This document shows positions 1 to 64,000 of a DNA stretch of 64,000 bases, in pieces (within the stretch, counting starts at the first letter, position 1; each line of letters opens with the position of its first letter). The notes below the pieces were generated by a model that saw nothing but the letters and a program-made list of their open reading frames with translations, did not search any database and was not told the origin of the DNA. The stretch comes from Hirsutella rhossiliensis (taxonomy: Eukaryota; Ascomycota; Sordariomycetes; Hypocreales; Ophiocordycipitaceae): NCBI RefSeq assembly GCF_020360975.1, contig NW_025408667.1:11160001-11224000 (forward strand). Direction: 5' to 3'. Both the position numbers and the translations under genes were made by a program.

Positions 1-1402
1 GTTAACAATGGCGGCGCAAAGATATTGTGCTTGGTGGAGCCAGCGCTTGAAGGGGTCAGACTCTTCGTCAAGCCGAGATTGGATGTCTGCAATAATTCGC
101 CGCTTCTCTGCGTTCCGCATACCTCGAATCGATGGTGTGCCCGGGAGAGCCAGAAGGAGCGTATATTTCCCTTCCCAGCTCGCGCACACGTTGCACAGGT
201 CGTACCAGAACTTGCACTGTGACTGCACTGACCTCATGGCTTTCATGCACTGCAGGTCGACTTGATTACTCATTGCTTTTTTTAATGCACCGTCGTCGTC
301 GAGTCGGTTCATTTGATCATAAAACAATACTGCGTGGTACCTTTCATGGAAGACGCTGCCCAACGTGCCCCTCTTCACCGAATGCCACAAAACTGCCAAG
401 TTGGTATGTGCCGACATCCCTATAGATCTATTGGCTAGGACGGCTTCGCTGAGATGATCGAGTATGACCCTCCTATTATCTGGGAATAATGGGCGTGGCT
501 GTGCGTGACAAATGGGACTTGGGGCGCTACGTAAGCTTTGTGGTCCTACTACGCGGTGTGCTTGTTCAGAACCCAGATTCAAGTCTGGTGAACATGCCGC
601 CATGACGGATGTGCCGGATTCTGGAGGCATGATAGGGGCAACAGCTGGATGCTGGGAGTCTTCGTCCATACCGTGGGTTGCATCGAGGAAGAAAAGTGAC
701 TCATTTTCCCTCTCTTGCGCTAGGAGTTGCTCAAAATCCTCCACAGCTGGGTTTAGCTTCTGGCAAAGAAGCTCGACCAAAACATAGGAGCGGAAAGATG
801 ACACCATCCCTTCAGCGACGCGTTGACTGCGGTGTGGGAACCCCCTCTGTAGGCACCGAATACCCAAAAGCATAACAACGCCAGAATTAGCAGCATCTGA
901 TTTAGGACCCGTCCAATTCGTGACAACACTTCTGGAGCCACTCGCGGAGAATATAGGTACGTCGCGTGATTTGCTATCGTACCAGTGAATGACATCGTCG
1001 TATGCGACCGCAAAGGCCCACTGATTGTCACCATGATACGGAATAATCACTGGCTCTTGAGAGCCTTCGTTAGCGGCGATACTTGCGCCTTCTCGCAGAT
1101 CCCGCACGTCGAAAATCTTGGTGCAGCTGACGTCTTGCCGGAGAAGTTCGAGGTATTCCCTTACTATCTCAACGTCAAGACTTCCCCCGCTGGCGAGTTT
1201 CAACAGCGACGATGACAAGTTTGCCGGAGGGCTATTTGAAACTCGAAGAGCGTACTCTTCCCATTGCGTGCTAGTCTTTGGGATGGGATCCTCTGCATTC
1301 GGATACCGTCGCTCAAGAGACTTTAAGGCGGAATGTACTAGAGGAAGCGAATCACATGGAAATGCGCCGCGTGCAAAATGTTCAAACTCGTTACAGTCGG
1401 CC
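1..1402 (-). CDS. Ulp1/C48 protease-like protein, N-terminal part, runs off the left edge
   Basis: A single frame starts with ATG at 1402 (MADCNEFEHF) and stays open for 467 codons to the window edge, so the C-terminus is missing. Residues ~75-190 look like a Ulp1/SENP (C48) fold: LDVEIVREYLELL resembles the Ulp1 start, then IIPYHGDNQWAFAV (His124), HWYDS (Asp143), and a block ending GPKSDAANSGVVMLLGIRCL. In active members the last block reads DCG; here it is N-S-G (Ser174), so the catalytic Cys is replaced and the protein may be inactive or non-proteolytic. The downstream ~270 residues are not recognised; they are rich in Trp/Cys (KFWYDLCNVCASW). Family assignment is by motif only and could be wrong, but the length of the open frame argues for a real gene. 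Confidence 0.6.
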
Positions 1403-2400
1403 ATTGCTGCTGTACATGCTCACTTTACCTACTGGTTTGTTTTAATTATATGGGTAGCCAATGTTCCATACTCCAATGCCGGGGCGATAGACAGTCTATT
1501 GCAAGACATTTGGCCTTGCCGGCCGGAACGATACAAGTCGTAAAGCTGACGAACGGAGACAAAGTGTGACCACTCTACATTGTACCGCAGCAGATCCAGT
1601 CTCAGTCATAACCACGATATACTGCGGCAGCAACAGCGACTGAACAAACAAGCATTTAATAGCCCCGTTATTACGAATTCAGGCTTCAGCTGACAAGAGT
1701 ACTGTAGGTATGTACAGTATGAATCAACCGACGATGGAACGCACCGCAAATACGCGAGGATCTGAGCGACGGAGACCACAACGGATCTCAGATAGCCACC
1801 CATGTTTGAAACGGTACATCCCGAATTTGCTGCCTTTGATTCAGGAATCAGCAGCACCTAAGAAAGATGTTGAAAGGGACGTAGCGGAGGAATGGGTGGC
1901 AGGGATGCTTCCTACGAATGGTTCGCAAGAGATAAAAAAGACGACGGTCGATACAGCAGCTCCTGACTGGCAAGAGAATCGGGGCTCCTAGGAGACCAAG
2001 TCGAGTAAAGGCCACATACCTATCCACATGCGTGACCTAAACACAAACGGTGCAACGCGTTTCAGCCCGGCCTAGCAGCCTCCGGCGGTGACAACAAGTG
2101 GATGTCACAGGTCCGGCTTTGGTGGGCGGTCAGCGGATTACCCCGCAGATTACCGCCGATTACCCGCTTGCCCTTGACATCACCTCTGCCGGGTTGATGT
2201 CATCTTCGGAGCGCCATAAAGCGCGAAAGCCGGGACCGACGACGACAAAACCAGTTCGACTGGATAGCCTGCGTTTGTGCGATCAGAATGCACCCTGTCT
2301 AAGGTCCTACATCCTGTCGGTTGCGAGGTTGCGGTGATTTGAAGCATTTTCTAGCCTTGACGCGCTGGAGCTACAGCGGCGCTTAGCGGATGCATACCCT
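1403..2400. other. Gene-poor spacer
   Basis: Upstream flank of the C48-like gene and downstream flank of the Crypton relic. A 94-codon open frame on + (1710-1991) is charged and has no recognised domain; I do not support it as a gene. No repeat structure was seen. Confidence 0.4.
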
Positions 2401-2502
2401 GTCTACAGGCCACTACCGCTGACTGTAGCGACGCAGCCCCTGACGGCCTGGGGCACTTTCGCCGCCAAGGTCCTCGTCATTCTATCAGACGGGTGTTCAA
2501 AA

Positions 2503-5162
2503 TCACTGCGCCATCGACTTTTCGCTACCACCGACGTTGAATTGCCCCGACGCACGTTTGTGTCCCTTTTCGCCTTGCCTGTCCTTTCGGATGGCCTTGA
2601 ACAACTTATCCAAAGAGCTGGGTCCACGTTCTTCGTCCATTTGCCTCGCCACGATATCTTCAGTTAAGCCGTCCGACTGGGCCCGCCTCCGAACCTCATC
2701 GACGATGATCTTGCGCGTGGAAAAGTAATTCTTCTCTGCAGATGGCCGCCATCGAGCACCCCAGTCTCGCTCAAGAGAATCCACAGAAGGCATTTCGCCC
2801 CAGCCCTGCCGCCAGAGACGCAGCAGCTCCTGTACAGATTTGACAGAACGGGGAGCTTGAAGCTCGGAGGTTCGCGCGGCCCAGGCGGCTCGCCATGCGC
2901 TCTTCCCTGGGGGCTTGCCTGGCCCGCTTGCACCATTCCCTGCTGCTGCTCAGAGAGCGGAGCGTATGTCGGACCGCCCGCTTGCGAAGGGCCTATCTCG
3001 GACCTGAGGACCGTCTCTCGTGGAGCGCGGCGCCTCTGTTGATGAGCTCCGCGATCTCCGCATGTTGACCTGCAGCACCTTGGCCGGGGCTGAAGGTGAC
3101 GGTGTAGGTGGCCTGCGCAAACTCATCCAACTTTGTGCATAGTTCGTAAGAAGCCCCAAAGGTCTAGATGTCTTCGCTCAGCTAACTGCTCGGCTGCGAC
3201 CTGTTGAGTCAGTACTGTGCGCAGCTTCTCCGCAACCACCGGGATCGCTTTTGAATGACCGTGGTATGGCTGTCTTCGTGGTCCCGTGTGCATGTGTCTT
3301 GAACTTTGCTGGCGAACGCTTCAAACTCGGGGCAAGAGAAGACCGGATCCTGAAAGATAGGATGGTCGGGGTAGGACTCGCGAAGGAAGACAGCGTCCTG
3401 CAGGAGCACCTCTCGAAGCCACTCCAGGAGTTCCAAGAAGGCGCCGGCGGCCATGTTCTGCTCCACCCCAGATCTGAGAAAGGGCTACTGTGGGCCTCTT
3501 TCCATTTGTCGAGTTGAGGCCAGACCTGCACGAGTAGCACCACAGGCGGCCTCACGGTGGCCCGGGGCACGAAATAAGACCCCGACCATTCAGGGTCAAA
3601 GTCGGCCACGGCCCTCATGAATTCGAAAGGCAGGAAGTCAGATAGCAGCCGGTCATTTGGTCTCCGTTATTCCAACGACCGGCTCGGCGGATCTGTATAG
3701 TTCGGGTCAGCCCAGGCCAGGGGGTTGGCGGCTTGCCTAGGGCAGATGACATGCCTGGCCTTCATCCACTCCGGCCATGTCGGCGTTTTGCGTCGCCGCC
3801 ACTCTAGGCGCGTGGCTGACCTTGGAGACCTTGATGCCGGCCTTCTTGTAGAACCTGGACGTCCATTCTCGGGCAGTCTGGCCCGACAACGGAGCTGTAT
3901 ATTCGGTGAGTGAAAGGGTCGATGCACCTCTGAGTTATGGGATTCCGGTGAATGCCATCACGCTTACCTTGAGGCTCCTTCGCCGATCGGCGGAGCACCT
4001 TCGTTTCATACCAGTCTTCGCTTCTTTGGAAGACGGAAACCTTTCCGCCTTTTCTACCTGCCAGCGCCAGAAAAGCCAGAACGCGAGGGCGCCGATGAGA
4101 CAAGATCGCGGATCTCGATGCCGCAAAGCAGATCCATACTCCATGCGGCCGTGCTGGTTGGTCTTCCCACAGTTCATCACGACAACCAGCGCCTTTGTGG
4201 TATACCCTGGGCCTTGAAGCCCTCGTTGGGTAAGTCCAGGGAAAGCAGTCTGCCAACTCCATCGGCAGGCGGTTGCCGGACCGCAGCAGCATGTGGTTCC
4301 CGAGCAGAAAGTCCACCTGCGTCCTCAGGGCGCAGGCGATCTCTCTCCTCTCGGACCATGCCACGTTGGTGTGGTCGGGTATCTGCGCCGGCGCATACAC
4401 ATCTCTCAGAGTTCCAACTCCCCTGTCCATGTATTCCTTCCTCTTCCGGCTCCAAGTCGTTGCAAGAATGCTGCGTTTGAGCGCCTTCAGTGCCACTCCT
4501 GTGGCCGGGCCGCAGGATTGACTCCCGGCTCTTCTGCTCGTCGTAAAGCTTCTGTATGGCCGAGACGTAGCCCCGTACAGTATTATACTGTAGTTTGAGC
4601 GTGGACTCATACAACTCCAAGTCGGAGTCTGACTCGTATTCGCTACCTCCGCCGCCTACAACGATGGTATCTGCTGGGGGAAGCTGGGTGTTAGTATGAT
4701 GGGCTGGCTCAGTCCGACGACCACATCCCGTGATCAACATCTGTTACCTGATGGTGCTCTGCGTCTTTTCACGGCCCTCTTGGCTTCCTGAGCCTCGAGG
4801 TGTCGTTTTCTTTCATCGGCGACCCTCTTTCCTTTCTTTGGAGGACGTGATGCCACTACCTCCTTCATGAAGAGCAAGAGCTTTCCTTCATCGACCAGGT
4901 CTCCCGGTAGCTGTTGGCCCTGTGGTACCGAGGCCGGCCAAACGTCCGGGATCGCAGGCCAGTTGGCTTGACACCACTCCTGTGAGGCAGTCAATGCATG
5001 GATCTACATGAAGATTGCAGGGCGCGCATGCGGGCTTGCCTTCCATTCTTCCTGCTTGGGACGATAATTTCGCTTCGTATTCTTCGGCTGGGTGTTCTCC
5101 AGATCTAACAGGTAGTGCTCAATGGCCGCCCTGACCCGGGGATCCTCTATCGCGTTTGACAT
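2503..5162 (-). pseudogene. Crypton-type tyrosine recombinase, frameshifted (copy 1)
   Basis: Relic of a fungal Crypton: a tyrosine-recombinase transposon whose protein carries a GCR1_C DNA-binding domain. Exon 1 is 5162-5040 (41 codons, NYRPKQEEWK), then a 60-nt intron with GC..AG borders (5039-4980), exon 2 4979-4748 (EWCQANWPAIPDVW), a GT-AG intron 4747-4674, and exon 3 from 4673. The recombinase/Ndc10_II region is recognisable but spread over three frames: TVRGYVSAIQKLYD, ALRTQVDFLLGNHMLLR (catalytic-type Arg), GKTNQHGRMEYGSALRH, SEDWYETKVL, and KVSHAPRVAATQNAD (H-x-x-R). GCR1_C follows at ~2830-2560 (SLERDWGARWRP, RKIIVDEVRR). At least five single-base frame changes (near 4515, 4260, 4180, 4020, 3860 and 3480) make it inactive as read. 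No terminal repeats were seen, as expected for Cryptons. Confidence 0.8.
4980..5039 (-). other. GC-AG intron in Crypton copy 1
   Basis: The exon end AAG is followed by GCAAGC, the usual context of GC-type donors. The intron ends CTCACAG with a CATTGAC branch-like sequence. It has 60 nt, phase 0, and lies directly after the EEWK motif. Without its removal the frame meets a TAG. Crypton copy 2 has an intron of the same type at the same place. Confidence 0.7.
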
Positions 5163-6002
5163 GGTGCAGGCGGTCGCCGTCGCGACGGTGGCAATGGAGG
5201 AGGTGGTGGAGGGAGGTGGGAGGAGGTGGAGCGCAACGCGCGTGAGCGAGACCGAAATCGAAGGTCTCGCGCAGGGCCCCGCGGGCGTGGACCTTCGATT
5301 TTGCCGTCCGATGGCGGTAATCCGACTAAGAAAACGCCAGCCCCGCAGGGCCGGGCCTTCGAAAACGACATGGTTTTGCATGGGGCGGGGCGGTAATCCG
5401 ATTACCGGATGACCGGTCAGCCGGCCCCGGGACCTGTGACACCACGGTCGGCTGTAACGTTGAGATCAGCTGTCTGAAACATTACTACAAGGCAACCGCA
5501 TTCAGTCAAATCAATCAATGTCACCATGAGGTACAATTCGTTTCGACCGTACTCTAATGCAAGGTCTAAGTGATTTAGAATGTCTCCACTGCTTGCAATA
5601 ATAGCGTCTATCAATGCAAGGCCTTGCTTCGGGTGGTGAACACCTATCTCCCCGCAGTGACCTGTTCTTACCGATATGCCTTCTTAGTTTATTTCCACAT
5701 TTGATGCAGGTCAGACGGAGGGAACTAGTACAGATGTACCTTACTCGGACAAGCTTTTATCCGTCATGCTCATGCCTTTGAGTGTGGAGAAGCCACGACA
5801 AGGTCACTTGTCCAATGGAATGCCGCGCGCAAAGAAAGTTACCTCAATTTGCTAACAAATTGGGCCACCATGGAAGTCGTGAATGTTAAGATAGTACAGA
5901 CGTAGCCCCGTAGCTCTGGATCTCGTGACCGGGGGGTAGCTCCTCCCTAAGCAAAGGACACTTCGACTCAATTCAGTCTACCAGAGGCAGCCGAGCAAGA
6001 GA
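5163..6002. other. Spacer between Crypton relic and APH gene
   Basis: The first ~280 bases are the GC-rich 5' flank of the Crypton. The rest is ordinary intergenic DNA and holds the probable promoter of the gene at 6003. No open frame with support. Confidence 0.4.
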
Positions 6003-7774
6003 ATGGCATCCATGCCACTACGCTTTTTCCAGGCGCAATGGACGTCATTGTCCGCACAGTTTATACGACTGTGCCGTGCGCCACCTTTCTTTCGTCATGT
6101 ACAGTTGTCGTCACTGTCCGCACCTTTGGCAAGGCTGTTCTATGGCCTTCGAGCTCGCGAGTCAGCTGGACTTGTCTCCCCGGACAGCCTGCCATCGACT
6201 CTGCCATCGACACCACCAAGCCAGGACAAGGAAAACGACCCCGCTGCCACAGACAGTCAGGTCTCCAGCGCTCAGATTGAGCAAGAAGCTTCAATCTTCT
6301 TCCCCCTCACAGAGGAGGAAGTTGAAGCCAAGAACGGTGCATTCATCCAACTAATCGACAAGGATGCCGTCTGCCATGTGGCCTCTAAGCACTGTGGAGG
6401 AGGAGATTGCAGCATCATTGATGAGAATCAAGGCAGCTTTAACATCTGCTTCTTTGTTCGCTTCGAACCCAACGAAAAGACATGGGTTTTGAGGATCCCA
6501 ATCGTGCCTATGGTTCGTGATGCATGGGGCAAGCTCTTGAGTGAGGTGGCTACGATGCAGTGAGCAATCTCATTACCTGTTCGATGGAATTCTAGTGACG
6601 AAATCACCCACGCAGATATATTGAAAGTAACACTTCGATTCGCATCCCTCGTGTCCACGCATACGGAGAAGACGACACGTTGGTGCAAGGCGCTTCAACG
6701 CCATTTATGATTATGGAATTCATATCCGGGCGGCAACTTGATATTGATACTTGGATGCATACTACAAAACCACAAAGGAAGAATCTATATATCGATCTTA
6801 TTAATATTCTTGGGCAGCTACGCAATCTTGAGTTTTCTGCGGCAGGCTCGCTGATGCCGAATCCAATCGATGAAGCAAATCCCATAATTGGCCCCTTCCT
6901 TTCAATAGCTGATAACGGAGTCGCAGGAAGCTTCGCAACGCTGGCCATCCCAAGGATTTTCACATCCACGGCGCAATTTGCAGATTATCATTGCAACTTT
7001 CTGTCAGAGACGATTCAGCAACCCGTCCAGGAGCCCAGCCTCAACCAAACAAAGATGGAACTGTTCGCATTGGACAGTCTACTGAAGGAGATGCCCAAGT
7101 GCATCGACTTCAAAGAGCCTAGCCCTTCATTCGTACTTGCCCACCCGGATCTCAGATGTGGTAACATCCTCGTCGACGATGACTTCCACATTCTCGCAAT
7201 CATTGACTGGGAGTTCTCCGGGACGATTCCGCTGCAATTATTCACGCCGCCACCATGGATTATGGGCCACGACCCCGATACCCTCCTTTCCTACACCGGT
7301 GTTCCCCGACGCGATATTTTTCCGGAATTCCGCACAATTCTCATGGAAATGAGGAACTCATCGAGCGCTTGCACCCAGCTTTGTCAAGACTGGGGATTGG
7401 AAGACGAAGCCGTGCAGCATCAATTCGTGCAAAAAGTGTCACCCATTATGGAAATCTTTCGCCACCCTTCTAAACTCCTGAATATATACCAGATGTCCAT
7501 CTTTGAACACATATACGGATCTAACGCATGCAGGGAGACGGTGGTTAACGACTTCCTCAAGAAAGATGAGAACCGGGCGCTTGCACAACGAGCTGAGCTT
7601 CAAATGCGAAACTCTCAACGCTACACCGAGTATCTTGTTAAACATGGACTGTTCGTCGAGGATCAACGGGCTCAGAAAATTCGTCAACTTAATGAAATGA
7701 CGAAAAAAACATTGGAGCAAGTCCGCCTAACGAGTCAAGCCCGCCGTGCACAAGACCCCGACCTCTATTCCTAG
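6003..7774 (+). CDS. APH-family (phosphotransferase/kinase-like) protein, two exons
   Basis: Exons 6003-6559 and 6616-7774 join through a 56-nt intron (donor GTGAGC, acceptor CACGCAG) and give 571 residues without interruption. The protein belongs to the fungal branch of the aminoglycoside phosphotransferase/choline-kinase-like fold (PF01636): the glycine-loop-like region and the KTWVLRIPIVP/SEVAT segment span the splice site, FMIMEFISGRQL is the hinge, and the catalytic block is FVLAHPDLRCGNILVDD (HxDxxxxN) followed by AIIDWEFSGTIP (metal-binding D of the IDWE motif). The C-terminal ~110 residues are charged and helical. Fungal members are many and their substrates mostly unknown; drug resistance should not be assumed. 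The next gene is convergent, only 11 bases downstream. Confidence 0.85.
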
Positions 7775-7785
7775 TCGCCCGCTCT

Positions 7786-8112
7786 TCAAGATGGCGCCGT
7801 CAACTCCCTCTCACGCTCCTGTAACTCGGCCAATTTCATCCACAGCCTTCCAATCTCCGCCTCCTTTTCGGCGAGATCCTGCTTCATTTGCGCAATGTTT
7901 TCTTCCATGGTGGCACTTTCTTCCTGTCGTCTGCGCTCCTTCGATTTCGAGACCTTTTGAGACATTAGTTGTATGTTGGCGCTTGACACATTCTGGATAA
8001 GATTGAGCAAGATTTGGCGTTCTTCCTGCTCCATCGTGTATTTGCGCATTATGTCGCTTATCCGTCTCTGGATTTGCCTGAGCTCCTCAGTGGTGGGTCC
8101 CTGGCTAGCCAT
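7786..8112 (-). CDS. Small coiled-coil protein
   Basis: 108 codons from ATG 8112 (MASQGPTTEELRQIQRR). Almost the whole protein is predicted helical with heptad-like spacing (RRISDIMRKY, EENIAQMKQDLAEKEAEIGRLW), as in short structural or bZIP-like proteins, but the basic stretch (SKSKERRRQEE) is not a clear bZIP motif. It is convergent with the APH gene. It could be the last exon of a longer gene that includes the frame at 8227-8565; I tried the visible GT/AG pairs and none keeps the frame open. Confidence 0.45.
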   Translation of the reverse strand: MASQGPTTEELRQIQRRISDIMRKYTMEQEERQILLNLIQNVSSANIQLMSQKVSKSKERRRQEESATMEENIAQMKQDLAEKEAEIGRLWMKLAELQERERELTAPS

Positions 8113-8226
8113 GATGGACCTATTCAAATGCTTCAATGTAAGGAATAATCGCGGACGAAGATGAGAAATGCTTGGGGCTGTTAGCTCTTTATTACTCCCT
8201 GCTGTGCGATTAACGATACAAGGACA

Positions 8227-8565
8227 TTACGTAAAGGGCGACCTTCCCCGCTCACAAGCTCGTAACTGAGCTGTCAGGTTGTCGATCTCCGTCTTGTCCA
8301 CGTCTCGTCTGAATGAGAAAGGTGGGATTAATAGTGGGTGAAGTCGTTCCTGCCTGTATGCGGCTTGATTGATTGATTGATGTATTTTCCGTCCAGCGGC
8401 CGCGATGCTGCTTGGGTCCCCTAGGTGCACAGGACGTGCTATGCTACGTATCGATACAGGTTGTGGTGGCTTCCCCGGAGATAATCCCGTCGTGTCTCCC
8501 TGTTCTCCAGCCACGAAAAGTAGCTCGTCAGCGGGACGTCCCAGCGCGGCATTGGAGTCTGCCAT
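8227..8565 (-). CDS. Hypothetical 112-residue protein
   Basis: Starts MADSNAALGRPADELLF and ends near EIDNLTAQLRACE. The central part is proline-rich, the end is helical. The coiled-coil gene lies just downstream on the same strand, so the two may be exons of one transcript, but no consistent splice was found. No family recognised. Confidence 0.35.
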   Translation of the reverse strand: MADSNAALGRPADELLFVAGEQGDTTGLSPGKPPQPVSIRSIARPVHLGDPSSIAAAGRKIHQSINQAAYRQERLHPLLIPPFSFRRDVDKTEIDNLTAQLRACERGRSPFT

Positions 8566-9184
8566 TTTCTAGATCTCTACAAAACCGTCGTCGGAGACTG
8601 CAAAAGTAGCTTCAATTAAGCCGGGCGGGCGAAGGTTAACCTTGCGCTATACCCTCCACCTAGACGGGTCCAGCGAGAAGTTCATGACAAAAGAAAGAGA
8701 AGAAAGAGGGGGTTCCCTCGTCTGGTGGCAAGGATAGAGCCGTTCAAAGAACGAGCTTACCTTCGCTAGCCTAACGACTCATGGCCGGACTAATTCCCAA
8801 GTTCACGCTGTCACATTGCTGTGTGCCGTCGCAGAGTCCTGGCTCTTAATAGTGTGGCATAGTGTTCCTTAGGTGTGCTGCAGAGACCACCTACTGCCCA
8901 TGGTCGATCTTCACTACTCTGGTTTCTTGAGGCTCTGCCTGCTCGGATAATGAGGGTGATGTCATCATGGTTTCCTAGCCCGGTTAGGCAACCTTGGCCC
9001 AGTTAGGTCGCCTGCTTGTTGAGCAACAGCGTATTCCAGACTACAGAAATGTACCAATGTAATAATATTTCATCAATCTATAGTGGATCTAAGCCCACCT
9101 CAACAAAGCCCAGGGTAGACCATAATAATATAGCATTCAAGCATAGCATGGCTTTAGTGGCCTCTGACATAAACATCGGTGCGC
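8566..9184. other. Intergenic, nothing recognised
   Basis: Upstream of the gene at 8565 and downstream of the membrane-protein gene. No supported gene or repeat. Confidence 0.4.
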
Positions 9185-9898
9185 TTACCTTTCCTCAGCA
9201 ACAGGCAACCAGCGCTGCTTCTTTAGCGCAGGCATCATGATGCGGTCGTACAAAATGAACAGAGCTATGGATAGAACAAACCACAACCCTATCACGACAA
9301 CAGTAACGACTGCGGTAATAGACCACTGCCCATCCTGCATGCTGTAGACATTTAGAAGACTCGATCCTAAGCCCATGACTGAATGCATCAATGTTGGACT
9401 TTGAAATGTTAGGGCAACGGAGGTATGGTTCCATATCATTATAGGCTTGTATGCTTACACGACCAAGTAGCGATTAACCCAAATGATGTTGTTCTTCCAC
9501 TTGAGCCAAAGAATCACCAGCCCGACCGTTGCAATTAGGCAAGCAAAGCAAGCTATGTATATCAGAGGAACGTTGCGGGCGGCGGTCATTACAGACTTTC
9601 CTACTAGTCCAGTCTTCTGGAGAGCGCTAGATTCCTGCATAGAAGCGTACGTCGAAGGAGACATCAGGAATCCTGCTAGTAGTAACCAGGTAAAAATACC
9701 AGCGGAGATGAAAAACCAGGGCTCAATTTCCCTGTCAATGTGAAGGATCTGTTCGTCATACTTAGATAAGTACTTTACTGGTTCATTTTCTACAGTCACG
9801 AGTTCAGTGTGGTCGGCTTGGCCAACATTGCTGGAATCATGACGACGATTGTTTTCTGGCATTGTGGCATCACTGCATATCGCAGACGTATCATGCAT
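9185..9898 (-). CDS. Multi-pass membrane protein, two exons
   Basis: Exon 1 9898-9459 and exon 2 9398-9185, joined across a 60-nt intron (donor GTAAGC, acceptor TTTCAAAG), give 217 residues. The N-terminal ~70 residues are polar. Hydrophobic segments follow: WFFISAGIFTWLLLAGFLM, then PLIYIACFACLIATVGLVIL, then a weaker one around LMHSVMGLGSSLL, then ITAVVTVVVIGLWFVLSIAL. This organisation is common among small fungal integral membrane proteins of unknown role. The stop is preceded by GAAAGGTAAGC, a good donor, so a further exon cannot be excluded. The ATG at 9898 was chosen because it is the first in frame. Confidence 0.65.
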
Positions 9899-10216
9899 CC
9901 AAGGGACTTTGATCACACTTTATTAACCATTCCGTTTCTTCTAAGATCAGGCCACTTATGGACAAAGGGCTTGCCAGGTTCAGGACATGTGCACATCGAG
10001 TGCACATCGAGTGCATATTGAGCGTGTTGGCTTTTACAGTACACTTTGTTTTCTACCTGAACACTATATAGTTTGGACCCATTGTAGATTAACAGTCGCA
10101 AAGAGTCTCAGACCAGAAACTAGTCATCGAAGCAGCGCAGTCCTCATAATACTTACACATATAAGTAATGGGCCTCATCTCTCCTAGTAAGTTGCAATAT
10201 CTTCAGCAAACCCACC
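9899..10216. other. Short divergent intergenic region
   Basis: About 320 bases between two divergent genes, so it should hold both promoters. It contains a short direct repeat (gtgcacatcgagtgcacatcgag, around 9988-10010). Nothing else stands out. Confidence 0.4.
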
Positions 10217-11485
10217 ATGGCGCCCCAGAAAAAAACCCCTGTAGTTCGGAAAGGCGCATCTGCGGCAAACGCAGGCATCAGCAGTACAGGCATCAGCAGT
10301 AAAAGATTGACGCAAAAAGCCGCCAAAAAGAAAGAGGACCAGTTGCAAGAGCAGCTCAGAAACCTCGAGAAGAAATACGAGGATGCCGATGACAAAGAGA
10401 AGCAACATATTAAGAGTCAGATACAAATCACAAGGAAGCTTGTTGATGACGCCAAATCAGCGGCTATGGAGCTGGATGGAGATAATGCTATGATGCTGGA
10501 TGAAGATACTGAGTCACCTTTAGACATCGATGAGCAACGAGCCGAAACCGAAACCCAAGAAGCCGGCACCGAGGTACAAGGGCAACCATCGAGCATCACA
10601 CAAGAAAAAGGCTTATTCGTAGAGGAAAATCCCGCAAACTCCGGAGCCACAATTGGTCATTCGTCTAGGACCCAGTCTGAACAGCAACAGCCATCGGAGT
10701 GGAATAGTGGCTTGCAGCCCGACATGCCCCTTGTTTCTAGAGAAGAGCCCCAGGATGATGGTGATGACGACAATATTGGACTCGTCCGTGCTTTTGACGA
10801 TATGTCATTGTCCCAAGCTCTTGGCAAGCTTGAATTTGCTTTCAAGGGTGGTTGGGGGGTCTATTATGGAGTTTATCGCCATGGTTACGAGTCTGCGCCG
10901 CGCTACTCCATCCACTACATTGGGAAGGGATTTAGTTCCGAGATTCTGCGCAATCCATCTTCCAACTTTGAATCAAAATCCTTGATAGTCGGTCGTTCTG
11001 CTGAAAAAGGTACGATATACAAGATCGTAGGTGTGGCATGGAAGGATGTCCCAGGTTTTGGCCGCATGGAATCGTTGGCTGAAGATCAGTGGACGTCGAG
11101 TTCAAGGAATATGTTTATCAAGGTGAGATGGCAGGACAATAACGGACCGGAGTCATGGGAAAGACGAGGCGCTGCGAAAGATTATCTGTATCCAAAAGCC
11201 CCGCAGAAGATCCCCGGGAAGGATAGCCTTACGTACGGCGACCACGTCATCTTGAACCAAAGCACAAAGAGGCATAAGGCGGACCGCTTGATCATCGAAA
11301 CAGCGGTACGGATGGAGCGGAGATTTGATCGAATTAGAGCCAATGGGGGTAGAACTGAGGGACTGGCTAAAAGCCTCACGCCAGGATTAGTTTCAGAACG
11401 ACCGGTGAGAGCCAAGGTGGTCGACGAAAAAGATCATCAGGAGGCTTCGCTTGTTAAATCCGAGCTAGTCGGCCGGTTCGACTAA
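10217..11485 (+). CDS. Unknown 422-residue protein with coiled coil and acidic linker
   Basis: One uninterrupted frame from a good-context ATG (caccATGG). Residues 1-30 are basic and Ala/Ser-rich, 30-60 form a charged coiled coil (KKKEDQLQEQLRNLEKKYED), and ~85-190 are acidic and Gln-rich, probably disordered. Residues 195-330 are globular (KLEFAFKGGWGVYYGVYRHG, YKIVGVAWKDVPGFGRME, MFIKVRWQDNNGPESWERRG). The basic C-terminal ~90 residues end VGRFD. I do not recognise the family. The W/Y-rich globular part with KVRWQD might bind a peptide or DNA, but that is a guess. No intron is needed. Confidence 0.65.
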   Translation: MAPQKKTPVVRKGASAANAGISSTGISSKRLTQKAAKKKEDQLQEQLRNLEKKYEDADDKEKQHIKSQIQITRKLVDDAKSAAMELDGDNAMMLDEDTESPLDIDEQRAETETQEAGTEVQGQPSSITQEKGLFVEENPANSGATIGHSSRTQSEQQQPSEWNSGLQPDMPLVSREEPQDDGDDDNIGLVRAFDDMSLSQALGKLEFAFKGGWGVYYGVYRHGYESAPRYSIHYIGKGFSSEILRNPSSNFESKSLIVGRSAEKGTIYKIVGVAWKDVPGFGRMESLAEDQWTSSSRNMFIKVRWQDNNGPESWERRGAAKDYLYPKAPQKIPGKDSLTYGDHVILNQSTKRHKADRLIIETAVRMERRFDRIRANGGRTEGLAKSLTPGLVSERPVRAKVVDEKDHQEASLVKSELVGRFD

Positions 11486-12823
11486 TGGCTTTCCAGTCAC
11501 TATTTTTGAGAAGTTTGCGTGCTAGCAATGAAATTCGCGCTTTAGGTTTGTAGCTTTAGGGTGGAGCCATGATTGCATGCGCGCTCTTTATGGCAGCTGG
11601 TCGTCAGAGAATCGCGTTGAGTACGTCCAACTGTCTTGAAAATTAAAATTTGACGGATGCCACATTTTTGAGCCTTGACTGTCGATGTTTGACGATATTC
11701 CATTCGCACCTGCCACTGTTCCGCTCGCTGTTTCATTGCTAAGCGACAGCAAATACTCCGCAAATAGTCTGTGGGTGATCTTGCAAGACGTATATAGTTG
11801 ATAAATAAGCATATCTAACCTCAAGAAGACAAATGAATGAGGAAGATTGCTCGGCGTAGCGTTGACCAGCACGGGCGGTACAAGTGTCTTTCTTTTGACG
11901 AATTATGAAGTGCTGGGGCAACCCCAGAGTCATAGTGGGATGCTCTGCTACTGGAACACCTAGGCGATACCAAATTTACTCCAGACTACACTATTCTCAA
12001 TAAAAGTGAATACGCACGCGATGTGCCTTTGTTGAAGTTGTAATTTTCAGTCAAGCCTTCGTTACAGCAAAGTACTGGCGCCGAATTAGTCGCCGCTGCT
12101 GTTAAGCAGCGCTACAGTACATTTATCCACACCCTATTGCATTCTTGTTGCGTTTTCTGGACCCTGGCCCGGTTGATTTAGTCCGTACTACATCAATGAT
12201 GTTGGAACTTTCCATGATGGCGGCCTCAAGTGAGTCGTCCATCACCCCACGGTTCACTGGCTACGTGGCTTACCCATTCACAAACGGCTATTGTTGTACA
12301 AAACCGAAGCCAATATTTGCCGCAGACAATAGTGGCGATGGGTACGGCGCTCACTTCTACGCTGATTTGTCCCTGCGAGTTGCGGTGTTATTCTCCTTCT
12401 CCCACTGAAACAGCGCAAACAAGTGAGGGGGCATGTGAGATCTCATTGCTAGCCCAAAACCAGCTATGTAGGAGTTACCGTGCCTATGATGGAAGCCCCA
12501 AATTTTCAAAAGACTACTAGCCAGCCACTCAAACAGTAGGACAAAGATGCAATGCGACCCACGGGAAGCTACAAAGCGCATCATATACCTAGAGCCATCT
12601 GAAAATTGATCCAGCAGCTTCTTGTTCGATCTGATAAGCCGAATCCAGCCTTACGCACTGAACGTTCTTCTCTGAAACAATAGCTAGACTTGATCGATTC
12701 AAGCGGCCTCGCCAATCCTGTCTGGCTTTGCACGCCAGGCGGGAGGAAGTCAGCTATAGGTAAAGCATGGCAACACCGCTTATGTGGTCATGGATTTGCG
12801 CACTGCGCAAACGTATCGGCCAG
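11486..12823. other. Intergenic, nothing recognised
   Basis: Between the unknown 422-residue gene and the end of the DUF3723-like gene. Short open frames exist on both strands (for example 11588-11872 minus) but none has a recognisable motif or supported splice. May contain untranslated regions of both neighbours. Confidence 0.35.
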
Positions 12824-14606
12824 CTACCACTCCTCTGGACGCAACCGACCAGCAGCCCGCCGAAGAGCGACCGACATTTCCAAATCGTTTGCGGGAAGGA
12901 CGATGATGGTATTCAGTCCAGAGTCTATCGCCTCTTCAAAACATTTCTCGACCGTAATGGGTTGCAACGTTACCGAGAAGAGCTTCATCCCCTCGTCCCT
13001 TATTAAAGCCCTTGCTGTAGCTGCTATCGCGCGAGGGTCCCCTGCGTCGACTTTTGTGACTGTGATGAATATGCCCTCCTTGAACGTCTTGAAAGCCACC
13101 TGGACAGTACATTGCTGCACCTGGAGCTGATTTTCCTCTGTCATGGCGGCGGAGTCTCCCCTCGTCGCCGAGAGCCTATTTGCCTCGTTGTCCTTCTCAG
13201 TACTAAATGACACGACAGTAACGTCCGAATAATCCGAATCCGAATCCGAATCCGAATCCTCTCTCGACGGCAAGATACTCTGCCCGACGGCTGGCGGAAA
13301 TGTTACTTCTTCGGGGGTCAGGTTTTGCTGTTCGACCTCGGGCGATTTGGTTTGGTGGTGCTGGCAATGCTGACTAGACATATTGAAGAAGGCGAGGTAC
13401 TGTGATCGTAGGATGAAGAATGCCGTAATATCGGGGCCGTCAATCTCAAGTCCGCCATAATTATAATGCAAAAAGGTCTTTTTCAGAAACTTCCGGGCTT
13501 GATTGTACGTTTCGTATCTTGGGCGACCGCAACGTCGTTGTAGTTTCGGTTTGTCCTCGCTGCTTACCACCAAATATGTTGGGACGACGTCGTGATGCTC
13601 AATCAGACGAACTTGTTCCGTTAAGTCACCACCCAGCTCGGATCCCTGGCTGTCCTCGGAGCTGTCTGGCGCCTGCGCCAGACGTTCGATCTCTGGCGAA
13701 CGAAACCCTAGATTTTGGGCTAACTTGGCGAAATTATGCACTATTGCTTCGTGCGCTTCTTCTGTTAACGGCTTTGCAAGAAGTCTACCATCTCTTCTTG
13801 CTGATGGTTTGGGTAGTTTGAGAAAGTTCCGCAGGGCGAATATCCACAAGGATTGAACTGCCTCGTCGAAGGACACGGCTGATGCTGTTCCTCGCGCCAG
13901 TTGCTGTTGTTGGAGACTCTGTGCTCTGAAGTTGTACTGAAGGGCAGTGCGAATTGTTGTTTTATTTGGTTTTAGCAGATATTTGATACTTGTAGCACAG
14001 TCATCGAGAAGGTAGATATCCTGGAAAAACGTCCGCAGAGATGGTATTATATAATCAAATGAGACAATGTCGTTCAATATTTTCTCGTGCTCTGCTTCGC
14101 TAAAAGAGCGGAAAATTTCACCGCGGTAAGTTGCCCTCCTAATCTCTTCGGAGTCTCGCGTGCAGAATTTTGGGCATCTTAGCTCCAGCGCTCTCACGTC
14201 TTCAGCGGCCAGCTTGACCATGGCTCCCCTGGTTTGTACTATCCTGGAGTACGTGGCGACAATGTGAGCGAGATAGTTTGCGGCCTCCTAAGGTCTGGTC
14301 ATTTATCAAGTCTGAAACCGTGAACAGGGAGCATACCTCGTGGCACCTGGTTCCAAATAATTTGTGGAGGGTGCTAATCCTCATACCACCTCTCAGGCCT
14401 GGAACTTCAAGAATCGGGTCGAATGCTGCCCTCAGGGTCTCGTTGTTCAGGAGCCGACGTGCGCATTGTCGGGCATGACCCGAGGAAAACTGGTGATTTT
14501 CTAATTCCCAAGCCTGATCTCCGAGCGCCAACCTTTTCCTGTACTCTTGGCGTATACGCCAATAGATCAGAACATCAGGACAGCATTCGGCGCCTCGGCT
14601 GACCAT
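12824..14606 (-). CDS. DUF3723-like protein, two exons
   Basis: Exon 1 14606-14337 and exon 2 14287-12824, with a 49-nt intron (donor GTATGC, acceptor CCTTAG), give 577 residues without a break. The join restores RCHE|EAANYLAHIVATYSRIV, a conserved-looking stretch. Other blocks resembling DUF3723 proteins are CTRDSEEIRRATYRGEIF, IIPSLRTFFQDIYLLDDCA, AKLAQNLGFRSPEIERL and a C-terminal AGDPRAIAATARALIR...CFEEAIDSGLNTIIVLPAND. A repetitive (SD)n stretch from GAATCC repeats sits at ~13,228-13,260. The biochemical role is unknown; the family recurs among accessory genes of fungal Starship giant transposons. It is transcribed away from the ferric reductase, 233 bases apart. Upstream exons are possible. 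Confidence 0.75.
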
Positions 14607-14839
14607 TGTAATTGAGTGATTTCAGCTGTCATTGCTCTTTGTTTGTTCAAAAGACACTCGGATTATATTCCTGGAGCGAGACATGTTTCGCTGGTCAGCA
14701 CAGCTCTATTTTGGACAAAGTCCACTAGGGCTCTTACGGCTTAAGCCTTGATGGGCTTGTGCCTAGGAGAGACTCCCATTATTTCTCTTCAGGAGCCGCA
14801 CCCTTCTCGAAGATTGGCGTCGGCTCCGGTGCAAATATC
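14607..14839. promoter_or_regulatory. Shared divergent promoter region (DUF3723-like / ferric reductase)
   Basis: The 233 bases between the two start codons must hold both promoters if the starts are right. No clear TATA box or known operator stands out. Confidence 0.45.
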
Positions 14840-16698
14840 ATGAAGCCCACGGAAATTTATGCTGTTTGTGTGCTTGGCGTTTTTCTCACCCTTTTCCTTG
14901 CTAACAAAGTGGCTCCGCACGCCATTGTGGTCTCGAAAAGCCTTGTCGTCTTTGCAGCGAGAACTATAGGTTATCGACACCTCGTTGACCGTCATGCTTT
15001 CCTTGGTCCATGGACAATAGCAACTGTTGGGGCTCATACGGTCTATCTCGGTGGGAACATTGCGAGCCTCGCTTACGGAGTGAACTCATGGGCGCAAGCT
15101 GCTGGACGTGCTGGAAATATGGGACTTGCCAACATAGCTCCTGTTTTCTTGGGACCACACCTTAGCTTTCTTTCTGACTTATTTGGCATCCGTCTGGAGA
15201 CTTTCAGGCGTATACACCGCTCCTGTGGCCTAATGGCGGCGGGCCACATACTTTTCCATGGGGTGATCCTGGCGGCACACGGCATGCTCGCCAAGAATAA
15301 CACTACTAGGGTTTATGCTCTTACAGTAATTACCCCCGACCTGTTCCCATGAATTCGCTCGATAATCATTGCTTACATTAAGATAGGGGGCAGTCCTCGT
15401 GCTCTCTCTTGTGATTCTTTCCATCCCATTGATAAGGAGTTGGGCCTACGAACTCTTTCTCCGTATCCATCAGACGCTCGCCACCGGCGTTGCGTTCGCC
15501 ACGGTCAAGCATCTCCGCTCTATCGAAGATTATGATTGGAGCCCGTTGTTCATATTCAGTGGCATCTGTCTTGTTTTAGCAATAACCCATTTGGGTTTAA
15601 CGCTCTATCGTAATAAAAAATGGGGCTATCCGTGGCCTCGCATGGTGGTCCGTCTTAGCCACGGAGTCGTCCTGGTCACGATAAAGTTATCCCGGCCAGT
15701 CACGATCGAAGCCGGTCAATACCTCAACTTATGGGTACCTTCGGTATCTCTCCTCTCGAGCCACCCGTTTATCGTTACTTCGTGGTCATCGAAACCACAA
15801 ACCACGATTGATTTCGCCATAGAACCAAGGGGAGGCTTTACGAGACAATTGCATCGCCGAGCGGAGGTAGAATCGGCGCAACACATTTCGTCAAGAGTCG
15901 TTTTTAGTGGTCCTCACGGAAATTGTGTGCCAGTATGGACATTCGATTGCGTCCTCCTGTTCGCAACCGGCTTTGGCATAGTGCCCATGCTCCCATACCT
16001 CAGGAAACTATGGCACGGATACAAAGAGAGGAAAGGCCATACGAAGAGAATCCATCTGATCTGGCAGGGGCACACTATACGTAGGCTATGTAATGGTTCA
16101 ACTGCTTAAAATGCATACTGACTGCATGTAGATCTTCGCCAAGCCGTTGGGCCGATTATCAATAGCATACTTGATGAAGACCGATCTGAAAAGAGCTATG
16201 TAAGTGTATCTCCGTCTACTCTGTTTCCATATTGACTGTCTGCAGATCCTGTATATATCCGTCTACACTGAAACTGACATTCAGAGGGAGGCAAGCCAGC
16301 ATGGTCGTTATACTTTGTATCCAGGGAAAGCGGATATTCAGTCTATCATCCAAAATGAGGCCACCGGAAATGTCGCTTACTCTACTTCAGGCAGGATGCG
16401 AGTTATCCAGGAGGAGCATGTGCCACCTATTTTTAATACAAAGAGCGATTTGAGAACGGCACATTCCTCATGTACAGCCGACAAGGCATCAGCAAGTTTG
16501 ATCAGAGGGCCATATGGAAAGACGCTTGTTCTCGGTAAGTGCTCCTTGGCGGCCAAAATGACCATATGTGTCTCTATCGCTAATCGATATAAAACAGTGT
16601 CCGCTGGAGGGGCCGTGCGTGATAGTTTGCGTCGAGCCGTTCGCAATTATCTACATAAAGATTTCGAGTTTAGGGAATTGGAATATCAGCCCGACTAG
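14840..16698 (+). CDS. Ferric reductase-like transmembrane oxidoreductase, five exons
   Basis: Exons 14840-15325, 15387-16080, 16132-16199, 16246-16534 and 16598-16698 join with GT-AG introns of 61, 51, 46 and 63 nt and give an open 545-residue protein. It matches the FRE/NOX plan: several membrane helices with heme-ligand-type histidines (RRIHRSCGLMAAGHILFHG; ELFLRIHQTLATGVAFATVKH), an FAD site (LSSHPFIVTSW for the usual HPFT), NADPH-binding blocks (SGPHGNC, LLFATGFGIVPMLPYLRKLW), and a C-terminus ending RELEYQPD. It should transfer electrons from NADPH through FAD and heme to a metal across the membrane; the metal is not read from sequence. Reductases of this type are recurrent cargo in Starship elements, and the DUF3723-like neighbour strengthens that link. 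The start at 14840 (MKPTEIY) is the first ATG in frame. Confidence 0.85.
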
Positions 16699-16978
16699 TA
16701 TTGTTTGGGCTGTTGTGTGTCCCAGTTGAGCTGTCTACAGAGTTCAGAGAATTGTTTGTTTCCAATTAGATGCTCGACACTAGAGACGCAGTGAGATCTC
16801 AGTCTATGTACATGGTTTTATATCAGGCAAGCTATCCCCAGCTACGACCCACTATATAAATACTTATTAGCTCTTATGAGCTCTATCGGCAACACATCCC
16901 GATGAGGTGGCTTTCTTCGTCTGCGAAGATAAAAGCTATCTAGCAACATCAATAAATCTCGAACAAAGCGCCGCCTTG
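16699..16978. other. 3' flank of ferric reductase, up to the copia insertion
   Basis: Probable 3' untranslated region, ending in the 5-bp ccttg that is duplicated on the far side of the retrotransposon. Confidence 0.5.
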
Positions 16979-17250
16979 TGTCGAGAAGAAGGGTCTAAGA
17001 CTTGGTCCTGAAGCCTGATAGCTAGCTGAAGGTGTAGGGACGAGACAGGATGAAAGTGGGATGACGTGGCAAGCTGACGCGGAGAGAGGGTGCCTATGCA
17101 TTAGTAAGTCAGCAAGGAAGGAGATGGAAGACTCAAGAAGAGAGTGCGAGGCGCATAAATGGGAGAATGGTACAGTAGAAAGGAAAGAGGAGGAATAAGA
17201 ACACATGCACCCTAAAACCATCATGCCCTTGCCCTGCTCTCTTCGCGAGA
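16979..17250 (+). repeat. 5' LTR of copia element 1
   Basis: 272 bp from TGTCGAGAAGAAGG to TTCGCGAGA. Identical to the 3' LTR apart from AAAA versus AAAAA and CCC versus CCCC near its end. Confidence 0.93.
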
Positions 17251-17268
17251 GTTATGAGCCCGGGAGAA
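17251..17268 (+). other. Primer-binding site matching the anticodon arm of initiator Met tRNA
   Basis: The bases right after the LTR, GTTATGAGCCCGGGAG, are the reverse complement of an initiator-tRNA anticodon arm (GGGCTCATAAC), not of a tRNA 3' CCA end. This fits priming by a half tRNA, as established for Drosophila copia and yeast Ty5. The same bases follow the LTR of element 2 at 61093. Confidence 0.7.
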
Positions 17269-17353
17269 ACAGACGTTTCTGTAACTTCCGGCTGCTGCCA
17301 GAAGCACCGATCACCTGATCATTACACCTATCCTCACCCCTCCGTCAGCAAAG

Positions 17354-18475
17354 ATGACAAAGACCGGGACTTCCACCCAACGAACGATCCTACGGGAACC
17401 CCAAGATTGGGATAAGTGGATCAAAGAACTAAAAGCTCATACTGACAAGACGATTCACAAGCTGTTATTTGATGAAGACAACAGCCCGCTGGAACCCCCC
17501 ATTCGTCCTCCTTATACGGATTTTGCTGCTGATGCTAATGAATTTGCTGAACAAACCCCAGCGCAGCAGAGAGCATATGCAGCCATGTTTAGCCAATATG
17601 AGAGTCTTCGCAAGGAGTATCTCTATGAAACCAAGCTGATTACAGCTGCTCGGACTGTCATTACCGAGTCGATTAGCCCAGCAAAGCTAACCTCTCTGCG
17701 TGAGGATGAAAGTCTCTACGAATGGATCAAGAAGCTCGAGGACTCAACCGCACCGTCGAGAGGGTTTATGGCTGACCGAATCAGAAGCCAATATACTGCC
17801 CACCTGAGGTCCTTTTCGAAGCAGACCGTTTCTTCCTGGTTGGCCAAGTGGGAAGAAATTATTGAACAAGCTGACCAATACTTCCTTGTTGAAGCACTGA
17901 CCGGACAATGGCTGAGAGACATTGCTCTGCTAATAAGACCTCTTAGTGACGGTACTGCTACTTCGTTCAAGAACGCCAGCAAAGTCCTGGATGAAGACGC
18001 CGCTGCAGCTCAGCACAGAGTCTACAAAGAGCTACGCCCGCGATCAGATGTTTCCATTCGTCGTCAAACACCTCACGATCGAAATCAGCCACAAGAACGA
18101 TGGACCTTCCAGTCAGTTGCCCGGCAGATCCGAGAGTTGGTCGAAGAACAACGCCCAAGTCAGCACCTTCGACCTCTAAAAAGAGGAGGCGCCTTTCAAA
18201 CAGACGGAACACGGAAGAAGAGAAAAGCATCTCCCGCATCAGACGAAGAAGAAAATGAAGATCAAGACCGCTGTCCAGCTTGCAAGAGGACCGGCCATGA
18301 ACTTAAGGGCTGCTGGCTTGTTTTGAGGACCGCCGACCAAGCTATTCAAGAAAGGCTCCAAAACGGATCGCCGACAAGATCAAAAGAGTCATTGGCGAAA
18401 GCCCTGACCTTCAGAAGAAGATTGAAGAAATCAAGGCCGGTCGGAACTAGCAACTACAGCTACGAGGAAGAATAG
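17354..18475 (+). CDS. gag: copia element 1 Gag
   Basis: 373 residues, open throughout. The N-terminal two thirds are the helical Ty1/copia capsid-type region (KLITAARTVITESISPAKL, SRGFMADRIRSQYTAHLR). A basic linker follows, then one CCHC zinc knuckle, CPACKRTGHELKGC, at residues ~307-320. Gag should coat the element RNA in cytoplasmic particles. The pol frame opens across the gag stop in the -1 register, so pol is probably made by frameshifting or from a separate start; the slip site was not identified. Gag of element 2 is collinear with it over its full length. Confidence 0.9.
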   Translation: MTKTGTSTQRTILREPQDWDKWIKELKAHTDKTIHKLLFDEDNSPLEPPIRPPYTDFAADANEFAEQTPAQQRAYAAMFSQYESLRKEYLYETKLITAARTVITESISPAKLTSLREDESLYEWIKKLEDSTAPSRGFMADRIRSQYTAHLRSFSKQTVSSWLAKWEEIIEQADQYFLVEALTGQWLRDIALLIRPLSDGTATSFKNASKVLDEDAAAAQHRVYKELRPRSDVSIRRQTPHDRNQPQERWTFQSVARQIRELVEEQRPSQHLRPLKRGGAFQTDGTRKKRKASPASDEEENEDQDRCPACKRTGHELKGCWLVLRTADQAIQERLQNGSPTRSKESLAKALTFRRRLKKSRPVGTSNYSYEEE

Positions 18476-21400
18476 TTGGTACAGCGAACCCAGCCTTCGT
18501 CTTTTCGTCAGGAACAACGGCTGCCTCTTCGGACTACCCTCTACGCCGGTCTTCCTTCTTGACTCGGAGCTTCCTTCACATCTGCAACGATCTCAGCCGA
18601 TTCCGTTCCTTCAAGAAGGCCAAGAAAGACTATGTTGTCACAGGCGAATCAGAGGTTCGAATCGAAGGATACGGGAAAGTCAACTACAAGATGACTATGC
18701 CTGATGGATCCTACCGAAAGCTTAAACTGAAAAATGTTGCCTACTGCCCGAGATTCTCAACGAGCCTGATCTCATTCAACAAGCTGCTAGAGGAAGGAAT
18801 CCATTGGGATACTCTTTCTAAGCCAACCCGACTAGTCCAGCGAAATAAGACCATTGGTATCCTTCTCCGAAAGCATCATCAGTTTGTTGTCGAATTCAAC
18901 CCGATTTGGCAAGGGGACTTCAACGAAGAAGCAATCTTCAAAGCTGTAACGCGGGCTAGCACAAGAGACCCTCGTCCAGCAGCCCAAGGAGACGGCAATC
19001 TTTGGCACGCACGCCTTGGTCATCCAGGCCCACTAGTTCTTCATAAGCTAGGTCTCCAACAAGGAGTCAAAATAAAGGGCCCGAAGACTGCTGAATGCGA
19101 GCACTGCGCCCGAGGAAAAGCTCGAAAGCAGGTGTCACGAAGAACTCCCGTTAGAGAAGACAAGCCCTGCCATGAGGTTTGGATCGATTGGACCGACCTT
19201 TCCCGCAGTCATAACGACTTCGTCCGAGTGATGTTTATCACGGACGCCTTTTCAGGCATGGTTTTCCCCTATTTTATGCGGACGTACAGAGAGAAACACA
19301 ACTGGGCCGCCCTTCGAGACTTCGTCAGCTGGATGAAGGAGCACTTCGGCTTTGCTGTCAAGATAATCCGGTCAGACGGAGAGCTCTTTACGAAGAAGAT
19401 TCGATCCTGGCTTCGAAAGAAAGGAATTTCAGCTGCACCTTCTGCACCAAACACCCAGGCTCAGAACGGCGGTGCCGAACGATCCGGAGGAGTAACAACA
19501 GAAAGGGCTAGAGTCATGAGAATTGCCTCAAAGCTTCCCCACGACCTGTGGAAGGAAATTGTGGAAGCAGCATGTTACCTACGGAACCGAACGCCAAGAG
19601 AGCCCAAAGTGCCATCTGACCTGAGGGGTGCAAGCCAGTCATGGAAATCTCCAATTGAGCTCTTTACTGGAAAGATGGCACAGCTTGCCCATCTTCGAGC
19701 CTACGGTTGTAAGGCCTACGCGATGACTTCAAACGCACAGTTGAAACGAAAACGTCTTCAGAAGCTTGATCCAAGAGCACACATTGGATACCTTGTCGGA
19801 TACAACTCAACGAATATCTTCCGGATCTGGATTCCCTCTTTACGGAAGGTAATCTCAACAAGGGATGTGATTTTCGATGAATACTCCTACTTTGATGGAA
19901 AGCTCCTTCAACAGCCGCTCTCAGATAGCATCGACGAGCTTGTCCAGGAGATCGAAATTGCCGAGGATCAACAAGCAAAGGAAGTAGCCCTCGATGAAGA
20001 GACCGATACCGAATCAGATATCGAGGACTTCTATGACGACTTTGAAGACGAAGACCGTGACCAGGAACAAGAAAAAGGAGACTATGAGAAAGCCCTTGAA
20101 CTTGAAGAGGCTTCACTCCTTACACCTCCAGCTTCAGAAGAAGAAGAAGACACTCTTTCAGCATTTTCAGTTCAGCTTCCTGTTGCTACCCCTGAGGGGG
20201 TGGATAATGAGACCTTCTCGCCAGACATCCCCGCTGTGTTTACGACCCTCCTTCAAAAAGCACGAGAAGCATCGGAGCAGACAGGGATAGACCAGGAAGA
20301 CCAGTTGTTTGACCGATTCGCTGATTTTATTCCTACCCCTGTTGAAGACGGATGCCATGGAGCTTTCACAGCAGGCAGACAATTCAGACCGACCCCGAAG
20401 AAGATGCACAAGAGAGATCTCCCGGATCCACCATTGAACCAGAAGCAGCTCCAAAGGCACCCATTCAAAGAGGAATTCATGCAAGCCCAAAGAGACCACC
20501 TAGCCTCACACGAAGAGATGGGGTCCTTTGAGGAAGTTCCTCGGAAAGCCGGAGGACAACAGGTTCTTGGATTTCAATGGGTCTTTGTGTACAAGACCGA
20601 CAAACACGGGATCCTTCGAAGTGCAAAGCCCGCCTTGTGGTCTGTGGGAACCAGCAAGAAAAGGAGACCTTCCGACTAGAGCCACAACGTTAGCAGGGAT
20701 GTCATTCCGGACCCTGATGGCTCTAGCAGCTGAATACGACCTTGAGCTTGATCAGATGGACGCGATCAACGCATTTGTAAATTGCCCTCTTGAGGAAGAA
20801 GAAGTCGTCTTTATGAAGATGCCGTCTGGCTTTGAGAGGAGGGGTAAAGTTCTACGGCTACGAAAAGCCCTCTATGGACTTCGCCGTTCCCCTTCTTTGG
20901 CAACAGCATCTCACGGCATCCTCGAGAAGCTAGGCTTCAAGACAGTCCCTCAGGAACCATGCGTCATGATGAAAGGAGCCGTCATCGTCTTCTTCTATGT
21001 CGACGACATCATCTGGGCCTATCGAAAACTGGACCAGCAAATCACCACGGAAGCTATATCCGGCCTGCAGCAACGATACAAGATGAGCATACTAGGGGAA
21101 CCAAAGTGGTTCTTAGGGATCCGTATCCTTAGGCACCGACCTAGTCGGACGATTTGGCTGACGCAAGATGCCTATATCGACAAGATCGCTCATAAGTATG
21201 TTCCGGACAAACTAGGCATAAAGCTTCCTAGCACCCCGATGGCCACCAACGAAGAGCTCCTCTCAGAACCGATCCAAGCAAGAGACCAAGACAAGCATAG
21301 CTACCTTCAGAAAGTCGGATCTCTCTTATTCTCAGCAATTTCAACAAGACCAGATATCGCTTTTGCAGTCTCCCGACTAGCCCGCTTCAATCAGAATCCA

Positions 21401-22105
21401 GGCCCGACACATCAGAAGGCAGCAGACAGAGTGATCCTATACCTCTATGCCACACGATCATATGGTCTACGCCTCGGAAGTACCGGAAGCACAAAAAGGG
21501 GCACCAGAAAGCCGGCTGCAGCAGAGATTTTCCTCTGTTCAAGTGATTCATCTTTTGCAGACAATTCAGTCGACAGGAAGAGCTCCCAGGGATATGTCAT
21601 GACCCTGTTTGGAGGATCTGTCGCATGGAGAGCATCAAAGCAAGCTACTGTGGCTACATCAAGCACAGAGGCAGAGCTGCTTGCTCTTTCAGAAGCATCA
21701 AAGGAAGCCATCTTCCTCAGCAGACTGCTCCGTTCTTTGCAACTACAAATCCCGTCGCCGTTGGTAGTCGAGTGCGATAACACGCAGACTATAAGGCTCC
21801 TACAAGAAGGAAGTCCGAAGTTGTCAACCAGGCTACGGCATGTTGATATACACCAACACTGGCTACGTCAGGAAGTGCAAGGAAGCAGAATACGCCCTCG
21901 TTGGGTTCCAACAGCTGAAATGCGAGCCGATGGGTTGACGAAAGCTCTCCCAAAGCAGAAGCTAGCGGAATTCCTTCGGCTGATTGGGCTTGAAGAGATT
22001 GGTGAAAGGTTGAGACTGGAGGCTAGGCTGGAGGAGCTGAAGGACAAGATCAAGGACTGTAGGGAACACCGAATGAGGCCGTCTCACGACCTACACGAAC
22101 ACTAG
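18475..22105 (+). pseudogene. pol: copia element 1 Pol, with frameshifts
   Basis: Order of domains: protease remnant (the active-site LDS block is garbled to LTRSFLHIC at ~18,555-18,590 while element 2 keeps LDSAASLHIC), integrase zinc finger (HARLGHPG...CEHCARGKA), integrase core D,D,E (VWIDWTDLS, IRSDGELF, NGGAERSGG), an acidic spacer, reverse transcriptase (QMDAINAF, FFYVDDIIW), and RNase H (DSSFADNSVDRKSSQGY, SSTEAELLALSEASKEA). Two single-base losses near 20,625 and 20,660 move the frame twice just inside reverse transcriptase, so the long frames 18,559-20,679 and 20,528-22,105 are parts of one gene. The rest is intact, which suggests very recent damage or sequence errors. Confidence 0.9.
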
Positions 22106-22184
22106 CCCGGCTCAACTGAGGTTGCCCTTGCAAGTCTGGTTGTATCTGTTCCCTCTGCTAGGGATAGGCAACAGCTAAGGGGTG

Positions 22185-22458
22185 TGTCGAGAAGAAGGGT
22201 CTAAGACTTGGTCCTGAAGCCTGATAGCTAGCTGAAGGTGTAGGGACGAGACAGGATGAAAGTGGGATGACGTGGCAAGCTGACGCGGAGAGAGGGTGCC
22301 TATGCATTAGTAAGTCAGCAAGGAAGGAGATGGAAGACTCAAGAAGAGAGTGCGAGGCGCATAAATGGGAGAATGGTACAGTAGAAAGGAAAGAGGAGGA
22401 ATAAGAACACATGCACCCTAAAAACCATCATGCCCCTTGCCCTGCTCTCTTCGCGAGA
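22185..22458 (+). repeat. 3' LTR of copia element 1
   Basis: 274 bp, preceded by a short purine-rich run (ctaagggg) that would serve as the polypurine tract, and followed by the ccttg duplication. Confidence 0.93.
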
Positions 22459-22463
22459 CCTTG

Positions 22464-25400
22464 CCGTTCCGGGCTCTGAAAGAGCTAGCACAGATTTCTT
22501 TTCAGCCAGATAACTGGAATCCTTCTATGTACTGCGTAATTTGTAGGTGACGGACTGCCTCCCTGCCCTGTTGTCGTTTGTGAACAGATCAGAAGCTTGC
22601 ATCAAATCCGCCCATGTGGTGTCTCGTATTCAAGGCATATCGTCTTCGGGGCGACTCACGTTCGCCGTTACCAGATCATGTCTCTGACGCGGTTCAGCGG
22701 GATCGATAGAATTGGTTATAGGAACCGTTTGTATTGTCAGTGAGGTGTCCAGTCTCATTTTTCAAATCGCATGGCTTCACGGCACCGACCAAGCCCAAGA
22801 TGTCTCGCTTGTGCCCTGGATAACCACCAGTCCTGGCCCTAGTTCTCGCAGTGCTTGCTTTTTTTGCCTCCTCAAGCTGTTCGTCGCAGAGGATGTAGTT
22901 AAAAATTTCCACCATGTCTCTTTCGAACCCATTGAGACCTTCGCCGCTGGTCATCAGCATTAGGCCCTATAAATGGTACAATGAGCCGGTACTCCTACAA
23001 CTTTGTTTTGCTCATTCCGTCGTCATCGCTACAGTATCGTTGCGACTGCCAGCTGTTCAGCTATACGCGTCATTTTGCCGCCAGGTACTGTTGTCGGTGT
23101 CTACATGTACCATGATACTACTGTACCGGTCGCCTCTAGCGGAGGTGGCCTCCACTTTTGGTGACTGGTGCGACAGGTACAATTTCTTTACGGGCACTAC
23201 GGTGTACGGCACGCCTACGACACGTACGGAAGTTTGATTGCGCGTTGATTGAGAGGAGATCGTGCCCGTATTCTCGAAGTTGCTGCAAGTCGGCATTTGG
23301 CCGGAGGCCACTGCATTGCTGCTCGCGCAACACCTTACGGCCATTAGTGCACTAGGGCAGTTCCTATCGGTCATTTGCACCCTACTGTAGAGCACCATTC
23401 CAGAACCGAACGCCAGGCAGCGGCCATTTTAGGGCAAGGTGTTCGACGGCTGAAGGCGTGCACACGCAGGGGAACCGGCTGTGGGCGACTATGCGCAGTG
23501 TCAACATAAGGGCTTGTACACTAAACGGATTAAAGGTATATCTAGAAGCATGCATATCTGACAGTTCGGCCCGTACCCTGAGAACTCCGAGGCGACCAGC
23601 CATATATCGGTCGGCGAAATCACATCCATAAAGCGTGAACTATGGGCAAGTCCAACCTCACCTTTTTCAACATGCTTGGTCTCGAAGTGCGAGAAGAAGA
23701 AGCGTCAGGTAAACATAATTCTGCGGCACCGTGCCGTTCACCACCACTGAACAAATCCAGACAGCGACTGGCAAAGCAACGACAGCGTTGGCATAGAAGT
23801 CGACAGCGAAGGAACTTGCGCGATTTCGTGTGCAAAGACAACGGTGCCGGAGAGCCACTACTCACATCGGGGTCTTTGGCGTCAAACTCCAGCGGCAGCT
23901 CCTACCGAGACGAAAAGACCGGCATCGACGACTACGGAGCGCGGAAATATAAATCAGATAAAGGCCCTCGGCGGCAGTCCGTCTCGGACAGGGCAGTCCA
24001 TTGCAGCACGGCAGTAAACGATACGATGAGCTACTCGTCGTGTCACTGCTGCGGCGTGCACATTCACCTGCCTCAAAACTTTCACCCTTATGTATTTGCT
24101 GCCCATTTGAAGAGCGCAGTTCCAGCGGTAGATGACTTTATGCGCAGCCTCAGGTCACTGCGGAACGAGTTGGACTTATGCGATGGGTTGGGCAAGAGCC
24201 ATGCTGCCGGCGCCGTTGCTGGCGACCAGGGTCGCCATCGCGGCGCTAACTCGGAGCGCCATGGCATTCGCATATGCTCGAAAGACGTGGCCGATGGCCA
24301 TGCCGGTCACGAACAGTCCGATACAAATGCCGATGGCAGTACGCGAGAAAAAGAGGCGGTCGAGGACACGCTCGCTCGACTTGATCTATAAACAACTTCG
24401 AGCGAACAAAAAGGCACATATTTTACGTCCGAAGAGATAGAAATAACCCATTTTTGCATCTTTCCTTCCCTGTGCCTGGACGAGCTCGCTTTGCCGTAGC
24501 AGCCCTCCCAGCAGTGGCATTTCGCATTTAGGTCGCTCGATGGGCCGTCAGGTCGACCGTAGCGGATGGTGGATATTGGAAGTCGTTAAGGGCACGGACA
24601 CTAGATGGCGGGGTTGGATGCTTGTTTGAATGTTGAGACCAGCTATAGCCCATAATATGAGCCAGTTTCAACAGGAAAGCCTTGTGTCCGAGTGATAGTC
24701 CATATTTGTAAGCAGCCAATAGCGAGAGAAATTTGGACAAGATTAACAGGCTGTATACATTCCATGTATCGATAGAGGACCCTTTATAGCTTGATAATAC
24801 ATATATCATAACTATTCGTCCTTACTGCAAGCTATTAATGACGCTTACATGAGCTCATACAAATACACTCGTGCTCGTGCCGCTTGAGGCATGAGGCGGG
24901 TGGGTTAGATATGATTCAGATGCCACATTAGATATGTTTCGTACCTTGTCTGATATATACGCATTTTCGCGGATTGAAATTCTCGAGCAAATATGGCCAC
25001 TACAGGAATGCTGCCAAGGGCCTGAATAGCCTCTCGCTGGATACGCTAGGTATAAGAAACTGGCTTGCAATGTCTTTAAGAGCGGAGCACTGTCGTCAAG
25101 TACTATAACAATATTGCGTATTAATTCATACTGAAGGAGGGCGACAACCAGACGGCTGAAGAGATTCAGAATGGCGCTAGAGAAATACTCTATTGAGAGA
25201 GAGACCTGGACAAGGCATATAGTTGGCGATTATGCTTGTAGTCAAATGCTATGTCGCGCAACGGCCAGGACGCCCTACTCCTGCAGCAGCTGCCACTATC
25301 CCGGAAGAACAATAGTTATATCAATTTTCTGAGCAAGATGCACGATTTTGCGCAGCCTTTCATTGAATTCTTGCTCCTCAAATGACACTGCGGACCTATT

Positions 25401-26107
25401 GGTTTGACAAGCTGGTAGCCAAGTTGGTAGTCACGCTTGCAGTTTGACTGCGAATCTGGCTCCCCTTTTGAAGTTTGGCTGCTCACATAATCGTCTTGTG
25501 GCCCAATCAGCGACAATTACAGAGGGGCAGGTCCGTGCCTCTTTGAAGGCACGAGGTCCGTGACTGTATTGGCTCGCTAAGGTGGGAGGAGTCTAACCAT
25601 GTTGGGAAAAAGTCTCGTCGCTTGGACTACTCGGGAGCGGAATGACGAGGCAGGATTAGCCGCAGGCGAACTTTCTGTGATGAAGTCACGGGTTGACAGT
25701 TAACGTTTCGCTGTTGAGGAGAGTATTCTCGCCGGGACACGGTGCAAGCAAAGAAGCGTCGCTGAACAAAATCATTTCAATGAAGGCAAGTTGGCAGTGG
25801 CACATAAGGTCAGACTGATACCCGCGAGTAATGAAGTCGAGAGGGACTAGATACTTCAGGACGCGGGTTCGTAAAAGTAGTAAACAGTGATCGGCTTCGG
25901 ACTGGAGTTGATATGACATTCACTAGTGACGGATAAATGACGGCCCAATATCGCCGCACATACAGGTTATAGAGAGTGCGCTCCTTTATACTGGACTAAG
26001 GGGATGCCAATTCTTTGCTGCCATTGAGCCTTGCCGAGTAGACGAACTTCAGCAACGAGCTATTGCACGCCAATAGGTTCCGACAGCAGTGACGTCCCTG
26101 AGTCCAT
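22464..26107. other. Gene-poor stretch with a decayed duplicated segment
   Basis: About 3.6 kb with no supported intact gene. It contains one arm of an inverted, colinear duplication (see 22830-24220). From 24,400 to 26,100 I see only short frames without motifs. Confidence 0.4.
22830..24220 (-). repeat. Decayed segment, inverted partner of 35450-36515
   Basis: Read on the minus strand, the stretch 24,200-24,000 encodes SFRSDLRLRIKSSTAG.AL and SKYIRVKVLRQV-like pieces, and 22,935-22,830 encodes EIFNYILCDEQLEEAKKAS. The same two pieces occur in the same order on the plus strand at 35,470-35,650 (SFRSDLGMRTKSSTMG) and 36,397-36,510 (AVFYDLCDESLKG). Neither arm keeps a long frame, so this is probably an old inverted duplication of a gene or element I do not recognise. 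A hydrophobic frame at 24,390-24,190 minus (TAIGICIGLFVTGMAIGHVF) may be another exon of it. Confidence 0.5.
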
Positions 26108-27140
26108 CTATATCTGCTTGAGATACCTCCATCCGGCTTTGCTTCGATGTTAGTGAAGGGCAAGGTTTCACAACTGAGGACCCTTACCAGGTGGCGCACT
26201 TCTGGCTAGCTGAGAGCCAAGTAAATACACATTTGATGTGATAGTCATTGCTGCAGCTGCGGCATCTAGCCACATTTTGCGCAGTGGCAAGCTCATCTCT
26301 GCAAATTGGGCACTCCTTCGTGACTTCGACCGCCTGGGAAAGTCTGGGATCAACGCGCCTGACCGACGCCGGTGCAAAGTTTCGAGCCGGTAGTCGTCTT
26401 GGACTACGGCGTGTAATGAAAGGTGCAACATGGGTTTCGTCACCTTGAAGAAGTGCCGGGTGGGGACTTGCTGTCGAAGCGGGAATAGGAGCCGCACGCT
26501 GCTGCTGTTGGATTCTGGCGCTCCGGCGGTAGCCACGGTTGTCGTCAAAACTGCCTTGCTGTCTGCGCTGTCGTGAAGGAGCCTCCGTATCAGCAAATGG
26601 CGTTGTACGTTCTGTGTCCTTGGTAAGCTTCAATCGGTGAACGAGTGATTAGGCAGTATTACCACTGTCTTGCTCGTGTGGGCCTTTCGTTGAGAGCATC
26701 TCAGAGAGGGCAGGTGGTTGACGCTGTTGTGCAGGTGAAGATTGCCTAGCCTCACGCCCATTGTCTCTCCCCGCAAGACGAGCTACGGATGAGCTATTTT
26801 CCCACCCCGCTGCGCCAGCGGTATCATGATGTCCTCGCGGTTGCGCCGGATGAGTATTTTCTGCTTGTAAAAGTAGAACGATATTACCTCGCGCCGACTC
26901 GTTGATGGGATATCTCCCTCCAGGACGATGCCAACCATTACAGAAGAAAAGTCGGAACAGCTCCATTTCAATGCTCAAGTGGCGCGAATTTCTCTGGTAG
27001 ATGAGCAAGAGGTCGTCTCTCTTCTTCTTATCAGAAGCAGAGATCTGTCTCTGGCAGCAGCGGTCCTCAGATTTGATCCATGCAGAACACAGAGATGGAT
27101 TGTTGTTTATTGAGCGGAATTGGGGGCAGTGAGGCGCCAT
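26108..27140 (-). CDS. C-terminal RING finger protein, three exons (putative E3 ubiquitin ligase)
   Basis: Exons 27140-26663, 26611-26188 and 26141-26108, with 51-nt and 46-nt introns, give 311 residues. The N-terminal part (SINNNPSLCSAWIKSEDRCC, then a helical stretch to FFCNGWHRPGG) resembles a Cys-containing N-terminal region seen in many fungal proteins. The middle is Gln/Arg/Pro-rich and probably disordered. The RING is at the end: ECPICRDEL, CRSCSNDYHIKC, and a last pair KCATC completed only by the third exon, because the final Cys codon is split TG|C by intron 2. RING proteins usually bind an E2 enzyme and ubiquitinate substrates; no substrate can be read from this sequence. Confidence 0.75.
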
Positions 27141-30100
27141 TACGAGAGGTGAATGAATGATTGGGACTGTCAAGAACAGGAATCAGCATCAGAGCAGGAG
27201 AGTAAGGGGCCATACTTATACTCCAACTCCAGCGAGCCGAGATTACCCGTATTAGGCAGCAAATCCAAGCCCGCTCCGGCCGTCAATTGACGCACATCAA
27301 ACATTTAACTACTCGTGGTGATACAATTTGATCGACCACTGCGCCATTGGAACCAAGCATGCAGGCCATGACTGCTGTAGGTAAGCCTTTCATCCTGTAC
27401 CAGCACATCGTCCCTCGTGTCACGAATCTTGGTGATAAACGTAAAATGCTAATAGGAGGTATGAAACTCGACCCAAATGCCGTTCAGCTGCCCGGCCTGG
27501 CGGCCAGCAATAATGAGCCCATTCCTGCTCGCGATCTATTATCGCCACGGTGCAAACTAGTATTACTATTGAGGGCGATGCGTTTATATTGCTTCTGTTA
27601 CGTCTACGGGCAGCTCCACGGGACATTCACTGTCCACAGCGACAGCATGGCGGCAAGCCGCCGCTAAGCCGCAAGCTTTCCGGGTATCAGATCCGGTGGG
27701 CACTACGATCCGATCCGCCGGGACCCGCCAGCCAGACCGCTTTAGCAAACTCATCTGCCCAATGGTATTGCATCCCCATCAGCAGCTACTTTACGGCCTG
27801 AACAAGGCGACATACTCCCAGCTCTTCAGTACTCAGGAAACGGGCCGTACGCAGCGTATCTAGCGCCGCAGCCGGCCGACGCTCAGCGCCGTCGTGGAAC
27901 CCATGGGGTGTTAGACCACCACTATTCTGCACCGAATCGCCTAAGCGAGTGACTGCATGCGAGTATACCCTCAACCGCATTCTTGGCGGACGGATTAAGT
28001 CCTAGCAGAGACAGTGGTGATTGACACGCATGTTGCACCGGACTGAACGAAGATTCCGACGGTTCGGGCAGAAAATCTTTGCTTTTAGGGTCAACGCTCG
28101 GAGGAGTAGCATACGAATGAGCCATTTAGAGATATGTACCCTGCTCATCAACTATCATTCTCCATGCTACACGCCGGGAAGCGGCGGATATGCAAGGTTT
28201 GGATCAACGGCGTCCTGACCAGGCAGCGGATACGTCTCTACTAATAGCCTAATTCTGTCCCATGCCTCTTGCACTTTATCTTTATCTCTAGACAACATTT
28301 AGGCGCTGCTGCGTATCAAGGGCGTCGAGTACACTTACTCGTCCTTGTTCTGCAATAGCTCGTTGACCCTGTTTTTAGAGTCGTAATAAGATACTGTGTT
28401 CTTGAATAAAAGAGTACGACGTACATTCGCTGGGCTTCCTTTATTCTAGCAACTGGTCAGTTGACTCGTGCATCTTTGTCTGCGATGTTGGGGCGGCGAC
28501 TGACCGTGAATCTTGGAGCAATACCAAATCTTCCAAGCTGAAAAGGGCACTTAGCAGCCGGTTTAGCTTGCCCCACTGCCCATGCCACTGACCTGGAGAG
28601 CCTCGTTTGGAAAGAACTAAGCTCGCCGCTTTCTGCTGCCCTAGATCGTGTCAGCAGTTTACCCTAACGGAGTAGTACAGCGCAAGTCGTTATACCACAC
28701 GTTGCCCGCGCCGTGCGCGTCTGCGTACGAAAGAGTCGCATGACGAGTCATCTGCTGCGCCGCAAAGCTACTTGAAGGGTTTGAAAGGCTGTTGTTTGCT
28801 GGTCGCGACAATATGCCGCTGTTCGACGCTTTCCTGATCCCATGTTGCGACAGTCGCGCGGGCGCATTTCGTGCTTGATGCTGCTGCGGTTCCGCCGCGC
28901 CCCTCCTTGCTAAAATAGCTTGAATGAGACCAGACTGGGACATAGCGAATAGTGGATGGCGGAGGTAAGGTGTGGCTTCGGCTGTTGCGAGGCGAGCTCA
29001 GTGACATTTAATACGGCAGAGGAGCACAGTTGTACGCAGCGTAGGATCTGGTGGTCGCAGGGAGCATGGAGCTGGGTAGAGGAAAGTGATTAGGTGGCAA
29101 ATGGCTGTACGAAGAAGCGCGTTCAGGGCAAACGACCGTGGTGCAGCAGCAACCCCGGTGCCATGGCGGCAGGTCCTTGTACAGTGTGAGAGCCGTCCCT
29201 AATTGAGTTTCTGAGGACATTCCTGGACCCTCACGTTGCTATGTATCGCATGACCAAGGTCAGAGGGCTTTACTGTCCAAACGGCACCTTGTCAGGCGAG
29301 CTAACCACGACTTGGCCGGCCCAATTGCGACCACGCCCAGTCCGGCGGGCTCTGAACTGTGCGAGCGTGGCCGATCATCCACTTTCATACAAATGGCTCT
29401 CCGCCGTGCGGTTCATTCGAGTGTATCGTGGTGACAAGTAGTCAGTGCACGGAGCGAGGAGGGACAGGCTGTAGGGGAGGAGCAGCGCCAACCCAATTCC
29501 ACCATGCTGTACTTAAGGTCTGACCGTAATGTCATCATGTGGGGACCATCCTCCGCATAAATGGTGCAGGCTGACCGGATGAAAGAGGACAAACAGTCAC
29601 ACGAAGAAGTGGGCTCTGGGGCGTAAGTCCCTTAGCGCCGTGGTGTTGAGGGAGTAATACACACACACACCAAGGGGTGCCGGCGATAACGGTGGCCAAG
29701 GGAGGCCTCGGGCATACCGAAGACGGTATAGGCGGCTAAGACCAGGGATAAGTAGAAGTAGCTATTACTGTGGCTGTGAACAGCTTGTAGGGGTTTTTAT
29801 ATGTGTAGCTGTTAACACGCGCAGGTCTTGGTACCTATAAAAGGTCCAAGGCCTGCCCCCCTGAATAACTGTACGTGGATGCGCCTTGCTGGTGCACCAC
29901 AGATTCGGAGGAGCAGCCCATTGGCCCGCCGAGGGTACGCCAGCCTGGACGCTTACAGACTCGCATCATTCGAGGTCGGAAAAATATGACTAAGAAGAAA
30001 TGTCAATAAGCCAGAACTAGCCGTTGCAGGGCAAAAGCCAAAGTGTATACTGATCTTAGAGCAGTCGGCCATGCTGACACCCCATCTCTATGGCCACTGC

Positions 30101-30504
30101 GGCAGGGAAGGGTGTACTGCGAACTCGACAACTGGCGTGGACAGGGAAGACACATCTACTTTCTTGAAGCGTCAACAGTATGCCGCTTCGAGACCCTAGA
30201 TCCGCTGCCGTGAGGGTGGCGCTTGAGAAGGTACAGCAATTGTCGCATATTAACCCTACCTAGAATGATTATTCATGAAAGTGGCAATATTACTACGCAA
30301 CGCAGCTGTTGCCTGCCAGGCAACAGCTAATGTGTAGGCAGGCAGCAAGGCTTTCATTTGCGTACAAAGGACTGCACAATTCCGTGCGTTCGTTCACTCG
30401 CTTCTTGTTCTTTAGATAATCCTCATCAATTGACTGATGCCATTCAGATCGTGCCATGTGTGGGACACTACTGTCTGACAGCAATTCAACACGAGTCATG
30501 TTCG
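27141..30504. other. Gene-poor stretch
   Basis: Short frames only (for example 28659-28943 minus, MSQSGLIQAILARRGAAEP, 94 codons, low-complexity). A (CA)n run lies at ~29,657-29,672 and a TATA-like tataaaagg at ~29,836. No recognised gene or element. Confidence 0.35.
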
Positions 30505-30600
30505 TGTATCACCATGCCACCGTCCGTCTTCCTGAGGATGGGGACACTTCTATATGTGAACAGTTTAGTAGGTGCTACCACGAGCCGGAAGCCATAACAT
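30505..30600 (+). pseudogene. Fragment related to the MADS-like gene at 36811-37755
   Basis: The stretch containing gtccgtcttcctgag and tgtgaacagtttagtaggtgctaccac closely matches, on the opposite strand, the end of exon 1 and the intron donor of the MADS-like gene (~37,605-37,535). A one-base length difference shifts the frame. No longer open frame surrounds it, so it looks like a decayed partial copy. Confidence 0.45.
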
Positions 30601-31056
30601 GAAAAGTAATTATACCTTACTTGTCGTCTCTGTTTGATGATAAAGTTTGCTGGGATCTACACTGCACGGTTGTACAGCAAAGTTCTACATTTGCTCGAGG
30701 GATACTGCCATTCACTGATCTCATCGCATGAGTCGGACTGCTATTATAAGATTAGATCTATATCCACATGCCGACGAAACGCAAAACCCCGCTCTAGTCT
30801 ACACTGCCGTATTCGACGATATCAAGATAAACGGTTGCGTAAACTTAGCCAGACCAAGGACGTCGCCGTTAAAGCGTCTGTGGCGGCTACGTGGATATGC
30901 ACCGTCCGATTATCAGCACATCAGCCGGTTAGCATCGTAGCAACGGCACGTCTTGATTAGACTATACAGCCAAAACACAAGTAGACAACTATTTGTGGTA
31001 TAGTAGTACCACCAAAGCATGACTGCTGGTTTCCGCCGATACCTGCAGTTTGCGCA
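30601..31056. other. Intergenic, nothing recognised
   Basis: Small unrelated frames only. Confidence 0.35.
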
Positions 31057-31413
31057 GTGAATATTCCTGAACCTATAACTTTACACATGATCACAGAGGA
31101 GGTGTATCTTATCTATGAATACGTGGAGCTAGAGCTCCGAGACCTTCTTCCCGTGTCTGACACTGAGATGCCTCCATTCTATTCTAGGTGGCCAATACAA
31201 ATCCGTCGTGATTTGAAGCAGCTTTGTTTCTCTTCGGAGGCTACCCGGCCCAATATAGCTTTATCTCTAGAAAATATCGCATCGAGCTTAGCTTCTTTCA
31301 ACAGCCCCAGCCCCTTATTCATGGAAAAGCTCAAATCAGAGTGTTTGCCGAGTACGGAAGTAGGAACGAGCGAATCTTTACAATTAATTCATATAATGTC
31401 AAAGGCTAACTAA
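31057..31413 (+). pseudogene. Possible protein-kinase-like fragment
   Basis: 118 codons. The stretch EEVYLIYEYVELELRDLLPV looks like the end of a kinase N-lobe (beta4-beta5 and hinge). No catalytic loop HRD/DFG follows; the remaining residues (LSLENIASSLASFNS) are not kinase-like. If the reading is right this is a truncated relic; it could also be chance similarity. Confidence 0.3.
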
Positions 31414-32775
31414 TCCGAAAATCCCTTCATCTCACATTTGAGCTCTCCTAATCTGCCAAAATTGCCCTTAGGCAGGCATTTCGAAGACAGGCAGTCTCTA
31501 GAAAATGTACCAACTATGGTGAGCAGGGATAAGGCATGATTTGGCTAGGTAACTAAGCCCTACCTCTGTCTATCCGCCGACTGAAATGAACCACATGCTG
31601 TTAATCCTGAATCAGGGATATATAAGAACATGGCCGAGCTCAGGGAAATTGATCCACGATACAGTTACGACGTGGTTTCAGGATCCAGAGAAATCTGCTT
31701 GAAGGGACAAACTCTTATGCCAGAGCCGTTTTTAACACGAGTAGGAGAGAAATATATATGGCCAGCTTTCTAGCTAGGAATGCAGACGAACTGTTGTCCA
31801 CCGGCGGAGTCGGGTACGACGTTTTTGACGGTTGGTAGGCAATGGATGGCCATGAAGCGGTATAATCCACTTGGCTACTGGGAAAGCCCCCTGAAGCGGT
31901 TAGAAGCCACGTATAATTCACTGGGCTACTGGGAAAGCCCCCTGGAGGGGTTAGAAGCCTCGAGCCTCGAGCTGTCGTAGTCACTGGCGCGATACAGATA
32001 TGCTGGTATCCAGGTACGTCCCTAATAGTGATCAGTTGCTTGAAGGGTACGAATTGCTAACATGGCATACGTGACATTGGCAAGCTGTTTATTGTGGCAG
32101 CACAGTCCCACCTTCAGGAAAGTCATCTTGGCTAGGGTGTCTCGCACATTGTTGGCCATAGCTCAGAATAGCTCTATATATATAGAAACACGTGTATAGG
32201 TCGGCGAGCTACTGCGGCTACGTAATCCATAACTTAACTGGGGAGAAAATAAGCCTTTTTAGACGTTCATTTGTCTGCATATTGCTATGACAGAGTTCGA
32301 CTCGTCCGCAGTTGCTAGCCAGGTTGGTAGGAAAGGGGAAGGTAGGCGTCGGTACATTTACCTCAAGATGTCGACCATAGCAGGTATAGAGCAAATACCA
32401 ATTCATAAGTAGTGACTACGGCAGGGACGAACCTGTTGGGCATACTCAAAAAATCGTCCGGCGTAATCAAGCGGCTGTTGGGAAGCTTGCGGCGCCTGCC
32501 AAGTTAGATCCACAACTGGGTGATGTTTGGGTAATTTGTGATTACATACATACATTATAGCAGCAGTAATTGCTCCAAATTAAAATTAAGGCACACGGAC
32601 TGGTTTCAAGACGACTCTTGATACAGAAATGCACACTATAAGTTTCGGCGTAATAAAGCTGGCTGATGGGGACGTACTATATATACTGCGGCTCTTCAAC
32701 CGTTCGTTGGGGTTGTCCTGCTATCGTCTTGCTAGATAATCCTTGCTGCTTGGCTTCCATTTAATATCTTGTTAG
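31414..32775. other. Intergenic with one arm of an inverted repeat
   Basis: Holds the repeat at 31,840-32,090. The remainder is AT-rich with no supported gene. Confidence 0.4.
31840..32090 (-). repeat. Inverted dispersed repeat, arm 1 (partner 51625-51880)
   Basis: About 250 bases match the reverse complement of 51,625-51,880, including atggccatgaagcggtataa and gggacgtacctggatacc-like blocks. It contains two tandem units of 51 bp, each with ggctactgggaaagcccc (starting 31,873 and 31,924). Confidence 0.75.
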
Positions 32776-33252
32776 ATGGCTTCGAAAAAACGTAGCGGAA
32801 ATGAAACGCCTGAGACGTATTCACAAAGCATGAAGATAATCACGCCGCAGCATTCTTACCAAGGGCACCGGGTCCAAACGCCATGGTCACACATGGTCAC
32901 GATAATTAAAGTATTATATTCTGTCCAAATTTGTCAGTGGATTTTCCATGGGGTGAGAGCAGTAAACGCAGATGGTCAGTTCTGGGACTGGCCCGAGTCG
33001 GAGTCCCTGCTCTGGGTCTTTGACGATGGATATCACTTGAAACCATGGCAAGGAATCCGACAGCGTCCCCGTCTCTGCAACGGAGAGTCCGACAGTGAAA
33101 TTGAGGCAGCCATTGGTTACTACCGATCAGTAACTGGCAATGTTTACGTCGGGATAAAGTGGCGGGGCTATGAGAGCCCTACTTGGGAACTTGAGGAAAA
33201 TCTACTCCAGCACGATAGCTTGTTGGAGAACAGCATACTGCACTATGTGTGA
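32776..33252 (+). CDS. Chromodomain-like protein
   Basis: 158 codons. Residues ~107-150 carry a chromodomain signature: EAAIGYYRSVTGNVYVGIKW, RGYESPTWELEENLL, with the aromatic positions Y/W that line a methyl-lysine pocket. The first 100 residues are unrelated and mildly hydrophobic (ICQWIFHGVRAV). Chromodomains bind methylated histone tails, and some fungal retrotransposon integrases carry them too, but no integrase is seen next to this one. A short intron inside the N-terminal half is possible. Confidence 0.6.
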   Translation: MASKKRSGNETPETYSQSMKIITPQHSYQGHRVQTPWSHMVTIIKVLYSVQICQWIFHGVRAVNADGQFWDWPESESLLWVFDDGYHLKPWQGIRQRPRLCNGESDSEIEAAIGYYRSVTGNVYVGIKWRGYESPTWELEENLLQHDSLLENSILHYV

Positions 33253-35449
33253 TGGTAGCGACTAGTACTGTATCAAATTTTCTGTACGTTTTACAATCAC
33301 TGCTCCTCCCCTGATAACCCTTCACTGCAACGTTTGGCTATAAGTATACATGTCCATATCGTATATAGAAGAGACCCCCTCCTCCCCCACTTCCAAGTCA
33401 GCACGCGCATGTAATAGGAGGCTCCACAGCTGTCAGGCTCGGATTTGAGATTGCCAAAATTCTTTGGGACAGATTGAGCTCGATCAATTTCGGGCCAGCG
33501 CGTACAGTTACGACATATCATCCACTACTGCAATACTTGTGTTACGAGCAGGAATATACATATCAAGCATGTCTGGTACAGGTGAACAAGGATCTGCCAT
33601 GATGCTTATGAATCAAGCTCACAAAGCTGCCACTTCCAACCGCAAAAAGAACCGCGGTATTCCGTTGAATCCCTTGGCGACTCCAAGGCGCATCGTGACG
33701 GTGACTATGTCCTCGAAGAACAGCTAACGACCCAGTCTCCTCACATTACACGGCCAATTATGGCGACTTAGAAATCAGTACCACGGTCACACTTTGGGCC
33801 AAGGCAACACATTTTATCTGATGCGAACCACGCTATTAAGTACGCTTTCTCCACTAGCCAATGTCAAAGAGTCTCTGAACGACACTACTACAAAATGGCA
33901 GCAAACGTAAAGCTGTCGCACAATAACGCCCATCACCTAAATCTGCTTGAAAAACACCTTAGCAAATTAGTGCCGTATGCTCAACCTATCCGCCGGCTTG
34001 CTGCGACTGGATGCCTCGGACCTCCAATCCCTCTTGCTCGGGACCTCCTGCGGCAATGGGTATCGAGGAGACGCTAAGAAATACGTTTTACCAACATGTT
34101 TGCCGCCAAATGGCCACTCGCGCTCCGTGTATCGCGCGCAGCGGTCGCAGAGCCTTTTCCCTGAGCTCTCTGCTCTCTATATCTCGCATGTGCTTAGATA
34201 GATGCACTACTCTCCCCAGGACAAACATGTCATGTAAATCACGTAGACGCGATAGGCGAACTAGTAATCTTAAGCATGCGTCGCGGGTCAATTGCCCCCA
34301 AAACACGGGTATGTATAAACTGTGAGCCGCCTCCAAAGCTGGTAAATGGCCTTCTCGTGCTCGAGATCCTCAGCATAGCCATGTCTGAGTAGCCTGACAT
34401 GGAACCAGTAGCCGAGAGCGTTACACTGCTTTAGTGGCGTGATTTCAGTTTCTAGTGGACATTGTGGCTGCTTCCGAAGGTGCTGGAGGAATTGAGCGTA
34501 ATCGAGTCGGTGACGCTCACGACTAGGCCTTTTCCTATGTCGTCTTTGGTGGAGAGCACTACTGTGACCTTCTGAGACAAGAAATCGCCTCTCACAAGCG
34601 CTAGGCGGCGCTTTCGGTTGCAGTAGCCTAGTTCGCTGCTTCAAGATCGACGCCATCCCGTGATAGCTGACTCTAAATCCATTGATTGCGTGGAGCTGCT
34701 AACCGTCGACGAATCAGTAACTTCTCAGCTGGGCTGAACTTGTCTAGCGTTGTATTGTCATTGGGTGGTTTGTTTGGGCCCCTGTTCACCTGCTCTCATC
34801 CAGGCCCACCAGGACTCGGCGCTCGTCACTGTGGGCATAACCCCTCAATTGTCTATATAGATTGGCCATCTCAGGCTAGCTAATTTGTGTGGGCGAAGGC
34901 TCTCACGACATGGCCTATCGTTACCTTACTTGCTCCGAGTACCAGCCGCCACACTAGATATACTCTTCTTTTAACTTGTCATAGTCATAAACCCTACTGG
35001 GGGTTTTCCACGCCTTCGGCTTTGCTGGGGAAAGCCTTTGCTTGGAAGGAAGGTGAGAGTATCCCGAATGCGACTACATTGTACCTTGGACGCCGCGGCC
35101 TTCTTGAATTCATTCGTGGGGTGTACGGTCCTATCCTACCTGAGGGTGCTAAAATCCGCATACAAGCTGGGCAATGCGTCAGTGGTGGACATGTACGTAT
35201 GATCGATCTTGATACTCGAGGGCGACGATAACCGAGAGAGACCCGCTCTCGGAGCCAGCTCCAAGACTTTGCCGTCTCGACCCATGCCTCAGTGTAGTTA
35301 CTACGCGCCAGTTCCGGCCTTTTCGCCAATACCACATTTCATGTTCGAGTCGATGGCGCTCTGTCTGCACCGCTCGAGCTCGAGTTCGAGTTGGGCTCTG
35401 AGCGACTTGCGTAAAAGTTACCGCCCATGTCGCCTCATTATGGCAATTG
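33253..35449. other. Gene-poor stretch with weak frames
   Basis: Contains a 122-codon minus-strand frame at 34,288-34,656 (MASILKQRTRLLQ...ALGYWFHVRLLRHGYAED) that is arginine-rich and may be a genuine small gene, but I recognise no family. Other frames are short. Confidence 0.35.
34288..34656 (-). CDS. Hypothetical basic protein
   Basis: 122 residues from ATG 34656. The first 60 are very basic (RRHRKRPSRERHRLDY), the rest helical (FLQHLRKQPQ, EHEKAIYQLWRRL). No recognised domain, no partner. It could be a decayed remnant. Confidence 0.3.
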   Translation of the reverse strand: MASILKQRTRLLQPKAPPSACERRFLVSEGHSSALHQRRHRKRPSRERHRLDYAQFLQHLRKQPQCPLETEITPLKQCNALGYWFHVRLLRHGYAEDLEHEKAIYQLWRRLTVYTYPCFGGN

Positions 35450-36515
35450 CTGGGGTGTACACTGACGCAAGTCTATGTCGTTTCGTAGCGACCTGGGGAT
35501 GCGTACAAAGTCGTCGACCATGGGAATTGCGCTGTCAAGTCAAGCAGCAAATACACAGGGGTAAAGGTGCTCAGGCAGGTAGATATGCGCACCACAGTAG
35601 TGGTACGAACAGCAGCCCATCGTATCGTGTGATGCCGTTCTACAATGGACTGCTCCTTTAGTGCTGTCTTATTGGATACGTATTCCGCGCTTCATATTTG
35701 TCGGCACGAATTTGTTCATCTCGGTGAGACATATTACTAAAGGTTGATAACATTCACAACCTCAGTGTTAGCAGCTCTTTGGGGTTTGTTTTGCAAATAG
35801 AGTCGAATAAGCTTATTTTTGCTTTTTTTTGTCTGGTTTGTCAATGTATTTGCCTCGCCAGCCACCGTCTGGATACATTTAATAATGTTATGTGATACAT
35901 ATGATGCTAGAGTATGTTCTACTAATGCTCTCTTCTCGCGCGTCAAGATCGAGCATATTACAAAAAGCGGATTGAAATTTCTCATCGTTGAACCTGCAAT
36001 GATTTGGCTTCATGGAGCGACATGCGGCTCCTTGCCTCTAAGTAGTCGTTGCATGGTGTGAGCTCCACTGGGTACGGAACGCTTCTCAATACAGTAGCAA
36101 GGCGTGTAGTGTAGCACATGTGCCTTTTTCGAGGCTAGACAAAGCTGCCCGCAGCCGAGTTGCAGATATTCCTATCACTGTACGACCCCGGCCATCAGAA
36201 AATTTGACATGAAATGTCCGGTGCCTGCGTTTTGAAACGCTGCACTAGAGAATCTCCTCTAATGCTTTCATGGGCGAATTATAAGCTACGTGTAATCAGA
36301 CGTCGATATACTGTAGGCGTGCCGAACGTCGCATTGTCCGCAAGGCACCTGGAATGATGAGATGGCGAGGCATCTGAGACAATCAGTAATCGTGCCATGG
36401 AGGCATTAGAGGCGGTTTTCTATGATCTGTGCGACGAATCGCTCAAAGGAGACAATAGTAAAACAAGTGCAGCGAGGGCTAGGCCAAAGAAAGGTACAAT
36501 AAATTCAAGATCAGA
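35450..36515 (+). repeat. Decayed segment, inverted partner of 22830-24220
   Basis: Carries SFRSDLGMRTKSSTMG.AL at ~35,480-35,540 followed by a splice-like GTAAAG, then a VKVLRQVD-like stretch, and ~0.8 kb later AVFYDLCDESLKGD at 36,397-36,510. The order and orientation match the other arm. Confidence 0.5.
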
Positions 36516-36810
36516 CAGAATAGCAACATTCAATAGGCAAGCAGCCGCCCGTCACGTTCACGCTGTCGGCGTCTCCATTACATTTACCTCGTAGGAGAGC
36601 AGACTACGCCCCCGATGTAGCAGCGATGTTTTAATGTCGGCTTGCCCACGTCATGCAGAACGGTGGCAAAAAAAAGAGTACCATCAGTGCATAGCTTATA
36701 TAACGAGCATCGAGTCCATTTTTAATGATATACGCAGAAAACAAATCCCCGCGTAGCGATTAGTATTTAGTTCTTCTGTCTATGTATCTGTTACGGGTTC
36801 TTTCAGGAGC

Positions 36811-37755
36811 TTATCCAGACAAAGGCGCTGTCTTCGCCTGTGAAGACAAAATGTCCGTTAGCAACATCAGTGAATCTCGAGCAAGGCGTCGAAATTTCAG
36901 TCCAGGAACTGGACGAGCTGGTGCAGTCTTCTTTTCATGCAGACCACTAGACTCCGCCTGTGTTTTTCGTAATTCTTCCGTGGCAGACAGCCTTCCTGCC
37001 GTGTGGTCATCTGTAAATATATTATCTAGGAGGCTTATGTCGACGTTCTCCCATGAGGCATCTCCTATCCATGACATGCTGTTTTCAGGTTGTTTTATGT
37101 TCATTGCGATAGAATCATGGCCTTGGCACGGGTCACTAGGCTCGACAGAAGTGAGAACTGGGGCCAATGCTCGGTCGGTGCTGTGTCCCGGCGCATGCTG
37201 CAGGTCACGTGGCTCCTCCCCTTCGGCCGCGCCGACTGAGCCCGAGACGCCACATTTGTGCCGAGCAGAGCCACCAGCCCTGCTCCTGCTGTCCGACCCC
37301 GCCTCATCTGCGCTTGTATCGGGAAACACATATGGATCAGCTGGCGTGCTGAACGGTGATTGCGATGAGCACCGTCGTCGTCTCCTCGCGTTCCGCCTCG
37401 AGGCCAGCTGCTGTTCCTTGCCGCGGTTGGATTGAGCGGACTGGAGAAGTCTGCGGCTCTGTCTTTGTGGTTGTTGCGTGGCTGACTCTGCTAAGGCATC
37501 TGCTATCTATGCCAAGATTAGCCTGGAGCTGCGGGTGCTTGTGGTAGCACCTACTAAGCTGTTCACATCTGGCACTATTTCTCCCTCCGGAAGATGGACA
37601 GCGACACGATGACATCGGTGCGTCGGGTCCCAATGGACTGTGGCGGCGAAAACATTCGCCAGGACGCCTATGTCCTTTGTCTTCTGCAGGACACTTGGGC
37701 CGCTCTTGCGAGCCTTAGCCTTCTCCTTGATGCTGCGTTCTTGAACACGACCCAT
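36811..37755 (-). CDS. MADS-like small domain protein, two exons
   Basis: Exon 1 37755-37555 and exon 2 37506-36811 join in phase 0 through a 48-nt intron (donor GTAGGT, branch GCTAAT, acceptor GGCATAG) and give 298 residues. The N-terminal ~60 residues (RSIKEKAKARKSGPSVLQKT, then DIGVLANVFAATVHWDP and HRVAVHLPEGEIV) have the layout of short fungal MADS/SRF-like domains: a basic helix followed by two beta strands. Exon 2 is low-complexity and basic at first (SRRNARRRRR), then acidic, ending with a helical tail (RRLARDSLMLLTDILSS). A transcription-factor role is plausible, but the match is weak. A decayed partial copy lies at 30,505. Confidence 0.6.
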
Positions 37756-39538
37756 ATTGGACCGCTCGGCCTTCTCAAGTGCAGTCCATACAATAGGGGA
37801 CGGAGGGCTTGGAAGCGGCAGTGTGTCGTCTTTTCAGGAAAAGAGAATTGTCTTCTATTTCCGCGTCAGTTTCGGGTTGCATCGCAGCCACCCTTTATTA
37901 TCCATAAGGGGTGGGGTGTTAGTATCAACGGCTGCTAATTAGGTGGAGACGCTTCATGGCGTGTACCGTCCATTTTAGGTCGATGCTGGGGCCTGGCCTA
38001 TAGCCACTAAGGGGAGTTGGGGGGGATGCGTTAACCTACAGGCTGTACGACTGTACAATCTGTCGGCAGAAAACGGACACGATGCGATTACTATGATCAT
38101 GTAGAGGCAAGGATTAGGTCTACACCATGCTGGTCTGGGCGCTGCGGCCGGATTGCGCTGCGCAGCTCCCCTGCTGCCCTGCTATTCCGTGCTTTAAGGG
38201 TGGATTACTGTTGACTGAGCCGCACGGCGGAGAGCCACTTGTCTGACATCGGATAATCGACCGCGCCCACAGCTCAGGGCCCCACCATTCGCCATGTTCC
38301 GCCTGAGCTCGCTCAAGCCACTTTTGTCAAGGAGGCTGCCCTCAGTGGGAGAATCGATCGCAGAATACCCGCACCTACTGTTGCAAGTGAGAGGCCGAGA
38401 CGTGGTGGGCGACCAACCCTCACGGCCGGCGAAGATTGATTCGTCCACTAAAGAATAACTTCGCGGCTCTGGGCTGTGTTTACTGTAATCATCGGCGATA
38501 ATGCCACAACAACCGTTGCACCTTATCGACGCAGATCCACGCCAAGCGCGGGGTCTCCTGTTCTGTGGCGGGGGTTGCATCGCATGGTGCCGGGCTAGCT
38601 GCGGAAATTGCTTCGGGCCGGAGATTGCGGAGCCGAGGATCCACAAGCATTGAGGTGGCCGGAAGTAAGGCGGATTTCTGTAGAGAGCTGCAGCACTGAG
38701 CATCTAGGCACTATCATGTGACTCGCTTATAATTGTCTTCACAGGAACTACATGCCAAGTCATAGATCCAAAGAGGCGTCGACGTATTGCCCAGTTTGCT
38801 TGCGGATTACAGCCCCTTAAGTAGAGAATGTCGGAGCAGCCTCAGTCACTCGTACAATAAAAGAGTCGATCATTCGTAGGATACGCGCCTAATGCGTTAC
38901 TATCACATGGATGCCGCCTACCGGAGCGGTATGGAGCTTAGCCCGAGCCCGGACCGCGGTGGCCCTTTAACGGTCATAACGCCGGTCGCCGGTCACCGGC
39001 CCCACAGTACGGTGCAACGCAGCAGATACAGGCTACGTAAGCAGCGGCTCTGAAAGCCATGCGAGAAACATGACTAGTATAACGTAGCTATTTATATCAG
39101 CCCGGATTGTCGAGGCTTCAGCCATAGTGGGATTTATTAGTAACTAAATGTAGGCTTATTGATCCGACGTCCTTATTAGTTTTATCCGTGTGAGCGACCA
39201 GTGACCGACGAGATGACAGTTGAAGTTGAAGGGACATCTGCCCAAGAGCCTCCTAATTTGTGGGTTTCTCAAGGGGCTGAGGTTAGCCAATTGAACGACA
39301 GGCGCCATCCCCGGTGGTAGGAGGATGCAGCAAGAGATTGTTGCGATTAGGCAATCGCGAAGCGCCCATTCGCTCGATTATGCTACATAATCGTCCATGT
39401 CGCCAGTCATAAAAAAATGGCGACAGACAGCCTCCGCTCCTTGTAGTATTGCATCCTATGATCGTCTGATCTTGCGGGCGCCTCTTATTTCCGCACCACC
39501 AACGGCGGCGGGCCGACGTCGATCAAGCTAACCTCCAT
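37756..39538. other. Mostly intergenic
   Basis: Includes the weak frame 38194-38703 (listed separately). GC is uneven, with a GC-rich patch around 38,940-39,010. No element boundaries recognised. Confidence 0.35.
38194..38703 (-). CDS. Hypothetical 169-residue protein
   Basis: One frame from ATG 38703 (MLSAAALYRNPPYFRPP). It is Arg/Ser/Pro-rich with scattered Cys (RCNGCCGI) and no recognised domain. Composition does not clearly argue for coding. Confidence 0.3.
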   Translation of the reverse strand: MLSAAALYRNPPYFRPPQCLWILGSAISGPKQFPQLARHHAMQPPPQNRRPRAWRGSASIRCNGCCGIIADDYSKHSPEPRSYSLVDESIFAGREGWSPTTSRPLTCNSRCGYSAIDSPTEGSLLDKSGLSELRRNMANGGALSCGRGRLSDVRQVALRRAAQSTVIHP

Positions 39539-39539
39539 G

Positions 39540-39650
39540 GTGTAAGGGGTGGGGCTACTCAGTCGACTGTCATGGATCATGGATTTAGGAACGCTGCTGT
39601 CAGGGATCATGGATTCAGGCTACTACCATGGATCATGGATTGAGGAACGC
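39540..39650. repeat. Short imperfect tandem repeat
   Basis: The motif atcatggatt(t/c)aggaacgct recurs three to four times (catggatcatggattt, gggatcatggattcagg, catggatcatggattgagg) right before the 1.7-kb repeat copy A. Confidence 0.6.
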
Positions 39651-39998
39651 TACGCTAGGCTCGAAAGGTTCAGCACGCTGGCCGGTCAGACAACCGCCTC
39701 TGACCTACATGTAGGCATTTTGGATGGATGCTGCAAGCCTTCACTTGCGGGAGTGTCACTGCGAGGCGCGGAATAGACGCATATAAGTAGCGAAGTAGCA
39801 ATATGAACCTAGATAATAGAGCCTTCTTATGATCCCACTCTCGAAGCAGTGGCAGTCACGCAGGATTTCCAAAGCCTGGGGCCTATTCACGAGGCACCCT
39901 CGCGGAGGAGATGTAACGAAGTGCAGGCACAGAGCCGCCTGCATGTCTCCTCCGAAGGGTGCCATTCTTCGGAACCGTGCTGTGGGGACAAACATGGC

Positions 39999-40005
39999 TA
40001 TAAAA
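39999..40005 (+). promoter_or_regulatory. TATA box of repeat-R gene, copy A
   Basis: tataaaa, 113 bases before the ATG at 40112; copy B has the same box at the same distance. Confidence 0.6.
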
Positions 40006-40111
40006 AGGAGGTCGGAGTGGTTAATTGTACGCGCAAGCTGTTCAATCCTCTCTCTAGTTTCAGAACTCTCTGCTATCTCCCTTAAGCGTTACTGCGTGCC
40101 TTGTGCCGGCC

Positions 40112-40559
40112 ATGTTTTATCCTCAGCGAGGCGCTGCGACTGGACAGCTACGTTCTGATCACCAGGGCCAGAAACGCAAAGGCGACCAAATCCAACATTT
40201 CGCCCCCCAGAGATCTCAACTAGACCAGGATGGGTTCCCACCAATCGACCTTCCCGGCTCCGCAAGTGCTTCCCACGACTGGCTCGGCCACCCACCACGT
40301 TCTACGCCTCATACGCGGGACCACGACCGAAGTTCCTTGGATATCCTGGCTGCCCTGAGTAGTGTCGCTTACGGAGGCCCCATAGGCTCAAGGTTTGCTA
40401 CCCCTACCCGCACCAGTTGCAACTGCTGACATTAATTGCAGCTCCGTCTCTCCCAATAGATCCTACCACGGCCCCGCAGACGACGGTGCGCAGTTCAGCG
40501 TCGAAATGTGCGTCGACCTTCCGAGAAGGCGACCTACGAGACTGACTAGCTACGACTAG
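40112..40559 (+). CDS. Repeat-R two-exon gene, 132 residues, copy A (unknown function)
   Basis: Exons 40112-40392 and 40442-40559 flank a 49-nt intron (donor GTTTGC, branch CTGAC, acceptor TTGCAG). The protein begins MFYPQRGAATGQ, is polar, and has blocks QGQKRK, LDQDGFPPIDLPGSASASH, AYGGPIGS, and an exon-2 tail GAQFSVEMCVDLPRRR ending LTSYD. No signal peptide or known domain. The copy in repeat B has exactly the same exon and intron lengths, no stop and no frameshift, although about 26 of 281 exon-1 bases differ. That is evidence for a real protein-coding unit carried by the repeat. Confidence 0.65.
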
Positions 40560-41420
40560 ACCTAAGAAACAATGGGCAGGGCAATATATTGAGTGGCAAG
40601 AGCGGTATGTCTTATCGCCGAAGCGAGTATACTGGATGCTAACGATGGCGATAGAGATACTCGAATTCAGAATTTGTCCGTACCCTGACCCGCGACTCTC
40701 GCAGAGTGTGTACATCTGGTCTATCGATTTCTAACTCAATATATAGGGAATACTTCATTAGAATATTGGCGCTCCAGGTCACTCGCTTGGCGACAAGACT
40801 AGCCGACGCCGACGGGTTTACCGCTGGGGAGAACGTAGTGCAGGGGGCATCTTAAGTGGTGGATCTGCTACATGTAGAGCAGGGGTCTTACTGGAGTAGA
40901 ACATGCTTTGCCCTCTCGACACACGAATCTGCCAATGTTCTTGAAGTCGCGGCGGCTTGGCTAGAGACGTTAGCACTTTGATTTTAGTATTAAGTCTTTT
41001 TCTCGGTTGGCAGTGGCAAAGTAGCTTGTTAGGAAGTCTTATAAGAGCAAACATTAATGCACTCCCTATAATTCCATACTCATGGCTTGCAGCTTATTCA
41101 ACTATTCGGTCTCTAGTAGGCGCCTGTTTTTATCACGGCGTTTAGCCAGATTCTTCTCTTAAGATGAGGATCTTCATTTTCAGACTAATATTGTTCTTCT
41201 CGTCTGCTGTTTATTGAGGCAGTCGTCCAGTGCCCGAATTAGTTTCGTATCGAGTACTGGTTGGCCGCACCGATGGTGTCCTACTTGAACACTGCGATCA
41301 TGGTCGTGGTAGTTACAAGAAGAACATAGTATACAGCTGCCTTGGACGTAGGCAGTCTCATTAATCGCGGCCAGAATGGGTGCACAGTCCTTCGTCAAAT
41401 CCTCGTGCATGATTACTGCA

Positions 41421-42664
41421 CTACATAACCCTATTATCCGCTATAGACATCCGTTTCTGCCTCTTTCTCTTCTGCACACCGGCCTGAATACGGGCCTTCC
41501 GCTTATTCCACTCTCTTATCAGCTGTGTCGCATTTCCCGCATCGTCTTCGGACACGAGACTTGGCTTCCACTCTATCATGTAGTGCAGCTTTCCACTAAT
41601 GCGCTCTTCGCCAATAATTCGGAGGGCTTCCCATTCTCCTGGTGGGGTCTCACCATCGGCGTCGTCTGCAGCCCTAATGTAGGCGGTATAGTCTCTTAAA
41701 TCCGGAGGCGGTGCAACTTCAATGCTGTCATGGACGTCTTCATCAGAAGCGGAATCACTAGTCTCCAAATTAGTCCTGCTGCTAAAGCTCCCATCGCGTA
41801 CGGCAAACTTGTCAGCCGCAGGTAGCCATGGAGACGACCGCCGGCTCGTCGGCTCGAGGTTTGCGGTTATATCTAGAGAGCCCTCTATACTGGGGATGCC
41901 CAAACTCTGGGAGTCGAGGGGGGCCTGGCGCCGCGGACTGGGATTGTGCCAGTTGTGCAAGCTAGATGAACCTTTTTTACTATACTCTCTAGGCGACGCG
42001 GTAGCGCCATTTTCTGACTTACGAGTTAGCCTCTTCCAGTACCCTTAATAAGCTTTGTGCCGTACTTCCTGTTTCCAACATTGACGCATTAACAGCGGCT
42101 GCCGGCGTAGCTTGGGCATGAGCTGCAGTTTTATGACATATTTCTTTGAGCGACGTAACATTTGAGCTCATGGCATCGACATCATGCCGTTCCGTATAGT
42201 AGATGGCCGGACGCGGTGATCGGATTACTGGAGAGAGTTGAGCACGCTCTTGAAACGGACTTGTTGCTCTAATCGTGGAAGGCCCGGTCCACGATACTTC
42301 CGGTGTCTGTTCCTCGAAGTCAGAGGTAATGATTTCTGCATCTGCCAAGTGTTAGCTACCCGGCCTTTGTGGCTCGAATAGGCAGAGCAGGACCTTTGCT
42401 GGTAGAATTCGCCTCTGTTTGAACTGTAATAGTAGACGGGCTTGGAGTAGGCACCTCCGAAACGCGCTGAGGGTCGGGATTCGAAGACTCTCCGCCACTG
42501 TTGACCATATCCGTGTATTTGGCGGAAAATGTGGTGCCGCAGCCGGTCCCGTGAGGGCTAACGAAAAAACGTTCGGTGGCTCTTCCAGCCTTCCCCTTGG
42601 CGCTTTTCTCTTTCAAGATTCTGTATGCATTGGCATCAAAGGGTTCGTGGAATCTGACGTTCAT
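41421..42664 (-). CDS. Chromodomain-like protein, three exons
   Basis: Exons 42664-42394, 42341-42023 and 41961-41421 with introns of 52 and 61 nt give 376 residues. Intron 1 has a weaker GTCCTG donor but an excellent GCTAAC branch; intron 2 starts GTAAGT. The N-terminal 280 residues are Ser/Thr/Pro-rich and probably disordered. Near the C-terminus EWEALRIIGEERISGKLHYM, IEWKPSLV and LIREWNKRKARIQA resemble the degenerate chromodomain found in many fungal proteins, followed by a basic tail (KRKRQKR) that may be a nuclear signal. It lies directly after repeat R copy A. Confidence 0.65.
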
Positions 42665-43600
42665 GTCGGAATCGAGCTGTATGTAGACGTAGATGAGGAA
42701 AGAGCAGGTGAGGCAATGGCATGGCGTTTATATATTTGCAGTTACCATGATCCCAGTCTTCAGCCTGTTAGACTAAGGGGGATAGACTACGTCTCTTATC
42801 CACTGAAGTAGCGATGTCACTGTTGTAATGAACGAGATGAAGCTGAGCGATTGTTCGGTAGATCACCGAGACTTCCTATCCAATGGCCGACACACAGGCG
42901 TCATCTTCCCCACTGGCCGTGAAACGCTTATTTTACGTGGATGCGGTCGATCCTCTTTTGGCGGCGACACAAGTCCAAGGACGCGGTGTTCCTCTGCTCT
43001 AGCCTGCTCTAGCGTCCACTTGCTGCAAGTCACGCATTAAATCGTATGCAATAACCGCTATAATACAAATCCTCCGTCCGATAAGCTCTGCAGCCTGTTC
43101 AACTTTTCTATGGCTACCAGGCACCTGAAATCGTATTTACTTATTGTAATTGATATAACTGGTAAGATTCTGTGGGTGGAGAACATTGGTGAGGATGGAA
43201 AAGCTCGTTTACGAGCCTCACTTACGAACACAGCCATCCCGTTAAAGACATATAGTTAAGGGGCATTATCGTACTGTGCCCATTACACTTGAGAGCTAAC
43301 ATTTAATTTTCGCTGAATTCTGTATGAACTCCTATGCTAAGTGAAGTAGTGAAGGCGGATTGGCTCGTTAAAGGGAGACAGACGGAAAGACAAAGACGGA
43401 AGAGGAGGAGTTCGGAGCGGGACAGCGAGGCCCGCGCTTACCATGACAAGTCTCCGTAGACAGTGCTTGAAATGAGAGGCTAAGTAAAGCTCGAGTATTT
43501 ACGAGTAGCACTGCGTTCTAGGAATCAACAGATATCGTGGACTCGTTTGACCGAGTACTCCCTACAGAGGCTATTCTTCAAGGGTTCGATGAACACTCCG
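42665..43600. other. Intergenic, nothing recognised
   Basis: Upstream of the chromodomain-like gene; small frames only. Confidence 0.35.
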
Positions 43601-44203
43601 CTATAGTAAAGCCCCATCCTTTATCAACCGCGAAACTGTGCGGCGATCTAATGAGAATCTTTCCCTCCGAATATCACTCCCTTCCCAAGCACCACCATGG
43701 AACTGCAGATCGAAAATATCTCCGGTTTTCCCCCGTACTTGCACCGAGAGGCTGTCGAGGCAAGCCATCAGTGACCTCATCGGCCAGGCATGCCGAGTTT
43801 GGTCTTCCCACAACTGGGATCGGACATCCCGCCGGAACGTAAAATCCACCCCAGACTTCAAATGCAGGATTGCTCCTACGGCCCGTAATGGCGTAGTTGT
43901 ATTGCACTGACGCTTTTGTGGTGTACTAGATTGCTGCATGGTTCTCTTCTGTGGTACAGCAGCATTATCGTCCGGGATAATGGGGCTGAGGTTTGCCGCG
44001 CCGGTAGCAGTTGGAGCTGAGAAATTATCAGTCGAGCTTCTAGTAATCTTAAAACTACCTCTGCTGCTCTCGTATTGTTTCGTTGGAGTGTTGGTTGGAA
44101 ACGTACTTATGTTGCTTCCGTCGCAGTCGCCCTGGCTAAGGAGGTCACTAGGGTCGCTGCCCCAATCTATTTCACCGTGGTCCCCATCGCGGTCGTCAGG
44201 CAT
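43601..44203 (-). CDS. Unknown 200-residue protein
   Basis: Open frame from ATG 44203. The N-terminal ~110 residues are acidic then Ser/Thr/Gln-rich with a basic pair (PQKRTMQ, TPQKRQC) suggesting a nuclear signal. The C-terminal 90 residues look globular (AILHLKSGVDFTFRRDVRSQ, LMACLDSLSVQVRGKTGD, ERFSLDRRTVSRLIKDGALL). No family recognised. The C-terminal third being ordered supports a true gene. Confidence 0.5.
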   Translation of the reverse strand: MPDDRDGDHGEIDWGSDPSDLLSQGDCDGSNISTFPTNTPTKQYESSRGSFKITRSSTDNFSAPTATGAANLSPIIPDDNAAVPQKRTMQQSSTPQKRQCNTTTPLRAVGAILHLKSGVDFTFRRDVRSQLWEDQTRHAWPMRSLMACLDSLSVQVRGKTGDIFDLQFHGGAWEGSDIRRERFSLDRRTVSRLIKDGALL

Positions 44204-45533
44204 GTTGAGAGTGGCTGTAGATTATTAAGGTGGCGAGTCACAAGATGTTGTCAAAGAAATTTCAAGGATCCGAAGACCTCGAGCAGATCTCTTAAACGTC
44301 GTAGAATCGTGCAGCTACTCGGCTCGGTGCTAACAGACCGGCCAAAGCTTGACCAACAAGTGGAATTCCGGGCCCCGCCGCTTTGCAAGGAGTCCGAGGC
44401 TAAGTCTGAGCTCCCTTGGCGGGCTTACAGTAGCATGAACTACTGAGCGGCCTGTAGTGCTTCTTACCGTAGTCTACGGCGCCTTATATGCATTTTTGGC
44501 TGTTGGTCTTCACTAATGGCCTAGAGCCAAGTAATGGATAGCCGAGACGTTCCAAGAGCGTTTGACCAATTGGCGACTTTGGCCCTCACTGTCCGCTTTG
44601 CCCCGTCTACAGATAAAGCGTCGTAGCGTCGCCCAACCTCGAACCCGGCTTTACGGTGCATAAATAGTCAACTAGCTCCGCATTTGGTCACGCCATGTCA
44701 TCAGTAGCGCTTCCTCGGCGCCACGTCCAGCCATTAAAAACCCGAGCACAGGCGACACGATATAAGGCTCCGTAATTTGCCCAAAGCTGAGCTAGCCGAA
44801 TCATACTCAGACATCTTCTCGCTCGGTATGTCGTAACCCAACGACATTCCGACGACAGAGTCTCACGAGGCTTTGCATCGCATTTTAACCCTGCTTGCCG
44901 CCGTTTCCGTTGCAGTATTGACACGGAATGGATCTTGTAGGCAGAAAAAGTCGGTCGATGCTTGTTCATGCCCTCTTGTGAGCTCGGTTACGGCTGCCAT
45001 ATTCGCAGCCATGAGCTCAGTTCCGTTGGTGTTCCACTCCAAACGCCAAGGCAATACTCCGAGTAAGGAGTCTGTAGACTTATAGTTCTCGGATTTTCTT
45101 GTAAATCTCTCCGTCATCGATTTTCTGGCGGCTACGTTCGTATGGTATTCAGTAAAACACAGGGAGGCCCTATACTTTCGCTTAGTGAATACGCAGTTTA
45201 TAGCCCTCCATGCGGGCATGATGATACTGGCAACTCAGGTCTGGCGCTTGGGGGTTCAATACACTCTACTCCGTAGCCGCGCAAGCGCAAAGAATCGCTA
45301 ACGGAGATATGCCCAGGTGGACGGTGTGGCCGTTCATTTGACAAGCAGTTTTCTCCACAAGCATACTGAGTAGACGCTATAATTTTATGCAGACGTGCTT
45401 TCAAGGGACTATGGTTGCATGGTCTACATTACTTTCTTTAGTCGCAGCAGCAGCGACGTCGTCATCCCACAAAGCTTTATCCTGCTTCATAGTTCAATGC
45501 CGCTTCATCGTCCACGGCTACTTTATTTATCCC
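44204..45533. other. Gene-poor stretch before the solo LTR
   Basis: A 118-codon minus-strand frame (44,863-45,219) has a faint similarity to a LINE endonuclease start but is not supported. Nothing else. Confidence 0.35.
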
Positions 45534-46037
45534 TTAACTGTCGAGAAGAAGGTCCGAACGAGTTGAGGTCTCTAGGTCTCTCTAGGTAATACAGCTTGAA
45601 ACCAGGTAAGGGAAGTCTGCAGACTGTTGTTTCTTCTTCCTAGACCACTGAGGGGTCCGGAGGATCTCCTATTCGAACGGGGACCCTTTGAGGAGTCCGG
45701 CATAACTATTACTGGCTCGGGGACCTCGAGAGACTGAACTATCGATTTCATAGCTAGAAGAGCTATTTGATCGGGGAGATGGAGCTGATGTTGCTGACGT
45801 AGATGACTTACGTGGCCTTCAGTAAGTGGCAAGAAGTGCCCTCTTCCTGATAGAATGTATACTATACCTGAAAACGGGATATCAACTTGGGAGAAGCGTG
45901 GAGGGATATAAAAGGGGCTGCTTGAACGGGGGAGGGAGAGATAAAAAAAAAACATCTGATCGGGTGATACTCGACCTTCAAAAAGTCCCTTTATCCACGT
46001 TTATGCCCGCTTTTGCTCTCTCCTTCGCGAGATTAAC
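45534..46037 (+). mobile_element. Solo LTR of the copia-2 family with target-site duplication
   Basis: The LTR spans 45539-46032 (494 bp, TGTCGAGAAGAAGG to TTCGCGAGA) and is flanked by ttaac at 45534-45538 and 46033-46037. It matches the LTR at 60598-61092 along its length. A lone LTR with a duplication is what remains after recombination between the two LTRs of a full element. Confidence 0.9.
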
Positions 46038-46164
46038 CTCTGCCCGAGTCCCCCAACACTGTTTGCAGAAAGTAACATTCCGCTAATATCTGCATCAAAT
46101 TATTCTTCTCATTATGGAACGCATGATCGGCAGACCGCTGAAAACGAGCTGCGCTCACTTACGC

Positions 46165-47034
46165 CTAACAGACTTGCCATTCCGTGCATGCCTTATAGGG
46201 ATTGCAGAGCATCTCGAACACCTCCCAGTACTTAATAAGGAGATTCATTTCCCCCAGCATATCCTGCCCTTCAAAGACCTCGCTCTTATCGTTCCATTGC
46301 AACGTTATGGGAAAGTGGCTGCCGCTGTTAATCTCAACTTCCAATGAAAGAATGTCCGTCATTAGCGCGAAATGAGCTCCCTCGAGCGTCGTGTCGGCAC
46401 CGATTGTGTCAGACCTCCAGTACCCTTCGGCAGGCTCTCTTGATCCTTTAAACGTATACTCATGGCTTCTGTCCCCGTGATTATGTCCCAGCCAAACCCG
46501 CAAGAGCTTGACTGTGTTCACTGCTTTCGCGGCTCCGCTCGTCCGCTCTGGGCCGGCCTTCCGAGGTCTTCCACCACTTCGGCGATGCGCGCGTGGTTCT
46601 TCATCCGGCAATCGCCCTAATGGCCCCTGTGGTAGTTGGTCTGGCCGCCGTTGGGCCGCCTGAGCTTCTAAGGCGCTGAGACGAGAGCTAATGGCGGCCA
46701 GCCGCCTTCGAATTCTGTTGAGCTCGTGGCAACATAGGTCGCTGATCTTGCGGTCCATCTTAGCAAAGAGCGTGGCACATGTGCAAGTAGTGCTTGCAGT
46801 GGCAGGTTCATTCGAGCCGCCATGATCGGTTCCATTGTCCGCTGGTATGCCCCAGGATTCAAAGACCTCGCTATGTAAGGCTAGTTCCTCCCAGCTAATG
46901 TGACCTTCAAGTAGAGAATCACTACCGGAGTCGTCGGTATTGGCTTCGTGAATATATGGCTGAAATTCTTGACCCTCTGTGTTTCGGGCTGACCAACTGG
47001 TAAGGCTGTCGTAGCCTGCTTGTTCCGCATTCAT
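46165..47034 (-). CDS. Unknown protein with coiled-coil and AT-hook-like motif
   Basis: 289 residues from ATG 47034, which has a good context (gcgccATG); an earlier in-frame ATG at 47079 is possible. The N-terminus is acidic. ELNRIRRRLAAISSRLSALE is a short coiled coil, RRSGGRPRKAGPE resembles an AT-hook, and the C-terminal 110 residues look globular (KLLRVWLGHNHGDRSHEYTF, DILSLEVEINSGSHFPITLQ). It may be a DNA-associated protein, but no family is recognised. It ends 127 bases after the solo LTR duplication. Confidence 0.55.
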   Translation of the reverse strand: MNAEQAGYDSLTSWSARNTEGQEFQPYIHEANTDDSGSDSLLEGHISWEELALHSEVFESWGIPADNGTDHGGSNEPATASTTCTCATLFAKMDRKISDLCCHELNRIRRRLAAISSRLSALEAQAAQRRPDQLPQGPLGRLPDEEPRAHRRSGGRPRKAGPERTSGAAKAVNTVKLLRVWLGHNHGDRSHEYTFKGSREPAEGYWRSDTIGADTTLEGAHFALMTDILSLEVEINSGSHFPITLQWNDKSEVFEGQDMLGEMNLLIKYWEVFEMLCNPYKACTEWQVC

Positions 47035-48880
47035 GGCGCTGTAGGGAAAAGTATAACGAAGGGAGAGGGTAAAGTACATATGGGGGATTAGAAGAGAGAG
47101 CCATGTGTAGCCGGGATGGGGCTCGTGGTCTTATAGGTAATATTCTCGCCCAAGTATATCATGTGATCCTATCTGGAGTTTCTAGATTCGGTATCGTGGA
47201 TCGCACAGTCTGCTGACATCGACTCACAGTAAACGACGTGCAGTGTCAGACAGTCCCGTCTGCTCCAACACAACAAGAAACATCCGCCCAGGTTAATCTC
47301 CTCCGCCTGGTGCGTTTAAGTACTATCGTGGCACACCTCGCGTTAGGCTGCGCCTTCTATGTCGCTATCTATACCTGAGCGGATCATTAGCTGGTAGCCC
47401 CTTACTTGCTTCCTGAAGTCTGTGAACGACTGGTCGGCCCGGCGAAATTCAGGCGTGGGCTTCGCCTGGCAAGCATCTGGGGCGAGATAGAATATAACAA
47501 AGAGACAATATACGCAGGAGAAATTTATTTATAGCTTGGTGAAAGAGTCTCTATGTGACTATCGGATAAGCTGTTGCCAGTCTATTACAGTTGCTGCATC
47601 GACATTGGATGGTGTGTTCTGCGCGAGGTCGGTCCCCATTGCCCACCCAGCGGACCCAATAGCACGCGTGCTAGCCTGCCTTCATGCCAGCAGCGAGACA
47701 CAAATCATTAGGGCCAACAAGTTTAGGCAACAAGTGATCGGTCAGCCCAGGGTAGCACGCACAATGAGCCGAATCTGCGGACATGCCCGTGGCCTTCCAG
47801 CACAGAACCAATTCCTATTAGTCTATCTACGCCTAATTATCAGTCCATTAACATCCTTAATAGTTATTCAGTGCTTATACCTCTAGCCGTATTGATTACG
47901 TCTAGTAAGTAGGCATGACAATAGGTCGCTGGAGGAGAAACGCCATCGTATACCAGCGGTTCATCTTACTTGTGCCTTGTAATACAGTACTGTAAAGCAC
48001 CAATATTGACGAGCTCGCGCTGATCCTACCGCTCATGTCCGCCTATCCACTTAGGGCTGCTTTCTAGAGATAGGCACCGGATTGGCAAGAAGCGAAAAAG
48101 CATTCTGGACATGCCCGGCCCACTGTTGTAAGGCCGATGTGGACATCTGCTGTGTCTAATCGTTATTTTTCACGTCGTTGCCAGCGTCCTTTGAGCTGCT
48201 GAATTGTCCGCTTCTTGACGAGCAGACCTCTGATGTGTAGCTGCCTGTCGCCTGGCGGTGGTAAATGCAAGTCCAAAATGGGCCACGGCAATATGACGCC
48301 ATGGGAGCACTTTCAGCGGACTCCGGCGGTCAAATTACGTAAAGCTTCGGGGGGCGAGGCCATTACAGTCGCGAAGATCCGGCCACCTACATCTACTTAT
48401 CCAGTTCAGGATATTTCCGGGAAACAGTAGGCAAAAGAGGACAGTCACCATTATGACTCACCTGCACCTCCTCCCCATACCAATTCAACCCCATCCCCCT
48501 GTCCCTAGCCTCGATTGTAGGCCATAAGCAGGACTTATCGTGGGGTCGATTTGCGGAGTAATTTCGGGAAATCGTATGCGATTACACATCTACCATCTGA
48601 TAAGTGCCCGGCGGCGCGCACGCGAATATCTCCACGGCCAGCAGCTCAATCGAGGCCATTCCGGGGCCTGGGGGACTACTACACTCCGGCGGCGCGTTTG
48701 GTCGAGGAGCACTCCGTATAGGCTGCTGTCCGTCGAGATATTTGCATTGCAGCGCCGCGAATGGGTAATGGGGGGCTAGGCTCGGCTACAGGAACTGCGA
48801 GATAGTAATGCACTGATCCTACGGCCCTTTGATCCTCAAAAATATGTCTAGTTACATGGATATAAATATGTATAAAGACT
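47035..48880. other. Intergenic, nothing recognised
   Basis: AT-rich, with several short frames and no motif. Composition changes abruptly near 48,880 to the GC-rich Crypton. Confidence 0.35.
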
Positions 48881-51426
48881 CTACGAGGCGGCTGGCTTAC
48901 GTCGACGAGGGGCGGTCCGCTTTCCCAGCCGGGTCCTCCGCCCCCGACGGCCCTGACCTCGAGTTGGACCTGGTCTCGGGCCTGGACCTGGGTCATCGGG
49001 CACGGGGGTCCCTACCTGTACCCGCATCTGGCCCTGGCCCTGGCCCCGATCCTGGCCCCGCCGTCGGCACTGTTTGAGCTCGTCGACGAGTCGGTTCAAG
49101 CTTCGGCCGGCGCGTAACAGCTCTAGCTCTGCAACGGCCGCCTCCTTGCATTTGCCGGACGCCATACGGGCCAACAGCTCGTCCCAGATCACCTTCCGAC
49201 GACAGAACTGCACTCTGACCCCGTTCCCCGGGCGCCAGCGGCTTCCCCACGTCTCTTCCAGCTCCCGTACGGCCTTCTGACCTGCAAACCCTTCCTCCCA
49301 CTCCTTCCAGACGTCCCCCACCGTAAAGACCCTTGCCAGGGCTGTGACGATAGGCATGCCTGGTACCAGAGGCTCTGGGGCGGGGGCCGGGGCCGGAGCT
49401 GTATTGAGATTCAAGGTAGGTACTGTTGACGGCGCCGGGGCCGGGGCCAGCGCCAGCGCCTCTGCTGACCCGGCTCCGAAGTAGCCGGTAAAGGTGATAG
49501 GGACCTTGCCTTGGAGGAGGGCATCGAGGCCGCCCTGAATCCCGTCCAGCCGGGCCTCAAGCCGGATGGCGAGCCGCTGACTATTCTGTAACAGGGCCTC
49601 CCGCGTGCACTCTATGACGCCGCTTAGTTCCGGCAGCGCGCGTCGTACGAGCAGGCTTACCGGCTCCATAGCCCCTACCGCGGTGGACCGCACGGCGACG
49701 GCGAACTCGTCCCACTCGGGCCCGCTAAAAGGGGCGTAGGCGAAGAACGGTAGCGACGGGTAGCGGAGCTGTAGGACGGCCAGGTCCTGCAGAAGTACTA
49801 TACGCAGGCGCCGCATAAGCTTAAGGAAGCCGTCAGCGGCTAGGTCGTCGTCGTCGAGACCGCCTTCTGCCCAGCATTGCCGGCGCGCGCGCGCCTCAAA
49901 GCGGGGTTCCCACTCCTCGATCCACGGCCACAGCTGCTTTTGTAAGACGTACGGGGGTTCGTGAGCCGCACGCGCGAGGAAGTAGTCCCCCGGGGAGGCC
50001 GAGAAGCCGGCGACGATCCGCATGAACTGCCGCGGTAGGTGCGTAAGATATGCCTGGCAGAGCACGCTCTGGTTCCAGCGGCCGGCCTGCGAGATCTGGG
50101 CGAGCGACGTGCCATGGGTCTCCGCGTCCTGGGCGCCCACCCTGCGCGGGAGGTGCGTCTTCTTCGACGCGATAAGGCCGGCAGCGCCGAAGATACGCCA
50201 GGTCTCTTGTAGCTGCGTCGGGTACGAGCTCCTGCTCGCGGTCCCGCCCGACGAGGACCTTGATCCGATACCAGTCCTGACGGCGCCGGAAGGACGGGGT
50301 GGTTCGCCGGCGACGTGCCAGCGCCAAAGAAGAGCTGTGCTAGGGCCCTTGAGTACAGAATAAGGGGTCCTTGTGCCGGAGCGCGCCCATAAACTCCTTC
50401 CTCGCCGTCTTATTTAGCTTGCCGTCCCGTAAAAGGCTTACCAGGCACCCACAGGGGTCGGGCCTCCGAAGGCGGATAGTCGAGTAGGGATAGGTCTGCA
50501 AGCTCCATCTTGCGGCGGTTCTCCCCGTAAGAGGTAGTAGTGGCCGAAGAGGAGGTCGACTCGCGTACGGAGGTTTTGCTGCGTATACGCGGCGCCAGTG
50601 AGAAGGAGATCCTGGATCCGAAGCCATTCATCGGGAGGTAGCCGGCCTGGATCCCGTCGCTTCCGCGGTCTTTAAAGGAGGCGCGGTCGTGCTTCCCCGC
50701 TGCCGGCCCCGTTGCTCAAGGAATCCTCGTACGGCGGCGCCCCGGGGATTCTCCGTATTCGCGTTGCCGTGAGCCACCTGGAGTCTCCATAGCTCGATAA
50801 CGGCCGCGATATAGGCGTCGATAGTGCCCCTCGTAAGCAAAGACCCTTCGGTAAGGTCTACTGCAGCCGTCGCGAGGCCTGTGGGTGGCACGTAGCCCTC
50901 GCGGTCGTCAGCGAGCAGCTCGGCGGCCTCGGCCAGGGGGACCTCCAAAGCTTCGGCCAGGCTTTCGGCCTCTGCCATGGCCGCGGCCTCGAGCTGCTCC
51001 TGCTCACGCTGTTGCCGTACCTGTACGGCCTCGCCGTTGCCGTTGCCCCTAACCTTACCCCGCGCGCGCGGCTTCTTCTTCTGCGGCGGCACAACGCGTC
51101 GTAACAGGATATCCTCTTTGAGCCACGCCGCCAGCTTGTCCGGCGTTACGAGCTCGCCGTCGGGCCAGCTATAGAGCGAGCCGTCTGCTGCAGCCCGAGG
51201 CGTATGGCACCAGGCCTATACGTATTTGTCTGTTAGCCGCCTAGGGCCGTACGTGACAGGGATCGAAGTGGAGGACCGGCCGGGGGACGCGCCTTCCACT
51301 CCCGCTGCTTCGCCGCGTAACTCCGCGCCGTGTTCGCCGGCTGTTCGTCCTTCTTCGCCTGGATGCCCGCCCTCCGGGCGGCACGGCGCGCTCGTCAGCT
51401 GCCGTGTACGAGTCGTCCGCGGCCAT
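48881..51426 (-). pseudogene. Crypton-type tyrosine recombinase, GC-rich, frameshifted (copy 2)
   Basis: Same architecture as copy 1 but a distinct subfamily. Exon 1 from ATG 51426 ends at 51293 with ARSYAAKQREWK; a 77-nt GC-AG intron (51292-51216) leads to AWCHTPRAAADGSLYSWPDG. The N-terminal helical domain follows (TRGTIDAYIAAVIELWRLQ). Ndc10_II/recombinase blocks are YTQQNLRTRVDLLFGHYYLL (Arg), KEFMGALRHKDPLFCTQG, RRRQDWYRIKVLVGRD, KKTHLPRR (H-x-x-R), ISQAGRWNQSV and QAYLTHLPRQFMRI. An Ala/Pro-rich linker precedes GCR1_C at ~49,310-49,150 (LEETWGSRWRPG, CRRKVIWDELL). At least four one-base shifts, near 51,365, 50,690, 50,610, 50,470 and 50,235, break the frame. The longest intact part is 50,140-48,881 (419 codons). 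It is much more GC-rich than its surroundings. Confidence 0.82.
51216..51292 (-). other. GC-AG intron in Crypton copy 2
   Basis: Exon end AAG followed by GCGCGT, a GGCTAAC branch site and acceptor GTATAG; 77 nt, phase 0, placed right after the QREWK motif. Only this join connects the two conserved blocks in frame. Confidence 0.65.
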
Positions 51427-51624
51427 CTCGGTCGATCGGGCAACCTTCCTACGGGGCGAATGTCTGGGCTGGGTTGGCCGGAAACCCGATAAGTCGGGTG
51501 GGAACTTATCAAATGCACTTATCAGGCGTCCTGCACACGATTTCACGGGCGGCGTTTTGCGGGCGATAAGTGGTCACGTGGTCTAAGTGAATTACGACGC
51601 AATTGCGGGCACCACCGATAAGCA

Positions 51625-51880
51625 GCTTACCAATGTCACGTATGCCATGTTCGCAATTCGTACCCTTGAAGCAGCTGATCACTCTTAGGGACGTACTTGG
51701 ATACCAGCATATCTGTAACGCGCCAGTTACTACGACAGCTCGAGGCCCGTGGCGTCTAACCCCGTCAGGGAGCTTTCCCAGTAGCCACGTGAATTATACG
51801 TGGCTTCTAACCGCTTCAGGGGGCTTTCCCAGTAGCCAAGTGGATTATACCGCTTCATGGCCATCCATTGCCCACCTACC
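51625..51880 (+). repeat. Inverted dispersed repeat, arm 2 (partner 31840-32090)
   Basis: Reverse-complement match to 31,840-32,090 with the same pair of 51-bp units. It is followed by two more imperfect units starting cgaggtgcctctgcacctt (~51,895 and ~51,967), spaced about 72 bp. Confidence 0.75.
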
Positions 51881-52450
51881 GTTAGCTCGTGTCCCGAGGT
51901 GCCTCTGCACCTTGATGGAGCTAAAGGCGCTTCGGCTCTCACGACTGTCCAGAACTCGTTTCCTGCGAGGTGCCTCTGCACCTTGCGAGAGCCCATAAGT
52001 GCTTCGGCCATTACCGCAGTCCAGGAGCTCATGCCCTGCGGAGAGCTGCCATGCCCTGCCGGAGCTAATGCCCTTCTGCGAGGGTTTATACCTGCCAGGA
52101 GCTTTCATGCCCTGCTGGTGCTTAGACCCTAGCCTCCGGTGAGCACACCGGATGCTGCCTCGCAAAGCAGCAGGACGAAGCAGCAGACCTTCACGTGGTG
52201 TCCGGTGTCAGTAGCTGCGATGCTTCCCTTCACACGACTGGCGGTGTGGTCTTGAGTGGATGCCTAGCTGCGGACGGTTGAAGCCGCCGCGCTGAATACA
52301 TAACCTGATCTCATCGCCTGTTTACTGAGCGGAGCGCATTGTCGGTGAAGCCAACATGCTGCAATATAGATTCAAGTTGATTTCTGGCTCTCGGGCCTTC
52401 TGCGGCTCTGGGTAAGTCTGCCGCCAGGTTAGACTGCGTCTGCCGACCAA
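51881..52450. other. Spacer with imperfect tandem units
   Basis: Contains the two ~72-bp units noted for the repeat arm. No gene. Confidence 0.4.
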
Positions 52451-52681
52451 AATAGCAAAACACAGATCGCTCTCGAGTATGCCTACCGCCGGAGCCGCGA
52501 CCCGGCCTGCTCAGTGTTCTGGGTCCACACCGACAATGAGACGACATTTACGCAGGACTACAAGGTTATTGCGAAGAGGCTGGGCCTGGCGGGCAGTCTG
52601 GATGGGTAGGAGCTGCTGACGGCCGTACGCGAGCGAATCGAGACGGACCCGTGCTGGCTGCTCATTCTCGACAACGCGGAA
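52451..52681 (+). pseudogene. NB-ARC (NLR) fragment
   Basis: One frame reads a nucleotide-binding domain: a damaged P-loop (NSKTQIALEYAYRRSRDP, normally GxGKTQ), SVFWVHTDNETTFTQDY, and a Walker B-like WLLILDNAE. A TAG at 52607-52609 interrupts it and similarity ends after Walker B. No sensor effector domain or repeats are attached, so it is a relic of a NOD-like receptor gene. NLR genes are frequent in fungal accessory DNA. Confidence 0.7.
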
Positions 52682-52718
52682 ACACCACGCCGTCGTCGTC
52701 GTCGTCGCACCGTACGGC

Positions 52719-53042
52719 GTGGCACAGTGGAACACATCTTTTCAGGACGAAACGAGGGCTGTGGCGGAAGCTTATGGCAAAGCGCAATTGCCACCGCGGG
52801 TGCCCACCGGCACTGGATCACGGGGCGGATTGGTACAGACGCCGTTGCCGTTCAAGGCAACGAAGCCGGCACAGGACGCAGTGGAGGGGCCAAGGCGCGG
52901 GCCGCCTCAACGTGGCAGGCCGAAGATTCGATGGGCCCCGAAATGTGTTTACAAGAGGCCGGCCATTATACCCCACCACTTCTTTGACCGGCTAGGCCGG
53001 TGCCGGGACACGACGGGCAGTCTTGGTTGGCTCTGCTGCTAA
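52719..53042 (+). CDS. Hypothetical 107-residue basic protein
   Basis: MAQWNTSFQDETRAVAEAYG, then a Pro/Arg-rich middle with QRGRPKIRW, reminiscent of an AT-hook. No family recognised. It lies just after the NB-ARC relic and may be noise. Confidence 0.25.
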   Translation: MAQWNTSFQDETRAVAEAYGKAQLPPRVPTGTGSRGGLVQTPLPFKATKPAQDAVEGPRRGPPQRGRPKIRWAPKCVYKRPAIIPHHFFDRLGRCRDTTGSLGWLCC

Positions 53043-54728
53043 TCGTGGGCCTCGATGGGGCGTGGAAGCAGAGAGGTTGATGATTCCAAGCAGGCATCTG
53101 GCGAACGCGCCAAGAGCGCACAGGGCGCTAGCGCCTTCTGCCTGGTCCGGCTCGCGGGCAGAGGCGGGACTAGGCAGACCGCCTACAAACACGAGCGCTG
53201 TGCGTTTGCGGGCCCTCCCTGCGAGTGCTGAGGTGGGAGACGTGGGGTCTCGGAGACGCTTGCGAGAAAATGGCCAGGGATCAAAACTTGCGTCGCCAAA
53301 CAGCGTCCTTCCCGGGCGCACTTCAGCGACAATACGTACTCTCCTCGCGAGAATAGAGGGCTAGCCTATTGTACACGTTATGCGACGATTCGAAACCCAA
53401 AACGTGAAATACATGGACCTATTGTCCGGATATCCGCTCGTTGCACTATTGTTGTTCACCCATTTATCACCCAGAGTGGCCCTTACTCATTCCGACCTGC
53501 TGCGGCCGTATGACCTCCCACCGCGGCCTCCTCGTCCGATGCCTCCGAAATTGACGAAAGTACTGGGAGAGTAAGAGGGAACACCGCCGCCCTCGCAGTC
53601 CAAGACGACCCTGGACCCAGCGACTGGATGCTCGGAATACTCGTGAGTGCTGGCCCCACTCGAGTACACTGTACAACTCGTTAGGCAGTACACTGACGTA
53701 TGGGGCTGTGCGCACCTACTCTTGGTTCGCGTCGGAGCAACTTCAATCGTTCAAGCCTGGAAGCCCGTTCATGCCAGTCAGGATGGGGAGCTGGTGCCGT
53801 GGCATCGGAGGCCGTTGGTGGGGCCGCCGGGCCGGAAGACCTGCCATTGCGGGGCCCAGCTTCAATTTTCAAAAGACTGGGAAATGGGAATTAACGCCGG
53901 TATTTCGGATTCCTGTCAGATCGAGGTTGGGCATATGCTGGGCTGGCGACAGCGATGATAAAAGTCGAAGCCAATAGCATACAACTAGCGCATCACCTAC
54001 GGTCGAAATGCTCGAGTCTCAATAAGTCGAGGTATTTCGTATTAAGGTTTCTGTCAAAATTGGTCTCGCCTGTTCTAGCGATGGACTGAGTTGCGTTGGT
54101 TGGTTGTATTCCGGGTGATCCAGTGCCGTGGTTGCGTTGCGCACTCGTTGCATGGGTGCTGTGCAACCAGAAGCTGGGTTAACAGTTAACACGTCGTCGC
54201 GACGTCGCCAGGATAGTGCCAAATCAAAGATAAGAAGAAGGGGAAGAGACGGTGGGAGACGCGGGTCTCGAAGCCGTTTGTGAGAAAAATGACTAGGAGC
54301 CAAAACTTGCATTGCCAGCGTCCCGTTCGAGTTGTTGTTGGTTAAGGTCTTGCCATAGCCTTGAAGCTTCTATCCGTAATTGTGATGTCAGACTGCACGT
54401 CTTACCTAGCGCAGAACTAGCATTTTTTCGGGAGTTCCAAATAAATATGGGGCGCGGCACACACGAAGTCCGTTATGCAAACTAAATAAGCTGCATGCAC
54501 GATCGGGAATTGCATGGAGTTGACTCCGGCATATCCAACCAACGGGAGACTAGGGGCCAATACGTGAATTCGAGGGCCAAAGACAAGAGTATCACAAGGA
54601 ATCATTAGCCCAGCTGATACCGCGAACGGCCTAACGCAGTACATTTGGTCTAAACTCTTTCGGGTAATTGCTGCCTCTGTATAGTCCAGCCCTGCCTTCG
54701 CGCTAGCCTAGTTTTCATCGACCGAAAA
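53043..54728. other. Gene-poor stretch with a short direct repeat
   Basis: A ~80-bp block (tgggagacgtggggtctcgg...caaaacttgcgtcgccaa at ~53,232-53,312) recurs in the same orientation at ~54,247-54,330. The stretch between has no supported gene. Confidence 0.45.
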
Positions 54729-54737
54729 CATTGAAAC

Positions 54738-54855
54738 GAGTAATCAAACATGCACTCCTGATTTTCAAACATGCACTCCGACTTAAACCCCATTTGGAAG
54801 AGAGCCCCACCAAAATTTGGCGCGGCGCGTTCCCAACGCCGTGGCCGCCGCGGCT
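54738..54855 (+). repeat. Left terminal inverted repeat of the MULE
   Basis: 118 bp; no mismatch to the right repeat was seen. Confidence 0.92.
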
Positions 54856-54991
54856 TGCCGCCGGCGCCCGAGGCCACCTCTGCACACACGTTCGTTCGTT
54901 TTGAAGCCATCGTTTTGAAGCTATCACCAACTATTCAGCACACCACACCAACGCCGCCACCGCCGCCGCCGCCTACCGCACAACCGTCACG

Positions 54992-55315
54992 ATGAATTCG
55001 ACCGATCGCAACATGAATACAAACAGACGATGCCCTCACTTCCACAGGCGCCGCCGGGCTCACAGGGGGTACTACGTAATGCCACCGCCTACAACACATG
55101 TGCCTGTATACACACAGGCGCCGCCGGCGGCATCGTACGTCTACCCGATGCCACCTACGCCCTCACAGTGGCAGCAGGGGCCGCCCCCCTCGGCACAGGG
55201 ACATCACGATAGCTGCCTGTGGGCACAGCCGCCGGTACAGTCGCAAGGGACGGCAAGGGAGCCTGCCCGACAGCCAGGGGATCAGAGGGGACACGGCGCC
55301 ATACAATTTTGGTAG
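54992..55315 (+). CDS. Proline-rich open frame inside the MULE
   Basis: 107 codons (MNSTDRNMNTNRRCPHFHRR, then PPPTTHVPVYTQAPPAASYV, PTPSQWQQGPPPSAQGHH). The end QFW* is directly followed in another frame by RQAGHTFVPYVPRPPPRQTD with the same composition, so a one-base shift or a short intron (GTAGGC at the end) may extend it to ~55,415. The 5' part of the element is a (CCG)n-rich leader. It may be captured host sequence, as in Pack-MULEs. Confidence 0.45.
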   Translation: MNSTDRNMNTNRRCPHFHRRRRAHRGYYVMPPPTTHVPVYTQAPPAASYVYPMPPTPSQWQQGPPPSAQGHHDSCLWAQPPVQSQGTAREPARQPGDQRGHGAIQFW

Positions 55316-55579
55316 GCAGGCCGGGCATACGTTCGTCCCTTACGTGCCTCGTCCTCCGCCGCGTCAGACGGATCAGACGGATCCTACGGATCCTCCGGCA
55401 CCGTCACAGTCATAGTCACGGCGTTGATTGATCTCACGGGCGGTAGTCAAAGGTGTGCACATTGTATATATATCGGAAAATAGGTCGGGCCGGGCGTATT
55501 GATATATTTGAACGACTCCAAGGAACGCAGCTTCCAGCGTTGGTGATAATTAAATGCTGATTGAATGCGACCGGGCGGC

Positions 55580-55697
55580 AGCCGCGGCGGCCACGGCGTT
55601 GGGAACGCGCCGCGCCAAATTTTGGTGGGGCTCTCTTCCAAATGGGGTTTAAGTCGGAGTGCATGTTTGAAAATCAGGAGTGCATGTTTGATTACTC
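55580..55697 (-). repeat. Right terminal inverted repeat of the MULE
   Basis: Perfect reverse complement of 54738-54855. Confidence 0.92.
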
Positions 55698-55706
55698 CAT
55701 TGAAAC

Positions 55707-56101
55707 GTCTCCTATGTACCGATCCGCCCAGTGTGACGTTGCACAGTTAATTTGAAACCTCGATGATAAAATGGTCGGGAACATTCTCTTGCAGCAAGCG
55801 GATGCTGTGCTGGCAGCTGACAAAGATCAAAAATTCGTGAACGTCGGGCACAGCCATATAATGACAAGTGTTAGGTTATTTAGCCCCGCAGACCCAGTGC
55901 TTCCATGCGGCAGCCATAATCCACTTGCAAGTCGATCAACATCCAAATGTCGATCGCGCTAGGGGCCTAGGCTGCAGAAGAAGGTTTGACTGTGATGATG
56001 GCGGGTGACAGCAAGGTGAGCATTCACTGTCATGACTGAATAGTCGCAACAAAAAAAGCTTTGGTCTAAAGACCCGAAAAATCAGTCCACCACCTCCTCA
56101 A
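55707..56101. other. Intergenic
   Basis: Between the MULE and the RING-H2 gene; should contain the latter's promoter. Nothing else recognised. Confidence 0.4.
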
Positions 56102-56706
56102 ATGGCTACCAACTCATCCACTTCTGCTGAGGACAACCCTTCATCGGCGCTTCCTAGGTTCATAATAATCGGCACTGGGGCCCTCGTCGTGTCGCTGGTG
56201 GCTTTGTTCTTGATTCTACGGTGTGTTTGTCCTCCATCGGGCTCAGTAATTTCGCAGTTTGATCCGCTGTGGCGGTAGGTGTTGATGTCCAGGCAGGTAT
56301 TGCATAGGTAGCCCGACTACGCAGCAAGACGCCGACGACGATGCAGAGGCTGTGGGGGCGCCAAGGGACATCAAGAAACTTGATGCAGTCGCATCCACCA
56401 AAACATATGGAAAATTGAAAAGCGACATCCAAGACTTTGCCAATCCACCTCGCTATTATACAAGCACCATCGTCTGGTGAGTTAAACCGCCCTTTTTTCG
56501 GGGTCAAGCAGCCAGGCTGATATGCCAAAAACGAATCGCGCAGTGCCATTTGCTTGGAAAATTTACAAGACGTCGACGTGATCCGACAGCTATGTTGTGG
56601 TCATATATTCCACGCGGAGTGTATACAGAAATGGTTCCTGAAGCAACATAGCATCTGCCCATTGTGTAAATCATGCTTTATGAGCGGAGCGCATACCGTC
56701 AACTGA
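56102..56706 (+). CDS. Membrane-anchored RING-H2 protein (putative E3 ubiquitin ligase), three exons
   Basis: Exons 56102-56245, 56325-56476 and 56544-56706 with introns of 79 and 67 nt give 152 residues. After a short polar N-terminus there is one transmembrane helix (FIIIGTGALVVSLVALFLIL), then an acidic linker (QDADDDAEAVGA), and a RING-H2 finger of C3H2C3 type: C-A-I-C, L-C-C-G-H-I-F-H-A-E-C, C-P-L-C. The first Cys codon is split TG|T by intron 2, so single-exon reading misses the whole domain. Small single-pass RING-H2 proteins (ATL-like) ubiquitinate membrane or secretory-pathway substrates; the target here is unknown. Confidence 0.8.
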
Positions 56707-58355
56707 CCATCCGAAGCCGACAAGAGTCTCCAAATCCTTCTGGTCCAATGCAAAGCTGAGATGCTTACTGGGCAGTTGGACAAATAGCTTTTCTGGGGGG
56801 GGCCGAGAGGCATCACCCCTTGGACAAATGATAAGACCAGGCAAAGCTGGCTGACATTGGACTGCATCGGCTACGGAATCAAAACTCCGATTTCTGGTGA
56901 CCTGGGAAAGGCGGCTGCTATGCAATCTAAACATGTGATGCTGTTGGAGGACTCCAGCCGGATCTAGAAGGTTCCATGGATACGGCGACTCCATCGCCTG
57001 AGTCTATATAGACCCGGATCATCATCACATCTGTAGCTAGACAGGCAGGCATCAATAGATCGTTGTCTCATCCTTTCCAGTCCGCAGGTGCGGACAACAG
57101 ATGCCATGCACCTGACGCGGGCGATGCTCCAGACCATGCCAAGCGGTGGTGTTGGTGGTGGCCTGCATGCACCCATGATTGGATCGTGCCTCTGCACCAT
57201 CATGCGGCACTCGTCAGGCCAACAGTGCAGGTAGCAAGTAGCTCACCGAAGGAAAAGCTATACAAGTATGCTGGCCGTGCGTCCTGATTTTGCGAGGTTT
57301 GTGAGTCCCTTCTAAACCGATGTTGAGGGCAACACTGGCGTGGCCTGCTGCTACGTTGGAGTGACGGTGCTGAGGGTAATGTTATCGACGAGCAGGCGCC
57401 TAGCCTGGGGCAAGCGATTCGCCCGTAATGGCAGACTGATGGACCTGGACAAAGACATCCCGTTTACGCAGCCGTTCTTCCCGTAGTAACTCACGGAGCC
57501 CGCATTCGGCATATACGCCGCTTCTATGTCTAACCGGCTTTCTTCTCTTGCTCCGCAGAACTTGGTCGCCCGGCGTAACGAATGAGGTGACCCACCGGGG
57601 GTTGCTCTGCATTCTAGTGTACAGGTCTAGGGGACTTGCGATAAATAATCAGACCTTTATGTAGTAAATCAGGCTGTCAGGCCATTCTCGCTAGTGCGTG
57701 GCAGCACTTTTGCTAGTCGTCACGGTCTCGCCCTTGCGTTCTAGGTTTCATGTCAATAGCGGCCTGCAGGAAGAGAAAAAGTACCAGCCGAGACCGGACG
57801 CGACGACTTGACGAATCCATGAGCAGATCGTGGTGTGATGCTCCGGAAGTAGCCGAATTTCAAGCTCTCTGCCGAATAGTTCAGTTCTTCTTCCCGTGGC
57901 AGATTCTGCAAAGCCAGTAAAGTACTCCGCTATGCTCCAAATTCGCGCCGTATCTGTAGATCCACATCTCTTTGATCTTTGTACCGACGACCCTTTTGTT
58001 ACGAAGTCTCATTTTGGCACCCAAAAGTCGTTTGCCGCCGTGCCAGATATTCTCCCAATCAATGCCAAATTCCCATTGTGAAGCATCTGTCTCGTCTGCT
58101 CTGGCCTTGGACGTGGCAGGAGTAGCCTCATGACTGTCATTAACTGGGGTGGGGTGGGGTGTGGGCGGGATGCAAATGACTGCGGTACAGACGACACGGG
58201 GCTGGTATCCCTACTAGAAGACATAATGACGCGGTATGATACACAGTAGCTCGTAGATGGATGGGAAGACGCGGAAGTTGGGCAATGTATACGCGTAGGT
58301 AACTTATTGTTATTCTCCAAGGGGTCGATGGTCCAGTCTATCTCCTTGAATCGAA
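56707..58355. other. Gene-poor stretch
   Basis: Short frames only, for example 58,009-58,224 minus (MSSSRDTSPVSSVPQ) and 57,400-57,612 minus. None has a motif. A G-rich patch (ggggtggggtgtggg) lies at ~58,147. Confidence 0.35.
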
Positions 58356-58674
58356 TCAGACAACCGCCCCTGACCTACATGTAGGCATTTTGGATGGATG
58401 CTGCGAGCCTTCACTTGCTGGAGCGTCATTGTGATGCGTGGAATTAACGCATATAAGTAACGAAGCAGTGATATAAGCCTAGGCAATAGAGCGTTCCCAT
58501 GATCCCATGCTCGAAGCAGTGGCAGTCGCGCAGGATTTCCAAAGCCTGGGGGCTGTTCGCGAGACAACATCGCAGAGGGGATATAACAAAGTGCGGGCGC
58601 AGGGCCGTCTGCATGTCTTCTCCGACGGCGAAGGGTGTCATTCTTCGGAACCGCGCTGTGGGGACAAACATGGC

Positions 58675-58681
58675 TATAAAA
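58675..58681 (+). promoter_or_regulatory. TATA box of repeat-R gene, copy B
   Basis: tataaaa, 113 bases before the ATG at 58788, as in copy A. Confidence 0.6.
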
Positions 58682-58787
58682 GGGAGGTCGGAGCGGTTAG
58701 CTGTGCGCGCAGGCTGTTCAATCCTCTCTCTGGTGTCAGGACTCTGTGCTATCTTCCTTGAGCATTACTCCGTGCCCTGTGTCGGCC

Positions 58788-59235
58788 ATGTTTTATCCTC
58801 AGCAAGGCGCTGCGATTGGACGGCTACGGTCGAACCGCCAGGGCCAGAAACGCAAAAGCGACCAAGTCCAACATTTTGTCCCCCAGAGATCTCACCTAGA
58901 CCAAGATGGGTTCCCACCAATCGACCTTCCCGGCTCCGCAAGTGCTTCCCACGGCTGGCCTGGCCATCCACCACGTTCTATGCCGCATACGCGGGACCAC
59001 GACCGGCGTTCCTCGGATATCCTCGCTGCCCTCAGTAGGGTGGCCTACGGAGGCCCCATAGGCTCAAGGTTTGCTACCTCTACTGATACCAGCTGCAACT
59101 GCTAACATCGATTGCAGCTCTGTCTCTCCCAATAGAGCCTACCAGGGCCTCGCAGACGGCGGTGCGCAGTTCAGCGTCGAAATGTGCGTCGACCTTCCGA
59201 GAAGGCGAGGTACGAGACTAACTAGCTACGACTAG
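58788..59235 (+). CDS. Repeat-R two-exon gene, 132 residues, copy B (unknown function)
   Basis: Exons 58788-59068 and 59118-59235 with a 49-nt intron, identical in all lengths to copy A. The protein starts MFYPQQGAAIGR and shares QGQKRK, LDQDGFPPIDLPGSASASH, AYGGPIGS and the tail GAQFSVEMCVDLPRRR. About 15 residues of exon 1 differ from copy A, with about 11 silent changes. No known domain. Confidence 0.65.
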
Positions 59236-59476
59236 ACCGAAGGAACAATGGGCAGGGCAATATAATGGGTGGCAAGAGGGGTATGTCTCATCGCCGAAGT
59301 GAGTACACTGGGTGCTGATGATTGGCGATAGAGACACCCGAATCCAGAATTTGTACGTACCATGATCCCACGATCCTCGCAGAGTGTGTGTGTCTGTCGA
59401 TTTCTAACTCAATCCATAGGGAACGCTTCATTAGGTTACTGGCGCTCCAGGTCACTCACTTGACGGCAAGGCTAGC

Positions 59477-59690
59477 CTTTCACGCGCCTAAAGTGCTTGA
59501 CCCATGTAGATGGCTGGTTGATTCCAACCACTGGCTGGAGTGACTTCTCAGGGAAAAGTACAGGGCTGGGAGGCATCTCGTGGTTATAAAAGTAGGGTTG
59601 CATAGCCCCTGATGGAGCTCGTCAGAGATCAATGAATTGAATGATTGACCCCGTTCCTCACTCTCTGTCTAGTTGTGTGCGCCTTACAGC
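59477..59690. other. Extra block in repeat R copy B
   Basis: About 214 bases absent from copy A, bordered on both sides by agcc (ctagcc|tttcacg ... ttacagcc|gacgcc). It is either an insertion or sequence lost from copy A between the two agcc repeats. Confidence 0.55.
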
Positions 59691-60252
59691 CGACGCCGAC
59701 GGGTTTACCGCTGGGGAGAACGCAGTGCAGGGGGCATCGTAAGTGCTGGTTCTGTTACATATAGAACAGGGATCTTACTTGAAGTAGAACGGGCTTTGCC
59801 CTCTCGTCACATGGATCAGCTAATGTTCTTGAAGACGCGGCGGCTCGGCAGGAGACGTCAGCACTGTGATTTTAGTACTGAGTCGTTTCCCCGGGCTTCA
59901 TTGGCAAAGTAGCTTGTTAGGAAGTCTTATAAGAGCTAACATCAATACACTCCCTATAATTGTACACTCATAGCTACAGCTTATTCAACTTTTCGGTTTT
60001 CCAAGAGGCGCCTTTACATATCACTGCGTCAAGCCAGATTCTTCTGTCGAGGCGAAGATCGTCGTTTTCGGACCAATATTGTTCTTCTCGTCTACCTTTT
60101 ATTGATGCAGTCGTCTGGTGCCCGAATCAGTTTCGTATCGAGAACTGGTGAACCGCACCGATGGTTTTTCACTTAAACACTGCGATCATAATCATGGTGA
60201 CTTCAAGAAGAATATAGCGTACTGCAGGCAGTCTCATCAATCTCGGCCAGAA

Positions 60253-60597
60253 CGACTGCCAACGAATCGTGGACATGGTTTGCAATGGTTTGGAGCAATT
60301 AGCCGATTGGTATTCCTAGCATCTCTGATGCTACTGTCTTTGGCGGCAAGGCCCGGCACAGGATAATCGACCGGGCAGTTAATGCTTTACGACGCTGAAA
60401 TAGAGCGTCTGTAGTTACTGTTATTTGCCACCGTGTTTTGATACAGGGCTCGCGTCGTTGTATTGGGTCCTGGTGCTCCAAACCACCGATGGTAGCGATA
60501 GAGGACACAGAAGTTCGTCGAGAGTACGGACATAGCCAGTTTGTCCATATGCAATCGACTTCGTGTCAGATTATGTCGTATATTCCTGCATCATTGA
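60253..60597. other. Spacer between repeat R copy B and copia 2
   Basis: No supported gene. The element starts right after attga. Confidence 0.4.
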
Positions 60598-61092
60598 TGT
60601 CGAGAAGAAGGTCCGAACGAAGTGAGGCCTCTAGGTTTCTCTAGGTAATACAGCTCGAAGCCAGGTAAGGAGGGAGGTTTGTGGTCCACTGCGGGGTCCG
60701 GAGCATCTCCTATTCGAACGGGATCTCCCAAGGAGTCCGGTATCTCTTTTACTGGCTCGGGGACCTCACGAGACTGAACTATCGACCTATAGCTCGGAAA
60801 GCTGTTGATCGGGGAGATGGAGCTGAATGTGCTGACGTAGATGACTTACGTGGCCTTCAGTAAGAGGCAAGAAGTGCCCTCTTCCTGATAGAATGTATAC
60901 TATACCTGAAAACGGGATATTAACTTAGGGAGGCATTGAGGGATATAAAAAGGGAGGGTTGGACGGATAATGGGCAACGGAGGAGAGGAATCAACACATG
61001 CGTTACACACACCCTCTGATCGTATGATACTCGACCCTCGAAAAGTCCCATTATCCACGTTTATGCCCACTTTTGCACTCTCCTTCGCGACA
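60598..61092 (+). repeat. 5' LTR of copia element 2
   Basis: 495 bp from TGTCGAGAAGAAGG to TTCGCGACA, matching the solo LTR at 45,539. It shares its first 14 bases with the copia-1 LTR but is otherwise different. The primer site GTTATGAGCCCGGGAG follows. Confidence 0.88.
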
Positions 61093-61237
61093 GTTATGAG
61101 CCCGGGAGAAACAGACTTGTTTCTGTAACTTCCGGTGGCAAGACTGCAACCTTGAGAAAGAACCCCTCTTCCCCGCACGCTTCACACCACCTCGGCTTAT
61201 CCTCGCCACCTATTCGGCCCGTCCACGGCTGTTAAAG

Positions 61238-62371
61238 ATGTCGAAGACCTCGGCCATGGCGACGACGAAGCGGACGATTCTGACGGAGCCCCAGGACTGG
61301 GACCGTTGGGTCAAGGAGTTACGAGCACGAGTAGATAAGCTTGTTCATAAGCTTGTTTTTGAAGATGGCTCCGAGCCCATGGAGCTACCTATACGCCCGA
61401 CTTTTGATGACTTTGGAGAAGGCGTCAGACAATTCGTTAACCTAACTAACGTTCAGCAAAGAGCTTACTCTGCGGCACTCAGTGAATATGAGGGCAGGCG
61501 TAAGGAATACCTTTACGAGACTAAGCTAATCACGGCAGCCAGGACAGCTATTACGGAGTCTATTAGCACTGCTAAACTCACCTCCCTTCGAGAAGGGGAT
61601 ACGCTTAGACAGTGGCTGCAGAAGCTAGAAGCATCGACCGCTCCTTCACGCGGCTTTATGACTGACCGAATTAGGAAGCAGTATTCTAGTCACCTTCGTA
61701 CTAGTACTAAGACTAACCTACTAGACTGGCTGACTAAGTGGGAAGAGATCATAGAAGAAGCTGACCTTTACTTCATGACTGAGGCGCTAACAGGCCAGTG
61801 GCTACGAGATATAGCTGGTGTTATCCGACCCCTGAGTGACGGATACGCTACTATCTTCTACGAAGATAGCCGAAGAATTGATGAAGAAGCAGCTACTGCT
61901 CAACACAGGGTCTATCAAGCCCTTCGACCGAACTCTTTAGGAAGCACGCCTACGTTAGCAGCAGTACCACCTTCTTCGATCCACTGGACCTTCCAGCTTG
62001 TTGCTAGAAAAATCAGAGAAATTGCAGAGCAACAACCGCATCATCAAAAAGGAGGAATTAAAAGAGGTGCCGGCTTTCTAGCAGATAAGGAAGTTGATGA
62101 AAACGACCCTTCTGAAGAAAGACCGAAAAAGAAGAGAAAGGGGAAGAAACCTGACTCTAACAAAAACACTGAGAAAACCGATAAAAAACGATGCCCCGCC
62201 TGCACACTTAAGGGTCATGATTTACCGAACTGTTGGTCAATTTTTGAAGAAGACCGACCTGATTGGTGCGCAAAGAATGAAGACCTTACGAAGAAAGCAC
62301 AACAGGCCCTGGAAAACAGTTTAGATTTAAGAAAGAAGGTGGAAAAGATTCGTTACGAAAAGGAGGCCTAG
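61238..62371 (+). CDS. gag: copia element 2 Gag
   Basis: 377 residues, open throughout, from ATG 61238 (MSKTSAMATTKRTILTEPQD; an ATG at 61256 is also possible). It is collinear with Gag of element 1 (KLITAARTAITESISTAKL, SRGFMTDRIRKQYSSHLR) and has one CCHC knuckle CPACTLKGHDLPNC. It is more divergent in codon use than a recent duplicate would be, so this is a sister family rather than a copy. Gag is intact although pol is not. Confidence 0.88.
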   Translation: MSKTSAMATTKRTILTEPQDWDRWVKELRARVDKLVHKLVFEDGSEPMELPIRPTFDDFGEGVRQFVNLTNVQQRAYSAALSEYEGRRKEYLYETKLITAARTAITESISTAKLTSLREGDTLRQWLQKLEASTAPSRGFMTDRIRKQYSSHLRTSTKTNLLDWLTKWEEIIEEADLYFMTEALTGQWLRDIAGVIRPLSDGYATIFYEDSRRIDEEAATAQHRVYQALRPNSLGSTPTLAAVPPSSIHWTFQLVARKIREIAEQQPHHQKGGIKRGAGFLADKEVDENDPSEERPKKKRKGKKPDSNKNTEKTDKKRCPACTLKGHDLPNCWSIFEEDRPDWCAKNEDLTKKAQQALENSLDLRKKVEKIRYEKEA

Positions 62372-63599
62372 CAACTACCGAAGGTACGGATAGTCGGGAG
62401 AGTCGTTGGGCACGCAGACCCCGCTTTTGTCTTCAAAGTCAGCCAAACGACCGCCTCTACCAACTACCCTCTTCGAAAGTCGACCCTGCTAGACTCTGCC
62501 GCCTCCCTACATATTTGCAATAGCCTATCGAAATTCCGGTCTTTTAGAAAAGCAAGAAATGAATACCTAGTAACAGGGGATTCAGAAGTCCGGATCGAAG
62601 GTTACGGCAGAGTCAACGTTACGGTCACGGCCCCAGACGGGTCATTACGGGCTTTACGATTAAAGAATGTTGCTTATTGTCCGAAATTCGCGGCAAGCCT
62701 GGTATCTTTTCAGTCTCTTCGTGACGAGGGAATCTACTGGGATACCTTCACAGAGCCCTGCCAAGAGATTTGGATCGACTGGACCGAGCTTACCCCTGAT
62801 TTCGAGGGCTATGTCCGTGTGATGTTCATCACAGACGCATATTCGGGCATGGTTTTCCCCTATTTTCTTAAGACCTATCAGTCAAAGCATCACCTAGCCG
62901 CACTTCGAGATTTCGTTAGCTGGATGAAGCTTCGGTTTGACTACACGGTGAAAATCGTACGGTCTGACGGAGAGCTATTCACTAATAAGATCAAGAAGTG
63001 GCTACGAAAGAAGGGAATTTCAGCGGAGAAATCGGCCTCGAACACACAGGCCCAGAAAGAGCTCGCAAGATGAGGATCGTAGCAGGCCTTCCTCACGACC
63101 TTTGGAAAGAAACCGTGGAAGCATCCTGCTATCTACGGAATCGAACCCCTCGAGCCCCTAGGGCTACAAACTCAACTCCGAATTCGTCGGAAGACTGGAA
63201 AACACCTCTTGAGCTCTTTACGAAGAAGGATCGGCCTCAACAGCATGCCCAGCTCAAGGCGTACGGCTGCAGAGCCTATGCCATGACTTCTAACGCACAG
63301 CTAGGCAAGAAAAAGAGGCAGAAGCTTGATCCACGGTCACATATAGGATACCTGGTTGGATACAATTCGACGAATATCTTCCGGATCTGGATTCCGCAAC
63401 GAAGAAAGGTTATTTCGACAAGGGATGTTATTTTTGACGAATTTACCTATTTTGATGGGAAATTCGAGCAGCCGCCGCTGCTTCCTACCATCAATGAGCT
63501 TATTCAGCGCGTTGAGATACCAGAAGACCAGAAAATCAACCAGGAAATCCTTGGCGAAGAATCGGAGCTTGAGAGCGTGTTCGACGAAGACTCGGAGGT
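62372..63599 (+). pseudogene. pol: copia element 2 Pol, deleted and truncated
   Basis: The protease motif LDSAASLHIC is kept. Then about 110 residues, including the integrase zinc finger, are missing between TFTEP and CQEIWIDWTEL. The integrase core keeps two acidic positions (WIDWTEL, VRSDGELF) but a 37-bp deletion after NTQAQ removes the block with the catalytic Glu and shifts the frame at ~63,056. The rest (IGYLVGYNSTNIFRIWIP) continues to 63,599. Reverse transcriptase and RNase H are absent. Confidence 0.88.
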
Positions 63600-64000
63600 A
63601 TTATTTCGTACCCCGGGCCACCGTAAGGCCGCCTGTGGTGCTACTCGTGCAGGTTTGGCCTCAACTCGACAAATGGAAAGAGGCCCACAGTAGCCCGTTC
63701 TTAGATCTCGGGGTGGAACAGAACATGGCCGCCGGCGCCTTCTTGGAACTCCTGGAGTGGCTTCGAGAGGTGCTCCTGCAGGACGCGGTCTTCTTTCGCG
63801 AGTCCTACCCTGACCATCCTATCTTCCAGGATCCGGTCTTCTCTTGCCCCGAGTTTGAAGCGTTCGCCAGCAAAGTTCACACGTGCACACGGGACCACGA
63901 AGACAGCCATACACAATCATTCAAAAAGCGATCCCGTCGGTAGCGGAGAAGCTGCGCACAGTACTGACTCAACAGGTCACAGCCGAGCAGTTAGCCGAGC
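63600..64000 (+). pseudogene. Crypton-type fragment (copy 3), runs off the right edge
   Basis: The 401 bases match the reverse complement of 3,176-3,577 (Crypton copy 1) with scattered differences. The recombinase-side sequence FVPRATVRPPVVLLVQVWPQ and LELLEWLREVLLQDAVFF is in one frame here, whereas copy 1 lacks one base near 3,500 that splits it. It begins abruptly at ttatttcgt, directly joined to the copia pol. The other end lies beyond the window. Confidence 0.85.

Follow-up and report, generated by a model that had tools for sequence, protein, structure and literature searches.

Hirsutella rhossiliensis is a nematode-parasitic fungus. The window—the whole 64,000-nucleotide stretch of its DNA that was analysed—lies on contig C1 of the 81.8-Mb, 40-contig assembly used for the genome searches. 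It contains two copies, A and B, of a repeat that features an intact small gene adjoining a broken, unrelated gene (Table 1). The small gene had been described in an initial annotation of the window as a two-exon gene of 132 residues kept without indels in two copies, with identical exon lengths (281 and 118), a 49-nt intron, and a TATA box at the same distance of 113 bp. These features are found as described, and the spliced frame of 132 codons is free of stops upon translation of both window copies. The differences in exon 1 likewise create no stop, although they amount to 28 of 281 positions instead of the roughly 26 given there. Both window copies are real, and the count of two has to be extended by a third intact one, copy C, elsewhere on contig C1.

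Table 1. Positions of the repeat copies, the small gene, and the adjoining relic (window coordinates unless preceded by C1).
Feature	Position	Strand	Remarks
Repeat copy A	39686..41376	+	stretch common to B and C
TATA box, copy A	39999..40005	+	starts 113 bp upstream of ATG
Exon 1, copy A	40112..40392	+	281 nt
Intron, copy A	40393..40441	+	49 nt, GT-AG; splicing predicted from the sequence and the same model in P0002
Exon 2, copy A	40442..40559	+	118 nt including stop
Relic of putative membrane-protein gene, copy A	40981..41376 (limits approximate)	+	stops, frame changes
Repeat copy B	58356..60252	+	stretch common with A
TATA box, copy B	58675..58681	+	starts 113 bp upstream of ATG
Exon 1, copy B	58788..59068	+	281 nt
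Intron, copy B	59069..59117	+	49 nt, GT-AG
Exon 2, copy B	59118..59235	+	118 nt
Dispersed repeat, about 213 bp	59477..59689 (limits approximate)	.	inserted in copy B only; the 0.2-kb block
Relic of the same gene, copy B	59948..60336	+	84 bp past the stretch common with A
Repeat copy C, third intact copy	C1:10911666-10913569	minus	DNA search with copy A and protein search

Between A and B, the repeat is 87% identical to the left of a 0.2-kb block and 82% identical to the right of it. Besides the exon 1 differences, the gene has 8 mismatches over the 118 positions of exon 2 and 9 over the 49 of the intron. Indels are absent from the gene, whereas nine are found in the flanks (one in the 5′ part, eight in the 3′ part)—a contrast already drawn in the initial annotation. 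The 0.2-kb block reported there is indeed present; its nature is that of a dispersed repeat inserted in B, with at least 40 matches in the genome, B included (best 40 of 79 candidates scored). Further dispersed repeats flank B closely, at window positions 57883–58297 (ending 58 bp before B) and at about 60447–60592.

The window carries other features around these copies. Positions 45539–46030 and 60598–61090 form a pair of repeats of about 500 bp that are 80% identical; they are probably LTRs since the second directly precedes an ORF (61238–62371) that is Copia gag-like by eye. An open frame of 510 aa on the minus strand (48881–50413) contains the domains NDC10_II and GCR1_C. Its DNA recurs nearly full length at 96–98% identity at no fewer than 21 other places (best 40 of 264 candidates scored) and is, as judged by sequence, a recently active repeat, presumably Crypton-like by domain content. 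An ORF on the minus strand at 12824–14221 matches DUF3723 (E = 1e-48).

Copy C lies 0.29 Mb away, is 94% identical to A, and features the same exon and intron lengths, the same 113 bp between TATA box and ATG, and an intact frame. A, B, and C all keep their splice borders, the lengths of both exons, and the spacing of the promoter, and the gene is intact in all three copies found. Within the hit covering exon 1 of C, the genome search flagged one TGA and one TAA; that hit extends past the exon, and C translates without a stop once spliced. The initial annotation had proposed to count the copies in the genome and had held that stops and frameshifts in additional ones would speak against its reading. 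The count yields three, and the sole further copy, C, is free of such damage. Because the searches score top-ranking candidates and pass over very common words, the number is to be read as at least three. On contig C1, all three copies fall in the interval 10.91–11.22 Mb, i.e., within 0.31 Mb.

Copies A and C are part of an inverted duplication that exceeds 9 kb, in which window positions 35261–44564 match C1:10908699-10918241. The identity of this block is 88–98% per 250-bp tile over 36000–44499, and A and C are homologous far past both edges of the repeat. Parts of the block recur at C1:10997165-10999154 and C1:11327027-11331122, where they stop at the equivalents of window positions 39558 and 39305; a gene copy was not found at either place. 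At both stops (L059 and L060), the block is replaced by the same sequence, identical over 291–294 bp and then diverging, as a very recent insertion or exchange might leave it. For A and C, the most economical account is the duplication of segments later broken by repeats. The homology of B to A is limited to 39686–41376 (about 1.7 kb), and extended homologous surroundings were not found for B. Copy B, too, would have arisen via segment duplication, and its route is less settled because of the short stretch shared with A.

The right part of the repeat shows a DNA identity of 70–73% to three loci (L005, L006, and L007), and at the protein level, the match of this relic spreads over more than one frame or runs through stops in each of the three copies. 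The relic is a decayed member of a much-multiplied Hirsutella family that includes HIM_10854, HIM_11546, and HIM_09830 (putative membrane protein). This family is unrelated to the 132-residue protein and has open members elsewhere in the genome. A member spliced from L025 features long hydrophobic stretches by eye and gives 157 exon-level matches in the genome. The family includes loci L021, L022, L023, L024, and L025; many members are open, and the relatives listed are three from Hirsutella minnesotensis and one unnamed. Other members carry 10–20 TAG or TAA stops and are RIP-like in look. The differences between A and B bear no strong RIP mark: C/T differences stand before A in 21 of 82 cases and A/G differences after T in 20 of 80. 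L022 and L024 share two more downstream stretches, one of them bZIP-like by eye and unconfirmed by Pfam.

A small self-mobile unit had been suggested in the initial annotation; the 1.7-kb repeat would then be self-mobile or mobilised, with the 132-residue gene as its own gene. This reading can draw on the sharply bounded stretch that A and B share amid otherwise unrelated surroundings. However, the three copies found all sit on one contig arm, A and C within a larger duplicate, and dispersed copies with constant ends, as for a transposable element, were not found among these three within 0.31 Mb. A relic of another gene makes up the right part of the repeat; in B, the homology to that family passes the edge shared with A by 84 bp. 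Some transposable elements have no terminal inverted repeats; here, neither A nor B has its two ends joined by such a pair of at least 10 nt. The 132-residue protein, in addition, has no domain. The suggestion of mobility is thus unsupported, and a mobile unit is very improbable.

The protein of copy C is identical in 132 of 132 residues to the database entry P0002, the hypothetical protein HRG_012262 of H. rhossiliensis; an annotation pipeline has thus chosen the same gene model. P0002, which represents two member sequences clustered at 90%, shares 121 of 132 residues with copy A and 106 of 132 with copy B. It is the only protein match at E ≤ 1 among 29 candidates, and relatives outside the lineage were not detected in this search. 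The protein of copy B is absent among the database matches listed, so that no annotation pipeline is known to predict its gene. When another sequence of this genome served as a control query, three H. minnesotensis proteins and one unnamed protein were matched, and no H. rhossiliensis protein; hence, the database set of H. rhossiliensis may be incomplete. No Pfam family was assigned at E ≤ 0.1, and a literature search on this gene or the tag HRG_012262 found nothing. AlphaFold2 run on P0002 alone yields a mean pLDDT of 54.3 and a pTM of 0.12, and the model contains no helix of four or more residues. With its basic patch (KRK) and missing fold, the protein could, as a guess, be an intracellular disordered binding protein.

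The repeat itself is certainly beyond chance; the spliced ORF of 132 codons alone is less so. Among 300 random sequences of matched neighbour statistics, 16 contain a spliced ORF of at least 132 codons on one strand or the other (8/300 forward and 8/300 reverse, which shows that the scan detects models in either orientation). Within the window, 18 of 37 tiles of 1.7 kb contain one, these tiles including real genes and repeats. On the reverse strand, neither A nor B yields a model. In copy A, the scan prefers a chance model of 182 aa over the one of 132 aa, and copy B has an ORF of 179 aa in another frame over exon 1. The frequency in random sequences and the lack of relatives elsewhere among the 29 protein candidates favour the view that the ORF is no functional gene—a chance or formerly coding frame that would still be open because the copies are young. 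On the other side stand the three intact copies with their conserved promoter distance, splice borders, and exon lengths.

Selection tests bear on the same question. The dN/dS ratio, which the initial annotation had proposed to compute over all copies, is 0.42–0.65 for the three pairs of A, B, and C by three methods. The variable columns among A, B, and C—those with a gap in any copy being dropped—number 48 of 399 in the exons, 12 of 49 in the intron, 67 of 426 in the 5′ flank, and 152 of 787 in the 3′ flank. The exons are less variable than both flanks together (48/399 versus 219/1213, Fisher p = 0.005) and than the 3′ flank (p = 0.001), which argues for a gene; compared with the 5′ flank alone, their variability is not clearly lower (p = 0.13), as a noncoding frame would have it. 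Neutral simulation under the flank spectrum yields as few non-synonymous changes as observed, or fewer, in 8–20% of runs (P 0.08–0.20); the shortage is not significant. At the rate and spectrum of the flanks, the start, splice sites, and frame survive in 1.6–4.5% of simulations for the four ordered pairs with B. For A/C, the gene survives in 20–25% of runs, and this pair alone is uninformative. The simulated pairs overlap in their sequences and are not independent of one another.

The differences at codon positions 1, 2, and 3 amount to 6, 12, and 18 for A/B; 4, 7, and 9 for A/C; and 9, 15, and 18 for B/C. Third positions in the lead fit constraint; second positions exceeding first ones are unusual under constraint and count toward a frame without function. 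All four other open frames compared in the block of A have a stop or frameshift in C, none of them being a proven gene. The selected unit of the initial annotation is plausible but weak, with dN/dS and the three intact copies in its favour and the non-significant shortage of non-synonymous changes against it. Constraint on the 132-residue frame, as judged by these comparisons, is somewhat more probable than its absence and is not established. A frame without function is a serious contender of clearly lower probability than the gene.

The 132-residue gene might also be the shortened remnant of a longer gene, with another frame reading on after the intron. This alternative frame is interrupted by a single stop, located identically in A, B, and C, after which a protein-like open stretch ends at a second intron-like segment (GTATGT...TAG). 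However, a genome search with this frame turned up, besides the three copies, one match, with E = 0.87 (four of four candidates scored), the stretch after the stop varies between the copies, and no relative was found in the protein database, with none of 172 candidates at E ≤ 10. A longer ancestral gene is, therefore, unlikely.

The reading preferred here is that of a H. rhossiliensis orphan gene present in three intact copies via segmental duplication and perhaps mildly constrained, to which we assign a probability of roughly 0.55. Its observed base is a spliceable ORF that remains intact in all three copies, the same gene model in a public annotation, and the duplicated surroundings of A and C. 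The gene would consist of a TATA promoter, two exons with one 49-nt intron, and a 132-residue protein without predicted fold. The three copies would owe their existence to duplications of segments in one repeat-rich part of contig C1: B would have split first from the lineage of A and C (flanks 13–17% different), and A later from C (5–7% different), inside the inverted duplicate. The gene is predicted to be transcribed, spliced, and translated, and mild purifying selection may keep its frame open.

A bolder version of this orphan-gene reading can be offered tentatively, as a rather doubtful one: the gene would be of recent birth or evolve very fast, and its three duplicates, which differ in age, would all have remained functional in a place where neighbouring frames decay and where a family related by neighbourhood carries many RIP-like stops elsewhere in the genome. 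If real, the gene would be a compact test case for the persistence of species-restricted genes after segment duplication in repeat-rich DNA. The three copies would represent two ages, and the decayed gene next to each would provide a built-in comparison. The locus holds no pointer to a new kind of mobile element.

Compared with known sequences, HRG_012262 shows no difference from copy C, and A and B are diverged copies of it. Species-specific genes located in repeat-rich regions and lacking a Pfam domain are described for H. minnesotensis in PMC4255773. Unlike these, the 132-residue protein has no relative listed in H. minnesotensis, although proteins of that species are in the database. In other respects it resembles them: it is species-restricted, it has no Pfam domain, and its gene lies in repeat-rich DNA.
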